Virus record (IMG/VR): IMGVR_UViG_3300045970_000313
Location: 1-37,272 of that record
Strand: one strand, 5' to 3'
DNA: 37,272 nt
DNA from: a virus
The position numbers and the translations under genes were made by a program. Shown here one piece after another: positions 1 through 37,272 of this stretch (positions are counted from its first letter, which is position 1; every line of letters starts with the position of its first letter). The notes under the pieces are model-generated. The model had not been told where the DNA came from. It worked only from the letters and a program-made list of their open reading frames with translations, and ran no database searches.

Positions 1-127
1 GCGCGCCCGCCGGTCAGGTTGGAGTTGATACCGTAGGCCACCACGGAAGGGTTGCGGGGATCGTCCGCGCCTTCGACCTCGAAACTGTGAGATTTCCAAA
101 GACCTTTACCGCGCAGCCCCTGGGTCC
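1..127. repeat. Terminal direct repeat (left copy) marking circular closure
   Basis: Bases 1-127 are identical to 37146-37272. The repeat lies inside the large terminase gene and carries no signal of its own. A length of exactly 127 matches the overlap left by a de Bruijn assembler run at k=127, so I read it as assembly overlap on a circular or circularly permuted genome and not as a biological terminal repeat. The non-redundant genome is then about 37,145 bp. Confidence 0.95.
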
Positions 128-422
128 AGGGGTGGCGGTTGATAACGTGCTGTGCATCCCGGCTCATCTTCGCGCCGTCTTTGTCGGTGGCGGAAAGGAG
201 CTGGAAACGAAAGGCCGGGTTTTTTCTCAAACGCCAGGGGACATACCGCCCCACGATGGTTGATTTAGAGAATCCGCGCAGCGCCTTGAATACGGCAATT
301 CTACCCTTGCGGCCATGCTCCAGCCAGTCGCACGCTTCCAGGTGCGCGTCCGGTACGTCCCAATGCACCAGTTCGCCCCATTGCAGATAAAAGGCCGGGA
401 AAGAAACGTGTTTTCTCCCCAT
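1..422 (-). CDS. Terminase large subunit, N-terminal part (continues at the right end of the window)
   Basis: ATPase half of the DNA-packaging motor. The frame starts at ATG 422-420, three bases after the stop of the small terminase, with AGAGGG upstream, and runs off the left edge. Rejoined with the right end of the contig it gives about 545 residues, close to T7 gp19 (586). Residues about 46-54 read ALRGFSKST, the deviant Walker A found in T7-type terminases (FRGIGKS in gp19). The following LLSATDKDGAK and LTGGRADEFINDDVE also follow the T7 family, the latter as a Walker B-like DD. A start at ATG 426 is out of frame. The gene is split only because the contig was opened here. Confidence 0.9.
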   Translation of the reverse strand, partial: MGRKHVSFPAFYLQWGELVHWDVPDAHLEACDWLEHGRKGRIAVFKALRGFSKSTIVGRYVPWRLRKNPAFRFQLLSATDKDGAKMSRDAQHVINRHPWTQGLRGKGLWKSHSFEVEGADDPRNPSVVAYGINSNLTGGR

Positions 423-425
423 ACA

Positions 426-761
426 TTACGCCGCCCTCTTCTTTACCAGCGACAGCCGGGCGGTTACTTTCTTCTCTGCGGTCCGCATGTCTCGTTCCAG
501 CCCCTTATCTGAATCCTCGCTGGCGGCAATCGTTATGCCCTCTTTCAGTTTCTGGCGATAGGCTGTAATACGGGTCAGCAGGGCCATGGTCTGGTTGGCG
601 TTCTTGGCGCTCCAGTAACGGTTCCCGCGCGCGGCCTGCTGCTCTTTGATGGTGTCTTTCTTGTTGATCGTCGGCCAGGTGTCCGGGTCGGCTTCGTCCA
701 GGAATACGTCCATCAGCTTGTGTTCTATATCTGCAAGTGCCTTGCTCTGCCGTATGTTCAT
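426..761 (-). CDS. Probable terminase small subunit
   Basis: A 111-residue charged, mostly helical protein (MNIRQSKALADIEHK...), assigned mainly from position: it directly precedes the large terminase, as gp18 does with gp19 in T7-like phages. The start at 761 is chosen because its ATG overlaps the stop of the 878-residue gene as TGATG, giving translational coupling; upstream in-frame extension would run into that gene. Its stop is three bases from the TerL start. The C-terminus is lysine/arginine rich, fitting DNA binding. I see no diagnostic motif in the sequence alone. Confidence 0.6.
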   Translation of the reverse strand: MNIRQSKALADIEHKLMDVFLDEADPDTWPTINKKDTIKEQQAARGNRYWSAKNANQTMALLTRITAYRQKLKEGITIAASEDSDKGLERDMRTAEKKVTARLSLVKKRAA

Positions 762-3397
762 CAGTTGCCCCCAAATGCGGTTGATAGGTCTGGTCCGCTT
801 TCCGGCAGCTTGTCGTGCGGGTCCCACCAGAACGTCTGATTCTGGTCACGCTTGGCGCGCTGCTTCATGCGCTGCAGATAGCCGGGGTTTATGGATTCCT
901 GGACCTCGTAGAATACCAGGTGATCCAGGGCCAGGCGGGTATACCAAAGGTTCATCAACGGTGCATAGTTCTTGGCAAACTGGATTGCATCCCCGGCGAA
1001 ATCTTCCACCATACCCTTTTTGTGCTGCTTGCCGTCCAGGGCTGTCTGGACGTTGCCGGTGGTCAGTTTCAGGATATCGTTACCCATACCAGCCACCGGC
1101 CCCAGGATCGAAGTAACCGGCCCGCCGCCAAAGCGGTTTGCATCCCCTAAAAAGAAATCCCCGAAAAGACCCAGGCCACCGGCCTGCATGAAGGCAGCGC
1201 CCCAAAACTTGGCGTCGGTCATGTCGCGCGGGTTGCGCCCCTTGAATATCTCTTTCAACTGGACGGCCAGCGCCCCGGTCAGCATCATACCTACCAGCAT
1301 CTGCGCGCCTACCTCGGCCCGGCTGCGGGCGCTGCCATACTGTGCATTGGTCAGGCGCGGCAGGTGCTTGGTGTAGATCGCCAGGGAAAAGGACTTGAAC
1401 AGCGCTATGGAGCGCATGAACTCCCCGGCGAACTCGCCCGGCTTGGTGCCGCCTTTCAGGTAGGCGGTGTCCTTCTTGCCCGGCGTCAATACTGCTACGT
1501 CCGATTCCTCGGCCAGCATGGCGGCGTATCGCTCTGCAGCTTCCAATACGGTGCGCTCTCCGGCCTTTTCCAGCCGGACACCATACGACCCCGGCACACT
1601 GGCGGCGGCGTCCATGCCGGGACCAACAGCGCGCTTGACGCTCCAGGGGGTAACGATATCGAAACCGCCTACCGGCACAGGATCGGCCCGGCGGATTACG
1701 TCCCAATGCTCCGGGGTGATACCGTGACGGTCCAGCATCCCCCGGAAGGCGTCCGGCAGGTCGGCGTGTTCTATCTCGCGCCCTTCGGCAACGTGGCTGC
1801 CTATCAGGACTTGAAAGGATTGTTTCAGGCTGTCGGTCCAGTACTTCGCGCCGGACCAGGTAACGGTGGCGTCGGCGGCCTTGCTGGTCCAGCCTACCCC
1901 GCGCACGGCGTCGCCGTACCTCATGGCAACGTCGTTGATAACCATGCTTGCCAGCATCCCGCCTTTACGGGCGGCGGCACGGTCGGCGCTGTTCAGCGGG
2001 TTGAACATGGTGAAGATAGCCCGGTAGGCTTCCCCCATTCCCAGGCCGTCACTCTTGGCAATGGCCTGGAAGGTGGCAACGTCCACAAGCTGGCTGAACG
2101 GCAACATGCCAAGCTTGGCGGATACGATCATGTTGCGCGCTCCCTGCATCACGCGGGCCACCAGGTCAAATTTATCTTCCGCCACCATGTTGCTGCGCCC
2201 GGTGATCTCGTCCCAAATATGGGTTGCCAGGGTGGAACCCTCCCGGCCAAAGGTGGTCTTTTCGGCCTGGGTCTGCATCCCGTAGGCCAGGGCGGTTTTA
2301 AATCCGCTTTCCGGGTTTGGTCCCAGGGCTTCCATTTGTGCAATGTCGTTGGCGTGGCGGCGGATATTGCCGGTCATGGCGGTGAACAGGTCACGCGTAC
2401 CGTAAGCATCGTTGGCGGCCAGGAAACTTTCCGGGTCCTTAAAATGTATCTCGCGGTGCGCGGCCAGTTGTACGGCCATAGAGGCGGTGCCACCGGCAGC
2501 GGTGGCCGGGTCCATCCCGGACAGGCCGTGACTGGCGATGGTCTGCCAGACGTTACCCATTACGTCGGATAGTTCGGCCTCGGTCAACGGCGCGCCGGTT
2601 TCCTCGTCCATGTAGCGGCTGCGGTCCAGCATCGGCAGGACGTGTTCAACCCAATTGGCGCGGGCCTTCTCGCGCATACGGGCGATAACGGATTGATCGC
2701 GGCCCGGAAGGAATTTAAGTTTCTGTTTGATATCCAGGCCAAACCAGCGCACGGCGTTGGCGTCCCATGCCTGGGGGAAATGGCCGGGAATGTAACCGAT
2801 ATCGGCCCCGGCTCCGTTCTTGCGCTGGTGTACGTTGTCCTCGATCTTGCGGAAGGCACGCGCCAGCAGTTCGGCGGGGGATGCGTCCGGCTTGGGGTCG
2901 TGCTTGTGCAGTTCGGTGTCCTGGATCAGGCGCATGATTTCAAGTTGCTGCGCGTCGTCCATCTTGTGGCCGCTGGCAGTCATGTACGGTTCCAGCCCCT
3001 GGTACAGTTCGGCCATTAACAGTTCTTCGATACCGCGCGCGCGGGCGGCTACGTCGCGCAGCAGAAATTCCTGCACCCCTTTGGTGCCGTTACCATAGCG
3101 GGCCACCTGCTGTTGTGCCGCTGCGGTGGCCTTCACCTGGAGCTGCGAACGCTTGACGGCGTTTTTCTTCTCCTGGGCCACTTCGGTAAAAGCTTCCTCT
3201 GCCGCCAGTACCATGCGCTCTTGCGTGGTCATGCTGGACGGGTCGCGCTTCAAGTCGTAACGGCGCGGCAGGTTGATATCCTTGTTCGGCATTTGAGCGT
3301 TAAAGCGCTTCTCAATCTCCCGTATTATGTTCTCGGCCTCTTTCTTGGTGATAGCGCCCTTGGCCGCGTTCATTATTTCACCGATACATTTAATCAT
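761..3397 (-). CDS. Large ejection/internal virion protein (878 aa), polyvalent-protein type
   Basis: A long, helix-rich protein following the lysozyme gene (ATGA overlap; GGGGAGCG upstream of ATG 3397; an alternative start is the Met at residue 9). Residues about 1-230 are charged and helical. The middle and C-terminal parts have glycine/alanine-rich amphipathic stretches, e.g. QMLVGMMLTGALAVQLKEIF and MQAGGLGLFGDFFLGDANR, that could insert into membrane. Proteins with this composition occur beside giant virion proteins in podoviruses and are usually ejected with the DNA. Together with the 1800-residue gene it occupies the slot of T7 gp16. The family assignment is inference; no enzymatic motif is evident. 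Confidence 0.55.
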   Translation of the reverse strand: MIKCIGEIMNAAKGAITKKEAENIIREIEKRFNAQMPNKDINLPRRYDLKRDPSSMTTQERMVLAAEEAFTEVAQEKKNAVKRSQLQVKATAAAQQQVARYGNGTKGVQEFLLRDVAARARGIEELLMAELYQGLEPYMTASGHKMDDAQQLEIMRLIQDTELHKHDPKPDASPAELLARAFRKIEDNVHQRKNGAGADIGYIPGHFPQAWDANAVRWFGLDIKQKLKFLPGRDQSVIARMREKARANWVEHVLPMLDRSRYMDEETGAPLTEAELSDVMGNVWQTIASHGLSGMDPATAAGGTASMAVQLAAHREIHFKDPESFLAANDAYGTRDLFTAMTGNIRRHANDIAQMEALGPNPESGFKTALAYGMQTQAEKTTFGREGSTLATHIWDEITGRSNMVAEDKFDLVARVMQGARNMIVSAKLGMLPFSQLVDVATFQAIAKSDGLGMGEAYRAIFTMFNPLNSADRAAARKGGMLASMVINDVAMRYGDAVRGVGWTSKAADATVTWSGAKYWTDSLKQSFQVLIGSHVAEGREIEHADLPDAFRGMLDRHGITPEHWDVIRRADPVPVGGFDIVTPWSVKRAVGPGMDAAASVPGSYGVRLEKAGERTVLEAAERYAAMLAEESDVAVLTPGKKDTAYLKGGTKPGEFAGEFMRSIALFKSFSLAIYTKHLPRLTNAQYGSARSRAEVGAQMLVGMMLTGALAVQLKEIFKGRNPRDMTDAKFWGAAFMQAGGLGLFGDFFLGDANRFGGGPVTSILGPVAGMGNDILKLTTGNVQTALDGKQHKKGMVEDFAGDAIQFAKNYAPLMNLWYTRLALDHLVFYEVQESINPGYLQRMKQRAKRDQNQTFWWDPHDKLPESGPDLSTAFGGN

Positions 3398-3855
3398 GCG
3401 GCGCGCTCCCCGGTTTCAATCTCTTTGCAGATACGCACGGCCCGGCTGCCTACCTGCCTGTACCACTTGGATTGACGCAGGTTGTCGGCTACCCGCTTCC
3501 ACTCCGGTTCATCAACGGAGAAGATCAAGCGCAGCGTGTTGACAAAAGATGACAGGCCACCGGCGCCCGGATTCTTGGGGCTGCCCGGTCCCATGTTGAA
3601 AACCATATTTACAAACGCCTCCTGGCGGACCTCGTTCAACTTGTGCACGTGGTATTCGAACAGGTGCTGGAACTCGCTGATTGCCTGGGTGGTGCGCTTC
3701 GCCAGCAATTCGGCGGCCATATCCTCGGCAATGCTGGCCTTTGGGCCGGGTGCCTTGCAGCCGTAGCCATAGGTCCATTGCTTTTTGTCCCAATAGGGTT
3801 TTGACTTAAAGTCTTCATCCTGTTTCAACTGTTCCACAATGCGGTTGATATCCAT
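3394..3855 (-). CDS. GH24 (T4-type) lysozyme
   Basis: A 153-residue peptidoglycan hydrolase that cleaves the MurNAc-GlcNAc bond. E14, D23 and T28 (in LKQDEDFKSKPYWDKKQWTY) have nearly the E-8-D-5-T spacing of the T4 lysozyme triad, followed by GYG and, near residue 90, EAFVNMVFNMG, the conserved GH24 helix. No signal peptide or membrane anchor, so it needs a holin or works from the virion. It sits between the two ejection-protein genes and not with the holin/spanin cassette, so it may be either the endolysin or the virion-associated murein hydrolase; the giant protein itself has no obvious transglycosylase domain. Confidence 0.85.
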   Translation of the reverse strand: MDINRIVEQLKQDEDFKSKPYWDKKQWTYGYGCKAPGPKASIAEDMAAELLAKRTTQAISEFQHLFEYHVHKLNEVRQEAFVNMVFNMGPGSPKNPGAGGLSSFVNTLRLIFSVDEPEWKRVADNLRQSKWYRQVGSRAVRICKEIETGERAA

Positions 3856-3857
3856 GT

Positions 3858-6800
3858 TTAGAACTCCAGTCCCAGGCAGGCGGCGGCGGTGTCGTACAGG
3901 TGCTTGCGGTTTTCGTGCACGGTCAGGTCGTTTTTACCCTCGTCGATCAATTCGCGGGCGGACTTCATCACTACATTACCGGCGGCGTCGGTTCCCTGGA
4001 CTACGTTAAAATCCCCGCGTTCGGTCAAGAGCTGTTCGGTGGTGTAGTCCAGCGGGTCGTAACCCTTCTCCGGCGGCCTGCCGCTGGTGTCAATATCGCC
4101 CACAACCTTAACAACATCATCCATGCGGACGGTGCGGCCATCGTCCAGGATCAGCAGGCCGTCACGCTCTCCGGTTACGGTGTGGTGCTGCATGTCAGCG
4201 GTCATATACCTGTCGCCCACTTGCAAGTCCTGGGCGTCCAGCTCCTGGGCGCTGCTCTGTACCAGTCGGTCGATGTGATCCAGGGCCGACAAAACATAAT
4301 CCTGCATCCGGTTGGGCAGCTTGGCAAAGCCACCGGCGGCGGCCTTCTCCAGCGCAGCGGCCACGGCTGCCGGGTCGCCCTGCTCTTTGCCGGTGCGGCG
4401 GCTGGCGCGGGCCACGGCCTGGAACCATTCGGGTGTGTGGCTGTCCTCTCCGCTGTGGGCGTAGGTCGGCGCGCCGCGCTTCTCGGCGTCGATCCGGTCC
4501 AGCAGGTCGTTAATAGTTGAACCTTCGGGCAGATAGCCCTGTTCCACGGCAGCTTCACGTACCCGGTCCAGCCCCATGCCGTCAGGCCGTAGCAGTTTCT
4601 GCTGGCCTTTCTTGATACCCTTGTCAATGTCCATGGCGGCCAGGTCGCCGCCGTCGTCGTTGATGCCGCGTTCCCTGGCGAACTCCAGCAGGGTTTTGCC
4701 CTGGGCCGTGGGTTTGGCTGTGGCGATAATGGCCCCTTCGGCGCGGAACATTTCAGCAAGGACCGGCGGCACGTTGCCGGGATCGGCGGCAAAGCGGCTG
4801 ATAGTGTCGGGTGCGTCGTAGGTATGCAGGGCCAGTTCGCGGGCGATACGCGCGGGCGGGGCGGGTGAATCGGATGAGGGATGAGGGATGAGGGATGAGG
4901 AAACCGGCGGCGATTGCTCCAGCCCGGCCAGGTCGTGCAGCTCGGCGGTCAGTTCGGCGGCGTGTTCCTGGTTGGCGGCGTGGATCGCCTGGACTTCGGG
5001 GGATACCTCTTTGTGCATGGTTTCATCAAACAGCATCCTGTCAAACGCCTTGGCAGCGTCGGCGTGCAGTTTCTTTTCCAGGGGGCTGCCGATGATATTG
5101 CGGTAAATCTCTACCAGCCAGGTTTTGAACTTGTCGAACACAGCCTGCAGCGCGGGTGTCGGTGCCTTACCTTCGGCCAGGTAGGTTTCAAATCCGCGCG
5201 CAAAGGCTTCATGGTCGGCGGTGTTCCAGTCGCGCGTCATGCGTGAGTTACCAAGCAACCACTTTTCAAACTGGTACTTCTCCGGGCCGGTCAGGGTGCG
5301 GGCGAACACGTGGGCCAGTTCGTGCGCGCTGGTGGAAAAGTCGGGATTGTCCAGGGCATGAATAACGGCCCGGCCATCACGCAGAAAGGAAACCGCGCCC
5401 TTCTCGCCTTGGAATAATGCGGTGCCGTCATGCAGCAGACTGTCGCGCATGGCGTCGGTGATCTGGATAGAGTGCACGGTTTCGCCGTTATCCAGTTGCA
5501 CGTCCTCGGTTCGGGCGTCAAACTTCTTGCCAAACTGGCGCAGGAAATCCGGCACCATCTTGTCATAAAAGCCTTTCATACCCTCGCCGCCTACCTTCAA
5601 ATCAAGGCCGGAAAGTTTCTTGAACTGGCCGTTCTCTGCGCCCTGGCCGTCAATGATCTTCTGCGCCAGCTCCTTGCCTACTGCGTCGGGCAAGTCTGCT
5701 TTGCCAAACGATCCCAGGACGTGTTCCGCGCCTTGTGGATCAACAGCGGTAATGTGGTACTGTTCGCTCTCGGCCTGATAGCTGACGGATTCGACCTGCT
5801 TACTCAAATCATACCGGGCGGCCTGCTGCTCTCCGGTGGTCCAGGTCAGGCGGTCAAAGCCATTTTCAGCAGCATGGCGCAGCAAGCGGCGCAGGGCTAG
5901 TTCGTGCCAGGTCGTTTTAAAGGGTGCGTGCGGCGGGCCGTTATTAAAGGCGTTCAGCCGTTGATTGTAGCCTTTTACTTTTTCAGATAACGCGTTCCAT
6001 TCCGCGTCCGGCATGTCGCCCTTGCCATTAAAAAAGCGCATTAGATGAGGGCGGGCTTCTTCAAGTAAAGCAGCTTCCTTTTCAGGGGATTTATACCCCT
6101 TGTCCCGGCCTTTCTGGTGCCAGTCGCTTTGCACCTCTTCGGCATGTAGGACGTTCTCACCGTCAATGGTGCGGTGTTCGTTGTAGCGGACGTGGGCCAG
6201 TATGCCTTTCTCTTCGAAGTGTCCGCCCTTGAATGTACCATCCGGCAGGCGCAGCAACAGTTCGCGGTAGTTCTCCCCGCCGGGCAGGACATAACGGCTG
6301 AACCTGGTAGTATCTCCGGCCCCGTTGCGCTTGGCGGAATAGTTAATCATTACTTCCGCGTCGTTTTCTGAGTCGTAAATTTCCTTTATGCCGCCGGGGG
6401 TCTTAACAAGAATCTTTCCGTTCGGCAGTTCTTCAACACTGTAGCCTTTCGGCAGGTCCTGGAGCGTGAACGCCTTTTCCCGTTCCTTCGTTACCTCTTC
6501 AACCTTTACCTGGTTCTCTTCCAGGAAGGCGCGGACCTCTTCACGCGTGACGGACTTCTTGCCTGCCAGGAATTCATCAAGGCCGGTCCAGGCTATTTCC
6601 TCTGCTTTGACGCCGGGGGTTTTGTGCAGCTTGTTTGCCAGGTCGTGGGCGTTCCACTTCTCTTGCGGCAGGTCGGATACTTCGCGCAGCAGCTTGGAAT
6701 AAAAGGGCGGTACGATGGGGCGGGATTGATACAGAACCGCCGGGGCTTTGGCTGCGTCAAGCGCGGCCAGTGTCCCGGCAGGGATTTTGTCAAGATAGGG

Positions 6801-9260
6801 TTGTGGGTCCAGGCCGCGCGCGGTGGCGTCCTGACGGATGAAATCAATTACAGATGAACTGTTTTCCCTTGTGAGGTTATCGACACCACTTTGCCGCCGT
6901 GCTCTTTCAAAGCTTTCGCCAAGTCCTCCAAGTCGCCCGTCACGGAAATGACCTTCGGTCCTGAGTTGTTTTTCGTATCCTTTGAGGATTCCAAGGATGG
7001 TGTCGGCGTGCTCATAATCCCTCCCGGTCAGGCTCCAGACTTTAGCTGTGTAATCAAGGGTTGTTCCATCATCCAAACGTAATACTATTTTATCACGTTC
7101 AAGGTTTTCGGCAAGGGCTTTTATTGACTTTTCCACATCTTTTGAATTACCGCGTACTGCGAACTCGTCCCCGCGCTCGGCCATACGGGCGGCGTCCACC
7201 GTATCGCCTGAAACCTGCTTGATTCGTTCGCCAAGTCTGATAATAAGCTGGTCGGCCAGGGCCGGGCTGATTTCGTTCAGCGCCCCCAGGCCAGCTACAT
7301 CAACGGATGAAACAACGTGGTTCGGGTCGTTCTGCCAGTTGTGGGCCTCTTCCAGCGCCTGGAAAGCGGCATGACTATACAGGCCGGTGGCCGGGTCGAT
7401 GTGAACAGCGGCGAAACGCTCCGCTTCGGGCAGGCTGTCGAAGTGCTGGCGCTGCTTGTCGCTTACTGAATACTCGGCGTGTGCTGTCTGGCGGGGTGCA
7501 ACGGTTCCCTTGTCCATCCCCCAGGGCTTTTGATCGCGGGCCGGTCGCTGCTTGCCGGTTTCCAGCTCTACCTTGTGGGCGGTGAAATTCTGGTGGGCGC
7601 TGTCGATATCCTTACCGATTGCCCCGCGCAGCTGGATAGCATCGTATGGCCCGGCGTGTACCCCGGCGCTGTCCACCTTGGGGAAATCAAGCGTATCGCG
7701 CAGCTCGTTGGCCCGCTGGACCAGCTGCGCAAACTGCGCCTGTCCCTCTTCACCGGCAGGCAGGCGGGCGGCATAGTCGCCGCGTACACGGTACACCGGG
7801 ATATCCAGTTCATCACCGGCACGTTTCAGCGCCTGCCCGGCTACCTTGTAGGCGTCGTTCCCCAGGCTATGGTTTACAGTGTCGTTGATGAATTTGAGAC
7901 TGTCGAAACCAAAGACAGCTACGGCCCCGGTATCGGGTGCGGCCTGGAAGGCGCGGGAATTGTAGACGCCTGAATGGGGATCAATGAACATTTCCCGCTG
8001 CTGCTGTTCGGGGGTCTGTCCGGCATGGCGGCGCTGGAGCTGTTCGGCGGCGCTGACGGTCTGGAATAACGGGGCTTCCCCTGGGGCGTCGTTGGTTACG
8101 TCGGCAAAGTATTTTGCCACAAACTCGTCCGGCTGCATCTTCATCACGGATGCGCGCGCCTGGATCAGCGCGGCCAGCCCGTTTTCCTCATCGGGCGTCA
8201 TGCCATAACGGGCGCTCCATTTGTCCATCAGGCTTTGCAGCTCCAGCGGGCGCGGTGCCGGTTTTACGATCCCCTCCCCGGTGGCGGATACATCAACCGG
8301 CTTGCCTTCGGTGATACTACCCAGGGCGGATTTCAGGGCGGCCAGGTGCTTGTCCACGCCGTCGATTGCTTCGCGGTTGAAGGGGTTGGTTTCCAGGGTT
8401 TTCAGGTAATTGCTGGTGGCGTCCAGGCTGTCCACCACTTCGACCGGCAGGACTTCGCGTATTCCCTTTTCCCCTCCGGCAGCCTTGATGATTGCCTGGT
8501 ATTCTTCCACGCGCTTTGAAACATTCTCGTAAGCGCTGGCGTTGGCCTTGGTTGTTACCCGGTTGGCGTGGTATCCCATGGCCCCGAATACTCCCCCCAG
8601 GGCCACGTCCACAATGCGGGCCACCGGGTTAAGCGGGTCAATGGCTTTGGCCTGCTCGTCGTAGCCCTGGGCCTCCAGCCCCTTTTTAAGCGCGTAATCC
8701 TGCCCGGCTCCCATAAGCGGATTCAGGGCTATCAGTCCGCCGGTCTGCAGCAGGCCGTTGCCAGCCTGGGGTAACTTCATCATCAGGGCATTGGTGACAC
8801 CGGCCCCGAAACCGGCCACGGCGGCGGTCCTGCCGTCTACTCCCTGCTCCACCAGCTTTTCACCGGCGTTCAGTCCGGCGGATACGGCCATCAGGCCAGG
8901 GCCACCGGCCAGCTGCAGCGGCAGTTCGGATACCGCGCCGACGATCTGCCCGGCCATGCCGACGCTTTCCGGGTCGGGTGTCCAGAATTTTTCTGCATCG
9001 TTCAGCCGGGTTTCGATGAACTTAAAAAAGTCCTCTTTGCGCGGCATGATCCGCGTGCCGTCGTCGGGTGCGTCTTCGTGCGGGACAAACACGGACGCAG
9101 CCAGGCCAGCGCCACGCGCCAGGGCTACCCCGCCGCGCATGATTCCCAGGCCGGACGCTTTCAGCAGGCCGGTCTGTTCGGGTTTGGGCGGGCGCAGCCG
9201 GTCGGCGGTCCAGTCCTCGTTCAGGGTTTGCGCTTCGGTGTTGTCTATCAACCAGCTCAT
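3858..9260 (-). CDS. Giant polyvalent ejection protein (1800 aa) with two GGDEF-like domains and a HExxH metallopeptidase-like motif
   Basis: Probably a virion protein delivered with the DNA, in the T7 gp16 position. Residues about 100-230 are glycine/alanine-rich and may cross membrane. Residues about 421-525 resemble a GGDEF fold (GVYNSRAF, then FDSLKFINDTVNHSLGNDA, signature degraded to RGDYA). Residues about 618-780 are a second, more diverged copy (GLYSHAAF, signature RGDEF at 696-700). Residues about 930-1285 match a domain typical of phage polyvalent proteins (EEVQSDWHQKGRDKGY, TTGEQQAARYDLS, LDLKVGGEGMKGFYDKM). HELAH at 1313-1317 with a later EAFARGFETY suggests a zinc peptidase. Its N-terminus is shared with the lysogeny membrane protein at 31935-32300. 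A heptanucleotide repeat lies at codons 1454-1463. Start ATG overlaps the upstream stop (ATGA). Confidence 0.8.
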   Translation of the reverse strand: MSWLIDNTEAQTLNEDWTADRLRPPKPEQTGLLKASGLGIMRGGVALARGAGLAASVFVPHEDAPDDGTRIMPRKEDFFKFIETRLNDAEKFWTPDPESVGMAGQIVGAVSELPLQLAGGPGLMAVSAGLNAGEKLVEQGVDGRTAAVAGFGAGVTNALMMKLPQAGNGLLQTGGLIALNPLMGAGQDYALKKGLEAQGYDEQAKAIDPLNPVARIVDVALGGVFGAMGYHANRVTTKANASAYENVSKRVEEYQAIIKAAGGEKGIREVLPVEVVDSLDATSNYLKTLETNPFNREAIDGVDKHLAALKSALGSITEGKPVDVSATGEGIVKPAPRPLELQSLMDKWSARYGMTPDEENGLAALIQARASVMKMQPDEFVAKYFADVTNDAPGEAPLFQTVSAAEQLQRRHAGQTPEQQQREMFIDPHSGVYNSRAFQAAPDTGAVAVFGFDSLKFINDTVNHSLGNDAYKVAGQALKRAGDELDIPVYRVRGDYAARLPAGEEGQAQFAQLVQRANELRDTLDFPKVDSAGVHAGPYDAIQLRGAIGKDIDSAHQNFTAHKVELETGKQRPARDQKPWGMDKGTVAPRQTAHAEYSVSDKQRQHFDSLPEAERFAAVHIDPATGLYSHAAFQALEEAHNWQNDPNHVVSSVDVAGLGALNEISPALADQLIIRLGERIKQVSGDTVDAARMAERGDEFAVRGNSKDVEKSIKALAENLERDKIVLRLDDGTTLDYTAKVWSLTGRDYEHADTILGILKGYEKQLRTEGHFRDGRLGGLGESFERARRQSGVDNLTRENSSSVIDFIRQDATARGLDPQPYLDKIPAGTLAALDAAKAPAVLYQSRPIVPPFYSKLLREVSDLPQEKWNAHDLANKLHKTPGVKAEEIAWTGLDEFLAGKKSVTREEVRAFLEENQVKVEEVTKEREKAFTLQDLPKGYSVEELPNGKILVKTPGGIKEIYDSENDAEVMINYSAKRNGAGDTTRFSRYVLPGGENYRELLLRLPDGTFKGGHFEEKGILAHVRYNEHRTIDGENVLHAEEVQSDWHQKGRDKGYKSPEKEAALLEEARPHLMRFFNGKGDMPDAEWNALSEKVKGYNQRLNAFNNGPPHAPFKTTWHELALRRLLRHAAENGFDRLTWTTGEQQAARYDLSKQVESVSYQAESEQYHITAVDPQGAEHVLGSFGKADLPDAVGKELAQKIIDGQGAENGQFKKLSGLDLKVGGEGMKGFYDKMVPDFLRQFGKKFDARTEDVQLDNGETVHSIQITDAMRDSLLHDGTALFQGEKGAVSFLRDGRAVIHALDNPDFSTSAHELAHVFARTLTGPEKYQFEKWLLGNSRMTRDWNTADHEAFARGFETYLAEGKAPTPALQAVFDKFKTWLVEIYRNIIGSPLEKKLHADAAKAFDRMLFDETMHKEVSPEVQAIHAANQEHAAELTAELHDLAGLEQSPPVSSSLIPHPSSDSPAPPARIARELALHTYDAPDTISRFAADPGNVPPVLAEMFRAEGAIIATAKPTAQGKTLLEFARERGINDDGGDLAAMDIDKGIKKGQQKLLRPDGMGLDRVREAAVEQGYLPEGSTINDLLDRIDAEKRGAPTYAHSGEDSHTPEWFQAVARASRRTGKEQGDPAAVAAALEKAAAGGFAKLPNRMQDYVLSALDHIDRLVQSSAQELDAQDLQVGDRYMTADMQHHTVTGERDGLLILDDGRTVRMDDVVKVVGDIDTSGRPPEKGYDPLDYTTEQLLTERGDFNVVQGTDAAGNVVMKSARELIDEGKNDLTVHENRKHLYDTAAACLGLEF
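4872..4900 (-). repeat. Heptanucleotide tandem repeat inside a coding sequence
   Basis: Four perfect head-to-tail copies of GGATGAG plus one base (29 bp, plus-strand reading) lie inside the giant ejection gene and encode the low-complexity segment SSSLIPHPSS. Because seven is not a multiple of three, gain or loss of one unit would shift the reading frame and remove roughly the last 340 residues. Confidence 0.9.
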
Positions 9261-9475
9261 GGTTTACCCTTGCACTCTTCCAGCGCCTTGATTAACAGTT
9301 CATTATCCTGATACAAGGTATCAAGGGTTGATTTCTTGACGGTGATCGTCTGTTCGCCTTCGACCATAACCAAGCGCTTTTGACACGCGGTCGTGCTGGT
9401 CAGCAACAGCAGCATCAACAGCAGGGCCGTCATTATTCTGCAGCGCCCGGCGTTCCGCCTGGATATTGATATCAT
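9257..9475 (-). CDS. Outer-membrane spanin-like lipoprotein (Rz1 type)
   Basis: A 72-residue protein with an arginine-containing n-region, a leucine-rich hydrophobic core (TALLLMLLLLTSTTAC) and a lipobox-like cysteine, followed by a short periplasmic domain. It starts inside the preceding small membrane-protein gene in another frame, the usual Rz/Rz1 arrangement, and its stop overlaps the giant gene's start (ATGA). Spanins fuse inner and outer membranes at the end of lysis. Start is uncertain: GTG 9478, ATG 9475 or ATG 9433 (directly at the hydrophobic core) are all possible, and none has a strong Shine-Dalgarno. Confidence 0.6.
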   Translation of the reverse strand: MISISRRNAGRCRIMTALLLMLLLLTSTTACQKRLVMVEGEQTITVKKSTLDTLYQDNELLIKALEECKGKP

Positions 9476-9572
9476 CACTGTTGGCCTCCCGTTTCTCTTT
9501 GGCCTTGACGTACTCTTTCAGGATCAGGCCAATAATCACCAGCAGCGCCGATAATAGCGCGCTCCATTCCAT
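9321..9572 (-). CDS. Inner-membrane spanin-like protein (Rz type)
   Basis: An 83-residue protein with one N-terminal membrane helix (about residues 4-20, LLSALLVIIGLILKEY) followed by a charged helical tail (KAKEKREANSDD...). It begins one base after the stop of the upstream holin-like gene and overlaps the lipoprotein gene in a different frame for more than 150 bases. The overlap with a lipoprotein gene is the best evidence for an i-spanin; the periplasmic part is shorter than in most Rz proteins, so another small membrane protein of a lysis cassette remains possible. Confidence 0.5.
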   Translation of the reverse strand: MEWSALLSALLVIIGLILKEYVKAKEKREANSDDINIQAERRALQNNDGPAVDAAVADQHDRVSKALGYGRRRTDDHRQEINP

Positions 9573-9573
9573 G

Positions 9574-9750
9574 TTACTGTACGACCGTGCCGCCGGTTAC
9601 GTTTGAATCCTTGGCAAACAGCCCCATTAGGACCGGACCGATTACCGCCAGAATCTGGCCGATAGTTTTAACAATTGCATCATCAGCGGTTGCCATGCCG
9701 ACGCCTGCGGCGGTGAGTGCTCCAAAAAGGGTGGTTTTCCAGCTTTTCAT
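9574..9750 (-). CDS. Holin-like small membrane protein
   Basis: A 58-residue protein (MKSWKTTLFGALTAAGVGM...) with two hydrophobic stretches, about 5-20 and 28-45 (IGQILAVIGPVLMGLFAKD). The start at 9750 has a clear AGGAG eight bases upstream. Size, two predicted membrane helices and position before the spanin-like pair fit a phage holin that permeabilises the inner membrane at lysis time. Confidence 0.6.
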   Translation of the reverse strand: MKSWKTTLFGALTAAGVGMATADDAIVKTIGQILAVIGPVLMGLFAKDSNVTGGTVVQ

Positions 9751-9762
9751 TGTGTCGCTCCT

Positions 9763-9906
9763 TTAGTGACGCATGGTCACGGTGGTAGTAAGGACGGCTG
9801 CCGCCATCCAGTAAACGCTGCGGTTGAAATCGCCGTGATACATATAGGTTAATGCGCTGCCTATATTAAGGGCTATTGATAAAGAGGGGAACAACCAAGG
9901 CGGCAT
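9763..9906 (-). CDS. Small two-helix membrane protein (possible holin/antiholin partner)
   Basis: A 47-residue reading frame starting at ATG 9906, which shares its A with the TAA of the 669-residue gene (TAATG), so translation is probably coupled. The product has hydrophobic stretches at about 4-22 (WLFPSLSIALNIGSALTYM) and 31-45 (VYWMAAAVLTTTVTM). It lies just before the holin-like gene. No family recognised; the role is inferred from size, topology and neighbours. Confidence 0.5.
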   Translation of the reverse strand: MPPWLFPSLSIALNIGSALTYMYHGDFNRSVYWMAAAVLTTTVTMRH

Positions 9907-11915
9907 TATCTCGCCCCCACGCCGTCATCCAGTCGGAAGATAAACGGTTTGCCGTTCTTGCCGTACAGCGGTTTGCCGTCTTTGACAAAGGTGTACCCGC
10001 CGTCTGATTCGTGCCAGGCGTTACCCTTTATCAGCTTGGCCGCTTCGTCGTCGCTCATGCCGTCGATGCCGCCCCGCTTGCGGATATCCGCCGGGGTAAC
10101 GGCCTTGATACTGTTGCTGAACTGGTCGGGCGTCATGCCGTCGGGAATGATGGTGGTTTTACCGCTGCCGGTGTATCTGCCGCCGGTGCGGACGGTATCC
10201 CCGGCAATCCGGCGGGTCACGTCGGCCAACAGGTCTTTGTCCAGGCTATCCAGCGGTATATTTTTCCGGTGGGCTTCCCCCAGGTAGGTTGTAACAATGG
10301 CCTCTTTGATGGTATTGCGCGTACCGGGCAGGCTTGCCAGGGCGCTGCCTAGCTGCTTGTCGATCCGGTCGCCCGCCTGCTGCTGTACGGCGGTGAACTT
10401 GTCTTTCAGCAGGTCTTTCTTTTCGCCGGTCAGGTAGGCGCGCCCCTCGGCGTATAGCTGCGCCTCTGCCGGTTTCCCGCTGCCGTACAGCTTGAACATG
10501 ATGGCCTGGTCAGGCCGGGCCACCTTTACCTGCTCGGCGGCGCTGTTGAAGGTGGCGGCGGCAATGGCCGGGCCTAACGGTTTGGATACCAGCGTCAGCA
10601 GCTTTACCTGTTCGCGGGGCGGCAGGGTCTGCAGGTATTCGGACAGCGCCTTTATCTCGTCGCCCTTGAATACAGCCTGGACGCCTAACTGCCGGGCGGC
10701 GGTCAGGCGCTGCGTGATCTGCTGCGGCAGGTTGCCAACGTCCAGCAGGTTCAGCGGCTGGAGCTGAATACCGCGTTCCGCTGCGGCCACTCCCAGGGGG
10801 TCGGCCTTTTTCATCTCCAGGCGCTTGCTGAAATCGGTGGTGAAGCTGGTGGACTCTTCGTACTGGCGGGCCAGGCTTGGCGACGTGGCGGCGGCGGACC
10901 TGACGGCGGCCTGATATTTGAAGTCGGCAGACGTAACGGGTATCCAGCCGGTTTTAACGCGGTCTTTATATTCCATCATCAGGTTAGTGGCTTCCTGGCT
11001 GCGGGCTGCCTTGCGCTCCCGGTTGCGGGCCTCTTCCTGGTTCTTTAACATTTCCTCTTTGGACATGATCCTGGATACGGCGGCGTTGCGCTCTCCCAGG
11101 TCCATTTCCGGCATATACTTGAAATTGCCGCTTTCAGTCTTGGCGGTAATTTCAGCTTTGTACTGCTGCAGGCTTTTCAAATCCTGCTTGGTGGCGTTGA
11201 AGCGGGTGGCTTCATCGTCCTTGATAAACTCCTGTATGGCGGCCTGGCGGACGGTTTCCACTTCATGCGCCTGACGCTCTGAACCATCAAAAAAGTTTTC
11301 ATCCTTGACTATGGCAATCTTGGTGCGGGTGTCCTTGGTCGGGTCGGCTTTCAGGGCGGACAGGGTGGCTATGTTCTCGGACCAGGTGGCGTCTGCTATT
11401 TCCTGCTTGCCGGTCTTGAACATCTGTTCCGACGCCTGGTTGATATGTCCCAGGATCAGCGGTTCAATCTGGTTTTTCTGGTGTTCGTTGAAATCGGGAT
11501 ACAGCTTTTCATCAGCCAGCTTGCGGGCGCGCTCGTTGAATACGGTCATGTACTGTTCGGGCTGTACGTCGGGATCATTCTTTATTTCGTCCTGCAGCGC
11601 GGACAGCTGCGGGGAAAAGTTGAGATAGCCCCGCTTGGCCGTGGCGCTCTCACGCTCCAGGGTCTGCTGCTTTAATTCGTGTTCCTGCTGGCGTAGTTGC
11701 TGTTCCACCTCCTGGCGGCGTTCGTGGGCGGCCTGCAGTTCCTGGCGGCCCTGGAACTCGATAGCATCCGTTCCGGTCTGCAGGATCGTGGCCCCCAGGC
11801 GTTCACCGGCTGCGCCTATGGCGGCACCAGCGGCAAAGTTGGTGCGTCCGGCGGGCATGACCGGGGCAATGCGCTGCCCCAGGCCACCGGCAAAGTATGC
11901 GTCAGGTATTTTCAT
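9906..11915 (-). CDS. Internal virion protein, T7 gp15-like position (669 aa)
   Basis: A hydrophilic, strongly helical protein with a coiled-coil-rich segment at about 55-100 (glutamine/glutamate heptads such as RRQEVEQQLRQQEHELKQQT) and long charged helices after it. It follows the gp14-like membrane protein and a small one-helix protein, overlapping the latter by 14 bases, and precedes the lysis cassette. Order and composition fit the core/ejection protein that forms the periplasmic tube in T7-like virions. No enzymatic motif is seen. Confidence 0.6.
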   Translation of the reverse strand: MKIPDAYFAGGLGQRIAPVMPAGRTNFAAGAAIGAAGERLGATILQTGTDAIEFQGRQELQAAHERRQEVEQQLRQQEHELKQQTLERESATAKRGYLNFSPQLSALQDEIKNDPDVQPEQYMTVFNERARKLADEKLYPDFNEHQKNQIEPLILGHINQASEQMFKTGKQEIADATWSENIATLSALKADPTKDTRTKIAIVKDENFFDGSERQAHEVETVRQAAIQEFIKDDEATRFNATKQDLKSLQQYKAEITAKTESGNFKYMPEMDLGERNAAVSRIMSKEEMLKNQEEARNRERKAARSQEATNLMMEYKDRVKTGWIPVTSADFKYQAAVRSAAATSPSLARQYEESTSFTTDFSKRLEMKKADPLGVAAAERGIQLQPLNLLDVGNLPQQITQRLTAARQLGVQAVFKGDEIKALSEYLQTLPPREQVKLLTLVSKPLGPAIAAATFNSAAEQVKVARPDQAIMFKLYGSGKPAEAQLYAEGRAYLTGEKKDLLKDKFTAVQQQAGDRIDKQLGSALASLPGTRNTIKEAIVTTYLGEAHRKNIPLDSLDKDLLADVTRRIAGDTVRTGGRYTGSGKTTIIPDGMTPDQFSNSIKAVTPADIRKRGGIDGMSDDEAAKLIKGNAWHESDGGYTFVKDGKPLYGKNGKPFIFRLDDGVGAR

Positions 11916-12156
11916 GGCTGTTCCCTATCTTGTGAATGGCGATATGTTGGCCGCGCAGTTCTGAAAACGAGTTCCCTAAGCGGGACAGGTCCTTGCGCAA
12001 AATATCGTGTTCCGCGAACAGCAGTTTCTGGTTGCTGTCGATGGTGTTCAGCGTGCGCAGGGCAAAGAACACGATTACCCCCAAGGCCGTAACCAGACAC
12101 GCCTGCATAAAATCAACATGCTCGAACCAGGTTGGTTCCGGTATTATCGCCGCCAT
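11902..12156 (-). CDS. One-helix membrane protein with coiled-coil tail, unknown
   Basis: An 84-residue protein: short N-terminus, one membrane helix at about 18-35 (ACLVTALGVIVFFALRTL), then a charged helical tail (LFAEHDILRKDLSRLGNSF). ATG 12156 is preferred over an upstream TTG because AGGGG lies seven bases before it. The gene sits between gp14-like and gp15-like genes and overlaps the latter. It could be a minor ejection protein, or a lysis-related protein displaced from the cassette; I cannot tell. Confidence 0.6.
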   Translation of the reverse strand: MAAIIPEPTWFEHVDFMQACLVTALGVIVFFALRTLNTIDSNQKLLFAEHDILRKDLSRLGNSFSELRGQHIAIHKIGNSHENT

Positions 12157-12158
12157 TT

Positions 12159-12695
12159 TCAATCCCCTAACAGGCTGTATTTGGTTTTCTGCGTGGTCAG
12201 CTTGGTAGTGCCAAGTTCGTAATTCTGCGCGACGGTTGACGGCTGTTTGGCCTTCTGATACTGGTTGTAACCCCCTATCAGTGTTGAACCAACATTCATG
12301 CCGCCGGATACCAGCGCGGATGATCCCTGTTTTTTGTAGCTGGCTGAATCCATGTTCAGCAGCTTGGCCCGCTGCGCCCCGCCGGTTATCACGGCCAGCG
12401 CGTCCTGCTCGGCCAGTTTGCCGGTTTCGTCAATCAACGCCTGGCCGCTGCCCTGCCCGTCCAGTGTTATGCCGCTGCCTGCCAGTGCCGACGCCTGGGC
12501 AGCCTGGACCCGTTGGCCCTTCTCGCGTATCTTGGCGGCCTCGTCCTGGGAGTTCTTCATCTCCATTGCGGCCTGTTCGTCGGCCTTCTTGCTGGCGTCA
12601 ATGGCGTTATCATTAGCGACATAGGCGCTGTATGACGCGCTGGCGGCGGATATGACGACGCCTGCAATAACAACTGCTGTGGTATACCCGGACAT
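12159..12695 (-). CDS. Internal virion protein, T7 gp14-like
   Basis: A 178-residue protein with an N-terminal hydrophobic helix (TAVVIAGVVISAASASYSAY), a long alanine/glutamine-rich helix (KKADEQAAMEMKNSQDEAAK) and a glycine-rich segment (LAGSGITLDGQGSGQALIDE). This pattern is characteristic of small podoviral internal virion proteins that form the outer-membrane part of the DNA ejection channel. It starts at ATG 12695, directly after the cupin-like gene, and is followed by the other ejection genes. Confidence 0.65.
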   Translation of the reverse strand: MSGYTTAVVIAGVVISAASASYSAYVANDNAIDASKKADEQAAMEMKNSQDEAAKIREKGQRVQAAQASALAGSGITLDGQGSGQALIDETGKLAEQDALAVITGGAQRAKLLNMDSASYKKQGSSALVSGGMNVGSTLIGGYNQYQKAKQPSTVAQNYELGTTKLTTQKTKYSLLGD

Positions 12696-12698
12696 GGT

Positions 12699-13160
12699 TT
12701 ACCCCCCTGTAATTATGGTGTGGTTCTGGTTATCTTCCTGGTGTGACGCCAGCAGGTCGTATTCGTCGGTAAATTCGCGCTCGGCCTCTTCCACCGTTCG
12801 GGCGGTGGTCGGAAAGATCACCGTCAATTCCGTATCGGCGTGTGCAACAAAAACCTGCTTGCGCCCGCCGCTGGCCGGGATCACGTTGCAGCCCTGCAGC
12901 TCCCTGGTTTCTTCACCGATATAAACGGTTGTGTGGCCTGTCACAATCAACAGGGTGGCAACCTTTATCAGCGCCCCGGTCAGCACGACGCCTGCCGGTA
13001 TGGTTATGGATCGCGCGTACATGCCGCCGTGGATCACGTGGCGGGTTTCAATGTTCACCTGGGGCATTTTCAGCATTTCGGATTCCAGGCGACGGACCTT
13101 TTCAATGGCCGCGCCGATCATGGCCGGGATGCTGGTATGCTGTACGATAAGATCAGGCAC
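12699..13160 (-). CDS. Cupin-like late protein, unknown role
   Basis: A 153-residue protein with GTG start at 13160 overlapping the stop of the acetyltransferase gene. A short helical N-terminus is followed by beta-rich sequence with cupin-type spacing (HVIHGGMYARSITIPAGV, then VATLLIVTGHTTVYIGEETR and TELTVIFPTTAR). The C-terminus is acidic (EEAEREFTDEYDLL). It may be a structural or assembly protein in the gp13 region of T7-like phages. The metal ligands of catalytic cupins are not clearly present. Confidence 0.5.
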   Translation of the reverse strand: MPDLIVQHTSIPAMIGAAIEKVRRLESEMLKMPQVNIETRHVIHGGMYARSITIPAGVVLTGALIKVATLLIVTGHTTVYIGEETRELQGCNVIPASGGRKQVFVAHADTELTVIFPTTARTVEEAEREFTDEYDLLASHQEDNQNHTIITGG

Positions 13161-13605
13161 CGGCGAACCCCTTGAAAAAGATCAGATTGGTATTGTTGTA
13201 GCCTACATGCGGCAGCAGTTCGGCCAGCGGGCCGCCCACTGGTGCGCTTATCAGCAGGCCAGCGGCCCCGGTTTCCCTGGCGTACTCTTCTGCCAGGCGC
13301 AACAATTTCAGCCCGGCCCCGGTGTGGCGGTATTCGCGCGCCACAAAGTACGATTCTGTCGTACATACCTTGACGCCGTAATGTGGCAGGACCGACGACA
13401 ACAGCAGGCAATATCCCATTAACACGCTATCCCGAAACGCTCCCAGGGGTTGCATGATCCCGGCGGCCTCCAGGGCGCGGTAGGTTTCCACCTGTGGCAC
13501 CGGCTGCGGCATACCGGACAGGGCGGACTCTGCGGCGTACTCCACCAACAGGCCGGGCAGGTTGGGTGCCTGTTCCAGTTCGGCTATGCTGCACATTCTA
13601 ACCAT
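13153..13605 (-). CDS. GNAT-family N-acetyltransferase
   Basis: A 150-residue protein with the acetyl-CoA binding motif A of GNATs: VAREYRHTGAGLKLLRLAEE (RxxGxG/A pattern followed by a helix), then LLISAPVGGPLAELLPHVGY as the usual strand-helix end. It overlaps the end of tail tubular protein B by eight bases. GNATs between tail tubular and internal proteins occur in several podovirus genomes; the substrate is unknown. Confidence 0.75.
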   Translation of the reverse strand: MVRMCSIAELEQAPNLPGLLVEYAAESALSGMPQPVPQVETYRALEAAGIMQPLGAFRDSVLMGYCLLLSSVLPHYGVKVCTTESYFVAREYRHTGAGLKLLRLAEEYARETGAAGLLISAPVGGPLAELLPHVGYNNTNLIFFKGFAGA

Positions 13606-15787
13606 TAATCGTTACCTCTTTAATGATCGCCAGCACGGTAAGCGGAAAGGGCAAATCCTGTTCAATCAATACCTGCGTCTGCTCCGGCTGTGTGCCGCGC
13701 CCCAGGTTGATAACTGTTTTATCTCCGGTGAACACGTCCACCGGCTGGTTGATATTGGGGAAGCGCCGGAACGGGACCTGCTCCCCGTTTACCAGACAAC
13801 CCTGGGACTCATGCAGCCGGACGTGTACCTTGTTGATGGCAATGTTTGTTTCCTGCAACGTCTGGCCGGGGTTTGCCAGCTCCAGCGGTAAATCCTTGAT
13901 GGTGGTGCGGTAGGGTAGCCCGGCCTCGATCCGCGCGGCGGGAAAGGAAACCGGGACACGTCCGCCGGATACAACCACGCGCCCGCAATAAAACCCGTCG
14001 GCCTTGATATCCACCGGGCAGCCTTCCAGGTGATTCAGCCCCGTTACTTCCATCAGGTCGGTTCCGGTGGCAACCACGGTGCAATTGGTCTGCAGGGTGG
14101 CGTCAAGCTGTTCTATCCTGGTATGCCAGACGCCGCCTATCATGCGCTGCACGGCAAACGTTACCTGGTCAATACCATCAGGGCCGGAAACAACGGCGGC
14201 GCTGATATAGCGGCTGTTATCGTCGCCGTGCGCGGCCCACGCCGTTACCTCCTGTTCCTTGTCCAGGGTCAGGGTCAACAGTCGCCCGGATTCGGTAATG
14301 ATCCACAACAGGCTGTACGGCTCCCGCGCGTAGGCAATCTGTTTGAACCCTCCGCCAAGCTCGGCCAGGTGGTCGGCGATTACGGCCACGTCGGCGGCTT
14401 CAAACTTGTCGCTGGCGAACTGGTACACCAGGCCGCGCAGTTTCAGCCGGGCCGGTGGCACAAAGAACAAATCCCCGCCTATCTGGACCGGGCGGGTCAG
14501 GCTGCTGCCGTGGGGGGTGCGGGTCTTTACCTGGATGTTGGACGGGGTAATGGGTGTGTCGCTGCTGCCGCGCGCGGTCAACTCCCTGTCGCCGGAAAAG
14601 ACGGTGATAGCGTCCAGTCCGATAACGTGGAAGATGCTGGTTGATATGGCGGCCATGTTGAAGGCGATAGCCTCATTGTCCAGGGTGCCGGTGGTGAAGT
14701 TCAGCGGGTCGCCTGACTTGCTGCCCCATATATAGGTTGGAAAGGTGGGTGAACCGGCGGTAATCAGGCGCTGTTCGTGAAAGGTGCCGCAGGCGGGCCA
14801 GCCGTTGATATCGCTCCAGGCTTGAATCTTCCAGGCTGCATCCGGCTGCACGCCGGTCAGGTGGTGGGTGGCCTGTGACTTGGTTATGGTGATCCCCGCC
14901 GGTAACGGTTCCTGGGGGGTGGTTTCCAGGATCGGGCCGACGGTGCTGGTGGTTACGGTGTACTGCCCGGCCTGGTACACGGACAAGAAACCAAAATACG
15001 CCTTGATTACCATATCCAGCGAAAAAGCCACCGGAACAGCCGGGGGGGTATAGTTGACTGAAACCGTGTCAATGATGGTCGTACTCAGGGCGTCGCCGGT
15101 GCCAGCCCCCCCCAGGCCGCTTTCCACGGTGGCGGTTGCGTGCCGGGCGTCGGTGTAGGCGGTAATCAGGCAGACGCCGCTGTTGATATGGATGCGCATA
15201 CCTACCATGTCGGCGGTGAAAAAATCACTGCTGCAGGTCAGGGTGATTGTGCCGGTGGTGCCGGATGGCGTCATGGTAAAGCCGTCCGTTGCCGGTGGGC
15301 GCATGGTCGGGGTAGATGTGAACGGTACAACCTCCAGCGTCCAGTCCGTATTTGTCGCGTTGCGGGACAGGCGCATGGGTGGATAGGCGGAATGAAACAG
15401 ATACATGACGCTGGCGCTTACGTCGTAGCGGATAGCGTCCAGGTCGGCGGTGGTGTAGGGGGTGGTCAGCTGATAGGGTATGCTGGCCGCCATGATCGGG
15501 CTGCCGTTGTAATAGATGCGCAGGGCCAGGTTGCTGAACTCCAGGACGTAGCCGGTCAGCAGTCCATTGATGGATACATGGAAATCCACCAGGCGCACGA
15601 TATCGGCGGCAGCGGCGGCAATGTCGCGGGTGCCGTCGATGCGCTTGACGCCTCCCCATACCTGGGGGATTGCGTTACGGCACAGTTCCAGGCCGTGCTG
15701 ATAACGGGGGATATCGGTACGGCCACGCAGGCGGGGCGATATCTCCCCGGCGTTCAGCGCGCTCTGCATTGTGCGGGCTTTTCCCAT
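13598..15787 (-). CDS. Tail tubular protein B (T7 gp12-like)
   Basis: A 729-residue beta-rich protein starting MGKARTMQSALNAGEISPRL; the motif NAGE-SPRLRGRTD with the following KRIDGTRDIA is typical of podoviral tail nozzle proteins. T7 gp12 is 794 residues. GAGGGG lies about eight bases before ATG 15787; the Met at residue 7 is a possible alternative. It follows tail tubular protein A with a three-base gap, as in T7, and forms the distal tail tube to which tailspikes attach. Confidence 0.85.
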   Translation of the reverse strand: MGKARTMQSALNAGEISPRLRGRTDIPRYQHGLELCRNAIPQVWGGVKRIDGTRDIAAAAADIVRLVDFHVSINGLLTGYVLEFSNLALRIYYNGSPIMAASIPYQLTTPYTTADLDAIRYDVSASVMYLFHSAYPPMRLSRNATNTDWTLEVVPFTSTPTMRPPATDGFTMTPSGTTGTITLTCSSDFFTADMVGMRIHINSGVCLITAYTDARHATATVESGLGGAGTGDALSTTIIDTVSVNYTPPAVPVAFSLDMVIKAYFGFLSVYQAGQYTVTTSTVGPILETTPQEPLPAGITITKSQATHHLTGVQPDAAWKIQAWSDINGWPACGTFHEQRLITAGSPTFPTYIWGSKSGDPLNFTTGTLDNEAIAFNMAAISTSIFHVIGLDAITVFSGDRELTARGSSDTPITPSNIQVKTRTPHGSSLTRPVQIGGDLFFVPPARLKLRGLVYQFASDKFEAADVAVIADHLAELGGGFKQIAYAREPYSLLWIITESGRLLTLTLDKEQEVTAWAAHGDDNSRYISAAVVSGPDGIDQVTFAVQRMIGGVWHTRIEQLDATLQTNCTVVATGTDLMEVTGLNHLEGCPVDIKADGFYCGRVVVSGGRVPVSFPAARIEAGLPYRTTIKDLPLELANPGQTLQETNIAINKVHVRLHESQGCLVNGEQVPFRRFPNINQPVDVFTGDKTVINLGRGTQPEQTQVLIEQDLPFPLTVLAIIKEVTING

Positions 15788-15790
15788 TGC

Positions 15791-16342
15791 TTAACCCCTC
15801 ATGAACAGTAGGCTGGATTCGGGGAGTTCGTCGGGCGGGTCCTCCAGTGAATCAACGGACCGGGCCAGGCGCAGTATTTCCTTGTAGGCGTCCCAACAGG
15901 CTGATTGCTGACTGGTGGATTGCGTCATGGGATAGGCCAGCTTGGCGGCCAGGTGTCCGGCCATGGCGTCGCAAAAGAGTGCATCGAAGCGGGCCGGGTC
16001 CTCGATCATGGCGACGTAGCGCAGTGAAAGGCTGGTTTGATTGCAGAGGATCGCGCCGGACTCCTGTTTGTAGTCGTCCACGTCCAGCGCTTCCAGGGTG
16101 CGCAGCCAGTCGCCGGGCAATGGAAAGGCTTTGGTGTAGCCAAAGGCCGGGGCGGTCCCGGATGCGGCCAGCAGGGCGCGCTTGATGGCAAAGTTCCAGG
16201 GGTGGCTGCGCAGGGTGGCGCGCAGGACGATATCCCAAAAGGCGGCGGCGCTCCTGGCCTGCTGTGTCTCGTTCAGATCCTGCACCGGGGCGATACCCAG
16301 GGAAACCAGGGCGCTGTTGATGATGTCAAGTTTTGTGCTCAT
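15791..16342 (-). CDS. Tail tubular protein A (T7 gp11-like)
   Basis: A 183-residue protein beginning MSTKLDIINSALVSLGIAPV, the typical opening of gp11-type gatekeeper/adaptor proteins, with LRSHPWNFAIKRALLA and FPLPGDWLRTLEAL further in. T7 gp11 is 196 residues. ATG 16342 is chosen over an upstream Met because it aligns with the family start. It overlaps the small frame upstream by 17 bases and is followed by tail tubular protein B. It joins the portal to the tail nozzle. Confidence 0.85.
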   Translation of the reverse strand: MSTKLDIINSALVSLGIAPVQDLNETQQARSAAAFWDIVLRATLRSHPWNFAIKRALLAASGTAPAFGYTKAFPLPGDWLRTLEALDVDDYKQESGAILCNQTSLSLRYVAMIEDPARFDALFCDAMAGHLAAKLAYPMTQSTSQQSACWDAYKEILRLARSVDSLEDPPDELPESSLLFMRG

Positions 16343-16472
16343 TGGCTGGCTCCACTTCAAACAGCAGTACGATTTTGTAACCCTTGCGCTTGGCTGTCCG
16401 CACTTCCCCGGCTATGATCCGCCCCACGTAGGTTGTGCCGTCGGGCGTTATCAGAACTGATTTGTCACTCAC
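16326..16472 (-). CDS. Small late protein, unknown (48 aa)
   Basis: A short reading frame from GTG 16472 filling the gap between the aspartyl protease and tail tubular protein A: it overlaps the protease stop at one end and the next start at the other. The product (SDKSVLITPDGTTYVGRIIA..., ending FEVEPANEHKT) looks like a small beta protein with a basic centre (RTAKRKGYK). GGAG overlaps the start itself, so the exact start is uncertain. No family recognised; support comes from the tight fit and protein-like composition. Confidence 0.5.
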   Translation of the reverse strand: MSDKSVLITPDGTTYVGRIIAGEVRTAKRKGYKIVLLFEVEPANEHKT

Positions 16473-16878
16473 TCCAATAGATGCGCCGGTTTTTCCAGTC
16501 CAGGGTCAGGGTCATGCCTGACAGGAAATCCAGCCCCAACATACCCCTGGCCTGCCGGTTGGCGCTGTAATCCATGATATTGATGCGCAGGGCGGCGCGG
16601 GTCATACTGCTGGCTGCCAAACTATCCATTACTGCGGAACAGTAGGGTACGGCGCTGCCGTCCGCCATTTGCGCTTGGCCGCTGCCGCTGCAGGCGGTGA
16701 TACCCAACTGGTCGGCCAGACTGTCGTCAATGGTGGTTACGCTGGCCCCGGTATCAACGGCCATGGGTGCGGTAACGCTGCGCCCTTGGTAGGTGATCGT
16801 TACCGGAACGACGATTTGAGCAACGGCAGCGGCGGGGATCGGCAGGCACAACAGGATTAGCAGCAACAGATATTTCAT
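16465..16878 (-). CDS. Exported retropepsin-like aspartyl protease
   Basis: A 137-residue protein with a Sec signal peptide (MKYLLLLILLCLPIPAAAVA) followed by a single retropepsin-type lobe: VDTGASVTTID with catalytic D42-T-G-A-S, a flap-like MADGSAVPYC, and the closing ARGMLGLDFL hydrophobic-hydrophobic-Gly motif at about 110-119. Such enzymes act as dimers. It starts directly after the stop of another signal-peptide protein and precedes tail genes. The heptapeptide YSANRQA (104-110) also occurs in the repeat protein two genes upstream. Export to the periplasm and protease activity are strongly suggested; the substrate is unknown. Confidence 0.8.
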   Translation of the reverse strand: MKYLLLLILLCLPIPAAAVAQIVVPVTITYQGRSVTAPMAVDTGASVTTIDDSLADQLGITACSGSGQAQMADGSAVPYCSAVMDSLAASSMTRAALRINIMDYSANRQARGMLGLDFLSGMTLTLDWKNRRIYWSE

Positions 16879-17616
16879 TTAGTACCTCGTATAGGCCGGG
16901 GTTGGTGTGAAGGAAAAGGCGCGGCTAAAGTCGCGGGTGGTGCCGGTCGGGTCGTGGAAACTGAAATAAATTGTACCGGCCCACAACTGGCTGGTATCCG
17001 CTGCCGGTATGGTCAGATTGAGAACATCCCCCACCAGCTCCTTTGACATAAGCAGGTACAGCGCGGGCCGTACTGCGTACTCGCCATAATCCAGATAGGC
17101 TGCCTTGACGTATATAGCCCACTCTATTTGGGTTACGCCTTCGGTGTAAACGGATGTGGACACTACTGTACCAGAGGGATATCCGTAACCCTCGCGTACA
17201 GGACGTGGAAAATAGGCCCACGGAAACGGCAAGGACTTACCGTTGTAGGAATAAGACGGGTCCCAGGAAACAAGGGTAATTACTCCGGTGGTATTATTTT
17301 GTCGTTCGATAATCGTCGCCGCGTAATCGGCCATGAACCAGCCGGGTTCATCGGACCGGAACCAGGCCGTTATTTCCAGGCCGTTCAGGTCCACGCCTTC
17401 GACGGTGTACCTCTCAAAATAGAATGGCCAGTCAGCGCCGGGAGGAAAGGGCTTAAATGTCCCTTCTACTGCTGCCAGCGGCGGCAGCGCCCCGCAACTG
17501 TCGAACAGGTCGGGTGTCGAAACGATGGTTATCGTCGGCGGGCGGTTGCTGATTGTCAGGCTTTCGGCCTGGGCCGTGCTTGCCAGCAGCAGTATGCAGA
17601 GTAACAGGCGGATCAT
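16879..17616 (-). CDS. Secreted protein of unknown function
   Basis: A 245-residue protein with a clear signal peptide (MIRLLLCILLLASTAQAES, likely cut after AQA). The mature part is beta-rich with many aromatic residues (GADWPFYFERYTVEG, SLPFPWAYFPRPVREGYG). ATG 17616 overlaps the previous stop (ATGA), and the protease gene follows immediately. It is the middle member of three consecutive exported proteins inserted between the fibre-like gene and the tail genes. I do not recognise the family; an adhesin-like or host-surface role is possible. Confidence 0.7.
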   Translation of the reverse strand: MIRLLLCILLLASTAQAESLTISNRPPTITIVSTPDLFDSCGALPPLAAVEGTFKPFPPGADWPFYFERYTVEGVDLNGLEITAWFRSDEPGWFMADYAATIIERQNNTTGVITLVSWDPSYSYNGKSLPFPWAYFPRPVREGYGYPSGTVVSTSVYTEGVTQIEWAIYVKAAYLDYGEYAVRPALYLLMSKELVGDVLNLTIPAADTSQLWAGTIYFSFHDPTGTTRDFSRAFSFTPTPAYTRY

Positions 17617-18227
17617 GGCGTAATCGGCGGCGCTACGGTTACGGTCCCGGCGGCTCGGTATTTACGTTTACCGCTGGCGTCGATATGCAGCAGGTCCCAA
17701 AACCCGCTAGTGCCGGAAAGGGCCGTGGTCTGATCGGCGGATAGCGTAACCTTGGATTGTCCGGCAGCGGCGTTGACGATAGGTGTCGAATAGGTGGCAA
17801 AGATCGCCCCGCCAGCACTTGGGCGGTATTGCGCGTAAAAGGTTGATCCGGTGATATCCACCGGGGACCCGGCGGCGTTGGTATGCAGCAGGGCCAGTTC
17901 ATAATGCGCGCCCGCTATCATGTGGATATCGAAGGCGGTCGGCATGTTGTCGAACTGGCTTAACCCGGTTATCTTGCTCTGTATGCTGGAGGTGTAAGCG
18001 GTGAAACGGGCAGCGGTCAGGCGGGTGTTTATGTCGGCCTGCCGGTTGGCGGAATAGCTGTTGAAACGGGTCTTGGTCAAGCGGGCATTTATGTCAATCT
18101 GCCGGGCGGCGGAATAGCTGCTGAATTTGGGTTGCTGGACGTAATAAGTTTTATCGGTGGGCGCGGGCCAGGCGGCCAGGGCGGTTGCCAGGATCAGCCC
18201 GGCGGCGAATAAGACAAGTCGTTTCAT
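17613..18227 (-). CDS. Exported repeat protein with fibre-like C-terminus
   Basis: A 204-residue protein: signal peptide (MKRLVLFAAGLILATALA), then 20-residue repeats at 35-54 and 55-74 (FSSYSAARQIDINARLTKTR / FNSYSANRQADINTRLTAAR) with a decayed third at 75-90, then a beta domain (about 105-200) of a type seen in phage tail fibres and baseplate proteins (ELALLHTNAAGSPVDITGST, GFWDLLHIDASGK). ATG 18227 was chosen because it begins the signal peptide and has GGAGAGGG upstream. A Sec signal on a putative fibre protein is odd. Contains YSANRQA, shared with the protease. Confidence 0.65.
   Translation of the reverse strand: MKRLVLFAAGLILATALAAWPAPTDKTYYVQQPKFSSYSAARQIDINARLTKTRFNSYSANRQADINTRLTAARFTAYTSSIQSKITGLSQFDNMPTAFDIHMIAGAHYELALLHTNAAGSPVDITGSTFYAQYRPSAGGAIFATYSTPIVNAAAGQSKVTLSADQTTALSGTSGFWDLLHIDASGKRKYRAAGTVTVAPPITP
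17958..18125 (-). repeat. 60-bp coding tandem repeat (two full copies and a decayed third)
   Basis: The DNA for residues 35-90 of the exported repeat protein consists of about 60-base units, two clearly similar (with CGGGC..TTTATGTC..CTGCCGG blocks in plus orientation) and a third diverged. Each unit encodes F-x-x-Y-S-A-x-R-Q-x-D-I-N-x-R-L. Repeats of this size can expand or contract in frame. Confidence 0.7.
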
Positions 18228-18238
18228 AAACCCTCTCC

Positions 18239-18817
18239 TTAGATAACCAGTTCCTGCCAGGTGCCGTTGATTCTTACGTATTGCTTGCCGTCGGCTGGTG
18301 CATCCCATAGCAGTGTCCGGTTGGCGGGCGGCTGCATCTCTTCTAGGCAGATAACCCCGTTTGTTGCTATGATCGTGTAGAATCTGCCGTTGCGGTAATC
18401 CCCTACTATGGTCGGTAGAAAAGTGGGATAGGGGCCGGGGACTTCCTCCAGCGCCATTACTCCGTTGGTGGCTATCACCTGGTAATAGATACTGCCGGTC
18501 GTATCCTTAACGATTGTCGGTATGCTGCCGGTGGCGTCCGCCACCTCTTCCAGGCCGATTGCGTTATCCCTGGCTATGACCTTGTAAAACAAACCGTTGC
18601 TGCTGTCCTGAAATGGATAGTTCGTGCCGCTGATTATATCCAGCCCCAAGTCTGCGGCGGTCAGGCCGTGGGGATTGCCGGTTTCCTGGCGGTGCTGGTC
18701 CAGCTCCACCAGGCGGGTTTCAATCTCTGCATGGGCCAGGGTGCCGATATCCTGCAATGAATTGTGACTGACAAGGATCGTCTGCCATTCTCCATTTATC
18801 CAAACCTGTTGCGCCAT
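18239..18817 (-). CDS. Head- or tail-fibre-like protein with internal repeats
   Basis: A 192-residue protein. HRQETGNPHGLTAADLGL at 42-59 is the HxxTxNPHxxT-DxGL motif found in phage fibre proteins. Three repeats follow at about 75-92, 109-126 and 145-161 (GLFYKVIARDNAIGLEEV, SIYYQVIATNGVMALEEV, GRFYTIIATNGVICLEEM). The N-terminus (VWINGEWQ) and C-terminus (VRINGTWQ) echo each other. It follows the decoration-type gene and a strong hairpin. AGGG lies upstream of ATG 18817. It may be a capsid fibre or an adsorption fibre. Confidence 0.6.
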   Translation of the reverse strand: MAQQVWINGEWQTILVSHNSLQDIGTLAHAEIETRLVELDQHRQETGNPHGLTAADLGLDIISGTNYPFQDSSNGLFYKVIARDNAIGLEEVADATGSIPTIVKDTTGSIYYQVIATNGVMALEEVPGPYPTFLPTIVGDYRNGRFYTIIATNGVICLEEMQPPANRTLLWDAPADGKQYVRINGTWQELVI

Positions 18818-18839
18818 GCCATCACCCTTGGAAGATCAA

Positions 18840-18863
18840 GGGCCGGGGATCGCTCCCCGGCCC
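18840..18863 (-). other. Strong intercistronic RNA hairpin after the decoration gene
   Basis: A perfect 10-bp inverted repeat (GGGCCGGGGA, four-base loop, TCCCCGGCCC) lies between the stop of the 179-residue gene and the fibre-like gene. There is no T-run after it in the direction of transcription, so it is more likely an mRNA-stabilising or attenuating structure than a full terminator. Confidence 0.7.
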
Positions 18864-18871
18864 GGCCTGCT

Positions 18872-19411
18872 TTAGTCGTTCAGTACATAGGGAATCCAGG
18901 CGGTCAAGACCTGGTTGGCGGCAATCCCGGCACCGGCCACGGTTCCGATTACGTCAACCTCGGCGGTGGTTTTGAGTACGGCACCGGCGGCTGCGAAGGC
19001 TTCCAGCGCCAGGCTGCCCGCCGTGGTGATCGAGGTAGCGGCGATAAACGCGGCGTCGCTGCCGGTAACTCCGATTTTGAGCGTGGACGATGCTGTGCCG
19101 TTAGAAAAATAGCACTTACCGCCCAATACCGGCGTTGCTCCGGCGGGCAGTTTGCCAAAGAAAACGATATCACCGACGCTGCCGACGCTGGCCCCCTGGG
19201 TATAGGTGCCTCGGAAAATACGGATACGTCCGCCAAGCTGCGCGGCGCTGTTCTTTACCGGCGGGGTGGATACATAGGCGTTGGTGTATTCCGCTGCATA
19301 CACGTTGGCACCGGCGCAGGGATCGCGGCGGGTGAAGGCCGGGGCGCTGCCGGTGAAGGCGGCCACGGCAAAGGCGTACAGGGAAATAAGGAAGTTGAAA
19401 ATAGTTTTCAT
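18872..19411 (-). CDS. Capsid decoration-type protein (candidate)
   Basis: A 179-residue protein with a hydrophobic N-terminus (MKTIFNFLISLYAFAVAAFT) followed by SAPAFTRRDPCAG and a beta/alanine-rich body. It lies directly downstream of the major capsid gene, separated by a GC hairpin, with GAGGT upstream of ATG 19411. Position suggests a head decoration or capsid-stabilising protein. The motif TRRDPCAG (27-34) resembles motifs near the N-termini of the capsid and scaffold proteins. The N-terminus also resembles a signal peptide, which would be unusual for a capsid protein. Confidence 0.5.
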   Translation of the reverse strand: MKTIFNFLISLYAFAVAAFTGSAPAFTRRDPCAGANVYAAEYTNAYVSTPPVKNSAAQLGGRIRIFRGTYTQGASVGSVGDIVFFGKLPAGATPVLGGKCYFSNGTASSTLKIGVTGSDAAFIAATSITTAGSLALEAFAAAGAVLKTTAEVDVIGTVAGAGIAANQVLTAWIPYVLND

Positions 19412-19435
19412 TATGCACCTCGCAAGGAATTTGTA

Positions 19436-19455
19436 CGGGGCGGCGAACCGCCCCG
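19436..19455 (-). other. GC hairpin after the major capsid gene
   Basis: A perfect 8-bp stem (CGGGGCGG / CCGCCCCG) with a four-base loop, UUCG in the transcript, directly follows the capsid stop. No T-run follows. Structures here commonly set the ratio of capsid to downstream message or protect the capsid mRNA. Confidence 0.7.
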
Positions 19456-19463
19456 GTAATGGT

Positions 19464-20414
19464 TTAAGCGGTTTCGTCGCACATGATCTCGACAACGCCG
19501 GTGTCCTGGTTACGGACGGCTCCCAGGGACTGCATGGAATACACCTGGACCGGAAAACCACGCTTGGACTTGTTGACGGATACATCATTGATGATATCCA
19601 TGCCGCAACCCAGGGTAACGTAGTCTTTGCCGTAGATGTAGCAGGCGCGGTTGTTGCCGGACTTCGGCAACAGTTCGGTGCGTATCCACTTCATACCCAT
19701 GAAGGTATCAACCTGGAAGTTCTGCAGGGCGCGCAGCGTGTTGTAATCGCTGCTGGTTACGGTGGTGTCGGCCATCAGCTTTGTCAGCTGGTTGGCGGTG
19801 TAGAGGAAAAAGCGTTCGCCGCCCTCTTCCGGGCTGGATGCCTCGGCCTTGTTCAACAGCTCGATTGCGGTACGGATTTTTGCCAGGGTAATGTTGGTGC
19901 CACCTACAGCCACCTTCTGGCCTGCCGGAAGTGCCACGTACTGGCTGGTGCCGCCGTTGCCAACGCCGGTCTGCTCACGGGCGTTGCCCCCCAGGGCTGC
20001 GATAATGAGGCGGTCTTTCTGGCGGTTGTGGGCCGATACCGCGCCGGTGACATACTTGTTGGTGGGGTCGGTCAGAATTTTCAGCTTGTCGAAACTGTCG
20101 ATGTAGTCGAACCAGTCGAAATCTGCCAGGTCAACCCACCGGCGGGTATGCGGGCTGTTGACGCTCTGCAGGTCCTGGAAGCGGGTTGTTACCTGGGATG
20201 CCTCGGTGGTGCCGATGAAGTCCACGGCAGCCGATGCGCCGACGATGCCGCACATTTCAATAACGGTCGGCTGCAGGCGGCTCTGCGTCTGCTGCATTGC
20301 CAGGGTTACATCATCAGCGTACTTGTTGACGAAATGGTTGGGCACCTGGTCGCCGCCTGCGCGGGGATCGGTACGGGTGAAGAGGACAAACGCGGCCAAG
20401 ATTCTGTTTTTCAT
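19464..20414 (-). CDS. Major capsid protein
   Basis: A 316-residue protein with the features of HK97-fold capsid proteins of podoviruses: after a short N-terminus, VNKYADDVTLAMQQTQSRL, FIGTTEASQVTTRFQDLQSV, a WVDLADFDWFDYIDSFDKLK segment, DPTNKYVTGAVSAHNRQKD and a C-terminal GCGMDIINDVSVNKSKRGFP. It follows the scaffold gene after a 148-base untranslated gap, the gap expected before a highly expressed gene, with GGAG upstream of ATG 20414. The N-terminus is unusually hydrophobic (MKNRILAAFVLF) and leads into TRTDPRAG, a motif shared with its neighbours. Confidence 0.85.
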   Translation of the reverse strand: MKNRILAAFVLFTRTDPRAGGDQVPNHFVNKYADDVTLAMQQTQSRLQPTVIEMCGIVGASAAVDFIGTTEASQVTTRFQDLQSVNSPHTRRWVDLADFDWFDYIDSFDKLKILTDPTNKYVTGAVSAHNRQKDRLIIAALGGNAREQTGVGNGGTSQYVALPAGQKVAVGGTNITLAKIRTAIELLNKAEASSPEEGGERFFLYTANQLTKLMADTTVTSSDYNTLRALQNFQVDTFMGMKWIRTELLPKSGNNRACYIYGKDYVTLGCGMDIINDVSVNKSKRGFPVQVYSMQSLGAVRNQDTGVVEIMCDETA

Positions 20415-20562
20415 TGTCGGACTCCTTTGTGGTTTGAGGTAATGTTTCTACGTCGCGCCAGGTTGTCCGACGGGCGGGCCTGTTTGGTGGTTTGGTGCGG
20501 ACGGTCCGGGGCGTCAAGGCGTGCCGCTTGCCCGTTCCGTCTGCTATGTCGTCAATCTTCGG

Positions 20563-21372
20563 TTACGCTCTCGTCGCCTTGTAACCCTTGCTGTATGCTT
20601 CATTTACCTTGCGTACCGCGTCGGCGTGGCCGGGGTCGGTCTTGTCAAGGTATGCTTTCGATGTGCGCAGCTCGTCGATGCTTTCCGCTGCCGCGCCCTG
20701 CATATCATTGGCCGGACGATCCTCTTTCAAATCCCCGCCTACTGCCGCCAACAGCCGGATAATAACCGGGTCGTTGGCGTACTTGGGGTTGTTCAGCGCT
20801 GCGGCCAGGTCTGCGTCTGTTGCGGTATAGGCGGCCAGGGCTGTTTTGGCGGTGCCTATGTTCTGTTCGTACTGTTCGCCCCAGGCGGTTTTCAGTGCGG
20901 CCTGTCCCGCCTGATATCCTGCCTTTTCAATCTCCAGCCCTGCCGCCAGTCGTTCGCCAAAGGTGGACATGACAACCTGCACCTGGGCGTTGGTCAATCC
21001 TGCAGCGTGGAACTTACCCATAATCGGCTGCATTGCTTCCTGGTTCGCTTCCATGCCTTCCGGTAGGTATGGTTCCAGCTTGTATTCATCCGCCGTCTTG
21101 GGTGGCAGGTCGCCGGTGCCGAAACGTTTTTCCAAATGGGTATAGCTCTGCCCCATTTTCTCGACAATGGCCTTGAAATCCGGCTGCCCGTCCTGCCCGG
21201 CAACCATGAACTTATCCGGTACTGCAAAGGGCTGCGGGTCGCCGCCTACCGGTGGATCACCCAACAGGGTTGGATCAGCGGCGGGTGGGTCGCCTGCTGG
21301 TGGATCGTCCCCGGCGCGTGGATCGCGGCGGGTGGGGAATACGGGCGCACTAGCGTTATCCGTTCTGTGCAT
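20563..21372 (-). CDS. Capsid assembly scaffolding protein
   Basis: A 269-residue acidic, helix-rich protein preceding the major capsid gene, as gp9 precedes gp10 in T7. The N-terminus is proline/aspartate-rich with repeated DPPAGDPPAADP-like segments; the middle (KAIVEKMGQSYTHLEKRFG, PEGMEANQEAMQPIMGKFHA) is typical of phage scaffolds; the C-terminus is basic (KVNEAYSKGYKATRA), as needed for capsid binding. It carries TRRDPRAG at 14-21. ATG 21372 has GGGGG just upstream. Confidence 0.8.
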   Translation of the reverse strand: MHRTDNASAPVFPTRRDPRAGDDPPAGDPPAADPTLLGDPPVGGDPQPFAVPDKFMVAGQDGQPDFKAIVEKMGQSYTHLEKRFGTGDLPPKTADEYKLEPYLPEGMEANQEAMQPIMGKFHAAGLTNAQVQVVMSTFGERLAAGLEIEKAGYQAGQAALKTAWGEQYEQNIGTAKTALAAYTATDADLAAALNNPKYANDPVIIRLLAAVGGDLKEDRPANDMQGAAAESIDELRTSKAYLDKTDPGHADAVRKVNEAYSKGYKATRA

Positions 21373-21380
21373 CTGTCCCC

Positions 21381-21836
21381 CTACCCTTTCAGCTCTGCGG
21401 CCTTGGTTTCGGCTGCGTTCAGTACGGCGGCCCGGCTCTCGTTGGCGGTCAGCTCGTTCAGCTCTTCAAAGCTTATGGCGGCCTTGATGCGCTTGATAGC
21501 ATCCTTTTCGTTCAGCTCCTTGGCTGCGGGCGCTGTTACTACCGGGGGCTGTACGGCGGCAGGTGATAGTGCCAGCTCTTCAAGCTGCGTTTCGTTCAGG
21601 AATGACGCCGGAACAGCCAGCAGGCCGTTGGCCTCGATTACCTGGCGGGCCAGGTCCAGGGAGATATCCGCAACCGTCAGTACAACCGGAACAGCGGGTT
21701 CCTTGGGTGCCTTCGGGTTTTTCACCTGGCCGGGTGCCAGGGCCGTACCTACCGGGACCTCTGTTACTTCCCATCCTTCGCCCTCGATAAAGCGGCGGCG
21801 TTCTTCCATCTTTACCCCGTCGTGTGCTGGTGACAT
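21381..21836 (-). CDS. Late protein of unknown function before the scaffold
   Basis: A 151-residue acidic protein, alanine/proline-rich in the middle and helical at the C-terminus (IKAAISFEELNELTANESRA). ATG 21836 has a near-perfect AAGGAGG nine bases upstream, the strongest ribosome site in the head region. It lies between the Bbp19-like gene and the scaffold. It may be a capsid or assembly accessory protein; no family recognised. Confidence 0.6.
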   Translation of the reverse strand: MSPAHDGVKMEERRRFIEGEGWEVTEVPVGTALAPGQVKNPKAPKEPAVPVVLTVADISLDLARQVIEANGLLAVPASFLNETQLEELALSPAAVQPPVVTAPAAKELNEKDAIKRIKAAISFEELNELTANESRAAVLNAAETKAAELKG

Positions 21837-21850
21837 TTGAAACCTCCTTT

Positions 21851-22048
21851 TTACTGTTCGGGTGTGCCTGCTCTCTGCATTATGTAAAGAATGACGCTGC
21901 GCGCCCCTTCGTTGAAACTGGTCTGGTGCGGGTCGCCCTGGACGTAACTCTGGCAATCGTGATACCTGGCGGCCAACTCTTCCAGGATCGCCACGCCGTC
22001 GCCGTCCTGCTGAAATACCCGGTTATAGATTGCATCCTGAATACTCAC
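21851..22048 (-). CDS. Bbp19-like small structural protein
   Basis: A 65-residue helical protein (VFQQDGDGVAILEELAARYH, then HQTSFNEGARSVILYIMQRA) matching the general pattern of Bbp19-type phage proteins found next to portal genes. It starts at GTG 22048, overlapping the portal stop (GTGA), so its synthesis is coupled to the portal. Confidence 0.55.
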   Translation of the reverse strand: MSIQDAIYNRVFQQDGDGVAILEELAARYHDCQSYVQGDPHQTSFNEGARSVILYIMQRAGTPEQ

Positions 22049-23685
22049 GCCATACCCTCCATGGCCGGGGCCGGACCAGTGGCCGCGCCTTTCATCATTT
22101 CTTGCTGCTGTGCCTGCTGCTGCGCCTTGGCGGCATTGTCGGCACGGACCTTGCGCAGTTCTTCAACCCGCTTGGTGTCCACGATCAGCCGGGCCGGGAC
22201 GCCTAACAACTCGCCCCGGTGGCGGGCGGCTTCGTCCAGGTCGTAATTGTCCATGACCAGCGGCGGCATGTTGGCGACGGCCTGGGCCTGGGCCTGGGCA
22301 AACAGGGACTGTTCGAAGCGGTCCATACTTGCCACTTCCTCCAGCTTCTGCGCGCGGGCCAGCGGTCCCTGGAACTGGAGCTGCAGGTTGTTGCCCTGTG
22401 CATCCTGGGGCAGTTCTCCCAATATCCCCTTGCGGAAGGCAATCCAGAAACAGCGCCAAACCAGGGGTATCAGGTATTCAGACTGGATGCGGCCAAACAT
22501 GGGGCCAAGCAACTGACGAATGAGGTTGACGCGGTAGTGCCATTCCGTGGCGGTCTTGGCCGGTCCTTCGGTATTGGTTTCCAACAGGTCGGCCATCATA
22601 ATGCGGCGGATACTCTTCTGCAGGTCGGCCACCAGCAACTGCGACAAATCGAACTGCCCGCCCGGCTGCAGTGGAAAGAAAGAATCTTTCGACGCCATCA
22701 TTACAATCTTACGCGCCCCGATGCGGACCGTCTTTGGATTGATAACGCCATCATCAACCGCGCCCCACATACCGGCTATTGCCATATCCGCATTGGCAAA
22801 GGTCAGGCGCTTGACTTCGTTCAGGCTCTTGATATCCGGCAGCGCGCGGGAAAGCGGACCCTGTGCATAGACGGAACCGGGCAGTTTCAGCCATCGCGGG
22901 AAAACCAGCGGAAATTCATGATAGCCGGAATCCCGGCAGATATTCTTGCTGTCAACTTCAACGTGCATGGATGCGAAAGGCAGCAGCTTATCCTTGACGC
23001 GGGCCTTTTTCTGCTCCGGGTCTTTCTCCCTGGGGAAAATGGCCTGCACAAAGTTGAACAGGGTATAGGGCTTTTTCTCCAGCGCCTTCGTGATCCGGCT
23101 TGAAACCTTATCCGCGCCGTACTCTTTTACGGCCTGCTGTGCCGTCAGGCTGAACTGATAAAAGACCGTATCCACCAGGCCATCACGCGTGGACGTTGAT
23201 ACCCAACACTGCGCCAGGGGCCACAACTCGAAATGAAAGGTGGTGTCCGTTCCCTCTTCCACGTACAGCGCACACTGTCCGGCAATGGCCGCGTCATACA
23301 TGGCCTCATAGGCCGGGGCGTCGTAGTTGCTGGCGTGTATCTCGGCGTGTACCTTCGTACAGGCTTCATCCAGCCAGGTATCCAGGGCGTCGTTTTTGTT
23401 CTCGGACTTGTAGCCAAACCAGCGGGAATTTGCCGGGGTCAGGTTGGACACCAGGGCCGATGCCACCAGCCCGGCGGAATCATCCCCGGTTGAATCATAA
23501 AGTTTTGCGGTAGCTGCTGCAGCGGATGATTGAATTGTATCAGGGGTAAGTTGCTGGCCGGACGTGGCAAACATCATGCCGCGTATGGGGTTGGTGAATT
23601 GGTAGCACTCGCGTATGTGGGCTTCCAGCGGGGCACGGCGGCTTTTCAGGTCAGACAGTTTTCTGGTGATATCCGCGCCGTTCAT
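22045..23685 (-). CDS. Portal (head-to-tail connector) protein
   Basis: A 546-residue protein opening ITRKLSDLKSRRAPLEAHIRE with CYQFTNPIRGMM, the start of podoviral head-to-tail connecting proteins (T7 gp8 is 536 residues). Later segments include DTWLDEACTKVHAEIHASNY, PGSVYAQGPLSRALPDIKSL and ETNTEGPAKTATEWHYRVNL, the conserved portal signature, and a glutamine-rich C-terminus. ATG 23685 is chosen because it starts the family homology and has GAGAGGG upstream; the frame is open 43 codons further up but that stretch overlaps hairpin and terminator. First gene of the late operon. Confidence 0.9.
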   Translation of the reverse strand: MNGADITRKLSDLKSRRAPLEAHIRECYQFTNPIRGMMFATSGQQLTPDTIQSSAAAATAKLYDSTGDDSAGLVASALVSNLTPANSRWFGYKSENKNDALDTWLDEACTKVHAEIHASNYDAPAYEAMYDAAIAGQCALYVEEGTDTTFHFELWPLAQCWVSTSTRDGLVDTVFYQFSLTAQQAVKEYGADKVSSRITKALEKKPYTLFNFVQAIFPREKDPEQKKARVKDKLLPFASMHVEVDSKNICRDSGYHEFPLVFPRWLKLPGSVYAQGPLSRALPDIKSLNEVKRLTFANADMAIAGMWGAVDDGVINPKTVRIGARKIVMMASKDSFFPLQPGGQFDLSQLLVADLQKSIRRIMMADLLETNTEGPAKTATEWHYRVNLIRQLLGPMFGRIQSEYLIPLVWRCFWIAFRKGILGELPQDAQGNNLQLQFQGPLARAQKLEEVASMDRFEQSLFAQAQAQAVANMPPLVMDNYDLDEAARHRGELLGVPARLIVDTKRVEELRKVRADNAAKAQQQAQQQEMMKGAATGPAPAMEGMA

Positions 23686-23706
23686 GTTTGCCCTCTCGCT
23701 GGCTCT

Positions 23707-23748
23707 CCCGTCCTTCCAGCGTGGGGAGGGGCCGCGCTGGAAGTCGGG
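23707..23748 (-). other. Leader hairpin upstream of the portal gene
   Basis: CTTCCAGCG (23713-23721) pairs perfectly with CGCTGGAAG (23735-23743), extended by CCCG/CGGG across a small internal loop. It lies between the early terminator and the portal ribosome site, in the 5' leader of the late message, with no T-run. It could protect or be processed at the 5' end of the late mRNA. Confidence 0.6.
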
Positions 23749-23778
23749 AGGTTTGCCACATGCTTTGATACGGCCACG

Positions 23779-23812
23779 AAAAAAGCCCCAGGCAGTACAG
23801 GCCGGGGGCTTC
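23779..23812 (-). terminator. Intrinsic terminator at the end of the early operon
   Basis: In the leftward transcript AAGCCCC.GGC pairs with GCC.GGGGCTT (one mismatch) around a seven-base loop, followed by a T-run. It lies about 70 bases past the stop of the last early gene and before the portal gene, so it separates early and late transcription unless read through. Confidence 0.8.
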
Positions 23813-23842
23813 AAGTGACACGTTTCAAATTATGGTTTAATT

Positions 23843-23871
23843 GATTAGCAAAAGGTGCCAGCAGAGTGCAA
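23843..23871 (-). promoter_or_regulatory. Weak candidate late promoter
   Basis: An AT-rich leftward segment just past the small HTH gene contains TTGCAC, 17 bases, CTAATC. The -35 is good and the -10 poor. A promoter here would be followed by the terminator at 23779-23812, a layout like lambda pR' that would need antitermination. Low confidence. Confidence 0.25.
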
Positions 23872-23878
23872 CATATTT

Positions 23879-24187
23879 TTATTCACCATTGTTAATAATT
23901 ATCTCGGACCGGATACCGTGGGGATATTGGCGTGCAAATTCCTTATCCAGCGCCTTACTCATGGCGGCCATATAGCGCCGGTCTGCCTTGTGGGCCGCCT
24001 TCATCTTTCCGGCAAAGCTGGCCGGTATGCCGCGCTCCCCGGCCTCGTAATCCTGCAGTGTTCGATAGGGGATATCCAGCAGCAGGGACAAGCTGGCTTT
24101 GTCGTAATTCATTTCCCGGCGCAGGCGCAGCAGGTCGGCGGCGGTCATGGCGGGTTTCTTCGTGCGTGTACTTTTAGTATTCTTCAT
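23879..24187 (-). CDS. Small XRE-type HTH regulator at the end of the early operon
   Basis: A 102-residue protein with a basic N-terminus and a helix-turn-helix at about 22-60 (LRREMNYDKASLSLLLDIPY, then RTLQDYEAGERGIPASFAGK). Residues 39-46, IPYRTLQD, are identical to the CI-like repressor at 31509-31892 in the recognition-helix region. It is the last early gene, directly upstream of the early terminator, the place of lambda Q. Its start codon overlaps the previous stop (ATGA) and sits in the loop of a 14-bp inverted repeat. It probably controls the late switch or represses a phage operator; which one is inference. Confidence 0.75.
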   Translation of the reverse strand: MKNTKSTRTKKPAMTAADLLRLRREMNYDKASLSLLLDIPYRTLQDYEAGERGIPASFAGKMKAAHKADRRYMAAMSKALDKEFARQYPHGIRSEIIINNGE

Positions 24188-24202
24188 GCTGAAAGTACAC
24201 GC
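24164..24202 (-). promoter_or_regulatory. Inverted repeat embracing the start codon of the HTH gene
   Basis: GCGTGTACTTTTAG (24164-24177) and its near-perfect inverse CTGAAAGTACACGC (24189-24202; 13 of 14 match) flank an 11-base loop holding the ATG of the HTH gene. The perfect palindrome ACACGCGTGT at 24197-24206 overlaps the right arm. As RNA it forms a stem with AUG in the loop; as DNA it contains the TACACG/CGTGTA half-sites also present at the repressor operator. Confidence 0.65.
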
Positions 24203-24531
24203 GTGTTGATGCTTTCACGCTGGTAGTAGTGCCGGGCTATCTGGTGAAACTCCGGCATATCGGGAGTATAGCGGCGGCCTGGATCGACGGTAACGCCTAG
24301 ATCGTCCACGCGCTTGTTGATGATATGCTGTTCCTTGTCGGTAATGATCGGGGCGGGCTTTTTCTTCCTGGCAGGCTTGACGGTTTTCTTTCCATCCTTG
24401 CGGGCGTTCTGCTTGTATTCCTCCATGTAGGCCCGCTTGATACGCGCCTTGCACGCCTCGCATATCAAGCGGGTTTTGCTGGAGCAAAAGAACGGCTGTT
24501 TACAGTCTCGGCAGGTAATGGTGAAGGTCAT
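24184..24531 (-). CDS. Zinc-ribbon protein with basic C-terminal region
   Basis: A 115-residue protein with two zinc-binding pairs (ITCRDCKQPFFCSS and RLICEACKARI) followed by a strongly basic segment (KDGKKTVKPARKKKPAP). ATG 24531 overlaps the previous stop (ATGA) and begins directly at the zinc ribbon, which decides the start. Likely nucleic-acid binding; role in the early operon unknown. Confidence 0.65.
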   Translation of the reverse strand: MTFTITCRDCKQPFFCSSKTRLICEACKARIKRAYMEEYKQNARKDGKKTVKPARKKKPAPIITDKEQHIINKRVDDLGVTVDPGRRYTPDMPEFHQIARHYYQRESINTRVLSA

Positions 24532-24710
24532 CGTTTTACCTCCAGCTTTGGCGGTTCTACCCGGCTTCGGCAATCATCGGAACAAACGACGGTTATTCCG
24601 CTGCGGCCCTTTTCCTCGTAATCCTTCCAGCTTCCAAACCATCCATGCTGGTCTGTCCATTCGCTTTCCTTCCCGCATTTGTCGCACGTCCAGAGAGTCA
24701 CGGTTTTCAT
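24528..24710 (-). CDS. Small zinc-ribbon protein
   Basis: A 60-residue protein with CDKCGK near the N-terminus and a later CSDDCRSR, consistent with a four-cysteine zinc ribbon. Start at ATG 24710, overlapping the previous stop (ATGA), with AGGAG eight bases upstream; a GTG two codons earlier is too close to that site. Function unknown. Confidence 0.65.
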   Translation of the reverse strand: MKTVTLWTCDKCGKESEWTDQHGWFGSWKDYEEKGRSGITVVCSDDCRSRVEPPKLEVKR

Positions 24711-24874
24711 GGCCACACTCCTGATTCAGCAGAGAGAAGATGCACCAGCTTTATGCGGTAATAGTTCTGCATGTTCTTCGGGGCCCGGCGGCATATCCAA
24801 TAAAACGCCTCTCGAAAGCTTACTTTGTGGTCCATCATCATCAGGTAAATTCTGGCTGCATAGCTGAATATCAT
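24707..24874 (-). CDS. Small early protein, unknown (55 aa)
   Basis: A 55-residue basic, aromatic helical protein (IFSYAARIYLMMMDHKVSFR, then EAFYWICRRAPKNMQNYYRI). ATG 24874 is preceded by GGAGGGG at good spacing, which fixes the start over an upstream Met. The stop overlaps the next start. No family recognised. Confidence 0.6.
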   Translation of the reverse strand: MIFSYAARIYLMMMDHKVSFREAFYWICRRAPKNMQNYYRIKLVHLLSAESGVWP

Positions 24875-24894
24875 AACCGCCCCTCCAGGCTTGA

Positions 24895-25149
24895 TTAGTT
24901 CGTTCTGCTCCGATACCACAACAGCGCTTTCATACTGACTATAGCCACGTCCCGCATTTCGTTGACAATGCCGTGCCGCCCGTCACGATCCCGGCGGGCA
25001 ACCGCATACACCAGCTCCAGCACTTCACCAAATACTACCCGGATTACCCGCCAGGGTGTGTACTCGTTCCAGTCGCCATGAATCGCCAGTGAACGGGCAT
25101 AGCCCTGCTTTACTTCCCTGATTGCATCATCCAGCTTGTAATACGCCAT
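24895..25149 (-). CDS. MazG-like nucleotide pyrophosphohydrolase (candidate)
   Basis: An 84-residue helical protein with the metal-binding pattern of MazG-type enzymes: E42-V-L-E45 in VFGEVLELVYAV and E64-M-R-D67 in IVNEMRDVAIVSMKAL. Such enzymes hydrolyse NTPs or dNTPs and in phages can alter nucleotide pools or (p)ppGpp-linked responses. It is shorter than cellular MazG. GAGGG upstream of ATG 25149 supports the start. Confidence 0.55.
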   Translation of the reverse strand: MAYYKLDDAIREVKQGYARSLAIHGDWNEYTPWRVIRVVFGEVLELVYAVARRDRDGRHGIVNEMRDVAIVSMKALLWYRSRTN

Positions 25150-25152
25150 GCT

Positions 25153-25575
25153 CTAACCCTCGCACTCTGATATTTTTAATCCACGCGCAAACAGGCGGCG
25201 TGTCTGGACCCGGCCCCAAAAGGATTTCGTCAGGCCACCGGCCCGGCGTGATTCGTCCGGCTGCAGGCGGTACGGCTCCGGCCAGGTCCCGCAATCATCA
25301 CAGCGCCCTTGCTCCAGGTGGATCACGTTACAGCGGCAGACATAGGCGGGCAGGTAGCACAGCAGCACCAGGCGGCTTGCTTCGGGATCAGCAGGCAGGC
25401 AGGCCAGAAAGTCCACGGCCCAATCCGCGTTCTTGTATTCACCCGGCGCTGCTGCCGCCCGCGTCGATCCGGCCAGGCGGTCCATAACATTTGCAATCGT
25501 GCCGCCTTGGGGTAACGTCGCCCTCAAAGCAATTTCAACAGCAGCCTGGAATACTTTGTTCTGGTAGCCGTTCAT
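25153..25575 (-). CDS. Early protein with a cysteine cluster, unknown
   Basis: A 140-residue protein; the middle holds CRCNVIHLEQGRCDDC, a possible zinc site, and the end is basic (GRVQTRRLFARGLK). Two adjacent ATGs (25578 and 25575) follow AGGGGG; the second has better spacing. It sits immediately downstream of the internal recombinase. Not recognised. Confidence 0.6.
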   Translation of the reverse strand: MNGYQNKVFQAAVEIALRATLPQGGTIANVMDRLAGSTRAAAAPGEYKNADWAVDFLACLPADPEASRLVLLCYLPAYVCRCNVIHLEQGRCDDCGTWPEPYRLQPDESRRAGGLTKSFWGRVQTRRLFARGLKISECEG

Positions 25576-25583
25576 CATTCCCC

Positions 25584-26618
25584 CTAGAAAATTGACAGGT
25601 TCATTCTTTGCACAATGCCTGACGTGTGGCTTTCCGTCAGGTGGGTGTACTTCTGTGTCGTCTGTATGGACTTATGACCCAATATCTCCTTGATATCGGC
25701 CAGCGTCGCCCCCTGCTCTGCCAGGTAACTAGCAGCGCTGTGCCGTAAGTCGTGAAAACAGAAGTTCGGTATAGCGGCCTTCTCCAGTGTCTTTTCCCAT
25801 GAATAGCGGAAATCATACGGCTTGCGGGGATCATCCGGCGACGGAAAGAAAAACACCTGGCCGGGCTGGCGCTGCAGATACAAGTCAGACATAAGCTGCG
25901 CAGCTGGGCCGAATAGCCGGACCGTCCGGCGCTCCCCGTTCTTGGTCTGGTCCAGGATCACCCGCCCGGTCTGGTGGTCGTAATCCTCAAAGCGGATATT
26001 GCGAACCTCAGACTTACGCGGGCCGGTGGATAGTGTCACCACAACCAGCGCCGTCATAAACCGGCAGGGTGCCAGCTTGGCATAGAACAGCAGACGGGAC
26101 CGTTCCGCCGGTGTCAGCTTGCGGGTCCGGTTCTGTGTGCCAGGCAAGCGCCATACGTCACGAACCGGGTTTGATTCGCACCATTGCCATTCACGTACCG
26201 CCATAGCGAAACAATGCTGCAGCGCGGCCAGGTAGCAGTTGATCGTACCGTTACCGCGCGGCTCCAGGTCCTTTTTGCCCTTGGCGATAACCGGCGTCGT
26301 CGCTTCCGCCAGGGTCAGTTTGCCGATTGATTCCCGCCAGAACATCAACTGCCCGTACTGGCTGATTTGAGTATTCCGGGCCTTGTGCGGTAGAACCTCG
26401 TCCAGGTACTTGTCAATCATCCCGGCCACCGTGCGGATACTGGCCTGGGTAACAGCTCCCATGGTTCGAAGTTCCGCCCGGTCCTCCATCTTGCGCGCCC
26501 ACCGTTCCGCCTCGCGCTTATTGCGGATGGTCTTTGAAGCGTACAGCCCTTTCACGCGGACGCGGACCCGGTAACGCTTCTCTCCATGCCTGTTGGTTGC
26601 GGTCTTAATGGATGCCAT
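25584..26618 (-). CDS. Second tyrosine recombinase, inside the early operon
   Basis: A 344-residue integrase-family protein: N-terminal arm-binding-like domain (about 1-55, [19 protein letters not shown]), SAM-like core-binding domain (about 60-160) and catalytic domain with R201 (TGPRKSEV), K226 (TKNGERR), H289-x-x-R292 (HDLRHSAAS), H315 (LGHKSIQTT) and Y324 (QKYTHL). All catalytic residues are present. The gene abuts the C39-like peptidase gene with no gap (TAAATG) and is co-transcribed with replication genes on the leftward strand, away from attP. It differs clearly from the integrase at 32297-33427. Possible roles: dimer resolution, excision, or control of a second site. Confidence 0.9.
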
Positions 26619-27002
26619 TTACTTGTCCTCCATTTTAAAAACGGGCCACCATTGCAGAACCTGATAGTTGGACAAGGGTTTTATTCCGCCCTTCGATGAG
26701 GGATCAAGCACAACACTACCCGTCCAGTAAACCGCGTGGTTGTTCGGTGTCGGGCTTTCAACAATCAGCAGCGCCGGGTATCTTCTGACAAACAGCCGGG
26801 GGAACAGTGATATCTTAGGGGCCAGCAATCCCAGGTGAAAACCCCGCCGATTCAGAAACGCCGCGATATCCAGAAAACGGAAATGGTGCTGGCTGCCATC
26901 GTGGCCTATCGCGTCGAACACTTCCTCCAGCGGTTCGTTGGTAATCATGGCCGCCACGCAGGCCATACAGCTAAACGGCGTCGGCTGGTGGATAACCTTC
27001 AT
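26619..27002 (-). CDS. C39-like cysteine peptidase (papain fold)
   Basis: A 127-residue protein beginning MKVIHQPTPFSCMACVAAMI. The order Q6, C12, H89 (NNHAVYW) and D100 (VVLDPS) matches the oxyanion Gln plus Cys-His-Asp triad of the peptidase C39-like group. There is no signal peptide, membrane segment or transporter domain, so it acts in the cytoplasm. Start overlaps the previous stop (ATGA). Expressed early with the second recombinase; candidate target is a host or phage regulator. Confidence 0.65.
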   Translation of the reverse strand: MKVIHQPTPFSCMACVAAMITNEPLEEVFDAIGHDGSQHHFRFLDIAAFLNRRGFHLGLLAPKISLFPRLFVRRYPALLIVESPTPNNHAVYWTGSVVLDPSSKGGIKPLSNYQVLQWWPVFKMEDK

Positions 27003-27253
27003 AGTCCGTACCTCATACGGCGCATATCCAGGTAGCGGCGGACGTGATCCAGAACCATCTGGCGGAACTGCTCCGGTGGATCAGGGGTAAACACCGTCCG
27101 GTGATCGTTAACCATAAAGTCCTGGAAGTTCTGCAGCGCCGGTTCGTAATAGCTCTCCAGTTGTTCGTCCGTCATAATCACGGCCTTTGGTGCCTGCTCC
27201 AGCAGCAGGCCACCTACCAGGAAAACTGCTACTTCTGTTGACTGGTGATTCAT
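26999..27253 (-). CDS. Small early protein, unknown (84 aa)
   Basis: An 84-residue protein with a short hydrophobic N-terminal stretch (VAVFLVGGLLLEQAPKAVIM) and a charged helical C-terminus rich in Arg and Tyr (VRRYLDMRRMRYGL). ATG 27253 overlaps the stop of the preceding gene and its own stop overlaps the peptidase start, so it is translationally coupled on both sides. Not recognised. Confidence 0.6.
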   Translation of the reverse strand: MNHQSTEVAVFLVGGLLLEQAPKAVIMTDEQLESYYEPALQNFQDFMVNDHRTVFTPDPPEQFRQMVLDHVRRYLDMRRMRYGL

Positions 27254-27447
27254 CGTTCGCCCCCTTCTGATTTGTGGCCGCAGCTTACGCACGTGAAGGA
27301 ATAATTAGAGGGGTCGGGATTCCGCCGGACCGGGTTAATGTTCAGTTTGCAAATTTCGCAAAGCTTGAACGCCAGTAACATACCGATACTTAAACCAAAC
27401 ATCAGAATCATACCGCCGCCAACTATCGCCTGCCATGCGCTCAACAT
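27250..27447 (-). CDS. Membrane-anchored zinc-ribbon protein
   Basis: A 65-residue protein with one N-terminal membrane helix (about 5-28, AIVGGGMILMFGLSIGMLLA) followed by a four-cysteine cluster (CEIC ... CVSCGH). ACGGAG lies seven bases before ATG 27447. It follows an AT-rich stretch and may start a sub-operon. Function unknown. Confidence 0.6.
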   Translation of the reverse strand: MLSAWQAIVGGGMILMFGLSIGMLLAFKLCEICKLNINPVRRNPDPSNYSFTCVSCGHKSEGGER

Positions 27448-27513
27448 TAGAAAACTCCGTTAAAATCGTTTAATCAACTCATAATCAAATTTCATAGGTA
27501 TCGAGGTTGTTTA

Positions 27514-27654
27514 TTAATTAGTTACAAGTATTGTTTCCAAATTCTTTCCAATTGATTCTTGGTTGTTTCGGGGTAAAAAATATTGGCTTATTCTGTGCAT
27601 TCTGCCTTTGCCTCTTGTTATCGGGTTATGCAGCGGTTTTGGCTGTATAATCAT
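27514..27654 (-). CDS. Possible small basic protein (46 aa)
   Basis: An open frame in the AT-rich gap between two early genes: ATG 27654, three bases after the upstream stop, with AGGAAG about ten bases before it. The product is basic (MIIQPKPLHNPITRGKGRMH...). Composition and low GC differ from neighbours, so it may be chance. The rest of the gap (27448-27513) is AT-rich and may hold a promoter. Confidence 0.3.
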   Translation of the reverse strand: MIIQPKPLHNPITRGKGRMHRISQYFLPRNNQESIGKNLETILVTN

Positions 27655-27656
27655 TG

Positions 27657-28187
27657 TTATGATGCTTCCTGTAGTGCCGCTTTCACGGCGTTGATGATTC
27701 GGCAGAGATACACATAATCACCGTTTGGTTTTTCCGGCAGAGTGTGCCACCACTCGTCACCGAAAATGTCCTGCATGACATCGCCATAGCCAGCGTAAAG
27801 CGTCTCCACTTGTGTTAAATGCTCCAACCGTTCGGCTTTATCGTACAGTTCCCTTGCACAATCTGCGTCAAGGTCATTGCCTTTACGGAGGCTGATAATG
27901 TGCTTTCTGGCATGGTCGGCTATGCCTTCCACGTCAACAACGGTGCTATCCAGTGAGGTGCCGCGACCGAAATTATTAGCCAGATAGCGTTCATCGCAGG
28001 AAAGTATAAAATCCTTGATCGACCTGTCACCCATGCCACCCCACCATGCTGACCATGATTGGTTGTAGCAGGAGATAGTTGCTTTCCCCTCCCTTGGTGC
28101 CAAGTCCTCAAGGAAAACGGTTATTGGGTCAAGTCGTGGCACTTCACTGATAATCAGTTTTACTGCTGTAGATGTTTGTACTTTCAC
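27657..28187 (-). CDS. Early protein, unknown (176 aa)
   Basis: A 176-residue soluble protein with the distinctive segment SCYNQSWSAWWGGMGDRSIK and a helical C-terminal half. GTG 28187 is chosen as start because GGAGG lies at ideal distance; the upstream ATGs fall inside a hairpin region. It is preceded by overlapping hairpins. The tryptophan-rich motif suggests a defined family, but I cannot name a function. Confidence 0.6.
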   Translation of the reverse strand: MKVQTSTAVKLIISEVPRLDPITVFLEDLAPREGKATISCYNQSWSAWWGGMGDRSIKDFILSCDERYLANNFGRGTSLDSTVVDVEGIADHARKHIISLRKGNDLDADCARELYDKAERLEHLTQVETLYAGYGDVMQDIFGDEWWHTLPEKPNGDYVYLCRIINAVKAALQEAS

Positions 28188-28201
28188 TTTGATTCCTCCG
28201 T

Positions 28202-28259
28202 GGCTCGAACGCATCATAACCAAACGTTCGAGCCGTTGTACGGCTCAACTCAAGCCGTT
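28202..28259 (-). promoter_or_regulatory. Three overlapping hairpins in an early-gene leader
   Basis: In the leftward RNA, in order: ACGGCU/AGCCGU, GAGCCG/CGGCUC (5-base loop), and GGCUCGAACG/CGUUCGAGCC (13-base loop, 28202-28234). Neighbouring stems share arms, so they cannot all form at once. The last ends three bases before the GGAGG of the 176-residue gene. This looks like an attenuator or translational switch; no ligand is implied by the sequence. Confidence 0.5.
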
Positions 28260-28590
28260 ATACTTCTATGCGCTCCAACAATGATTCTAAGCTGTCCGTA
28301 ATATCTCTTGCTGTGCAACGAATACCGTTGATATGGTTTGCAAGTTCGGTTTGATATCCCTGTATCGGTTTATCATTTCCTGAACAAATAGGCGGGGCTG
28401 GAATAACAACGCAATGCAGCCGAGAACTTAACCGGCCCACCAAATGGTCGTAACGCTGGATAACAGAGTTTAGTTCATCAAGAGCGCGGCTTACTTCACT
28501 TGTTCTTTCTACACAACAATCATCACCATGATACGCCATTGTGGACCTTGGACTTACTTGTGCCGCTGCTGCCATTTTTGCTTCGTACAT
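28258..28590 (-). CDS. Early protein, unknown (110 aa)
   Basis: A 110-residue, mainly helical protein (TSEVSRALDELNSVIQRYDH, then ARDITDSLESLLERIEV) with scattered cysteines. AAAGGAG lies before ATG 28590. It follows the 90-residue gene by 12 bases. No family recognised. Confidence 0.6.
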   Translation of the reverse strand: MYEAKMAAAAQVSPRSTMAYHGDDCCVERTSEVSRALDELNSVIQRYDHLVGRLSSRLHCVVIPAPPICSGNDKPIQGYQTELANHINGIRCTARDITDSLESLLERIEV

Positions 28591-28602
28591 AGGTTTTCTC
28601 CT

Positions 28603-28875
28603 TTATCTATAAATTTCCCGCAGAATATCAGCGATACCCAACATATGCTGCCGTATCGCCTCGCGTTGCTCTTCTGTCCCTGTGCCGTCCGCAATAATGG
28701 TTACTGTCGGCACTGGCTCGTCCTGTTGGTTAAACTGAATATCCACGCTCCAGAACGCTTGAATTTTGCCGCGCTCTGCATCTTCCAGCTTGAACCTTAA
28801 TTCCCGCGCTATCCTGTCGGCTGCTGGTATCTCTGTAATTCCAGGTGTCCCGCCGGTGGTAATCAAATTAGCCAT
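28603..28875 (-). CDS. Early protein, unknown (90 aa)
   Basis: A 90-residue protein (MANLITTGGTPGITEIPAAD...) with an alternating beta-alpha pattern; it ends in a helix (EEQREAIRQHMLGIADILRE). ATG 28875 overlaps the end of the loader-like gene by eight bases. No family recognised. Confidence 0.6.
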   Translation of the reverse strand: MANLITTGGTPGITEIPAADRIARELRFKLEDAERGKIQAFWSVDIQFNQQDEPVPTVTIIADGTGTEEQREAIRQHMLGIADILREIYR

Positions 28876-29290
28876 GATCTGCCGCCCCCTCTTCCTCCAG
28901 CACCTTTTCCCTGTCCGCTGCCTGTGCTGCATACTCCGGCCTGTTATACTTGCGGGCCATTTCATACAGCGCCTGGATGTACTGCTGCTCCGTGATTCGC
29001 TTCTCCAGCCAGCCCATGGTCAAAGCAAAGTTTTCTTTGCCTTCGTCGAACTGTTCCACAACCTTTTCCGTATCCAGGCGCTTGTCCCAACTCTCCACGA
29101 TCTGCAGCACTTCGCGGGGCGTCGGCATTCTGCGCCAGATAATCCGGGCCTCTCCGATAGCGTGGATCAGCGCCGCGTTGGGCAGCTCCAGCAGTCGGGA
29201 CCATATCGGCGCGATATCGGCAGGGATAAACTTCCCCTCATACATTGCTTCAATCTTTCTGATTCCCTGGAACGCTTCCTGGCTGGTCAT
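28868..29290 (-). CDS. Helicase-loader-like replication protein (candidate)
   Basis: A 140-residue helical protein starting at ATG 29290, overlapping the stop of the winged-helix gene (ATGA). The segment IWSRLLELPNAALIHAIGEA followed by RMPTPREVLQIVE resembles phage helicase-loader or replisome-organiser proteins of the G39P type, where a four-helix N-terminal domain ends with an MPT/FPP..EI segment. Pairing with an initiator-like gene supports a role in recruiting the host DnaB helicase. Confidence 0.45.
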   Translation of the reverse strand: MTSQEAFQGIRKIEAMYEGKFIPADIAPIWSRLLELPNAALIHAIGEARIIWRRMPTPREVLQIVESWDKRLDTEKVVEQFDEGKENFALTMGWLEKRITEQQYIQALYEMARKYNRPEYAAQAADREKVLEEEGAADHG

Positions 29291-29784
29291 GACGCCGTAC
29301 CTTTTTGCTTCTGCTTCTGCCGGGCCAGCGATTGCGCCCGCAACTCCTGTAAAACCTCTTCCTGGCTCGTACACTTCCCCACAACCGGCGGGTTAAAATG
29401 GTTCTTCAAGCGCCGGAACATAGGCGTCCATCCGCAGCGCTGGAACTTATCCGCCAGCTTATTGAAAAACCGGCGCAGCTTGCTGGTAATCTTGTACATC
29501 GAAGGCCGGAAAATGATCTGGCCCGTTGCCCGGTCCCGCAGGTGCCGTTTCTGGCGCTCGATGAATCCGTTTTCCTCCAGGATTCGCAAATTGTAATTCA
29601 GCGTACTGCTGCCGATGGTCTGCGCCTCGTGTTTATCCATCTGTTCCATCAACCAAGCCTGGCTTATGTGCGCCCAGGACTTTTTTGTTACACAGAAATA
29701 GCCGTGTATAAGCTGCATCAGCCTATAACTGGTTTTATTCGGTGCAAATTCGGTTGTGGTTGGATAGCTATACAAAGTTGGCAC
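29287..29784 (-). CDS. Winged-helix replication initiator-like protein (candidate)
   Basis: A 165-residue protein with a winged-helix pattern: helix AHISQAWLMEQMDKHEAQTI, recognition part SSTLNYNLRILEENGFIERQ, then a wing (KRHLRDRATGQIIFRPSMYK). The C-terminus is very basic and ends KQKQKG. It starts at GTG 29784 after a structured non-coding region and is coupled to the loader-like gene, the layout of phage O/P-type replication modules. It could also be a transcription regulator. Confidence 0.5.
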   Translation of the reverse strand: MPTLYSYPTTTEFAPNKTSYRLMQLIHGYFCVTKKSWAHISQAWLMEQMDKHEAQTIGSSTLNYNLRILEENGFIERQKRHLRDRATGQIIFRPSMYKITSKLRRFFNKLADKFQRCGWTPMFRRLKNHFNPPVVGKCTSQEEVLQELRAQSLARQKQKQKGTAS

Positions 29785-29987
29785 GCCTTTTGACTTCTAA
29801 GTTCAAAACTATCTTGTGCCTTTCCGGCCTCTGGCCGGTCCGGCTTCACCATCGATAGTCACCCGCCGGGCTGTTTCTATTTTCGCGGGGTTTTTCTCTA
29901 TCGGGTGGCGTCTACTTATGCTTTTCATCAGGCGGGTGGGCGACTGAAAGGAGCGCCCGCCTAGATATATGGTATTAGGATACTAAT
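29785..29987. other. Structured non-coding region upstream of the replication pair (candidate origin)
   Basis: About 200 bases without a convincing gene. It contains several related GC-rich inverted segments (GTCACCCGCC at 29859, CGGGTGGCG at 29902, GGCGGGTGGGCG at 29931, GCGCCCGCC at 29953), the hairpin GGCCTCTGGCC at 29827, and an AT-rich stretch at 29962-29990. A 39-residue frame (29928 to 29809, minus) is open but lacks a ribosome site. Promoter, leader or replication origin are possible. Confidence 0.35.
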
Positions 29988-30179
29988 CTATCTCCAAACT
30001 ATTGGAGACGGGTTATTCACAAGCTTTGCGGGGTTTTCAACAGACTTATCCACAGGCCGGGCGGCCTTTTTCGGGGGTGGTTCATTGGCAAATTCAAAGC
30101 TGTAATATTCCGGGCGGTCCACCAGGGCGGTAACGGCAAAACAAGCGAAAATCAGTAAGAACAGTTGCCAGTTTTTCAT
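29988..30179 (-). CDS. Small membrane or exported protein (63 aa)
   Basis: A 63-residue protein with an N-terminal hydrophobic helix (KNWQLFLLIFACFAVTALV) and a proline/lysine-rich tail (NEPPPKKAARPVDKS). Start at ATG 30179, overlapping the stop of the upstream 42-codon gene, with GGGAGAGAG before it. Single-pass membrane anchor or uncleaved signal. Function unknown. Confidence 0.6.
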   Translation of the reverse strand: MKNWQLFLLIFACFAVTALVDRPEYYSFEFANEPPPKKAARPVDKSVENPAKLVNNPSPIVWR

Positions 30180-30304
30180 TGTCTCTCTCCCTCGTTCTGG
30201 TTGATGGGTGCCACCATCGCCATCGGCGGAAGCTGGCAATGCGGACAAACGCAGTCTGTAAACTCTGATATCCACAAATGCAGGCGCTCACACATAAATT
30301 TCAT
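30176..30304 (-). CDS. Small cysteine-containing protein (42 aa)
   Basis: A 42-residue frame from ATG 30304 to TGA 30176. Its start overlaps the upstream stop and its stop overlaps the next start, both as ATGA, so it fits exactly between two genes. The product (MKFMCERLHLWISEF..., CVCPHCQLPP) has a CPxC-like pair and could bind zinc. It also contains the ribosome site for the following gene. Confidence 0.55.
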   Translation of the reverse strand: MKFMCERLHLWISEFTDCVCPHCQLPPMAMVAPINQNEGERQ

Positions 30305-30477
30305 GGCTTGCGCGCCCTGGCCCGCTCGATCACGCCCCGGTTGTGTTCCTTGCGCTGTTCTGCCGGGGCCGTGAACAGTTGGCGGAGCTGCTCCGTAACA
30401 ATCGGGGCCGCCTGGCGCTCCAATAGCAAGCGGATTGCGCGCAGCTCTTCAATCATGGCCTGCTCGAACTCGCTCAT
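30301..30477 (-). CDS. Small early helical protein (58 aa)
   Basis: A 58-residue charged helix (SEFEQAMIEELRAIRLLLER) with a basic C-terminus (RGVIERARARKP). The start at 30477 is set by the ATGA overlap with the CII-like gene; the frame is open much further upstream but that part is antisense-like shadow of the CII-like gene. Function unknown. Confidence 0.6.
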   Translation of the reverse strand: MSEFEQAMIEELRAIRLLLERQAAPIVTEQLRQLFTAPAEQRKEHNRGVIERARARKP

Positions 30478-30866
30478 TCGTCCGCCCCCATGAACTTGAA
30501 CACATTGGTAATGCTGCGGTGATCGTGGCGCAGCTGCTCCACTTCCACGCGCAGCGCGGCCAGCTCGGCCTGCATACAGGTGACAACGTGCAGGGACGGA
30601 TACCCGCGCTTGAGCAACAGCCACGAAAGCGGAACCTCGTTTCTGCAGATATCCATCAAGGCCGTTTCTTTTTCGTGGGGGAAATGGCGCCGACTGTCGC
30701 CGCCGGTCGTACCTATCATCTTTATGAAATGGGAATATTCGATATGCAGCGCCCCGGCAACCGCCTTTGGCGGCAAGCCGGACAGCTTCACACAAGCGGC
30801 CAGGGCGGCGCGCTTGTCGGGGATCACCTGTATGAATGAATCGTTAATGGTAAGTAGACCAGACAT
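30474..30866 (-). CDS. CII-like phage regulatory protein (candidate)
   Basis: A 130-residue protein: an N-terminal helical region with an HTH-like order (GLPPKAVAGALHIEYSHFIK), a conserved-looking middle (NEVPLSWLLLKRGYPSLHVV) and a C-terminal coiled-coil helix (QAELAALRVEVEQLRHDHRS) for oligomerisation. This layout and its place after the Cro-like gene fit the regulatory CII group of temperate phages. The ribosome site lies in a 16-base element (30872-30887) duplicated upstream of the previous gene. Confidence 0.55.
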   Translation of the reverse strand: MSGLLTINDSFIQVIPDKRAALAACVKLSGLPPKAVAGALHIEYSHFIKMIGTTGGDSRRHFPHEKETALMDICRNEVPLSWLLLKRGYPSLHVVTCMQAELAALRVEVEQLRHDHRSITNVFKFMGADE

Positions 30867-30871
30867 GATCC

Positions 30872-30887
30872 CGCGCCCCTCCAGCGT
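30872..30887 (-). repeat. Duplicated ribosome-site element, copy 1 (copy 2 at 31093-31108)
   Basis: The 16-base sequence ACGCTGGAGGGGCGCG (transcript sense) is identical upstream of the CII-like gene and of the 67-residue gene, and a shortened version (CTGGAGGGGCG) precedes the 55-residue gene at 24874. It contains the GGAGG ribosome site but extends beyond it. Confidence 0.75.
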
Positions 30888-31090
30888 TAAACATTCAACT
30901 CTTTAAATGCTGCCTCAATCGCCTTATATGCGGGGTTGTTCTCTCCAAAGGAGTAAAAGGCCACTGTCCGCATTCCCATAAGGCGTTCTATCTGCACATT
31001 TACCGGGTAAAGATTTGGCAGCCTTTTGTGATTCTCCACAACATCGGCTGCGCTTTCCGCAATCAATTTGTAAATAAGTGATCTTTTCAT
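30887..31090 (-). CDS. Small early protein, unknown (67 aa)
   Basis: A 67-residue helical protein (MKRSLIYKLIAESAADVVEN, ... AYKAIEAAFKELNV). GGAGGGG lies before ATG 31090 within the duplicated 16-base element. It lies between the Cro-like and CII-like genes, where regulators such as antirepressors are common, but no motif supports that. Confidence 0.55.
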   Translation of the reverse strand: MKRSLIYKLIAESAADVVENHKRLPNLYPVNVQIERLMGMRTVAFYSFGENNPAYKAIEAAFKELNV

Positions 31091-31155
31091 AGCGCGCCCC
31101 TCCAGCGTCAGAACTTCGGACTATGGCCCTTACGTTGGCCGGTGTTAACGTGTAA

Positions 31156-31395
31156 TCAGGCGGGTGATTTCTCTTTGGGCGGGTCTGGCACCAGGTCGAA
31201 CACGAGCAAACCCATTTCGATTAATGCCTTTTCGCAGCGGCCATACTCCCCCTGGCCGGACTTTCCGAAAAACTGGCCCTCTACAAACTTTTGAAGGGAG
31301 TTTTTATTTATTTCGTATTTGACAGCCACGCGCTGGACAGCTACACAGCGGTCTTTGATTCGTTCTTTTGTAGCTTCGTGGTTTACAATCAACAT
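31156..31395 (-). CDS. Cro-like small regulator (candidate)
   Basis: A 79-residue protein that is the first gene of the leftward early operon, divergent from the CI-like repressor. The segment KDRCVAVQRVAVKYEINKNS followed by LQKFVEGQFFGKSGQ has a helix-turn-helix layout (helix, EINKNSLQKF recognition helix). AAGGAT lies before ATG 31395. By position and size it should be Cro; sequence evidence is moderate. Confidence 0.5.
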   Translation of the reverse strand: MLIVNHEATKERIKDRCVAVQRVAVKYEINKNSLQKFVEGQFFGKSGQGEYGRCEKALIEMGLLVFDLVPDPPKEKSPA

Positions 31396-31471
31396 GACAA
31401 AATCCTTATTTTGTGCTAACCCTCAAACTGCTATTCAGTTCCGTGTATTTAGTCCCGCACTGTTAAGACTA

Positions 31472-31501
31472 TTATTACACGCAAATACGTGTATCGGTCA
31501 A
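31472..31501 (-). promoter_or_regulatory. Leftward early promoter with an operator in its spacer
   Basis: In leftward reading, TTGACC (31501-31496), an 18-base spacer, then TAATAA (31477-31472). The palindrome TACACG-N6-CGTGTA (31476-31493) lies almost exactly in the spacer, so a bound repressor would block RNA polymerase. Another CGTGTA half-site is at 31442-31447. TATTAT at 31470 could serve a rightward repressor promoter, though without a good -35. Confidence 0.6.
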
Positions 31502-31508
31502 GGGAAAA

Positions 31509-31892
31509 ATGCAAGATTACGTGCAGAAAATAAAAGCCATACTTGACGCCGATAAAACCAAGCTGTCAGATATGGCTGCTAAAACTGGTATTCCGTATAG
31601 AACACTGCAAGACAACCTTAGTAAAAACAAAGGTTTCAGCGTTGACAACCTGGTTAAAATCTGCACGTTTCTACGTGTTTCCTTGGATGAACTTTTAACG
31701 GACAGGTCGGTAGTAAATGAAGATAGCCCCGGTTATTCTTCGGGACCCCTGCCCGATGATGAACGGGAACTGCTCCGGCGATACCGAAACCTGGACACCA
31801 GGCACAAACAAAACCTGCTGGAAATGGCGACGGCATACGGGGCTTTGAGCGTGGGGACGGGGGAAAAGAAAACAGCGGCGGGCGGCTCATAA
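31509..31892 (+). CDS. CI-like prophage repressor
   Basis: A 127-residue protein with an N-terminal XRE helix-turn-helix at about 17-62 (LSDMAAKTGIPYRTLQDNLS, then FSVDNLVKICTFLRVSLDEL) and a short acidic C-terminal part (DDERELLRRYRNLDTRHKQN) with no LexA-like Ser/Lys peptidase domain. Induction by RecA self-cleavage is therefore not expected. It is divergent from the Cro-like gene, preceded by AGGG and a palindromic operator. IPYRTLQD (28-35) is also present in the HTH protein at 23879-24187. Confidence 0.8.
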   Translation: MQDYVQKIKAILDADKTKLSDMAAKTGIPYRTLQDNLSKNKGFSVDNLVKICTFLRVSLDELLTDRSVVNEDSPGYSSGPLPDDERELLRRYRNLDTRHKQNLLEMATAYGALSVGTGEKKTAAGGS

Positions 31893-31934
31893 GTAAAAGC
31901 CTGGCGGATCGTATCAAGCGGTGGGGGTGGCTGC

Positions 31935-32300
31935 ATGTCCTGGCTAAACGATAATCAGGAGGCAAAAGAATTAAACGAGGCATGGGCCGCGGCAAAAGAC
32001 AAACCAGCGCCATATTATAAACACGAACATTATAATGAATGGCTGGCCGGTGTACTGGTCAGTTTTTTAATTTTGGGATTTATTCTTTATTGCTGCCGAA
32101 AAGGAATTATTGATTATTTTAAAATGCCGAAAGGTGAAAACCCAGGGCGCTATTATGGCATGATGCTTGTTGTGATCGGACTGGCTTCACCAGTAGCACT
32201 GCCGTTCTTTGTGCCTTGGCATGAATCAAGCCTAATATCCGGCACACTTATAGCGGCGGGTGTTATCATCACCATCATTGAAATGGTACGTTGTCAATGA
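31935..32300 (+). CDS. Lysogeny-unit membrane protein (candidate superinfection exclusion)
   Basis: A 121-residue protein with a soluble N-terminus and three predicted membrane helices (about 36-55, 73-93 and 99-117). It lies between repressor and integrase and its stop overlaps the integrase start (ATGA), so it is probably made in lysogens. Its first 17 residues, MSWLNDNQEAKELNEAW, match those of the giant ejection protein, MSWLIDNTEAQTLNEDW, at 12 positions although codons differ. A membrane protein that copies the leading end of an ejected protein is a candidate for blocking DNA entry by related phages. Function is inference. Confidence 0.6.
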   Translation: MSWLNDNQEAKELNEAWAAAKDKPAPYYKHEHYNEWLAGVLVSFLILGFILYCCRKGIIDYFKMPKGENPGRYYGMMLVVIGLASPVALPFFVPWHESSLISGTLIAAGVIITIIEMVRCQ

Positions 32301-33427
32301 GTCTCAACAAGCACCCCAAATACCCCGGCGTATATGAAGCCAGGATTTACACCGACGGGCGGAAGAAAGACCCCAAAACCGGCAAGCCCTCAAATCACCG
32401 TGATACCTTCCTGTTTGAAGGCTCCGACGTGCAGGCGCTGGACTGGTACGCGCAGCTCCTGAAAACCAGCCATAAGGCCGCCGTACCGCTGGCCCCTTCC
32501 CTCTCCCATGCCTGGCCGGACTTCTGCATTTACTACAAAAACAAAACCAGCGAAACCGGCACAACCTACAATGATTTCCTTAAGACCTGGGCGCGGCACC
32601 TTGGCCCCTTCTTCGGCCAGCTCCGCCCCGCGCAAATCACGCCGGGCCTGATTGAATCCTACAAAAACAAACGCCTGGCAGAAACCTACCTGCCCGGCAA
32701 AGTAAAGCAGCTCCCTGCAGACGACACGCCGGATCAGGCCGCCAAGCGCCGCCCCATATCCCGCAAGCGGATCAATAACGAACTCTTCTACCTGTCCGCC
32801 TTCGTAACCTGGATGGCTCAACCTGAAATAAACCTGGCCCTGCCCCTGGGATTCAAGATAAAAGGATTCCCCGCCAAACAGGTTAAAGCAGCCCTGCCCG
32901 TCGTCCCGGATCGCCGGGAAGTCATAGCCCTGCTCCGTGCTGCGGAACGTCCCTACCGGGCCATGCTGTGCGTCTGGTACTACGGTGGCCTGCGTAAGTC
33001 GGAACTGCTGACAATGGAAGGCGCGCGGGTCAACCTGGATCAGGGCTACATGATTATATTAGGCAAGGGCGGCAAGGAACGCGTGGTTCCTATCCATAGA
33101 AAAATCCGTGTCTATCTCCGGCACCACTGGAACCCTACGTTCATGTGGATCAATCCCAAAACAAAAAAGCCCTGGGTATTCCTAACCAGGGCAATCAAGC
33201 GCGCAGCCGACAAAGCCGGAATTGACAAGCGCGTGTACATTCATCTGTTGCGGCACTCATTCGGCACGCACTCAATACAAAGCGGGCTGGAGCTGCGCAG
33301 CGTCCAAATGCTTATGGGACATGAAAATTCAAAGACCACGGAAATATATACCACGCTGGCCGGTCGCTTCCTGGGTGAGCAAATGGAAAAGCTTGGCGGC
33401 AAGTCCATGCACGGCAAAAAACCTTGA
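32297..33427 (+). CDS. int: Integrase (tyrosine recombinase)
   Basis: A 376-residue tyrosine recombinase adjacent to attP. Catalytic residues: R233 (GGLRKSEL), K257/K260 region (GKGGKERVVP), H316-x-x-R319 (HLLRHSFGTH), H342 (LMGHENSKTT) and nucleophile Y351 (IYTT). The core-binding domain is at about 70-185 and the N-terminal domain, with GVYEARIYTDGRKKD, would bind arm sites. ATG 32297 overlaps the stop of the membrane-protein gene; an in-frame TTG two codons earlier is less likely. The gene ends 139 bases before the tRNA-like attP core. Confidence 0.92.
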   Translation: MSLNKHPKYPGVYEARIYTDGRKKDPKTGKPSNHRDTFLFEGSDVQALDWYAQLLKTSHKAAVPLAPSLSHAWPDFCIYYKNKTSETGTTYNDFLKTWARHLGPFFGQLRPAQITPGLIESYKNKRLAETYLPGKVKQLPADDTPDQAAKRRPISRKRINNELFYLSAFVTWMAQPEINLALPLGFKIKGFPAKQVKAALPVVPDRREVIALLRAAERPYRAMLCVWYYGGLRKSELLTMEGARVNLDQGYMIILGKGGKERVVPIHRKIRVYLRHHWNPTFMWINPKTKKPWVFLTRAIKRAADKAGIDKRVYIHLLRHSFGTHSIQSGLELRSVQMLMGHENSKTTEIYTTLAGRFLGEQMEKLGGKSMHGKKP

Positions 33428-33566
33428 CAGCAAACCGGCCAGGATGATACAAAACCGATTCCACTTGTCGGGGATACGGCGAGGATAAAGCCTGCTGGTG
33501 CATTGCACCTCTTAGAACTTCGGTAATAGTCTTACAATTCGGTACGTTATAAAGCCGATTCTAAAA

Positions 33567-33611
33567 CTCATAACCCGAAGGTCACAGGTTCAAATCCTGT
33601 CCCCGCAACCA
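33567..33611 (+). other. attP core: 3' part of an initiator tRNA (fMet, CAU)
   Basis: The sequence from CTCATAA (anticodon loop, CAT) through ACCCGAAGG, T-stem ACAGG/CCTGT around TTCAAAT, acceptor strand CCCCGCA, discriminator A and CCA equals the 3' part of a bacterial initiator tRNA. Bases before 33567 do not continue the tRNA, so this is not a functional tRNA gene. Integration would occur in the host fMet tRNA gene and rebuild its 3' end. Confidence 0.85.
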
Positions 33612-33620
33612 AAAAACAAC

Positions 33621-33653
33621 GGCGGTTCAGTTATTTACTGAACCGCCTTTTTT
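33621..33653. terminator. Bidirectional intrinsic terminator between integrase and tailspike
   Basis: Perfect 10-bp stem GGCGGTTCAG / CTGAACCGCC with a seven-base loop and a six-T tail on the plus strand; six A's at 33611-33616 give a T-run on the minus strand after a short gap. It would end integrase transcripts and late transcripts after the tailspike. It may also have come with the host tRNA gene. Confidence 0.85.
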
Positions 33654-33700
33654 GCGTCTGGTGCATTTCTTTGGTGCACTCTGGTGCACTTTTTTGTCTC

Positions 33701-35917
33701 TTAATAAACAATCATCATTGTACCTGTCGAAGTGCGGTAAACCTCCCCGGCAGTCATGCCTGCGCCGATTGCGGCGGCGTTGCTGGCATAGGTGGGTACG
33801 GCCCCCAACTTTACCCTGCCGGTGGATCGCTTAATAGTAAGCGGTGCCAGGATGATTGCGCCGGTATCGTCGCGGCAAATTATCTGAAAATCACTCCCGG
33901 CATTGCCGCCGCTTTCTGCGTTGCTGTCGGCCCTGATTGTCCAGCGTCCTACCCCGGCGGTGTTTATGCCGATATCCCGGACGGTCCCGGCGGCGTTGTC
34001 GATTGTCCACTGCCGGGATGATACGTTAATCAGGCCGGTCATGTTTGTGTTGATGATCCGGCCAACATTGGTCCAGATATCATAATTTACAACCGGGACC
34101 CCGGCGTCGTTTATTTCGTAAACATTGTTCGGTGATAACGTCCAGGTCGAACGGTAGAGTTTCAGAAAGACGGTGCTGTCGGTGATATAACCGCCGATAA
34201 ATGACACGACCTGCGCAATCCCTCCCACAATCGAACCTGTTACGGTATCAACCTGGACGTGGCCCACGCCCATCTCTATCACGGCCTTTGTGTATCCATT
34301 CAGGTTGGCTTGATTGTTGGTCAGGATAAGCGTGTTGTTTACAACCACCGTGGGGCCAACAGTGCCGCCGCCCCATCCGGCGTTGACGCCTACACCGATA
34401 AAGGCGTTTACCTTGCCGGTATAGCCCTGGTATTTCTCGAACCAGGCATTGTTGATAGTGACAATACGCTTTGAAAAATAGTCAGACACCTTTTTAATTT
34501 CAATCGGATATAACGCTTCACAGCCGGTCCCAACGATGTTAGGGGAGTCAATCCATACCGTGCTTTGGTCAACGATAATGCCCTGGTCGCACAATGCGGC
34601 GTGGAACTGTGTTAACGTAAACTGGTCGCTGCGCGGACCGGCATAGACGCCCACTTTGCAGTAAGTACAGGTCACGCTTTCAAAGTTGTTAAGGTCGGAT
34701 TCCAGGCCATAAAAACCATATTCAAAAGAGGCCAGCCAGACATTTTTAAGACGTACCCATCCGCCGCGCCAGTCGCGGATACCGCAAACGGCGGTGCCGT
34801 AGGATGATGCCGGGAGGCAGGACAGGTTTGTTCTGGTGGTGCCGGTGTAATAAAGTTTTACATCCTCCATACGAAAGCCCTGGATGCCATCATATCCGCC
34901 ATCTGCTAAAGGATCGTGGCCGCTGTCAACGCCTATTTCTATAGCAGTCTCGGTGCCGGAAAAAGATATGGTTGTACCAAAGTTTACCGCTGAATAGTTA
35001 TCACCAAATACCCCCAGGATAGCTATGTCAGGTAATAGGATGTGTATTGTTTCGGGTTCTGTGTATAATCTGGCCGACAATAAGACCCTGCCTCCGGCTG
35101 ACAGTGAATCAACGGCCTGCTTAACCCCTCCGGTGGCTGAAAACCATTCCGGCAGCGCTTCCTTTAATCCCCGGACACTGCCAGTCCCGGCAAATACCTG
35201 TGTCGGCGGGGCGCTGAACGGTCCGTTAATGGTCAGGGTCTTACCGGCGGCAACGGTTATTACTCCGCCATTTTCAACCCGTAACATCAGGGTTGACGGT
35301 ATGGTCATGTCGGCGGTAACAGTCTGTGCGTTCGCTACGATCAGGGTTGTTACCACGCTGCCGATGGCGGCCAGGGATGCGGCCATCGAACCGTACCCGC
35401 GTGAATCAACCCAGGGGGCGGACGGCACGGCGGCGGTAAACAGCGGGTTATAGGGAAACAGGCCGATAACCCCGTTTGCATCGAAACCGGGGAGCATCCC
35501 GGCCAGCGGACCTTCCGGCAGGGTGAACTGTCCGGTGGTCCTGCGCGGCAGCAGGATTGCCCGGCTCAGTTCGCCGCGCATTTGCTGGACCAGGGCGGTT
35601 TGATAATCCTGGTCATTGTCTACCGTTTCCGGGCGGAAATCCCCGTTCTGGCTGTAGCTGGTGGCGCGGACATAGCTCAATATCCGTTCCAGCTCGATCA
35701 GCTCCCCCACGGCTGGAATATGCCCGGCCAGGAATGTAACCGTGCCGCCTGCCGGGTTGTCGATCCCGGCCAGGGTATAATCAACCTCTATGGCCTTGAC
35801 TGCCCCGGCCACCGTTACAACCAGGTCGGCGGCGGAAAAGATGCGGCAGCCAAACGCAAATACGGTGCTGGCCCCGTTGCCGGTGAAACTGTAATAGGTT
35901 TCCTGGTTCTCTAACAT
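33701..35917 (-). CDS. Tailspike / tail fibre with beta-helix body
   Basis: A 738-residue receptor-binding protein. The N-terminus (YYSFTGNGASTVFAFGCRIF, then GGTVTFLAGHIPAVGELIEL) is the T7 tail-fibre type attachment domain. From about 190 the sequence is beta-rich with repeated short strands and VENGGVITVAAGKTLTINGP, as in right-handed beta-helix spikes. The C-terminus (AAIGAGMTAGEVYRTSTGTM) is a common fibre end. AAGGAG precedes ATG 35917, 12 bases after the terminase stop. It is the last late gene. Enzymatic depolymerase residues cannot be assigned by eye. Confidence 0.8.
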   Translation of the reverse strand: MLENQETYYSFTGNGASTVFAFGCRIFSAADLVVTVAGAVKAIEVDYTLAGIDNPAGGTVTFLAGHIPAVGELIELERILSYVRATSYSQNGDFRPETVDNDQDYQTALVQQMRGELSRAILLPRRTTGQFTLPEGPLAGMLPGFDANGVIGLFPYNPLFTAAVPSAPWVDSRGYGSMAASLAAIGSVVTTLIVANAQTVTADMTIPSTLMLRVENGGVITVAAGKTLTINGPFSAPPTQVFAGTGSVRGLKEALPEWFSATGGVKQAVDSLSAGGRVLLSARLYTEPETIHILLPDIAILGVFGDNYSAVNFGTTISFSGTETAIEIGVDSGHDPLADGGYDGIQGFRMEDVKLYYTGTTRTNLSCLPASSYGTAVCGIRDWRGGWVRLKNVWLASFEYGFYGLESDLNNFESVTCTYCKVGVYAGPRSDQFTLTQFHAALCDQGIIVDQSTVWIDSPNIVGTGCEALYPIEIKKVSDYFSKRIVTINNAWFEKYQGYTGKVNAFIGVGVNAGWGGGTVGPTVVVNNTLILTNNQANLNGYTKAVIEMGVGHVQVDTVTGSIVGGIAQVVSFIGGYITDSTVFLKLYRSTWTLSPNNVYEINDAGVPVVNYDIWTNVGRIINTNMTGLINVSSRQWTIDNAAGTVRDIGINTAGVGRWTIRADSNAESGGNAGSDFQIICRDDTGAIILAPLTIKRSTGRVKLGAVPTYASNAAAIGAGMTAGEVYRTSTGTMMIVY

Positions 35918-35929
35918 GGCTTTCTCCTT

Positions 35930-37272
35930 TTATCTGCCGTGGTCTGTAATAACTTCATGCGTCCCGCTGCCGGGTCGCCAGTCGTGCGTTTCTGTCTCTA
36001 CCATTGCCAGGCCGCTGCCGATGCGGACCGGCGTTGATGATATGGCCCCGGCTGCCGCGTCCAGGTAATCGTCCGGCTGGTCGGCTACGGTTGCATCCCA
36101 CTCCCGCATTTGTGCCGGGACCGGACCGGCAAGCACGCTGGCATGTGCATAAAGGAAACTGCCGGATAGCGGTGTTTCCAGGGCGTCCAGGATGCGCAGG
36201 TTCTTGTTGCTCTTGATCCACTTGGCAACCACGGCGCAATCAATACCGGCGGCTTTCAGGTGGCGGCGCAGGATGGCCGGGACAAATCCCCCAGGGCCGT
36301 TGGTTTCAACTTCGATGCCGCGCAGGTGCAGCCCCTTGATGAACGGCAAAACCTGTTGACACTGTTCGTCAATCTCCCCGGTCAAGCCCTGGGCAACCTG
36401 CCAGTACAGATACCCGTTTGAATCGGTGAAGATCACGACAAGGGCGCTGGCGTCGCTGGTCTTTTTACCCAGGGAACAATCCCAATAGGCTTTGGCCCCT
36501 ACCATGCGCACGCCGTTAATCCACAAGGTAACGGACTTGTTGGCGTGGCGTATCTCCGGCATGGCCTCATAGGGGATCATGCGGGCCGGGTCAAGGCGTA
36601 TCTTGGTGAGCTGTGCCGGGCGCAGCATGTACTGGCTGTCCCACTCGCCCCAGGTTCGGCAGCGCTTGATACGAAAGGTTATCTCTTCGCGGGTAAAGCG
36701 CTTGGGCCAGACGTTCCCGGCATAGATACTGACACGTTCATCCGGCGACGGGTGGTTACGCAGGCGGATAAACCCGCCCCGGTAATCGCAAACGCCGTGC
36801 ACCTGGTATTCCTCTGGTGACAGCAGGGCCGGTTTGTTGGTGCCGACGCAGACGTATAAATCCTTCTCGCTCTGGATGCGGAAGTCAAACAGGTATTCAG
36901 CGCGCAGGCCGTCGGCAATGTGGGTGACTTCATGGCGGAACAGCGGGATTTCCATTACGTCCGCGCCGTCCTCGATCTGCTCTTTATAGATAGAATCCAG
37001 GCAATGGTCAGTGCCGATATAGAGGATCTTCCCGCCCGGCGTCAGGATGTGGGTTTCCTCGCTCAACTTCTCGCGGATGGCCTCACGCAGGGACGGCGTG
37101 CGGATGGTCTTTGGTACTTCCACGTCGTCGTTTATGAATTCATCAGCGCGCCCGCCGGTCAGGTTGGAGTTGATACCGTAGGCCACCACGGAAGGGTTGC
37201 GGGGATCGTCCGCGCCTTCGACCTCGAAACTGTGAGATTTCCAAAGACCTTTACCGCGCAGCCCCTGGGTCC
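35930..37272 (-). CDS. Terminase large subunit, C-terminal part including nuclease domain (continues at the left end)
   Basis: The frame is open to the right edge and joins the segment at 1-422 through the 127-base overlap, giving one 545-residue protein. This part holds ILYIGTDHCLDSIYKEQIED (T7-type ATPase end) and a C-terminal RNase H-like nuclease: AYWDCSLGKKTSDASALVVI with an early Asp, LRGIEVETNGPGGF with Glu, and DQPDDYLDAAAGAI with late Asp residues. It cuts concatemeric DNA during packaging. The stop at 35930 is followed by the tailspike gene. Confidence 0.9.
   Translation of the reverse strand, partial: TQGLRGKGLWKSHSFEVEGADDPRNPSVVAYGINSNLTGGRADEFINDDVEVPKTIRTPSLREAIREKLSEETHILTPGGKILYIGTDHCLDSIYKEQIEDGADVMEIPLFRHEVTHIADGLRAEYLFDFRIQSEKDLYVCVGTNKPALLSPEEYQVHGVCDYRGGFIRLRNHPSPDERVSIYAGNVWPKRFTREEITFRIKRCRTWGEWDSQYMLRPAQLTKIRLDPARMIPYEAMPEIRHANKSVTLWINGVRMVGAKAYWDCSLGKKTSDASALVVIFTDSNGYLYWQVAQGLTGEIDEQCQQVLPFIKGLHLRGIEVETNGPGGFVPAILRRHLKAAGIDCAVVAKWIKSNKNLRILDALETPLSGSFLYAHASVLAGPVPAQMREWDATVADQPDDYLDAAAGAISSTPVRIGSGLAMVETETHDWRPGSGTHEVITDHGR
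37146..37272. repeat. Terminal direct repeat (right copy)
   Basis: Exact copy of bases 1-127; see the left copy. Together they show that the contig is circular and complete. Confidence 0.95.

Follow-up and report, generated by a model that had tools for sequence, protein, structure and literature searches.

A retropepsin and two putative tail-anchor proteins with predicted signal peptides: a candidate exported cassette in a phage with a likely Geobacterales host

The window, that is the whole stretch of DNA analysed, is a virus record of 37,272 bases. It encodes a major capsid protein (19464-20414, PF19821/phrog_3437), a T7-like portal (22045-23814), tail tubular proteins A and B, internal virion proteins, a terminase, a T7-type tail fibre without a signal peptide (33701-35917) and, within a single 37-kb phage, two tyrosine integrases (25584-26618 on the minus strand and 32291-33427 on the plus strand). 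Judged by its capsid, portal, tail tubular, fibre and integrase genes, the phage is podovirus-type and temperate. A slot flanked by the capsid decoration gene and tail tubular protein A holds three consecutive genes, P3, P2 and P1, each with a predicted signal peptide:

18872..19411, minus strand: left border of the slot; capsid decoration-type protein whose hydrophobic leader ends in FTRRDPCAG
18840..18863, minus strand: GC-rich hairpin of 10 pairs, 9 of them GC, between the decoration gene and the slot; a similar one occurs in the phage locus L027
18239..18817, minus strand: fibre-like gene without a signal peptide, weakly matching tail-fibre PHROGs; upstream of the cassette
17613..18227, minus strand: P3, 204 aa; signal peptide, repeats and a BppU/phrog_1084-like anchor domain
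18171..18227, minus strand: P3 signal peptide MKRLVLFAAGLILATALAA, then WPAP; rule-based call on the sequence
17952..18140, minus strand: P3 repeats KFSSYSAARQIDINARL / RFNSYSANRQADINTRL / RFTAYTSSIQSKITGL; predicted to be helical
17619..17948, minus strand: P3 C-terminal anchor domain, residues 94-203; phrog_1084 match, AlphaFold2 model and structure matches
16879..17616, minus strand: P2, 245 aa; signal peptide and a beta-rich region, probably a diverged BppU-like domain
17566..17616, minus strand: P2 signal peptide MIRLLLCILLLASTAQA, then ESLT; looser rule-based call on the sequence
16465..16878, minus strand: P1, 137 aa; a minimal retropepsin domain joined directly to a signal peptide
16819..16878, minus strand: P1 signal peptide MKYLLLLILLCLPIPAAAVA, then QIVV; rule-based call on the sequence
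16741..16755, minus strand: P1 catalytic motif D42-T-G-A-S, conserved in 31 chromosomal homologues and in the viral contig L148
16522..16545, minus strand: P1 second motif GMLGLDFL, residues 112-119, kept in the same 31 homologues and L148
16326..16472, minus strand: 48-aa ORF between P1 and tail tubular A
15791..16342, minus strand: tail tubular protein A (phrog_394, E 4.5e-49); right border of the slot, followed by tail tubular B

The three genes are tightly packed. P3 has a Shine-Dalgarno sequence (AAGGAG) 7 nt before its ATG. P2 has no Shine-Dalgarno of its own and starts within the stop of P3 (a 4-nt overlap, ATGA), and P1 follows directly after P2 with GAGG upstream. By rule, each N terminus reads as a positive residue, then a hydrophobic stretch free of charges and a cleavage site of the AxA type. 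These calls come from a simple rule-based finder rather than SignalP, with a looser version needed for P2. Because the rule returned none among 119 Shine-Dalgarno-supported reverse-strand genes (0/119) and none among 235 genes of major capsid protein relatives with other or unknown hosts (0/235), three signal peptides in a row are not a chance result. The early mature regions carry a net charge of 0 to +1 and are therefore compatible with Sec export. A sigma-70 scan just upstream of P3 gave no promoter-like site, so that late co-expression is the default assumption and expression in the lysogen is not indicated.

A sequence-only reading had described three genes at 18227-17613, 17616-16879 and 16878-16465, each with a clear Sec signal peptide, the last with DTGAS at D42 and MLGLDF, set between fibre-like and tail tubular genes. 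All three ORFs were confirmed, both motifs are correct, and the rule agrees on each signal peptide (for P2 in its looser version). The flanks are also right, with the fibre-like gene 18239-18817 upstream and tail tubular A 16342-15791 downstream; the 48-aa ORF is an addition to that list.

P1 matches the Pfam family PF13650 (Asp_protease_2) over the entire profile (1-90 of 90) with 51.4 bits against a cut-off of 24.3 (E 1.9e-13), and in an alignment with 31 chromosomal relatives it has all the landmarks, namely VPVT, DTGA, ADG, G-x-LG-x-x-FL and the terminal W. On this evidence, P1 is a clan AA retropepsin with intact catalytic motifs. It scored 21.6 bits against TIGR02281 (clan_AA_DTGA), below the NCBIfam cut-off of 57.95, and a PDB sequence search returned chance matches only. 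Retropepsins must dimerise, and the single small domain of P1 therefore implies a dimer, which is predicted here. The family is found in 75 of 141 Geobacterales genomes at identities of 30-40%, reaching at most 40%. Among the 31 chromosomal relatives, 27 have an N-terminal hydrophobic segment (signal or anchor) and extra domains are usual, whereas P1 is a bare domain with a signal peptide. Capture from this host protease family would be the simplest origin of P1, which lies on a long branch of a tree that names no donor.

The clan AA fold with its DTG dyad is common to P1, RloA, PerP, APRc and the Geobacterales PF13650 proteins, and many bacterial retropepsin-like proteases share with P1 a signal peptide or anchor. 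P1 differs from them in lacking the N-terminal extra domains of most chromosomal members and in being phage-encoded within a fixed three-gene unit. In Pseudomonas aeruginosa, for example, the secreted retropepsin-like RloA proteases, which have signal peptides and form dimers, are important under osmotic stress and for biofilm (PMC12239564); PerP and APRc are further bacterial retropepsin-like proteases (PMC4140852). The RloA precedent bears on one alternative, in which the cassette is a lysogenic-conversion or anti-phage module and its exported products, protease and binders, would shield the lysogen or benefit the host in stress or biofilm. The phage is temperate with two integrases, RloA proteases offer a model for such a service, and P1 resembles the PADLOC candidate protein PDC-M08B (E 9.4e-10). 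However, that protein is one part of a candidate system, P2 and P3 (the sole neighbours scanned) gave no PADLOC match, and the resemblance is probably a family relation only and is explained as such. Together with the failure to find a promoter belonging to the cassette itself, this makes the alternative improbable in our view.

P3 can be assigned with more than sequence. An AlphaFold2 model built from six sequences places helices in the repeats at residues 40-52, 60-69 and 72-92, at low confidence, and gives the C-terminal domain a pLDDT of about 80-87. This domain matches phrog_1084 (E 5.3e-16), and P3 also matches L-shaped tail-fibre assembly proteins, weakly. In Foldseek, tail-tip proteins of T5 and DT57C ranked first among the PDB matches of the domain (E 4e-8 to 7e-7), ahead of immunoglobulin-like domains, and the viral-library matches include a protein with a BppU N-terminal domain. 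By sequence and modelled fold, the P3 C-terminal domain is a BppU/phrog_1084 tail-fibre anchor, having both in common with BppU-type and T5 tail-tip anchors (PDB 7qg9 chains L and J; 8hqz chains Q and T; phrog_1084 and phrog_3304). Where annotated, the phage proteins with those anchors are tail proteins, a comparison made on annotation, whereas P3 has a signal peptide.

P2 is harder to place. On its own it had no match in PHROG or Pfam. Its L148 homologue matches phrog_1084 (E 0.0015), and in hhalign the P2 family aligns with the P3 family over the corresponding segment (P 0.0012, with a probability of just 19%); HMMER gave no significant direct match between P2 and P3 (E 0.12). P2 is probably a diverged BppU-like member. 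Structure prediction, which the sequence-only reading had proposed for all three proteins, succeeded fairly well for the P3 domain and poorly for P2, whose model from one sequence has a pLDDT of 37 and is useless.

The strongest evidence that the three genes work together, and that their signals matter, is that order and signals are kept in two phage types. L148 (IMGVR_UViG_3300050132_000196) is a 4.2-kb viral contig that was reached only through an alignment of P1 with its chromosomal homologues. Its genes run baseplate wedge-like, hub, baseplate-spike-like, then homologues of P3, P2 and P1 (identities of 51%, 31% and 47%, the last over the full length), then a late transcriptional activator. 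All three genes, their order, their overlapping ends with coupled starts and a signal peptide on each are common to the two phages. L148 differs from the window in its contractile-type tail region, in its baseplate hub, spike and late-activator neighbours and in a P3 with fewer repeats. Since a phage of a different type has all three genes in order, the cassette, on this comparison, is real and common to two phage types. The sequence-only reading had tied its proposal to the existence of a homologous cluster in related phages; close relatives have none, and L148 has the whole cassette.

Searches with single sequences returned no match for P1, P2 or P3 in viral contigs or for P1 in genome contigs, and tblastn in INPHARED found no match for P1, P2 or their L148 versions. 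Two other matches of the P1-family alignment, L149 and L150, were set aside as their gene contexts are unrelated. The pair alignments of P2 and of P3 had no match in a sample of 395 genomes across the phylum, a negative that carries no weight for that sample. Neither exported morons among tail genes nor secreted retropepsins of bacteria are new as kinds. INPHARED and the literature searched contained no case of an exported retropepsin locked to exported anchor-like proteins across phage types. The occurrence of such an apparently exported set in the window and L148, two unrelated phages, would imply an envelope-directed function that has been selected as a unit.

The slot in which the cassette sits is variable. 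It holds genes of 351 and 107 aa in contig L002 and one 112-aa gene in L027 and L029, while in L030-L032, L033 and the more distant L066 a lone small gene with an evident signal peptide occupies it; in relatives with other hosts it holds several genes, none with a signal peptide by the same rule. The nearest relatives thus hold other genes in this position, which makes the cassette accessory-like. A P1-type protease is missing from 29 of the 30 related records or genomes searched, the lone match being a gene on another contig of the Oryzomonas genome. A comparison of the window's fibre-like gene with the gene in the L027 slot gave no support for homology.

The sequences nearest to the window are L002, by a capsid protein of 83% identity, and, by a tail tubular B of 60%, a prophage of Oryzomonas japonica Red96, a member of Geobacterales. 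Relatives of tail tubular B are present in 9 of 141 Geobacterales genomes, and with the Red96 prophage this makes a Geobacterales (Geobacter-like) host likely for the window phage. Phages of this host group carry leaders on a range of late proteins. For instance, of six Geobacterales prophages that could be read, four encode a Mu-like major capsid protein with a full Sec-type signal peptide (L110, L111, L112 and L113, from genomes G139, G066, G045 and G037; the leader is absent in L109 and L114). Each of the four has a strong Shine-Dalgarno sequence and a common type of linker, LPLIGIGGLIVN, whereas the homologues of Pseudomonas phage H70 and Alteromonadaceae phage B23 have nothing ahead of the homologous region. 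At the ends of tail modules, a spike-like gene in G066 (L141+L143, reverse complement 30075-31808) has a signal peptide and a fibre-like gene in G045 (L139, 10438-11751) has a lipoprotein-type signal. Podovirus capsid, scaffold and decoration proteins have hydrophobic leaders. The sequence-only reading had called an exported protease module in this position unexpected, on the ground that virion proteins normally stay in the cytoplasm. The module is supported. The premise behind it, that virion proteins carry no signals, fails in this host group, where signals are frequent on major capsid, spike and fibre proteins.

Signal-like genes number 34 of 350 in Geobacterales phage regions against none of 235 in the relatives (Fisher p 1.6e-8), a value that overstates the enrichment because the 350 include lysis genes and some flanking host genes and the genes of related phages are not independent. 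Lysis genes normally carry signals. The Mu-like capsid cases stand on their own, apart from this statistic. The habit is not universal, since HK97-type capsid proteins (PF05065) in the same genomes have no leader in the loci readable in the printed orientation. No papers on signal peptides of Geobacter phage capsid proteins were found in the open-access literature.

Signal-bearing homologues of P3 occur in four Mu-like prophage copies, three of them in a single Geobacterales genome and the fourth in a second one. Downstream of them runs a series of genes that are nearly all signal-bearing, although not every gene is present in each copy: a tail-fibre-like protein (phrog_9729, E 1.4e-13), a second such protein, small CxxCH proteins, a cysteine-rich protein and a large spike-like protein. 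The small proteins carry CWTCHG or CSTCHG, a c-type heme-binding motif, for example at L105 12627-13028 and L107 reverse complement 13032-13418. Maturation of the CxxCH and cysteine-rich products would depend on the periplasm, which supports true export of these runs; that P3 homologues head them is a point for the envelope reading of the cassette.

A signal peptide alone is no proof of a non-virion role, given that virion proteins of this group also carry leaders. P3 and P2 could be virion appendages that follow the group's leader habit, maturing in the periplasm and joining virions at lysis, or with leaders that bring assembly to the membrane, and P1 could be their processing protease. We rate this as somewhat unlikely. 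It would be in keeping with the capsid, spike and fibre signals and the leaderless Pseudomonas and Alteromonadaceae homologues, with the enrichment, and with the small signal-bearing genes that L031, L033 and L066 have in the same slot. A protease absent from 29 of 30 relatives is, however, not general to such assembly, and the separate T7-type tail fibre means that the cassette is not the phage's only fibre. In addition, P1-P3 differ from the window's own capsid and decoration proteins, whose leaders are either shorter or have RR after them, so that translocation is less likely there.

A further possibility is that the signal-like N-termini of P1-P3 are not used for export at all, and act as hydrophobic leaders for translation or for membrane tethering of assembly. 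Leaders on scaffold genes and perhaps on one terminase, both of which need the cytoplasm, would fit. The AxA-type sites of P1-P3 without strongly charged flanks and the mostly signal- or anchor-bearing cellular P1 family speak against it, and we consider it very unlikely.

With regard to the window's own leaders, scaffold (20563-21372), major capsid (19464-20414) and decoration protein (18872-19411) have a common N-terminal motif, FTRxDPxAG. The shared motif differs between phages (LTIADLGAR in L031; also L027, L002 and L033), and it is probably selected at the protein level since synonymous codon differences are found in most. Cleavage of this leader by P1 was rejected as a general explanation, as relatives with the motif lack P1.

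The reading that we favour, at about even confidence, is that P3-P2-P1 is an exported accessory cassette that acts in the envelope. The translationally coupled genes would be passed between phages and their products exported through Sec in the late programme. P1 would then likely dimerise in the periplasm after signal removal and cleave a protein there, with P3 and P2, built on a fibre-docking tail-tip domain, likely acting as its binding partners. The target is the least certain part and might be an envelope or surface receptor, or the fibre of an arriving or newly released phage; equally tentatively, the net effect may be that re-adsorption or superinfection is stopped. Several points weigh against this envelope reading: virion-building proteins here also bear leaders, such that export need not mean non-virion; other phages have the anchor domain in their virions; no promoter-like site stands just upstream; and P2 was modelled poorly.

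Lambda Lom and phi80/N15 Cor are exported or outer-membrane morons near tail genes. Like them, the cassette is signal-bearing, accessory and placed in a variable slot among the structural genes of a temperate phage, whereas the Cor/Lom-type morons are single genes with no protease and no tail-anchor domains, and no sequence relation between the two is known. Cor inactivates FhuA (PMC11436027). Envelope remodelling or a block to reinfection, as the sequence-only reading had proposed, would be plausible for the cassette, and that reading survives in outline.

A broader proposal is that Geobacterales phages routinely send late virion proteins (capsid, spike, fibre and decoration-slot proteins) to Sec or the inner membrane, with surface parts matured or assembled at or beyond the membrane and the cassette as one elaboration. 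We consider it rather unlikely. The leader habit itself may be the larger discovery. In the textbook view, tailed virions are built from cytosolic proteins, and canonical signal peptides on tailed-phage capsid proteins contradict it. If the capsid signals are functional, they would point to a categorically new assembly or display route; if not, there should be a strong and as yet unexplained reason for them.

Three smaller observations concern other genes. In L107 (reverse complement, 18431 onward), a large-terminase-like ORF has a signal-like N terminus, MALHLNPLRLALFAIVFFFALGAIKPDYLLA, with AGGTGA upstream, although an internal start is possible. Outside the structural block of the window, a short ORF on the minus strand (29988-30275) has a signal-like or membrane-anchor N terminus, MKNWQLFLLIFACFAVTALVD. 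An acetyltransferase-like gene (phrog_1249) lies amid the tail genes of the window at 13153-13605, and L002 has one too.
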